Below are positions 1 through 17,883 of a stretch of DNA of 17,883 bases, in pieces. The notes beneath the pieces are model-generated. The model was given only the letters and a program-made list of their open reading frames with translations, was not told the DNA's origin and did no database searches. Origin of the DNA: Bifidobacteriaceae bacterium (GTDB lineage Bacteria; Actinomycetota; Actinomycetes; Actinomycetales; WQXJ01). Positions within the stretch are counted from its first letter, which is position 1; each line of letters starts with the position of its first letter. The translations under genes were made by a program, and so were the position numbers. The stretch spans positions 1-17,883 of the forward strand of contig JAISCU010000317.1 in the NCBI GenBank assembly GCA_031265345.1, in the 5' to 3' direction.

Positions 1-100
1 TGGAACTGCTTTCAACAACCATTTTCCCAGGCCAGAAAGGCATCTTCACGTGTCATGACCGGCGCGCCGCCCCCGACCCATCGGTGGATTGAGGCTAAAT

Positions 101-153
101 CACCGCCGCAACCCGCCGGACCTCTGCCGCGGTGGATTGGGTCACAAGGTGCC
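101..153 (+). repeat. Imperfect direct repeat, copy 1
   Basis: This 53-base unit begins CACCGCCGC and contains CGGTGGATTGGGTCAC. It matches 239-291 at 44 of 53 positions by eye, with an offset of 138 bases. Its left part (AATCACCGCCGC from about 98) and right part (GCGGTGGATT) are complementary, so each copy could fold as a hairpin. A further right-arm-like CGGTGGATTG lies at about 82-91. It resembles a small REP-like intergenic repeat, but the family was not recognised. Confidence 0.6.
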
Positions 154-238
154 CGATGCCGCCCGGTCGGCGACCGGCGTTGGCGCAGGTCACCGGGTCG
201 GCGGCATCGGCGGCCCTTTTCGGCGGGGGTGCCTAATC

Positions 239-291
239 CACCGCCGCGACCCGCCGAACCGCTCCCACGGTGAATTGGGTCACGCGGTGTC
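239..291 (+). repeat. Imperfect direct repeat, copy 2
   Basis: Second copy of the unit at 101-153, with nine substitutions and no gaps. The substitutions fall mainly in the middle and at the right end. TAATCCACCG just inside the left edge and CGGTGAATTGG on the right form imperfect hairpin arms, so the dyad is kept. No coding frame explains the conservation. Confidence 0.6.
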
Positions 292-504
292 CTTCAGCGA
301 GAGTCGAGACTATCGATTCGCGGACCCAAAGGCGGGTCGGACTTCGCAGGCGCGTCGACCGGTTCGCTGCCGACGTATTCCAGCGGATCGGCGCCGCCCT
401 CAAGCCTAAGACAAGCTGGACGATGCCGTCAGCCCGGCCTGTGGCGCCAACCTCGTCGTGGCCTCGTCGTCGCCCGGCACCGCGCTCAGCGCGAGTTTCC
501 CCGT

Positions 505-538
505 TTGACGGCCGGGGGGGGGGGCTTGTTGCTAGGCT
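505..538 (+). promoter_or_regulatory. Candidate promoter with 11-G tract in the spacer
   Basis: TTGACG at 505-510 is a good -35 match. TAGGCT at 533-538 fits the TANNNT form of an actinobacterial -10. The 22-base spacer is longer than the usual 17-18 and holds an uninterrupted run of 11 G (514-524). Loss of four or five G would give ideal spacing. Transcription would start about 35 bases before the lipoprotein start codon. The promoter and any length-dependent switching are inferred; the tract itself is directly visible but is a place where assemblies often err. Confidence 0.5.
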
Positions 539-578
539 CCTCGAACCACATCGCTCACGATGGATTCGGGGGAACGAC

Positions 579-1445
579 ATGAGCACCAGGTCCAGATGGG
601 CTCTCAGGTCCGCAGCAGCGTGCGGCATGGCCGCCGCGACGGCGCTCGCAGCCGGATGCAGCGATTCCGGGGGCGTCTCGTCGCTAGGCGGAGATCAGGG
701 CAGCACGTCCAAACAGAGCGCCCAGAGCGTGGCCGCCGAGGCGTTCTACGACTGCTTGACCTATTCGGGGCTCCCTGCCAGCATCGTCGCTACACCAGAC
801 GGCCAGCCGGAGGTCGTCATCGACGCGGCGGACAGCCGGTGGCGCACGCCGAGCGGCGACTACGGGGTGAACATGGCCATGTCGTCGGAAGATCAGGCCA
901 CCTGGTTGGAGGAGACCGCCGGGCAGTTCAGCTTGGAGATCGATGGCGCCGACAAGTCGGCCGAGTTCGCGCGATGCTTCAACGAGAGCGGGTACACGGC
1001 CCCTTCGCTGGAGCCCGAGACGGGCAATCTGCTGGAGGCCAGCGACGCCCAGTTGCTGGTCGAATCCTCGAATGAATGGGCTCAGTGCGCACGGGACAAC
1101 GGGTTGTCGCAGGTGACAGATTCCAGGCCGGTGGCGGAGACCACTGATGGGACACTGCTCGGGATCGAGCTTCCAGCTTCCGTGAGTCTTCAGCAACTGG
1201 AACAGGTTGTGACCGTCTGCCCCGTGTTCGACGCCGCCAAACAGGGCCGCATCCAGGCCGAGCTCGACGCGGGGGAGGAGCCGACCGAGGCCCAACCGCT
1301 CATACGGATCGTGTTCCCGGACCCAGAGGGTCGCGACACGACTCCCGAGGAGACGGCGGAGCGCCAGCCGTTCTGGGACCTCCTGTACGAGCCGGAGGCC
1401 GAGTACTATCGCGACCGCAATCCAAGCAGCCCCAAGGCGCCCTGA
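579..1445 (+). CDS. Putative lipoprotein of unknown function
   Basis: Predicted 288-residue secreted lipoprotein. The first 27 residues have a basic start, an Ala-rich hydrophobic core and a lipobox ending LAAGC, with Cys27 as the lipidated residue, so the protein should be anchored to the outer face of the membrane. ATG 579 is chosen because the signal peptide begins there and GGGGGA lies just upstream; the frame stays open further upstream without signal features. The mature part has four cysteines (59, 133, 170, 214). Three sit in similar segments, FYDCLTYSGL, FARCFNESGY and WAQCARDNGL, suggesting an internally repeated fold, perhaps with disulfides. The segments recall small actinobacterial lipoproteins of unknown role. 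No enzymatic motif is visible. It stands alone behind a promoter with a G tract. Confidence 0.8.
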   Translation: MSTRSRWALRSAAACGMAAATALAAGCSDSGGVSSLGGDQGSTSKQSAQSVAAEAFYDCLTYSGLPASIVATPDGQPEVVIDAADSRWRTPSGDYGVNMAMSSEDQATWLEETAGQFSLEIDGADKSAEFARCFNESGYTAPSLEPETGNLLEASDAQLLVESSNEWAQCARDNGLSQVTDSRPVAETTDGTLLGIELPASVSLQQLEQVVTVCPVFDAAKQGRIQAELDAGEEPTEAQPLIRIVFPDPEGRDTTPEETAERQPFWDLLYEPEAEYYRDRNPSSPKAP

Positions 1446-1475
1446 CCAGCCGATCGGGCGGCATCGTCCAACCCT

Positions 1476-1520
1476 GCACGAACGTCGTGCCGGTACATGT
1501 GGTACAGTCTGGCCGTACTG
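1476..1520 (+). promoter_or_regulatory. Likely operator of the yefM-yoeB operon
   Basis: A perfect inverted repeat GCACGA-ACG-TCGTGC (1476-1490) is followed by three GTAC cores (1493-1496, 1502-1505, 1515-1518), two of them within repeated GGTACA. YefM-YoeB repressors are known to bind palindromes with a TGTACA-like core in front of their own operon, so this cluster 20-65 bases before the antitoxin start is a good autoregulatory site. The GCACGA hairpin has no T run and is unlikely to be a terminator for the lipoprotein gene. No clear -35/-10 pair could be fixed. Confidence 0.5.
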
Positions 1521-1541
1521 ATCGCCCGCTGAGGAGGGAAG

Positions 1542-1793
1542 ATGACGACGATTACTCTGTCTGAGGCTAGGCGCACACTGTTTCCGCTGGTCAAGAAGGT
1601 GGCCGAGGACCGGGAGCCGGTCGAGATCAACTCGGCGCAGGGGAATGTGGTCATCATGGCGGCCGAGGATTTCGCAGCCTGGCAGGAAACCGCCTATCTG
1701 TTGTCCAATCCGGTCAACGCTGCCAGGCTGCGGCGTTCTTACGCTGATTCCGAGGCCGGCAACTTCACTGAGCGCTCACTGGACCTGTCGTGA
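1542..1793 (+). CDS. yefM: Antitoxin, YefM/Phd family
   Basis: The 83-residue product has the typical length and layout of a type II antitoxin. The N-terminal DNA-binding half has the family pattern of an early Ser-Glu-Ala-Arg (residues 7-10) and VEINSAQGNVVIMAAEDF (about 27-44). The C-terminal tail, acidic and flexible, should wrap the toxin. ATG 1542 follows a strong GAGGAGGGA ribosome site. The stop overlaps the toxin start by four bases, the usual translational coupling. The protein neutralises YoeB and, alone or with it, represses the operon through the palindromes upstream. Confidence 0.92.
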   Translation: MTTITLSEARRTLFPLVKKVAEDREPVEINSAQGNVVIMAAEDFAAWQETAYLLSNPVNAARLRRSYADSEAGNFTERSLDLS

Positions 1794-2050
1794 TCATCGC
1801 TTTCACCGAGGACGGTTGGGAGGACTACCAGCACTGGCAGCGCGAGAATCGCTCCGTGCTGGCCCGCCTTAACCGGCTGATCACGGATGCCCAACGGCAC
1901 CCCACCAGCGGCATCGGCAAACCGGAGCCCCTGAAATGGGACCTGAGCGGCGCCTGGTCGCGTCGGATCACCGACGAGCACCGATTGGTGTACCGCCAGA
2001 AGGGCGACGCGCTGGTTATCCTCGCCTGTCGCCAGCACTACGGGAAGTGA
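1790..2050 (+). CDS. yoeB: mRNA interferase toxin YoeB
   Basis: This 86-residue protein closely follows E. coli YoeB over its whole length (GKPEPLK, LSGAWSRRI, DEHRLVY, ACRQHY). The catalytic residues of the family are present at the same positions: Glu46, Arg65, His83 and Tyr84. YoeB is a ribosome-dependent endoribonuclease of the RelE superfamily that cleaves mRNA in the A site and stops translation. Translation starts at GTG 1790, overlapping the antitoxin stop as GTGA. The reading frame is intact, so the toxin is probably functional. It may act as a stabilising module or stress regulator; nothing nearby marks it as plasmid-borne. Confidence 0.95.
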   Translation: MIIAFTEDGWEDYQHWQRENRSVLARLNRLITDAQRHPTSGIGKPEPLKWDLSGAWSRRITDEHRLVYRQKGDALVILACRQHYGK

Positions 2051-2175
2051 GCGCCGGAGCGGCGTCCGTCGAGGTCTCCTAGTCGGAGCCCTCTTCGATG
2101 AACCGCTCGACCTTGGGTCGTCAGATGTGGCGCATAATGGAGCGGCACACCCATGCCCCTGAAGAAAGGCCATCA

Positions 2176-3102
2176 GTGAGTTCGCACTCCGGAACCAAAG
2201 CCATCATCGCCGCCCTCAGCGCCAACCTTGGAATAGCGGTGACCAAGTTCGTCGCGTTCGCTCTCACCGGCTCGAGTTCCATGCTGGCGGAATCGGTCCA
2301 CTCGGTGGCCGATTCCGGCAACCAACTGCTGCTCCTGTGGGGCGGGAAGGAATCGAAGCGCCGTCCCGACGCGAAGCATCCGTTCGGTTACGGGCGGGGC
2401 CGCTACTTCTGGTCTTTCATCGTCGCGCTGGTGCTGTTCTCGCTGGGCGGGCTGTTCGCGCTCTTTGAGGCCTATGAGAAGCTGAAACATCCCAAAGCCA
2501 TCGAATCGTGGCAATGGGTGCCGATCGCCGTGGTGGCGGCCGGCATCGTCATGGAGGGCCTCTCGCTGCGCACCGCCATCCGCGAGTCCCGGCCTGCCAA
2601 GGGCAGCCAGGGCTGGTTCCGCTTCATCCGCAGTTCAAAATCCCCGGAGTTGCCGGTGGTGCTGCTGGAGGACACGGCCGCGCTGATCGGCCTGGCGCTC
2701 GCTGGCGCGGGCATCGGCGCCACGCTGATCACGGGCGATGGCCGTTGGGACGCCGCCGGGTCAGCCGCCATCGGCGTGCTCCTGGTCGCGGTGGCGGCGA
2801 TCTTGGCGGTCGAGATGAAGTCGCTCCTGTTGGGTGAATCGGCCTCGCCGGAGCATCTGGCGGCCATTGAGCAGGCCCTCGTCGGCGACGGTATCGTCTC
2901 GGTGATTCATCTTCGAGTGATGCACCTCGGCCCCGAGGAACTGCTGGTCGCGGCCAAGATCGAGCCTGAACCGGGGATCGGTCTGACCGCCCTCGCGGAC
3001 GCCATCGACGCCGCCGAGGCCCGCGCCCGCGCCGCCGTCCCGCTCGCCCAGACCATCTACTTGGAGCCGGACTTGCGCCACGCCCCCCAGTCACGCGGCT
3101 AG
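2176..3102 (+). CDS. Cation diffusion facilitator (SLC30A9-like)
   Basis: Integral-membrane metal-ion efflux protein of the CDF family, about 308 residues. GTG 2176 is chosen because AGAAAGG lies six bases upstream and homologues begin close to SGTKAIIAALSAN; ATG codons at 2125 and 2137 are in frame but overlap a possible -10 (CATAAT, 2133-2138) and lack a good ribosome site. The second membrane segment has ESVHSVAD (His42, Asp46), the CDF metal site. The fifth has LLEDTAALIG (Glu165, Asp166) instead of the classic HxxxD, as in the SLC30A9 (ZnT9) branch. A cytoplasmic domain follows residue 220. Substrate is probably Zn(II) or another divalent cation. The stop codon lies at the edge of the IS remnant, so the last few residues may be altered by the insertion. 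Confidence 0.88.
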   Translation: MSSHSGTKAIIAALSANLGIAVTKFVAFALTGSSSMLAESVHSVADSGNQLLLLWGGKESKRRPDAKHPFGYGRGRYFWSFIVALVLFSLGGLFALFEAYEKLKHPKAIESWQWVPIAVVAAGIVMEGLSLRTAIRESRPAKGSQGWFRFIRSSKSPELPVVLLEDTAALIGLALAGAGIGATLITGDGRWDAAGSAAIGVLLVAVAAILAVEMKSLLLGESASPEHLAAIEQALVGDGIVSVIHLRVMHLGPEELLVAAKIEPEPGIGLTALADAIDAAEARARAAVPLAQTIYLEPDLRHAPQSRG

Positions 3103-4216
3103 CCCCGAGGCCGTGAAGTTGAGGCTTTTGCGTGGTTGTCGCGGAGGCTCGCCGGCTGGGACGTTGATTTCGAGGCGGGCACCGGTCGGGTCCGGGGCTG
3201 CGGGCCTGGTGTTTCGAGATCGCGCGGTTAGCGATCCTGGGGCACACGCGCGGTCGGCGGCGGGGCCGGGACCCGGCCCCCGATTTGGCCGACGATGCCG
3301 ACCTGGGCGGCGGCGACGGCCGCCTCCGCCCTGACGACCAGGTCCCGGGCGGCCCCTGACGCGACGGCGAAGCTGCCGCGGTCCGGGTCCGGGCCGCCGG
3401 CCTCGCGCCCCTGGTCGGTGGTGACGGCGACCTCCGCGTCCACGACTCTGACCTTCATGCCCGCGACCACGCTCGTGCACGAGCCGTCCCGGTGACGGGC
3501 GAGGACCGGGAGCCGGCGGCGGTCCTTCCCGCGGATCAGGAAGTCCGCGCCGGCGCCCCGGGCGGCGCCCATCACGCCCCGCGCGTCGAAGTTCCGGTCC
3601 GCGAGGACCAGCGTCCCGGGCGACATGGACCGGGCCAGGGCCGGGAACAGGGTCGTCTCGCCGGTCGTGGTCGGCGCGAACGCCGCGTCCTTGATCGCCC
3701 TCGTCCCGCAGGCGACCAGCGCGAGGAGCCGCAGCTGCGGGTAGCCGGTCCCGCCGTGGTTGCCGGCCTGTTTCGTGTAGCGGGACAGCGCGCCGGGCGC
3801 GTCGGGGACGCTCAGCACGGTCCCGTCGACCGCGCAGACCAGCAGGCCCCGCCACCGCACGCCCTTCAACCCGGGGAACGACAGCGGCGAGCGGACCATG
3901 TCGAACAGCCTCCGCGGGGCGCCGCCCCGAGCCGGCGCCGCGCCTGCGACATGGCGGAGCCCGACGGGGCCCGCGCCGCCCGGCCCGGCAGCGCGCCGAC
4001 CAGCTTCCGCCACACCCCCGGCTAGCCCACCGCGGTGAACAGGCAGGCCGCCAACAACAAGTACACGACCACCCGGGACGGCAGGCCCCGGACCCTGCGC
4101 TGGACCGCGCCGGACTCCTCCAGCGCGGCGTCGACCATCTCCGGCGGCACGAGCTGCGTCAGCTCGCCCAAGTGGCCGGCCGCGAACGGGCTGGGTGTGA
4201 CAGTATTGGCTTGCAA
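3094..4216 (-). pseudogene. IS4-family transposase, degraded
   Basis: DDE transposase split over three frames. Translation would begin at TTG 4216 (AGGAG five bases upstream). The N-terminal IS4 domain (HLGELTQLVPPEMVDAALEE, then RVRGLPSRVVVYLLLAACLF) ends at an amber codon at 4022-4024, where relatives have Tyr in GYPGVW. The same frame continues PGVWRKLVGALPGR. A frame change near 3905-3930 leads to LFDMVRSPLSFPGLKG and the catalytic core: first Asp in AVDGT (about 3825-3827), second Asp in LADRNFD (about 3597-3599). After VTTDQGR (about 3405) the sequence jumps to GPDPDRGSF, so the segment with the third acidic residue (the YREK box) is missing. A second frame change near 3230-3310 gives the basic C-terminus. 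The gene is clearly inactive. Confidence 0.85.
3110..3125 (+). repeat. IS4 element inverted repeat, transposase 3' side
   Basis: GCCGTGAAGTTGAGGC. It pairs with the reverse complement of 4326-4341 (GCCGTGAAGTTAAGGG), differing at two positions. It lies seven bases after the TAG stop of the cation transporter and within the extreme 3' end of the transposase remnant. Confidence 0.75.
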
Positions 4217-4325
4217 CGGAGCTCCTGGGGAAGAAGGGGAACTTGGTCGTTGCCATCTTCCACCAGGGCTCCGTTGCGCAGCCCGTCACGACACGCCGGA
4301 CACGATCATTGACACCCACCCAAAC

Positions 4326-4341
4326 CCCTTAACTTCACGGC
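4326..4341 (-). repeat. IS4 element inverted repeat, transposase 5' side
   Basis: Reads GCCGTGAAGTTAAGGG on the minus strand and mirrors 3110-3125. It lies about 110 bases upstream of the transposase TTG start and outside the helicase gene, whose 3' end at 4416 is unaffected. Confidence 0.75.
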
Positions 4342-4415
4342 ATTGACACTAGCCCCCGGTCCGGGCGCTCGGGCAAGCCGACGCGCGCGGCAGAACTGAC
4401 CAAACGGAAGCGTCG

Positions 4416-5780
4416 CTAGAAGCCCTCCGCCATGTTGGCGAACCGTGACAGGTGCCCTTGGAAGGCGACTTTGATCTCGCCGATCGGTCCGTTGCGGTGT
4501 TTGGCCAGGATGAGCGTGGCCTCGCCTTTGGCGGCGGCGTCCTCCTGGGAGTCTTGGCGGCTGATCAGAATGACCACGTCGGCGTCTTGCTCGAGCGAGC
4601 CGGACTCCCTCAGATCGGACAGTTCCGGGCGCTTGTTCTCGCGCGCCTCGGCCGACCGGTTCAACTGCGATATCGCCACGACCGGCACTCCGAGCTCCTT
4701 GGCCAGTAGCTTCAAGGCCCGCGAGAATTCGGACACCTCTTGCTGGCGGGACTCGACCCGTTTCCCGGAGGTCATCAGCTGCAGATAGTCGATGATCACC
4801 AGTTTCAGCTCGTTGCGTTGTTTCAGCCGACGGCACTTGGCACGGATCTCCATCAACGACATGTTCGGAGAATCGTCGATGAACAACGGGGCTCGCTTGA
4901 TGTCGCCGATGCGGGACGAGATGCGCTTCCACGAGTCGGTCGGGACGGAGCCCATTCGCAATTGGTTGAGCAGCACGCTGGCTTCGGCGCTGATGAGGCG
5001 TTGGGTGATTTCCTCGCGCGACATTTCGAGCGAGAACAACACCGAGGACATGCCGCCCCGGATCGAGGCCGACCGCGCGAAGTCGAGTCCCAGAGTCGAC
5101 TTGCCTTTTCCGGGACGGGCCGCCACGATCACCATCTGGCCGGCGTGCAGGCCGCCGGTGAGGGAATCGAGGTCGTGGATCCCGGTCGGGATGCCCGTGA
5201 CGTGGTTGGGGGTGGCGGACATCTGCTCGATCTCGTCCAGGACCGGGTCGACAATCGAGCCGATGTGGGCGTAATCCTCGGCGGTGCCGCGCTCGGTCAC
5301 GGCGTAGACCTCGGACTGGGCCGAGTTGACCAGGTCGTCGATGCTCTGGCCGTCGTTGCTGTAGCCGAGTTGCGTGATGCGGGTGCCGGCGTCGACCAGC
5401 CGCCGCAGGACCGCCCGGTCGCGCACGATCTGCCCGTAGTAACCGGCGTTCGCGGCGGTGGGCACCAGCGCCATCAGGTTCGCCAGGTACTGCGCCCCGC
5501 CGATCCGTCCCATCTCCCCGCGCCGGGTCAGTTCCGCCGCGACGGTGACGGCGTCGACCGGCTCCCCGCGGGCGTAGATGTCGGTGATGACCTCGAAGAT
5601 CATCTCGTGCTGGGGCCGGTAGAAGTCGTCGTGTTTGAGGACGGAGATCACATCGGCGATGGCGTCCTTCGACAGCAGCATGGCCCCGAGCGCCGATTGC
5701 TCCGCTTGGATGTCCTGCGGGGGGAGTCGGTCGAACTGGGTGGGCGCGACCACATCGGCCTCGAACTCAGTCACAGACAA
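4416..5780 (-). CDS. dnaB: Replicative DNA helicase DnaB
   Basis: Hexameric 5'-3' helicase that unwinds DNA at the replication fork. The 454 residues show the full architecture: N-terminal domain (about 20-125, LPPQDIQAEQSALGAML) that contacts primase, a linker, and the RecA-like ATPase domain. Walker A is ARPGKGKST (221-229); other motifs are SLEMS (250-254), Walker B VIIDYLQLM (328-336), SQLNRSAEAR (371-380) and KHRNGPIG (427-434). No intein is present, although intein insertion is common in this gene elsewhere. The start is TTG 5780 (GGAG six bases upstream) or GTG 5774 two codons on. The usual neighbours rplI, rpsR and ssb are absent upstream. Lys225 in the P-loop is a mild variant of the common Val. 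Confidence 0.97.
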   Translation of the reverse strand: MSVTEFEADVVAPTQFDRLPPQDIQAEQSALGAMLLSKDAIADVISVLKHDDFYRPQHEMIFEVITDIYARGEPVDAVTVAAELTRRGEMGRIGGAQYLANLMALVPTAANAGYYGQIVRDRAVLRRLVDAGTRITQLGYSNDGQSIDDLVNSAQSEVYAVTERGTAEDYAHIGSIVDPVLDEIEQMSATPNHVTGIPTGIHDLDSLTGGLHAGQMVIVAARPGKGKSTLGLDFARSASIRGGMSSVLFSLEMSREEITQRLISAEASVLLNQLRMGSVPTDSWKRISSRIGDIKRAPLFIDDSPNMSLMEIRAKCRRLKQRNELKLVIIDYLQLMTSGKRVESRQQEVSEFSRALKLLAKELGVPVVAISQLNRSAEARENKRPELSDLRESGSLEQDADVVILISRQDSQEDAAAKGEATLILAKHRNGPIGEIKVAFQGHLSRFANMAEGF

Positions 5781-6105
5781 CGCGGTCTCCGCCTTCCTGG
5801 GGTGCCGTCTCGCATACTTCAGTCGTCATGTCCAGCCGCGAAAGAGCGCGCGGGTGAGCCGCCACGCGCCTTCCACTGCCGGCACAATGTCCCGGTGGGA
5901 CACTAGGGGCGCCGCTGGGTCGCAGCGGCTCTCCTCGGGCCTGCGGGCGAGGCGCGTGAACGCCCGCCCGCCAGTCATTCGCTTCCACACCCCGAACCTA
6001 TAGCAGGGGTCTGACAGCGTATGCGGTACGGCCTGTCGGCTCGATCAGTTTAGGGCAGACGATGCCGCTCGGCAAGACGTTCTCGCAGGTCAGGGTCACT
6101 ATTTC
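5781..6105. other. Leader region of dnaB, no gene seen
   Basis: No supported gene. Two small dyads are visible: TGTCCC-GGT-GGGACA at 5888-5902 and GCCGCTG-GGTCG-CAGCGGC at 5911-5929, the latter a stable 7-base-pair hairpin with a 5-base loop. Both would lie in the untranslated leader if dnaB is transcribed from further upstream. Neither is followed by a T run on either strand. Short open frames here have no protein-like features. Confidence 0.4.
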
Positions 6106-6177
6106 TGGGGATAAGCTGGGGATTGCGTGTGGATATCGGGTCCGGGCTGTGGACTTCGCGCGCCAATCTGTGGACTA
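6106..6177 (-). promoter_or_regulatory. Cluster of DnaA-box-like sites upstream of dnaB
   Basis: Four sites in the same orientation resemble the DnaA box TTATCCACA read on the minus strand: TTATCCCCA (6106-6114), ATATCCACA (6128-6136), AAGTCCACA (6148-6156) and TAGTCCACA (6169-6177). A weaker CAATCCCCA lies at 6117-6125. Starts are spaced 11, 11, 20 and 21 bases, close to whole turns of the helix, so bound proteins would lie on one face. DnaA is the known binder of such sites. A role in dnaB control or DnaA titration is inferred. No dnaA or dnaN is present to suggest oriC itself. Confidence 0.5.
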
Positions 6178-6364
6178 ACCGAACGGCTTGGCGGCGGCTC
6201 GCGGCGGCCGCCCCCGGCCCGGCCTGCGGTTCCACTGTCTGGCGCCCGGCCAACTGGGTTCACAGCCTGTTGATTGACGCGAACTGGCTGCGCGGCATCG
6301 GCGGCCTGTGCTTGCCGATCACGCGCGGACCGAGCGGACTCCGCGGGCCGGCGCCGGTCTGAAC

Positions 6365-6402
6365 TTGGCTGTAACTACCGTTTCGGAGGCACTTACAGCC
6401 AA
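6365..6402 (+). repeat. Palindromic element, copy 1
   Basis: TTGGCTGTAA (6365-6374) and TTACAGCCAA (6393-6402) form a perfect 10-base inverted repeat around an 18-base centre that includes TCGGAGGCAC. The whole unit is repeated at 6458-6495. It may be a regulator binding site or an RNA hairpin in front of the ATPase remnant at 6514. Confidence 0.65.
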
Positions 6403-6457
6403 ATATAGGCGCCAATGCCTTCGACCTGCGGAAACACGGGCCGTGCCGCCGCTATAG

Positions 6458-6495
6458 TTGGCTGTAAATACGTTCTCGGAGGCACCTACAGCCAA
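6458..6495 (+). repeat. Palindromic element, copy 2
   Basis: Second copy of the 6365-6402 unit, 93 bases downstream, with arms TTGGCTGTA and TACAGCCAA (9 base pairs) and the same TCGGAGGCAC in the centre. It ends 18 bases before the GTG start of the ATPase remnant, a position fitting an operator or 5' leader structure. Confidence 0.65.
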
Positions 6496-6513
6496 ATTTG
6501 GGAGGCGGAACGA

Positions 6514-6615
6514 GTGAGGATCATAGGGCGGAGGGCGGAGCGAGCCCGGCTCGCCGCGCTGGCAGAGTCAGGTCGGCCAGAATTCCTGGCCGCCCACGGG
6601 CGCCGGCTTGGCCAG
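6514..6615 (+). pseudogene. N-terminal remnant of an AAA ATPase
   Basis: From GTG 6514 (GGGAGG upstream) the frame reads VRIIGRRAERARLAALAESG, then RPEFLAAHGRR. This matches the opening of archaeal-type/DUF4143-like AAA ATPases, which typically start IIGR(K/E)xE..RL and continue with a Ser/Arg-x-x-EF segment and YGRRRVGKT. Here the P-loop is destroyed (HGRRLGQ then no homology), and the rest of the usually 400-residue protein is missing. The sequence runs into the 3' end of the minus-strand PLP enzyme gene. The identification rests on about 33 residues, so it is tentative, but the ribosome site and flanking palindromes support a former gene start. Confidence 0.5.
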
Positions 6616-6643
6616 TGGGCCGTCCCCGCGTCGTCTCAGGCTC

Positions 6644-7918
6644 TCAGAAATAGGTGCGCAGCGCTCCCAACACCGGGGCCCCGCTGGCGTGACGGTCTTC
6701 GACTTCGGCGATAACGGGCCACTTGTCGAAGGTTGTGCAGGGATGCGAGAGGCCAAGCTCGACCAGGTCCCCCACGGCCAGTTCAAGACCCGCCTTCCCG
6801 CACTCGAGGTAGGCATGCTGGTCATCGAGGCGCAGAAGACGCGAGGGGCCATTCCCCAAGGCGGCGACCCCGCGGTGGAAGCCCAGCACTGTGGGCAAAC
6901 CATGGTCGCAGCCCAGGTCGCGCAAACCAGCGTCGAGCAGGGCTAGTCCAGGTTCCGGCAGGCTGAGCACGCGCGTCCAGACGCTGAGCGCCGCTGTCAG
7001 GTCGAGATCCGTCTCGGCCCGCGCCTGGTACATGCCATCGTCGTGAGCGACATACACCCCTGGGCGCACCATCAGACGCGCTGAAGTGCCACTAATGCAT
7101 TCCTTGACCAAAGCCACCAACTGAGCCAGGTCTGCCGAGCCGCCGATCGACACAAGGGGCGCCGTCAAGTCGGCGATCTCCGCGATGGCCTGGGCGGCCG
7201 CGGACAAGGAGCGGACGTAACGGCCGTAGCGGTCGGGTTGCGCGCCGGGGTCGGCCACCGCGCCTTCGTAGCCGGCCACGCCGAGCAGATGAACCTGCGG
7301 TCGCCGGGCGGCCATGGCCGCCAGCCTGACCGCTTCGTCGAGGTGCCTCACGCCGGTCCGTCCGCCGTCCGCGCCGATTTCCACCAACACGTCAATCTGG
7401 CTGTTCGCGCCAAGGCCAGTTCCCGTGGGCGGCGCGGCGCAAAGCCGGTCGAGAGCCACATCCGAGTCGATCCAGACAATCACCTGTTCACACGCGCCAA
7501 CGCCGAGCGCTTGGCGGAGCCGGAAGGCAGCGGCCGGCCTGACCAGGTTATTGGCCACTTGGATGCGCGGACATCCGGTCCCCAGAGCCACTGCGAGTTG
7601 ATGCTCGTTGGCCACCGTGATCCCCCAAGCCCCGTGGTCGATCTGTCTTTTCCAGAGCGCGGGGGACATGGTCGTCTTGCCGTGGGGCGCCAACGCGAGG
7701 CCCTGTGCCGCGCACCAGCGCGCCATAGCCGCCAAATTGCGGTCTGTCGGGCGGCGGCCGATGGTGGCTTGAGGAGTCGGGAGGTCCGCCACCCGCAAGC
7801 CGAGAGCGCCGATTCTCCCGAGGGGCGTGGTACCGAACGCGAGGCTCCCCTTGGAACCGGCGGGCAGCGGCTGGGCTGATTCGTGGGCCAGAAAACTGTC
7901 GAGTGGCGTTGACCGCAT
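6644..7918 (-). CDS. DSD1-type PLP enzyme (D-amino acid dehydratase/aldolase)
   Basis: A 424-residue fold-type III PLP enzyme of the D-threonine aldolase / eukaryotic-type D-serine dehydratase family. Lys81 in APHGKTTMSPALW is the expected PLP Schiff-base lysine. Further landmarks are WGITVANEHQ (about 98-107), VLVEIGADGGRTGVR (177-191), GYEGAV (216-221), RPGVYVAHDD (285-294) and the metal-binding His-x-Cys pair in SHPCTTFDKW (His392, Cys394). Such enzymes remove ammonia from D-serine or cleave beta-hydroxy D-amino acids. ATG 7918 is preferred over the longer frame to 8029 because AGGAAG precedes it and the upstream residues are low complexity. It is divergent from the 8106 operon, whose RidA and D-aminoacylase-type genes fit a D-amino acid role. 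Exact substrate unknown. Confidence 0.85.
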   Translation of the reverse strand: MRSTPLDSFLAHESAQPLPAGSKGSLAFGTTPLGRIGALGLRVADLPTPQATIGRRPTDRNLAAMARWCAAQGLALAPHGKTTMSPALWKRQIDHGAWGITVANEHQLAVALGTGCPRIQVANNLVRPAAAFRLRQALGVGACEQVIVWIDSDVALDRLCAAPPTGTGLGANSQIDVLVEIGADGGRTGVRHLDEAVRLAAMAARRPQVHLLGVAGYEGAVADPGAQPDRYGRYVRSLSAAAQAIAEIADLTAPLVSIGGSADLAQLVALVKECISGTSARLMVRPGVYVAHDDGMYQARAETDLDLTAALSVWTRVLSLPEPGLALLDAGLRDLGCDHGLPTVLGFHRGVAALGNGPSRLLRLDDQHAYLECGKAGLELAVGDLVELGLSHPCTTFDKWPVIAEVEDRHASGAPVLGALRTYF

Positions 7919-8022
7919 GGTGATTCGCTTCCTGTGTCGGCCTCTGATGGGACCTCGGTGGGACCCTGGTGGGTTGGTTCTTTGTCGTTCTCGCCGGGAG
8001 GCTGGAGGGAGGCACCCGGACA

Positions 8023-8085
8023 TGGTCATGATCTGTCATTTAGTGTAAGCTACTATCGTTGACTGAAAGCCTCTATCTATCGTTG
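8023..8085 (+). promoter_or_regulatory. Candidate promoter/operator of the catabolic operon
   Basis: TGGTCA (8023-8028) and TAAGCT (8046-8051) are separated by 17 bases and could be -35 and -10. The -10 lies inside AGTGTAAGCT (8042-8051), which recurs as AGTGTAAGTT at 15705-15714 in the promoter of the binding-protein gene. CTATCGTTG is repeated exactly at 8053-8061 and 8077-8085 (24 bases apart) and appears as the near match CTATCGATG (minus strand) at 15715-15723. These are likely sites for a shared regulator. The minus-strand PLP gene must also be transcribed from this gap, but its promoter was not resolved. Confidence 0.45.
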
Positions 8086-8105
8086 CCCTACCATAAGGAG
8101 CCAGG

Positions 8106-9050
8106 ATGACAGAACTGCACGGCGTGCTGCCAGTACTGTCCACACCCTTCACCGAGTCGGATGATATCGACCGGCCAGCGTTGATCAAAGAAACCGAATG
8201 GCTGCTCGCCGCCGGAGTCGACGGCTTGGTCATAGCGATGGTTTCGGAGATTCTCCGGCTCGATCCCGGCGAGCGCATGGCCCTGGTCGAGACGACCATA
8301 GCGGCTGTCGCGGGACGCCGCCCGGTCGTGGTCTCGGTGGGAGCCGAATCGACCGCCCAGTCGGTCCGGTTGGCGCTGCACGCCGTGGATGCCGGAGCTG
8401 CCGCCGTGATGGCGAATCCGCCCGTGTCCACCAGGCCGACCGAAGCCGAGCTGCGGAAGCACTTTGAGACCGTGGCTGACGCGACCGGCCCTGTGCCCCT
8501 GATCGTTCAAGACGCCTCGGGATACGTCGGGCAGGCGGTTCCCCTCGGGCTGATGACGAGCCTGCTCGAGCGATTCGGCGAACGCAAGATCCGCTTCAAG
8601 CCCGAGGCCGAACCACTCGGGCCGCAGTTGTCCGCGCTCATCGGCGCGACCGGGGGCCGGGCGCGGGTCTTCGAGGGAAGCGGTGGGCGCAGTTTGCTCG
8701 ACAGCCATCGGCGCGGTGTGATCGGCACGATGCCTGGGTCCGACCTCGCCTGGGCGATGGTGTCCCTGTGGCGAGCACTGGAAGAGGGCGATTCGAGCCG
8801 CGCCTATGGCATTCAGGCGGCCCTGGCGCCGATCCTGACGTTCGTTTCGTCTTTGGATTCCTATGTCAGGGTCGAGAAACACTTGCTTCGAATCCAAGGT
8901 GTCTTCGACAACGAACGTCAACGTGGACCGACCGACTTCATTCTGGACGGACAAAGCTGCCGGGAACTGGCAATACTGCTGGGCCGACTGGTCACAGCTT
9001 GTGGCCGGGACGCTGCCATTTCGACTCGTGACCTGCAGCAGGTCGCATGA
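8106..9050 (+). CDS. DHDPS/NAL-family aldolase or dehydratase
   Basis: A 314-residue class I aldolase-fold protein, the usual length for the dihydrodipicolinate synthase family. Lys165 in IRFKPEAEP is the expected Schiff-base lysine, and SGGRSLLDSHRRGVIGTMPG (191-210) is the typical family segment. The residues that give true DapA its activity are different: GTTGE is replaced by AMVSE (about 44-48), and the Tyr of the YNxP segment by PLIVQDASGY (131-140). It is therefore probably not a lysine-pathway enzyme but a pyruvate-lyase or dehydratase acting on a 2-oxo acid made by the operon. ATG 8106 follows AAGGAG at five bases. Its stop overlaps the next gene by four bases. Confidence 0.8.
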   Translation: MTELHGVLPVLSTPFTESDDIDRPALIKETEWLLAAGVDGLVIAMVSEILRLDPGERMALVETTIAAVAGRRPVVVSVGAESTAQSVRLALHAVDAGAAAVMANPPVSTRPTEAELRKHFETVADATGPVPLIVQDASGYVGQAVPLGLMTSLLERFGERKIRFKPEAEPLGPQLSALIGATGGRARVFEGSGGRSLLDSHRRGVIGTMPGSDLAWAMVSLWRALEEGDSSRAYGIQAALAPILTFVSSLDSYVRVEKHLLRIQGVFDNERQRGPTDFILDGQSCRELAILLGRLVTACGRDAAISTRDLQQVA

Positions 9051-9790
9051 AGCGCATCAAGGAGCGCTGGCGGATAGGATTACCCGCTCGGGGCTTGTGG
9101 TCCATGTCCGCCGACCCGGTGGTGGCCGAACTGATGGCAGCGAGTCCGGCCGATTATGTTTGCGTCGACCTGCAGCACGGGATGGCGACGTTCGCTGAGC
9201 TCCCCTCGATCGTCCAAGCGATGAGGGCCAGTGGTCGCGTTCCATTGGTCCGGGTTGGCGGTGTCGACCAAGCGCAAGCGATGCGTGCGCTCGACCTCGG
9301 CGCCGGTGGAGTGATTGTGCCGATGGTCAACACCGCCGCCGACGCCTGCCTGGTGGCCTCGGCGTGCCGTTACCCGAACCGAGGCGTGCGCAGTTGGGGC
9401 CTGCCCTGGTCGGGGATCGCGCTGGAGCCCAACCCCATTCCCGCCGCCTTGGACGGCCAGGTCCTCTGCATCGCTCAAATCGAGACGCCCGAGGCGCTTG
9501 CGAATGCCGAGGCGATCACGGCCACAGATGGGATCGACGCCATTTACATAGGTCCGAACGACCTCGCGTTGCAGTGCGGATTAGGCCGGGCGACCTACCG
9601 TGACTCGGATCGGGTCCACGAGCTACTGGACGAGATAATCGCGGCCGCGCGAACGGTTGGCAAACCGGTCGGTCTGCATTGTGAGGACCCCGCCATGGCG
9701 GAATACTGGATCGCTCGGGGCGTGCAAATGGCGACAATTGGTCACGACCTGTCCGTCCTGGCGAACGCGGTCAGGGCGCTGTTCGAATGA
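9047..9790 (+). CDS. HpcH/HpaI-family class II aldolase
   Basis: A 247-residue TIM-barrel aldolase. Family residues are in place: His44 in VDLQHG (general base), Arg69 in PLVRV (carboxylate binding), Glu146 in AQIETPEA and Asp172 in IGPNDLA (divalent metal ligands). Relatives split 2-keto-3-deoxy sugar acids or 4-hydroxy-2-oxo acids into pyruvate and an aldehyde, or run the reverse. The start overlaps the preceding stop as ATGA, so expression is coupled to the DHDPS-family gene; two pyruvate-type aldolases in a row are unusual and suggest a branched or long carbon skeleton. The substrate cannot be read from the sequence. Confidence 0.88.
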   Translation: MKRIKERWRIGLPARGLWSMSADPVVAELMAASPADYVCVDLQHGMATFAELPSIVQAMRASGRVPLVRVGGVDQAQAMRALDLGAGGVIVPMVNTAADACLVASACRYPNRGVRSWGLPWSGIALEPNPIPAALDGQVLCIAQIETPEALANAEAITATDGIDAIYIGPNDLALQCGLGRATYRDSDRVHELLDEIIAAARTVGKPVGLHCEDPAMAEYWIARGVQMATIGHDLSVLANAVRALFE

Positions 9791-9800
9791 GAGGGTGGAA

Positions 9801-10169
9801 ATGAGACACGCGGTCAGCGGAACCGAGCCGTCAGGCTCCTATTCGCCGGGAGTGTTGGCCACAGGTCGGTTGCTATTCGTCTCGGGTCAAGGCCCGCTGG
9901 TGGGCGGCCAAGTGGTCCCAGGCACGGTGGCCGAGCAGACTCGGGTCACCTTGCGTAACCTGGAGGCCGTGTTGAACGCGGGCGGAGCCGACCTCGGTGA
10001 TGTGGTGCGGTGCGGAGTGTACCTGGCCGACATGGGGACGTTCGCCGAGATGGATGCGGCATACCGGGAGTTCTTCGGCGACGTTCCTCCCGCCCGGACC
10101 ACCGTAGGGGCCGAACTCGCAGGCATCGGCGTTGAAATCGACTGCGTCGCGGCTGTGGATCACCCCTGA
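9801..10169 (+). CDS. RidA-family enamine/imine deaminase
   Basis: This 122-residue protein belongs to the Rid (YjgF/YER057c/UK114) family. Arg99 in PPARTTV corresponds to the substrate-binding Arg105 of E. coli RidA, and Glu112 in VEIDCV matches the conserved C-terminal Glu. RidA hydrolyses reactive 2-aminoacrylate and related enamines/imines released by PLP-dependent dehydratases or amino acid oxidases, giving 2-oxo acids and ammonia. Its presence fits the divergent D-serine dehydratase-like gene. ATG 9801 has AGGGTGG just upstream; the open frame extends further 5' but overlaps the aldolase gene there. The stop shares its last base with the next start (TGATG). Confidence 0.9.
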   Translation: MRHAVSGTEPSGSYSPGVLATGRLLFVSGQGPLVGGQVVPGTVAEQTRVTLRNLEAVLNAGGADLGDVVRCGVYLADMGTFAEMDAAYREFFGDVPPARTTVGAELAGIGVEIDCVAAVDHP

Positions 10170-11215
10170 TGGGCGCCGAGTCCTGGTTGGTGGCCACCTA
10201 CGGCCCACAAGGCGGGATCAGTCTGGTCGGCAGCGACGCGGCTGGCGCTGCCGCGGCCAACGCTGTCGTCGGGGGCGGGCCAGCGTCCGGTCTGGCGGTA
10301 CCGGATTGCTGTTGCTTGGCGCCCGGGATCGTGCCAGGCGTCTTTCACGGCGTCGCCGGGAATGAGCACAGACCAGGAGTGCTGGTGACATTCCAAGTGA
10401 AGCATGACGGCGTTCGGCTGGTGAATGAAACGCCTTCCGGGGGATCAGAGCCGTGCCATCTCGCGGTCATTGGCGAAGGAGCCGCCGCCACGCTGGCTGT
10501 TGCCAACTACTCCAGCGGCACTGTCGCATTCTTCCCGTTGGGCGCGGACGGATATCCCCAGGCGCCATCGGACGTGATCGCACTTCCGAGTGGAGGGAAG
10601 GGCCTGGTTCCCCGCCAGGACGCGCCCCATCCGCACTTCGTGGCCCGATGGCCGGGCGACCGAGGAAGCGCAGCGACCTTGGTGGTGGACTTGGGGTCGG
10701 ACCAGATTTGGCGGGTCAGCGGCCGGGGAGGGCAGCGCCAGGTCAGCCGCTTCGCGTCATTGGCCCCGGGCACCGGGCCACGCCACTTGGCGATCCTGGG
10801 AGAGAGTATGGCCGTCTCTGGGGAATTGAGCGGGCAAATCGCTTTCGGTGGGCCTGATGCTTGGAACTATGGGTCCGCCACTGGCGTGATCGGTTCGGGG
10901 CCGGTGTATCCGGGCGACCTGCGGGCACTCGGGACGGATCGTGTCGCGGTCGCCAATCGGGGAAGGGGCTCGGTCGCCGTCCTCAAGTGCGATCAGCACG
11001 CGCCACCGGAATTGATCCATGAATGGGTCATGCCTGGGTCCTGGCCGCAACAACTCTGGGAGCGGGACGGTCGGCTCCTGGTGGTCGACCGCGACGGTGG
11101 CCGGATTGTCTGCTGCGACCCCGTTTCGGGAGGTCAATGGCCCATAGTGAGCGGGCTTGCTTCGCCGATGTGGGCGTTGCCATTGCGCCCGGCCGGTGAA
11201 AGGGACATGACATGA
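10169..11215 (+). CDS. Beta-propeller lactonase-like protein
   Basis: A 348-residue protein of the 6-phosphogluconolactonase-like seven-bladed propeller family. Characteristic blade segments are SEPCHLAVI followed by LAVANYSSGTVAFFPL (about 93-124), RQDAPHPHFV (about 149-158) and GTGPRHLAI. No signal peptide is seen, so it should be cytoplasmic and may hydrolyse a sugar lactone produced by a dehydrogenase such as the SDR at 12888. The N-terminal blades are less typical and include three consecutive cysteines (47-49). The start is ATG 10169, overlapping the ridA stop. The stop overlaps the following start as ATGA. Lactonase activity is inferred from the family, where many members are untested. 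Confidence 0.75.
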   Translation: MGAESWLVATYGPQGGISLVGSDAAGAAAANAVVGGGPASGLAVPDCCCLAPGIVPGVFHGVAGNEHRPGVLVTFQVKHDGVRLVNETPSGGSEPCHLAVIGEGAAATLAVANYSSGTVAFFPLGADGYPQAPSDVIALPSGGKGLVPRQDAPHPHFVARWPGDRGSAATLVVDLGSDQIWRVSGRGGQRQVSRFASLAPGTGPRHLAILGESMAVSGELSGQIAFGGPDAWNYGSATGVIGSGPVYPGDLRALGTDRVAVANRGRGSVAVLKCDQHAPPELIHEWVMPGSWPQQLWERDGRLLVVDRDGGRIVCCDPVSGGQWPIVSGLASPMWALPLRPAGERDMT

Positions 11216-12798
11216 CGGCGGGGCCAACGTACCGCCTGGCGGGCGGTTTAGTGGCGGACGGGGACGGCGGCATCGCACGCCTCGCGGATGTCGTTATCTC
11301 CGATGGCCGGGTTGCCGCGATCACTCGGCCCAGTCGTGCGGACGGCGCTGAGGCGGACGATTGCCGAACCATCGACTGCGCGGGCAGGGTCGTGATGCCA
11401 GGGATGATCGACATCCACAGCCACGCGGACGATGCGATTTTCGATGACTCCGTGCAACATGCGTTGCTGCGCCAAGGTGTGACCACGGTGGTCGTTGGCC
11501 AAGACGGTGTCTCTTATGCGCCGGGCGACGGGTCCTACGCCGGGACTTACTTCGAGGGTCTGATCGGCCGGCCCAGGCATTACCGGGGCGACGGGGTAGC
11601 GGGGCTGTTGAGCGGTTACGACGGGCGCACCAGAGTCAACGTGGCCTATGCGGTGCCGCTTGGAACGGTCCGGCAGGTGGTCGCGGGCCACCGCTCCGGG
11701 CCGGCCACGCCGGTCGAATTGGCGGCTATGGAGCGACTGGTGCGCCAGGGGCTTGAAGAAGGCGCTGTCGGTGTCTCGAGCGGATTGGACTACACCCCTG
11801 GGCTGTTCGCGGACGCCGCCGAGTTGGGCCGTATGGCGGCGGTCGCGGCCGGGTTCGACAAGCCGTACATCACACACATGCGCGGGGGCTATGAGGACAA
11901 CGCGCCGGTCGGCATCTCCGAGGCTCTGGCCATCGCGCGGTCGAGTGGGGCAGCCGTCCACATCTCGCATTTCCATGGTGATCCAGGCATGGTGCTGGGC
12001 GAGGTCGAGCGTCTGAACGCGGGCGGGTGCCGGGGAACCTTCGACGCCTACCCGTACCGTCGCGGTTGCACGTTGCTGGCGATGCTGACGATGCCGCCTG
12101 AACTGATGGCGCGCGGCTCGGAAGAAGTGGTCAGGTTGTTGGAGGATCGGGGGTTCGCGAGGGGTCTGGCGACCGAGTGGTTCCCCCAGGTGGCGCGTCG
12201 CCCCGACCTCGGCCCGGCATGGATGGATCGAGTGACCTATTCGTCCGTCGACGCTGACGCCCTGCGCGGTATCGAGGGCCTGACTGTCGCCGAGGCTGGC
12301 CGCGAACTGGGAGAGGATCCACGACTGACGATCTGCCGGGTCCTGGCGGCCACCCAGTTGCGGGCGGTCGTGGTGGCCCGGAACCCAAGACCCCGCACCG
12401 ACTCCGAACTCGCCCAGATCTTCGAGTCTCCCCATCACACGGGCGGTTCTGACGGCATCTACCTCGGGGGCAAACCGCACCCACGTGGTTGGGGGACATT
12501 CGCGCGATACCTGTCGCGCTTCGTCCGCCAACGTGGTGATTGGGATTGGGCGCAGGCGGCGGTTCACTTGGCCGCGCGGCCCGCCGACATCCTGGGCTGG
12601 AGTCACCGCGGGCGCATCCAACCGGGAGCGATTGCCGATGCCGTCGTGTTGGATCCGGCCGCCGTGCGCGACACGGCGACCTACCGTCATCCGCGCCGCT
12701 TGGCGCAGGGAGTGCTGGAGATCTTCGTGACCGGTCGCCACGTGCTCCATGAAGGCGAGTTGACCGACGAATACGCTGGTCAAGGAATCCGCGGCTGA
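11212..12798 (+). CDS. D-aminoacylase-type amidohydrolase
   Basis: A 528-residue metal-dependent hydrolase of the amidohydrolase superfamily, close to N-acyl-D-amino-acid deacylases. Metal and catalytic residues are visible: His69 and His71 in DIHSHAD, His222 in THMRG, His253 in VHISHFH and catalytic Asp414 in HHTGGSDG, followed by KPHPRGWGTF. The bridging Cys of classical D-aminoacylase (VVGNCG) is replaced by Asp98 in VVGQDGVS, so metal number or substrate may differ. The family removes the acyl group from N-acyl-D-amino acids; related members hydrolyse other amides. It overlaps the lactonase gene by four bases. With the divergent PLP enzyme and RidA it suggests release and breakdown of a D-amino acid. 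Confidence 0.85.
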   Translation: MTAGPTYRLAGGLVADGDGGIARLADVVISDGRVAAITRPSRADGAEADDCRTIDCAGRVVMPGMIDIHSHADDAIFDDSVQHALLRQGVTTVVVGQDGVSYAPGDGSYAGTYFEGLIGRPRHYRGDGVAGLLSGYDGRTRVNVAYAVPLGTVRQVVAGHRSGPATPVELAAMERLVRQGLEEGAVGVSSGLDYTPGLFADAAELGRMAAVAAGFDKPYITHMRGGYEDNAPVGISEALAIARSSGAAVHISHFHGDPGMVLGEVERLNAGGCRGTFDAYPYRRGCTLLAMLTMPPELMARGSEEVVRLLEDRGFARGLATEWFPQVARRPDLGPAWMDRVTYSSVDADALRGIEGLTVAEAGRELGEDPRLTICRVLAATQLRAVVVARNPRPRTDSELAQIFESPHHTGGSDGIYLGGKPHPRGWGTFARYLSRFVRQRGDWDWAQAAVHLAARPADILGWSHRGRIQPGAIADAVVLDPAAVRDTATYRHPRRLAQGVLEIFVTGRHVLHEGELTDEYAGQGIRG

Positions 12799-12802
12799 GC
12801 GA

Positions 12803-12818
12803 CGGGCAGGACTGCCCG
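12803..12818 (+). other. Intergenic hairpin between amidohydrolase and SDR genes
   Basis: CGGGCAG-GA-CTGCCCG is a perfect inverted repeat starting five bases after the amidohydrolase stop. No T run follows, so it is not a classical terminator. In the 89-base gap, the widest within this gene row, it may lower read-through or protect the upstream transcript end. Confidence 0.4.
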
Positions 12819-12887
12819 GCGCGTCACCGGCTGAACCAAAGACCAGGCCAGAAGGCGAATTTGAGGATTGATCGCAGGAGGAAAGAC

Positions 12888-13706
12888 ATGGCAGAACTCG
12901 AACGGACCGGCGAACGGACCGGCGAACGGCCCGGCGAGCTGACCGGCGAAGTCGCGTTGATAACAGGTGCTGGGCAGGGCATTGGCGAGGTCGTGGCGGC
13001 GAGATTCGTCCGGGCGGGCGCGGCAGTCGTGGTGTTGGACGTCAACGGCCGGGCCGCCGAGTCTGTGGCTGCCAGGATCGGTCATGCGATCGCCGTCGAG
13101 GCAGACGTGACCAGCGAGTCCGACCTGGAACGGGCCTGGGCCGCCGCACGCGAGGCCTTCTCGGACGTGTCGATTGTCGTGAACAACGCTATTACCTGCT
13201 GTGACGCCGATTTCCTTGATATCTCGCGGGCGGAGTGGTCGCGCGACATCGCCGTGACCCTGACCGGAGCGTTTCTCACGGCCAAGCTGGCATTGCCGGC
13301 CATGATCGCGGCCGGGCGCGGCGTGATCATCAACATGAGTTCGGTCAATGCCCTGTCCTATTTCGGCAACGAGTCCTATTCGGCTGCCAAGGCGGGGCTG
13401 CTGTCGCTCACCCGCTCCTTGGCCGTGCGGTTCGGGCCAGATGGCATCAGGGCGAACGCGATTGTTCCAGGCACCATCGTGACGCCGGTTTGGGACCATC
13501 GGATCAGTGCCGACCCGGACGTTCTCGACAAGGCCTTGGCTTGGTATCCGTCAACCCGCCTGGGCCGGTCCGAAGACGTCGCGGAGGCGGCTTTGTACTT
13601 GGCGTCTGACAGGGCGGCCTGGGTCAATGGGGTGGCGCTGCCGGTCGACGGAGGGCTGCTGGCGGGCAATATCCGCTTGGCCCGGGACATCGTGCCGGAA
13701 CAGTAG
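12888..13706 (+). CDS. SDR-family NAD(P)-dependent oxidoreductase
   Basis: A 272-residue classical short-chain dehydrogenase. It has the cofactor motif TGAGQGIG (26-33), Asp51 at the end of the second strand (suggesting NAD preference), VNNA (98-101), catalytic Ser152 in NMSSVN and the Tyr164-x-x-x-Lys168 pair in YSAAK, and PGTIVTP (195-201). ATG 12888 follows a very strong AGGAGGAAAGAC site. The residues before the Rossmann fold are a Gly-Glu-Arg-Thr-like tail encoded by four 12-base tandem units (12900-12947). It follows the amidohydrolase by 89 bases and likely belongs to the same transcript. Role: oxidising a sugar or hydroxy-acid intermediate, perhaps to a lactone for the propeller protein; substrate unknown. 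Confidence 0.88.
   Translation: MAELERTGERTGERPGELTGEVALITGAGQGIGEVVAARFVRAGAAVVVLDVNGRAAESVAARIGHAIAVEADVTSESDLERAWAAAREAFSDVSIVVNNAITCCDADFLDISRAEWSRDIAVTLTGAFLTAKLALPAMIAAGRGVIINMSSVNALSYFGNESYSAAKAGLLSLTRSLAVRFGPDGIRANAIVPGTIVTPVWDHRISADPDVLDKALAWYPSTRLGRSEDVAEAALYLASDRAAWVNGVALPVDGGLLAGNIRLARDIVPEQ
12900..12947 (+). repeat. 12-base tandem repeat in the SDR N-terminus
   Basis: Four in-frame units based on GAACGGACCGGC: the first two identical, the third with one change and the fourth more diverged. They encode Glu-Arg-Thr-Gly-type repeats. Because the unit is a multiple of three, copy changes by slippage would lengthen or shorten the tail without breaking the frame. Confidence 0.85.
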
Positions 13707-13727
13707 CGGCGAGCGGGGTCCGCCCGT

Positions 13728-14717
13728 TCAGCGGTCGGCCGTTACGGATTCGTACGCTCGCCTCGCCTCGGCCACTCGATCCAGCATTTCAAGGTGGAGC
13801 AGCCTGGTGCCGGCGGTCGGAGGCACCCAAACTGTGTTCATGAAGCCCAATAGGCGCTCGGGGCTCAACCGCGCCGCGGCGAAGCCGGCGGTCTCGGCCA
13901 GGTTGTTGTAGGGCGGGAACGCGCTGGCAGCCGGGATCTGGTCGAAGCCCGCCTCGTCCAGGTCTAGGTAGGTCATGTAGGCGGTGTGGGCGTCGTGCGA
14001 GAGCGGCTTCGGGCGTCCGGACTCGTCGCCAGTGAAGACCGGTTCGTAGTACCAGTTCGACTGCACTATCGACGTGGGCATGCGACTCAGGTAGTCAACC
14101 GGGTGGTGCCAGGCGCGGTCGGACCAGACCCATGGGCGTGACCCCCCTTCCTCGACCCGTGCGGCGAAACGCAGGAGGTCGTGCCACCAGAGGTCGCCCT
14201 CGCGGATGACGGTGTGGTGGTAGTACTTTTGGTTCTCCCAGGTCTCCTCGTCCATGCCGAGGTGGAAGAACCGGGGCCTGTCGAAAATGGCGCAGACCTC
14301 ATCGATCAAGTCGTCGACGACCTGGTAGTACGTTCTCGAGGAGACCATCCGGGAGTACTCGCCGAGCCAGGCGTCATGGGAGGCCGACAGGTTGAGCTTT
14401 GGCAGGGCCTCGATTCCCAGGCTTCGCAGACGGGCGATCTCGTCTTTGAGCCGGGCGACCGACCAGGCGCCTTCGACCGCCAGCTCGGGATGGGATTCGT
14501 AGACGATGCCGTCCGCCAGGTCGAGCACCATCGCGTTGACGCCCTTGGCGGGGGCTTTGGCGACGATTTCCTCCCAGACCGGGTCGGCCACCTCGAGCCG
14601 GGGCGAGTACCGGAAATAGGGCTCGGGGGCGTCAGTGAAATACCTCTCGCACGGGTACGCGTCCGACTTGTCGAGGTAGAGGTTGTAACCAATGTGGATG
14701 AGGACACCCCAAAGCAT
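13728..14717 (-). CDS. GH20-like TIM-barrel protein, putative glycosidase
   Basis: The 329-residue product has a barrel-like alternation and a HLGMDEE motif (152-158) resembling the HxGxDE catalytic Asp-Glu signature of GH20 beta-N-acetylhexosaminidases. Other features fit a carbohydrate site: ALPKLNLSASHDAWL (104-118), many aromatic residues (GDLWWHDLL 174-182, PWVWSDRAWHH 195-205, SNWYYEP 220-226). There is no signal peptide, so it is cytoplasmic and would act on an imported substrate. ATG 14717 follows AAAGGA; the much longer frame to 15245 runs antisense through the regulator and is rejected. It converges with the SDR gene (21-base gap) and diverges from the IclR gene. Similar proteins are mostly uncharacterised; hydrolysis of a glycan is inferred. 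Confidence 0.6.
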   Translation of the reverse strand: MLWGVLIHIGYNLYLDKSDAYPCERYFTDAPEPYFRYSPRLEVADPVWEEIVAKAPAKGVNAMVLDLADGIVYESHPELAVEGAWSVARLKDEIARLRSLGIEALPKLNLSASHDAWLGEYSRMVSSRTYYQVVDDLIDEVCAIFDRPRFFHLGMDEETWENQKYYHHTVIREGDLWWHDLLRFAARVEEGGSRPWVWSDRAWHHPVDYLSRMPTSIVQSNWYYEPVFTGDESGRPKPLSHDAHTAYMTYLDLDEAGFDQIPAASAFPPYNNLAETAGFAAARLSPERLLGFMNTVWVPPTAGTRLLHLEMLDRVAEARRAYESVTADR

Positions 14718-14780
14718 GGCCCGAATCCTTTCTTCTGGTCGCGCGCCCGTGAGTTCGGAGTGGAGCGGCGAGGGAATGAG

Positions 14781-14826
14781 ATGACAGCACCTATGATTAC
14801 ACATCGCGCAACCATGTGTCATATGA
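14781..14826 (+). promoter_or_regulatory. Dyad operator candidate in iclR/GH20 divergent gap
   Basis: ACACAT (14799-14804) and ATGTGT (14814-14819) form an inverted repeat with a 9-base spacer. A wider pair, ATGACA (14781-14786) and TGTCAT (14817-14822), encloses it. The local AT content is well above the surroundings. The position between two divergent genes, one for an IclR-family regulator, makes it a likely autoregulatory site. No clear -35/-10 hexamers were fixed. Confidence 0.45.
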
Positions 14827-14875
14827 TGAAAGAAACTGACCCGTTCGCCTGTTGTTCCTGATAGGATGCCAGCCC

Positions 14876-15673
14876 ATGAATGGAACTCCCGTCGTCTCCG
14901 ACCAGGGCGGCTTCGCCAGCATCGACCGAGTCGTGTCGGTGATCGATGCCGTGGCCGCGGCCGGAGCCGGCACGTTGGCGCAGCTGGCGCGGGCCACCGG
15001 CCTGAGCGAGCCCACCACCCTTCGCTACCTGAAGGCGCTGCGCAAGCACCACGTGGTGAGCCGGGACACCAACGATGGCCGTTACCGCCTCGGCGCTCGG
15101 CTCCATCAGTGGGGAGCGGCTTCGCCGGCGGAGATGGACCCCCGGTCAGCCGCCGAGGCGCCGCTGGCGCAGTTGGCCGCCGACTTGGGCGAGACCGTCG
15201 AATTGGCCGGTGTCGAAGGCGGCCAACTGGTCGTCTTGGCCTCACATCCTGGGACTCAGGCGTTGATCAAGGTCGCGCATGTCGGCCAGGCCGAGCGCTG
15301 GCATGCCACCGCGGTCGGCAAGGCCCTGCTCGCCAACGCGTCGCCGGATTTGGTCCAGCAGGTCATGGACGGCGTCGAGTTCGATGTCTTCACGCCCAAC
15401 ACCCTCGACAGCGAGGAGCGTCTGAAGGTCGAGTTGGAGCGTTGTCGGTCGCGGGGATATGCCGTGGACGATGAAGAGAGCGAAACCGGGCTGCGTTGCA
15501 TCGGGGTTCCGGTGCGGGGTTGGACCGGGGAGTGTCAGTACGCCATCTCGGCGAGCGGGCCGACTTACCGCATGCCGCGGGCCAGGGAGCGCGACGTGGC
15601 CGACCGCTTGGAGCAGGCCGCGCGCCAAATTGAGCAGGCACTGGGCGCGCCGCTAGACGGAACGGACGCCTGA
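14876..15673 (+). CDS. IclR-family transcriptional regulator
   Basis: A 266-residue regulator of standard length. The N-terminal winged helix-turn-helix (about 13-75) shows the family layout: SIDRVVSVIDAVAA, TLAQLARATGLSEPTTLRYL, then the wing DGRYRLG. The C-terminal effector domain (about 85-255) contains HATAVGKALLA and GIPV-like segments (GLRCIGVPV) that bind small organic acids in relatives. ATG 14876 is chosen with AGGA nine bases upstream; an in-frame TTG at 14852 is less likely. It sits between the GH20-like gene and the ABC transporter and is the only regulator in the catabolic region, so it is the obvious candidate to control both promoters that share the AGTGTAAG motif. Confidence 0.92.
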   Translation: MNGTPVVSDQGGFASIDRVVSVIDAVAAAGAGTLAQLARATGLSEPTTLRYLKALRKHHVVSRDTNDGRYRLGARLHQWGAASPAEMDPRSAAEAPLAQLAADLGETVELAGVEGGQLVVLASHPGTQALIKVAHVGQAERWHATAVGKALLANASPDLVQQVMDGVEFDVFTPNTLDSEERLKVELERCRSRGYAVDDEESETGLRCIGVPVRGWTGECQYAISASGPTYRMPRARERDVADRLEQAARQIEQALGAPLDGTDA

Positions 15674-15685
15674 GGCTTTCATTAG

Positions 15686-15723
15686 TTGACATTAACTGTC
15701 TGAGAGTGTAAGTTCATCGATAG
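15686..15723 (+). promoter_or_regulatory. Promoter of the sugar ABC transporter genes
   Basis: TTGACA (15686-15691) is a perfect -35, followed after 17 bases by TAAGTT (15709-15714) as -10. The -10 is part of AGTGTAAGTT, shared with 8042-8051. CATCGATAG (15715-15723) is the near reverse complement of the CTATCGTTG repeats near 8053. The -35 itself lies in an imperfect dyad AGTTGACATTAACT, a possible repressor site. Confidence 0.65.
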
Positions 15724-15781
15724 CCGCATGGCGGCCTTTCAACGTCGCACGGCTTCGGTTCTAGCTAATGGAGGTCCCTCG

Positions 15782-17044
15782 ATGAAGTGGTTCATAACGT
15801 CAACCAGAGCACCGGCAGTGGTCCTGGCCGCCGCTTTGGCCCTGCCTTGGGTGGTGTCGGGTTGCGGCGGCGCCGGGAGCGCTGGCGACGCGAAAGAACT
15901 GGCCCTCTGGATTCCGCCGAACTTTGAGGACGGCTCCGACCTGAAGTTCTGGGACGACCAACTCAAAGCCTTCGAGGAGGACAATGGCGTGGACGTCAAG
16001 GTGACCATCATCCCCTGGGACACCTACGAGGAGCGCATGCTCGCGGGATTCTCCGGCAGCCAAGCGCCGGACCTCACGTACATGTATGAAGAGATGATGG
16101 GTGATTACGTCAGTCGCGGACAACTGGCCAACTTCGCTCCTTATCTCTCGGACCAGGACAAGGCGAACTACAGCTATCTGCCGTTGGCGCAGATCGACGG
16201 CCAACAGATCGGCCTGCCCATGATCGTGGGAGCGGCACGCGTCATGTTCTACAACCGGACGATCCTCGACCAGATCGGCGCCGAGCCGCCCGCGACTTGG
16301 GACGATTTCATCGAGGTGGGTCTGAAAGCCAAGGAAGCCGGTCATGAGGCCTTCGCCCAAGCATGGGGCGACCCGGCCAAGACCGGCGCGCTCGACGGCT
16401 TCTGGCCATTCCTGTGGCAGGCGGATGGCGAGGTCCTGGCTCCCGACGGCACGGCCGCCGCGTTCAACTCGCCCGAAGGCGTGGCCGCGCTGCAATACCT
16501 GCACGACTTGCGCTTCGAACACGGTTTGCTGCCCGAAGCGTCGACGGCGCTGACGGTGGCCGAGCTGAACCAACAGTTCATGGACGGGAAGTTGCTGTTC
16601 CGCCTGGCGGCGGAATCGGCAGCCGCTTCGTGGGACGAGGCGGGAATCGACTGGGGATTCGTGCCCTCGTTGAAAGGCAAGCAGGAGGGGACATACGTGG
16701 TTTGCGACTCATTGGTCCTGCCTGAGTCGGCGCCCGACAAGGAGGCCAGCACCAAGCTGGCGAACTACTTGCTGAGCGCGGACGTCATGGAGGCTTTCCA
16801 CGCGAAGTCGCCCTATCCGCCGGTGAGCGCCGACGAACCCTATTCGGGCAACCCCGAGTTTAGAGAATTGTACGAACAAGACTCGGCCATTTTGCACAAT
16901 CTGCCTGTGGCCGCCAATACGGCGCCGATGTATGACGCGCTGTTCGACAACATTCAAGCAATGTTCCTCGGCCAGAAGGACCCGGCCCAAGCGTTGGCGG
17001 ACGCGGCGGACGCGGCCGATGCCGCTCTGGCGAAGAACAAGTGA
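15782..17044 (+). CDS. Sugar ABC transporter substrate-binding lipoprotein
   Basis: A 420-residue extracellular solute-binding protein (family 1, CUT1-type). A signal peptide runs to lipobox VVSGC with Cys28. The mature part follows the family pattern: ELALWIPPNF, VDVKVTIIPWDTYEERML with GSQAPDLTYMYE, MIVGAARVMFYNRTIL, PPATWDDFIE, and a C-terminal KLANYLLSADVMEAF. It captures the imported sugar or oligosaccharide outside the cell and passes it to the permeases. ATG 15782 has GGAGG eight bases upstream; the frame's earlier ATG at 15728 would add residues in front of the signal peptide and lacks a ribosome site. The permease gene starts 16 bases after the stop. Binding specificity cannot be read directly. 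Confidence 0.93.
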   Translation: MKWFITSTRAPAVVLAAALALPWVVSGCGGAGSAGDAKELALWIPPNFEDGSDLKFWDDQLKAFEEDNGVDVKVTIIPWDTYEERMLAGFSGSQAPDLTYMYEEMMGDYVSRGQLANFAPYLSDQDKANYSYLPLAQIDGQQIGLPMIVGAARVMFYNRTILDQIGAEPPATWDDFIEVGLKAKEAGHEAFAQAWGDPAKTGALDGFWPFLWQADGEVLAPDGTAAAFNSPEGVAALQYLHDLRFEHGLLPEASTALTVAELNQQFMDGKLLFRLAAESAAASWDEAGIDWGFVPSLKGKQEGTYVVCDSLVLPESAPDKEASTKLANYLLSADVMEAFHAKSPYPPVSADEPYSGNPEFRELYEQDSAILHNLPVAANTAPMYDALFDNIQAMFLGQKDPAQALADAADAADAALAKNK

Positions 17045-17060
17045 CCGGCTGGCGCCAAGC

Positions 17061-17804
17061 ATGAAGGCAGTCGTGACGCCCGTCGGCCGGCGTGTCCGGG
17101 CTACGGGAGCGCTCTATGTTCTGCCCGCGCTGGCGGTTCTCGTGGTGACTTCACTGTTGCCAACGCTCCTGGGCGCCTATTACAGCCTGACCGACTATTC
17201 GGGCCTCGGCGACAAGCATTTCGTGGGCTTCGACAATTATGTCCAGATGTTCCACGACCCGGCTGTGGGCAAGGCGGCTTGGGTGACCGTTGTCTTTACC
17301 ATCATAACGGTCCCGGTGCAGACTGTCCTGTCAATGCTGCTGGCCGAGATCCTCGCCAAGACCATGCGAAATTGGTTTGGCTCCGTCGCCCGATCAGTGT
17401 TATTCATACCGGTGATCGCATCAATGGTGCTGGTCGGAACGGTCTGGCGGATCTTGCTTTCGAACGAAGGCTTTGTGAACGGCTTGCTGCGAGCGTTCGG
17501 GATCGCGTCGGTCAACTGGTTGGGCTCGCCGATGTGGGCCTTGCCAACCGTGGCAATGATTGCGATCTGGAAAGACATCGGCTATTTCCTAGTGATCTAT
17601 TACGCCGCAATTCTTGACGTGCCAAAGGACCTTTACGAATCTGCGGCGCTGGATGGCGCCGGGCCTTTCAAGCGTTTCTGGCACATAACGATGCCCCAGA
17701 CGAGGCATGCGACGGTGCTGATAGTGATAGTCGGAACCATGTGGTCTTTCCAAACCTTCGACATAATGAGGTTTTCTCACCAGGGCGGGTTGGTTGATGT
17801 CTGA
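17061..17804 (+). pseudogene. Sugar ABC transporter permease, 3' end disrupted
   Basis: MalF-type (CUT1) inner-membrane permease. The first membrane helix (LYVLPALAVLVVTSLLP), the periplasmic loop DNYVQMF and further helices are normal. The EAA loop that contacts the ATPase is present as YESAALDGAGPFKRFWHITMP. After MWSFQTFDIM (about 17769) homology stops; relatives continue with a VMTxGGP segment and 50-70 more residues including the last helix. Here eleven unrelated residues lead to a stop at 17802-17804, giving 247 residues in place of about 290-310. Insertion of a mobile element, rearrangement or a contig artefact would each explain this. The second permease expected next is not in the window. 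Confidence 0.8.
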
Positions 17805-17883
17805 TTACTGGGGGTGACCTGCGTGGACGCGGCGTGGCGTGCGTGGATGTGGGGCCCTCGGCCGGGAAGCTGGTCTTGTTACC
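17769..17883. other. Unidentified sequence replacing the permease 3' end
   Basis: From about 17769 the DNA no longer encodes permease sequence in any frame that was checked by eye. It begins near GAGGTTTTCTCACCAGG and is rich in GTGG-type runs, unlike the coding DNA before it. It may be the end of an insertion sequence whose body lies beyond the window. No family was recognised from these 115 bases. Confidence 0.4.

Follow-up and report, generated by a model that had tools for sequence, protein, structure and literature searches.

What substrate would call for a D-aminoacylase-type amidohydrolase, a D-serine dehydratase-like enzyme and a RidA protein next to a dehydrogenase, a lactonase and two pyruvate-type aldolases? 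The question is raised by the window, the whole stretch of 17,883 nucleotides analysed here, in which profile searches and, for the GH20-like gene, a predicted structure recovered every gene type named in an earlier note, with revised starts (Table 1). That note suggested a sugar joined to an N-acyl-D-amino acid, or a similar amide, as the substrate. However, a single acid of the GlcNAc1A (2-acetamido-2-deoxy-gluconate) type would suffice, and the neighbours in related loci that resemble KDG kinase (KdgK) and KDPG aldolase (Eda) point to it. GlcNAc1A counts as a sugar acid and equally as an N-acyl-D-amino acid and fits both halves of the gene set, which can be explained without a conjugate. 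We propose, at what we judge to be nearly an even chance, that the cluster encodes a pathway, for the most part free of phosphorylation, that degrades an N-acetylhexosamine, most likely GlcNAc and possibly GalNAc, in an organism whose nearest relatives mark it as a probable actinobacterium. The earlier note also knew of no standard pathway with this set, but a close functional precedent is the ong pathway of marine bacteria, among them Pseudoalteromonas prydzensis, which was biochemically proven to degrade GlcNAc1A with OngA (GH20), OngB (deacetylase), OngC (PLP deaminase), OngD (RidA) and KdgK (PMC9537276).

In the proposed pathway, an N-acetylhexosaminide would be taken up by the ABC importer, and the GH20-like protein would free N-acetylhexosamine in the cytoplasm. 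The SDR would then oxidise C1 to the 1,5-lactone, which the propeller lactonase would convert into 2-acetamido-2-deoxy-hexonate, an N-acyl-D-amino acid. After removal of acetate by the amidohydrolase, the hexosaminate would lose water and ammonia through the PLP/metal enzyme, with RidA hastening imine hydrolysis to 2-keto-3-deoxy-hexonate, and the DHDPS-type aldolase, the HpaI aldolase or both would cleave this product to pyruvate and glyceraldehyde. Gene content, linkage, folds, motifs and a shared candidate operator are established by the analysis; from these we infer every substrate and the order of the steps: deacetylation and deamination by analogy with the ong pathway and from linkage to kinase and aldolase genes, and the other steps from protein family and gene context.

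Table 1. Genes and candidate regulatory elements of the window (positions counted from its first letter).
Feature	Position	Strand	Remarks
PLP fold-III enzyme, D-serine dehydratase/OngC-like	6644..8029	-	PF14031; further ATG at 7918
Candidate IclR operator TGTCATTTAGTGTAAG	8034..8049	+	between divergent PLP-enzyme and DHDPS genes
DHDPS-family class I enzyme	8106..9050	+	PF00701
HpcH/HpaI class II pyruvate aldolase	9047..9790	+	PF03328
RidA family enamine/imine hydrolase	about 9801..10169	+	PF01042
7-bladed propeller lactonase	10169..11215	+	PF10282
D-aminoacylase-fold amidohydrolase	11212..12798	+	PF07969; GQDG metal motif
SDR dehydrogenase	12861..13706 (TTG) or 12888..13706 (ATG)	+	PF13561
Single-domain GH20-like protein, HLGMDE motif	13728..14717	-	predicted structure, 329 aa
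Candidate IclR operator TGTCATATGATGAAAG	14817..14832	+	
IclR-family regulator	14852 or 14876..15673	+	PF01614 + PF09339
Candidate IclR operator TGTCAACTAATGAAAG	15676..15691	-	
Candidate IclR operator TGTCTGAGAGTGTAAG	15697..15712	+	
Sugar-type ABC importer solute-binding protein	15728 or 15782..17044	+	PF13416/PF01547
ABC permease	17061..17804	+	PF00528

Conservation of this arrangement was followed in the 80 top-scoring loci out of 221 that a search with the amidohydrolase retrieved, several of them clipped by contig ends, and in 40 control windows placed by hand at round, non-random coordinates, one of them in a genome (G158) without a sampled amidohydrolase locus. At bit cut-offs that we set ourselves, the PLP enzyme accompanied the amidohydrolase in 78 of the 80 loci and RidA in 77, so these three genes are nearly always co-located; a KdgK-like kinase was present in 45, an Eda-like aldolase in 50 and either of the two in 51. 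None of these four occurred in any control window (0/40 each), and among nine profiles run on the controls eight gave 0/40 and the SDR 1/40. Because the 80 loci are closely related to each other, the counts and the p values given below are not independent. A chance gathering of genes was rejected on the linkage of the PLP enzyme and RidA, neither of which any control window had. Linkage was weaker across the class: in a sample of 28 loci with at least 490 bits, G001 left out, the PLP enzyme was found in 20, RidA in 17, KdgK in 9 and Eda in 6, and an HMM census detected neither the lactonase nor the DHDPS protein near the amidohydrolase (0/28 each). The 11 loci of group C were hand-picked among the lower hits. 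The linkage to kinase and aldolase genes makes 2-keto-3-deoxy-hexonate the most likely product.

In five of the 80 loci, a rarer variant that the window resembles, an SDR adjoins the amidohydrolase, usually with a lactonase and no kinase. These five SDR-type loci included four with a lactonase, three with a sugar-type binding protein and none with an MFS symporter, compared with 0, 3 and 28 of the 51 KdgK/Eda-type loci and 1, 1 and 4 of the remaining 24. The enrichment of the lactonase with the SDR type gave p 1.4e-5, or 1.5e-4 with L002 and L003 taken as one, at a cut-off of 180 bits that was picked after the count at 150 bits was known; at 150 bits L005 joins the type, with an SDR of 163.9 bits on the same strand, 1.2 kb off, and no lactonase. 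One member, L002, additionally carries a ROK-family kinase and a SIS protein whose best models, GlmS and GlcN6P deaminase, were under their cut-offs. The co-conservation check proposed in the earlier note for the six genes from 8106 to 13706 gave a mixed result. They were complete in none of the 80 loci; L001 lacks the HpaI aldolase alone, its DHDPS and PLP genes are divergent as in the window, and RidA, lactonase, amidohydrolase and SDR follow one another there in the same order.

The amidohydrolase combines a (beta/alpha)8 fold with a D-aminoacylase-type beta-domain, which places it in the D-aminoacylase structural group, and it is predicted to deacetylate N-acetyl-hexosaminate. Its identity to OngB is only 26%. 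With the residue assignments of PMC12017989, whose numbering was checked against the 9kb1 sequence, the OngB metal ligands His222 and His252 are conserved, the catalytic Asp368 and His68/His70 correspond to invariant D414, H69 and H71, and the site for the alpha-carboxylate retains its Tyr and its Arg. Judged by sequence, however, the protein is not an OngB, since the metal Cys97 of PpOngB (9kb1, 9kb3; PMC12017989) is replaced by Asp98 (GQDG for GNCG). Moreover, the specificity residues Ser292 and Gln298 align with Thr287 and Thr293, Lys254 lies opposite a gap (His255 if counted ungapped), and the insertion is longer than in PpOngB. The metal motif was unscorable in 21 of 120 amidohydrolases.

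The PLP enzyme is a predicted hexosaminate (D-glucosaminate-type) dehydratase/deaminase, 33.5% identical to OngC over 382 aa. It carries the PLP lysine in PHGKTT and the metal motif SHPCTTFDKW (HPC), the combination of His-x-Cys and lysine expected for zinc-type D-serine dehydratase chemistry; His-x-Cys marks D-serine dehydratase and His-x-Asp D-threonine aldolase (PMC4401734). Among 102 related PLP enzymes, 89 have His-x-Cys, 7 have another letter and 6 were unmatched; the four of these that were viewed display SHPC. The window enzyme appears not to be close to the OngC/3gwq group, scoring 167 bits against 3gwq where OngC scores 402 (pairwise scores), and it reached 88 bits with the BhcC model, whose cut-off is 690. 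RidA is 34% identical to OngD over 102 aa and is predicted to play an OngD-like role; the RidA gene of the ong cluster is required for growth on GlcNAc1A (PMC9537276). The earlier idea of deacylation, deamination and clearance of an enamine by RidA is right as far as the gene context goes, and so is its view that the SDR, the lactonase and the aldolases resemble an oxidative route for breaking down sugar acids.

The SDR is predicted to oxidise N-acetylhexosamine at C1; searches returned unspecific family names and no specific substrate family. Among 119 loci, eight have a relative of it immediately next to the gene for the amidohydrolase (L001, L002, L003, L009, L013, L159, L186, L192). The lactonase, which would hydrolyse the N-acetylhexosamino-1,5-lactone, is 30-40% identical to those of L001, L002, L003 and L013 and belongs to a widespread family, found at E 1e-20 in 130 of the 394 genomes of the class. 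A search that scored only the candidates sharing most words listed, the window protein aside, nothing above 120 bits and none on the contigs bearing the nearest amidohydrolases. In G001 the lactonase and amidohydrolase genes are adjacent, the G001 lactonase itself being part of the bait alignment.

A rather unlikely alternative is that the importer takes up C1-oxidised chito-oligosaccharides made by LPMOs, the GH20 protein frees GlcNAc1A and the lactonase opens its lactone, while the SDR has some other target, such as a keto-deoxy intermediate or the GlcNAc half. In ong bacteria GlcNAc1A has been proven to arise by this route, with OngA as the GH20 enzyme (PMC9537276), and part of the GlcNAc1A occurs as lactone. 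However, it leaves the SDR-amidohydrolase adjacency in the eight other loci and the company of SDR and lactonase unexplained, KdgK/Eda loci often have the symporter rather than a sugar importer (28/51), and no LPMO family was matched by any of the 15 proteins of the window that were scanned. Oxidation of the free sugar by the SDR is the reading that we prefer.

The GH20-like protein is, on its predicted structure, a putative beta-N-acetylhexosaminidase. We take the gene to be 13728..14717 rather than the 505-aa ORF reaching 15245; that ORF matched no Pfam (E 0.001) or NCBIfam family, PF00728 included. The model (mean pLDDT 92.9) matches GH20 hexosaminidases and has the GH20 barrel together with the HxGxDE motif, which we take to be the family signature, and some relatives bear PF00728. 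There is no obvious signal sequence. Since BLAST found relatives of this gene in 0 and of the HpaI aldolase in 1 of the 80 loci, release of the sugar and part of the final cleavage rest on the window. The solved matches of the solute-binding protein include maltose-binding proteins; sugar-type binding proteins lie near the amidohydrolase in 7 of the 80 loci and also in 2 of the 40 control windows. The permease frame stops prematurely, 79 bases short of the contig end, and the remaining importer genes are absent from the window.

Related 16-mers occur in three intergenic regions, and none of 300 shuffles was equally good, with a single word length (16) and sites scored by a matrix made of the same four sites. 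With this candidate operator common to their control regions, all three transcription units would be controlled by the IclR protein. Its top NCBIfam model is BhcR, followed by KdgR, each under cut-off. It is 59% identical to the IclR of L001, although a search of L001 did not recover the motif.

The DHDPS-family protein is a predicted non-phosphorylative 2-keto-3-deoxy-hexonate aldolase, with a lysine, presumably the Schiff-base lysine, aligned to that of 3fkk. Its relatives occur in three of the 80 loci (L001, L006, L036) and never with KdgK/Eda, as expected if it replaces them. For the HpaI aldolase the closest solved protein is a hydroxyketoacid aldolase, and YfaU is also among the matches. 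The pathway might end differently if the DHDPS protein were a keto-deoxy-acid dehydratase, with HpaI as the sole aldolase, or if the SDR were a keto-deoxy-acid dehydrogenase. The closest solved structure of the former is indeed L-2-keto-3-deoxyarabonate dehydratase, not an aldolase, with a common VQDA stretch and YagE lower, and the family names of the SDR would allow the latter; we consider both improbable, because the DHDPS relatives sit where the kinase/aldolase pair is missing and the SDR accompanies the lactonase. A sugar/N-acyl-D-amino acid conjugate, or ordinary N-acyl-D-amino acids such as N-acetyl-D-serine, would suit the D-aminoacylase fold, the partial active-site match, Thr287 (the Thr of D-aminoacylases at the Ser292 position) and the deamination of D-serine and D-threonine by OngC, but is quite improbable as the substrate given the KdgK/Eda-like linkage, the SDR and the lactonase, which are unexpected for amino acids.

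According to PMC9537276, catabolism of GlcNAc, GalNAc, ManNAc and MurNAc starts with phosphorylation, and by the criteria of that paper the complete GlcNAc1A pathway is confined to Gammaproteobacteria and one Betaproteobacterium. We consider it possible, if somewhat short of an even chance, that Actinomycetota have an amino-sugar pathway without any sugar phosphorylation and with a distinct deacetylase subfamily bearing Asp for the metal Cys, in which C1 of GlcNAc or GalNAc is oxidised, the lactone is opened, the resulting N-acyl-D-amino acid is deacetylated and deaminated, and the product is cleaved to pyruvate and glyceraldehyde. If so, Actinomycetota would own a form of the GlcNAc1A pathway that one lineage enters from the free sugar, genome-based prediction of amino-sugar use would change, and many proteins annotated at present as an 'amino acid deaminase' or an 'N-acyl-D-amino-acid deacylase' would gain a suggested function. 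In the literature searched, mostly the main texts of open-access papers, we found neither an ong-type pathway in Actinobacteria nor a GlcNAc C1-dehydrogenase route; the papers inspected for the latter dealt with UDP-GlcNAc dehydrogenase.

The window shares with the ong cluster a D-aminoacylase-fold deacetylase, a fold-III PLP deaminase, RidA and a GH20-type protein, and a KDG-type product is predicted in both. It differs in having an IclR rather than an RpiR regulator, an ABC importer rather than an SSS symporter, and aldolases where the ong cluster has KDG kinase, and it adds the SDR and the lactonase. The three core enzymes are 26-34% identical between the two. An ong cluster was defined by at least four co-occurring homologues with E<1e-5 and >30% identity (PMC9537276), and the window falls outside this definition: the PLP enzyme and RidA pass, but the amidohydrolase (26%) and the GH20-like protein (21%, E 0.009) fall short of it, with the L082 cluster instead of strain ACAM 620 as reference and E values for a seven-protein set. 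Relatives of the window are mostly actinobacterial, and Actinobacteria are unmentioned in the main text of that paper.

The D-serine dehydratase family (3gwq, chicken 3anu) and BhcC share PF14031, the PLP lysine and His-x-Cys with the window PLP enzyme, which is divergent from both 3gwq and BhcC. Non-phosphorylative Entner-Doudoroff and L-rhamnose-type oxidative pathways follow a logic of dehydrogenase, lactonase and keto-deoxy aldolase. The window has this logic in common with them, with a deacetylase and a PLP deaminase in place of their sugar-acid dehydratase. The enzyme that deaminates phosphorylated glucosaminate likewise yields a keto-deoxy acid, but its substrate is phosphorylated, unlike the one proposed here.

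Two variants can be told apart among the best 80 loci of 221, and the window belongs to the one that would import a sugar. These loci were obtained with an alignment of 15 amidohydrolases (bait A1), searched against one genome per species, which found the 221 stretches. Hidden Markov models, mostly derived from the 80 loci, were run on them, on loci drawn from 394 genomes of the class (the class sample) and on 40 control windows. In the 80 loci the PLP enzyme was found in 78, RidA in 77, a KDG-kinase-like gene in 45, a KDPG-aldolase-like gene in 50 (either in 51), the MFS symporter in 32, the SDR in 8, the lactonase in 5 and the DHDPS gene in 3. The 28 class-sample loci with strong amidohydrolases had 20 PLP enzymes, 17 RidA, 9 KdgK-like and 6 Eda-like genes (either in 9), 4 SDR, 1 MFS symporter, and neither DHDPS nor lactonase. 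Eleven hand-picked loci with weaker amidohydrolases gave PLP enzyme 3, RidA 7, KdgK 3, Eda 2, SDR 2 and none of the other profiles, and the control windows were empty for every profile of this census save the SDR (1/40). The kinase-cluster representative scored 171 bits against the KDG/KDGal kinase model (curated cut-off 440), and the aldolase representative 156.0 against the Eda model, just under its cut-off of 156.05. In three of the eleven weaker loci (L188, L190 and L191), the amidohydrolase falls in a GQDG branch of lower score and is accompanied by a strong match to the PLP enzyme; L188 and L191 have kinase and Eda-like genes as well.

We called a locus SDR-type when an SDR of at least 180 bits lay less than 3 kb from the amidohydrolase on the same strand. 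This was the case in 5 of the 80 (L001, L002, L003, L009 and L013), in each of which the SDR and amidohydrolase frames adjoin or overlap, start minus end ranging from -22 to +20; lowering the cut-off to 150 bits adds L005, which has no lactonase. A four-base overlap of the same frames was found in three class-sample loci (L159, L186 and L192). The lactonase, a sugar-type binding protein and the MFS symporter were present in 4, 3 and none of the five SDR-type loci, compared to 0, 3 and 28 of the 51 KdgK/Eda-type loci and 1, 1 and 4 of the remaining 24 (Fisher p, uncorrected for kinship, 1.4e-5, 0.007 and 0.051, respectively); sugar-type binding proteins occurred in 2 of the 40 control windows. 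The split is consistent with uptake of the acid in one variant and, in the other, uptake of the sugar, which may be GlcNAc or GalNAc, followed by its oxidation inside the cell. In the window, the SDR starts 62 or 89 bases downstream of the amidohydrolase. L009 has its amidohydrolase gene cut by the contig end, and another contig of that genome (L090/L196) starts with RidA and lactonase, followed by a frame resembling, by eye, an aldose 1-epimerase. In L002, a ROK-family kinase and a SIS protein adjoin a sugar ABC importer, and the best models for the SIS protein, GlmS and a GlcN6P deaminase, stay below their cut-offs.

BLAST of the window proteins found DHDPS, PLP enzyme, IclR, RidA, lactonase, amidohydrolase and SDR together in L001, a Microbacterium MAG, which shares with the window the divergent DHDPS/PLP pair and the order RidA-lactonase-amidohydrolase-SDR. 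By the same comparison, an HpaI relative was seen only in L028 and the GH20-like gene in none of the 80 loci. The nearest relatives of the window amidohydrolase and GH20-like protein seem to be paired on two metagenome contigs, as suggested by equal contig sizes (53,366 and 69,559 bases). A lactonase-based search of metagenomes gave no support to our overall reading. The GH20-like family is large (2834 matches), and its best 120 members have few Pfam matches, come from several phyla and are frequently annotated 'Tat pathway signal protein'.

The simplest reading of the PLP step is that it yields a 2-keto-3-deoxy-hexonate. A DHDPS gene never shared a locus with KdgK or Eda among the 80. Such mutual absence is expected if DHDPS replaces them, and with three DHDPS-bearing loci it is weak by itself. 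The top solved match of the window DHDPS protein is a dehydratase, and either this protein or the HpaI protein may carry out the aldol cleavage. A glutamate-1-semialdehyde-aminotransferase-like gene was noted in two loci that also have a DHDPS-type gene, L006 (by model match) and L036 (by same cluster), the latter with an amino-acid-type binding protein. An enolase-superfamily sugar-acid dehydratase-like gene occurs in L020, L065, L068 and L078, adjoining the amidohydrolase in L020 and L078. Eleven of the 80 loci, L005 among them, encode a 138-aa protein that by eye is possibly rhodanese-like.

All three control regions of the window contain a 16-base motif of the type TGTC......TGWAAG. The best three-way match has 11 mismatches in total, reached by none of 300 dinucleotide-preserving shuffles (lowest 14, median 18). 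The four sites score 17.7-20.1 on a matrix made from these same sites, and the next-best window site 10.6. Because the motif was looked for in L001 and not found, we predict it as a candidate regulatory site in the window organism only. Elsewhere in the window, a DDE transposase remnant (PF01609) is flanked by a cation efflux gene and dnaB and lies in DNA of very high GC content (0.77). The permease frame terminates early, and the last 79 bases of the window do not resemble a permease on inspection by eye, which may reflect an insertion or an error at the contig end.

Coordinates of the motif sites and of additional features in the window and related loci
Feature	Locus	Position	Strand
Cation efflux gene	window	2098-3102	
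DDE transposase remnant	window	3228-4319	-
dnaB	window	4416-5780	
Motif site	window	8034	
GH20-like gene	window	13728-14717	-
Motif site	window	14817	
Motif site	window	15676	-
Motif site	window	15697	
Permease early end	window	17761-17883	
Aminotransferase-like gene	L006	3610-4890	
Aminotransferase-like gene	L036	11254-12918	
Dehydratase-like gene	L078	11564-12910	
138-aa protein	L005	11569-11985	

Among solved proteins, the window amidohydrolase matches D-aminoacylases and PpOngB, a carbohydrate deacetylase. PMC9537276 describes the ong pathway of Pseudoalteromonas prydzensis: OngB converts GlcNAc1A (2-acetamido-2-deoxy-gluconate) to GlcN1A and acetate, the fold-III PLP enzyme OngC turns GlcN1A into KDG and ammonia, growth on GlcNAc1A requires the RidA protein OngD, OngA is a GH20 hexosaminidase, and KDG is phosphorylated by KdgK. 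The earlier note had proposed a substrate joining a sugar to an N-acyl-D-amino acid or similar amide; given the ong chemistry, a single molecule such as GlcNAc1A would account for both the sugar-acid half and the N-acyl-D-amino acid half.

The ong gene set is present on two Pseudoalteromonas plasmid records (L082 and L083), and the L082 deacetylase scores 823 bits against PpOngB. In a comparison with the seven proteins of L082, identity was 33.5% over 382 residues for the window PLP enzyme (E 2e-47), 34% over 102 residues for RidA and 26% for the amidohydrolase (E 3e-37); the match of the GH20-like protein was barely detectable (E 0.009). Our statements of novelty are based on literature searches and on the ong distribution given in PMC9537276. 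There, an ong cluster is defined by four homologues of more than 30% identity; the window has fewer, and by that definition it is not an ong cluster.
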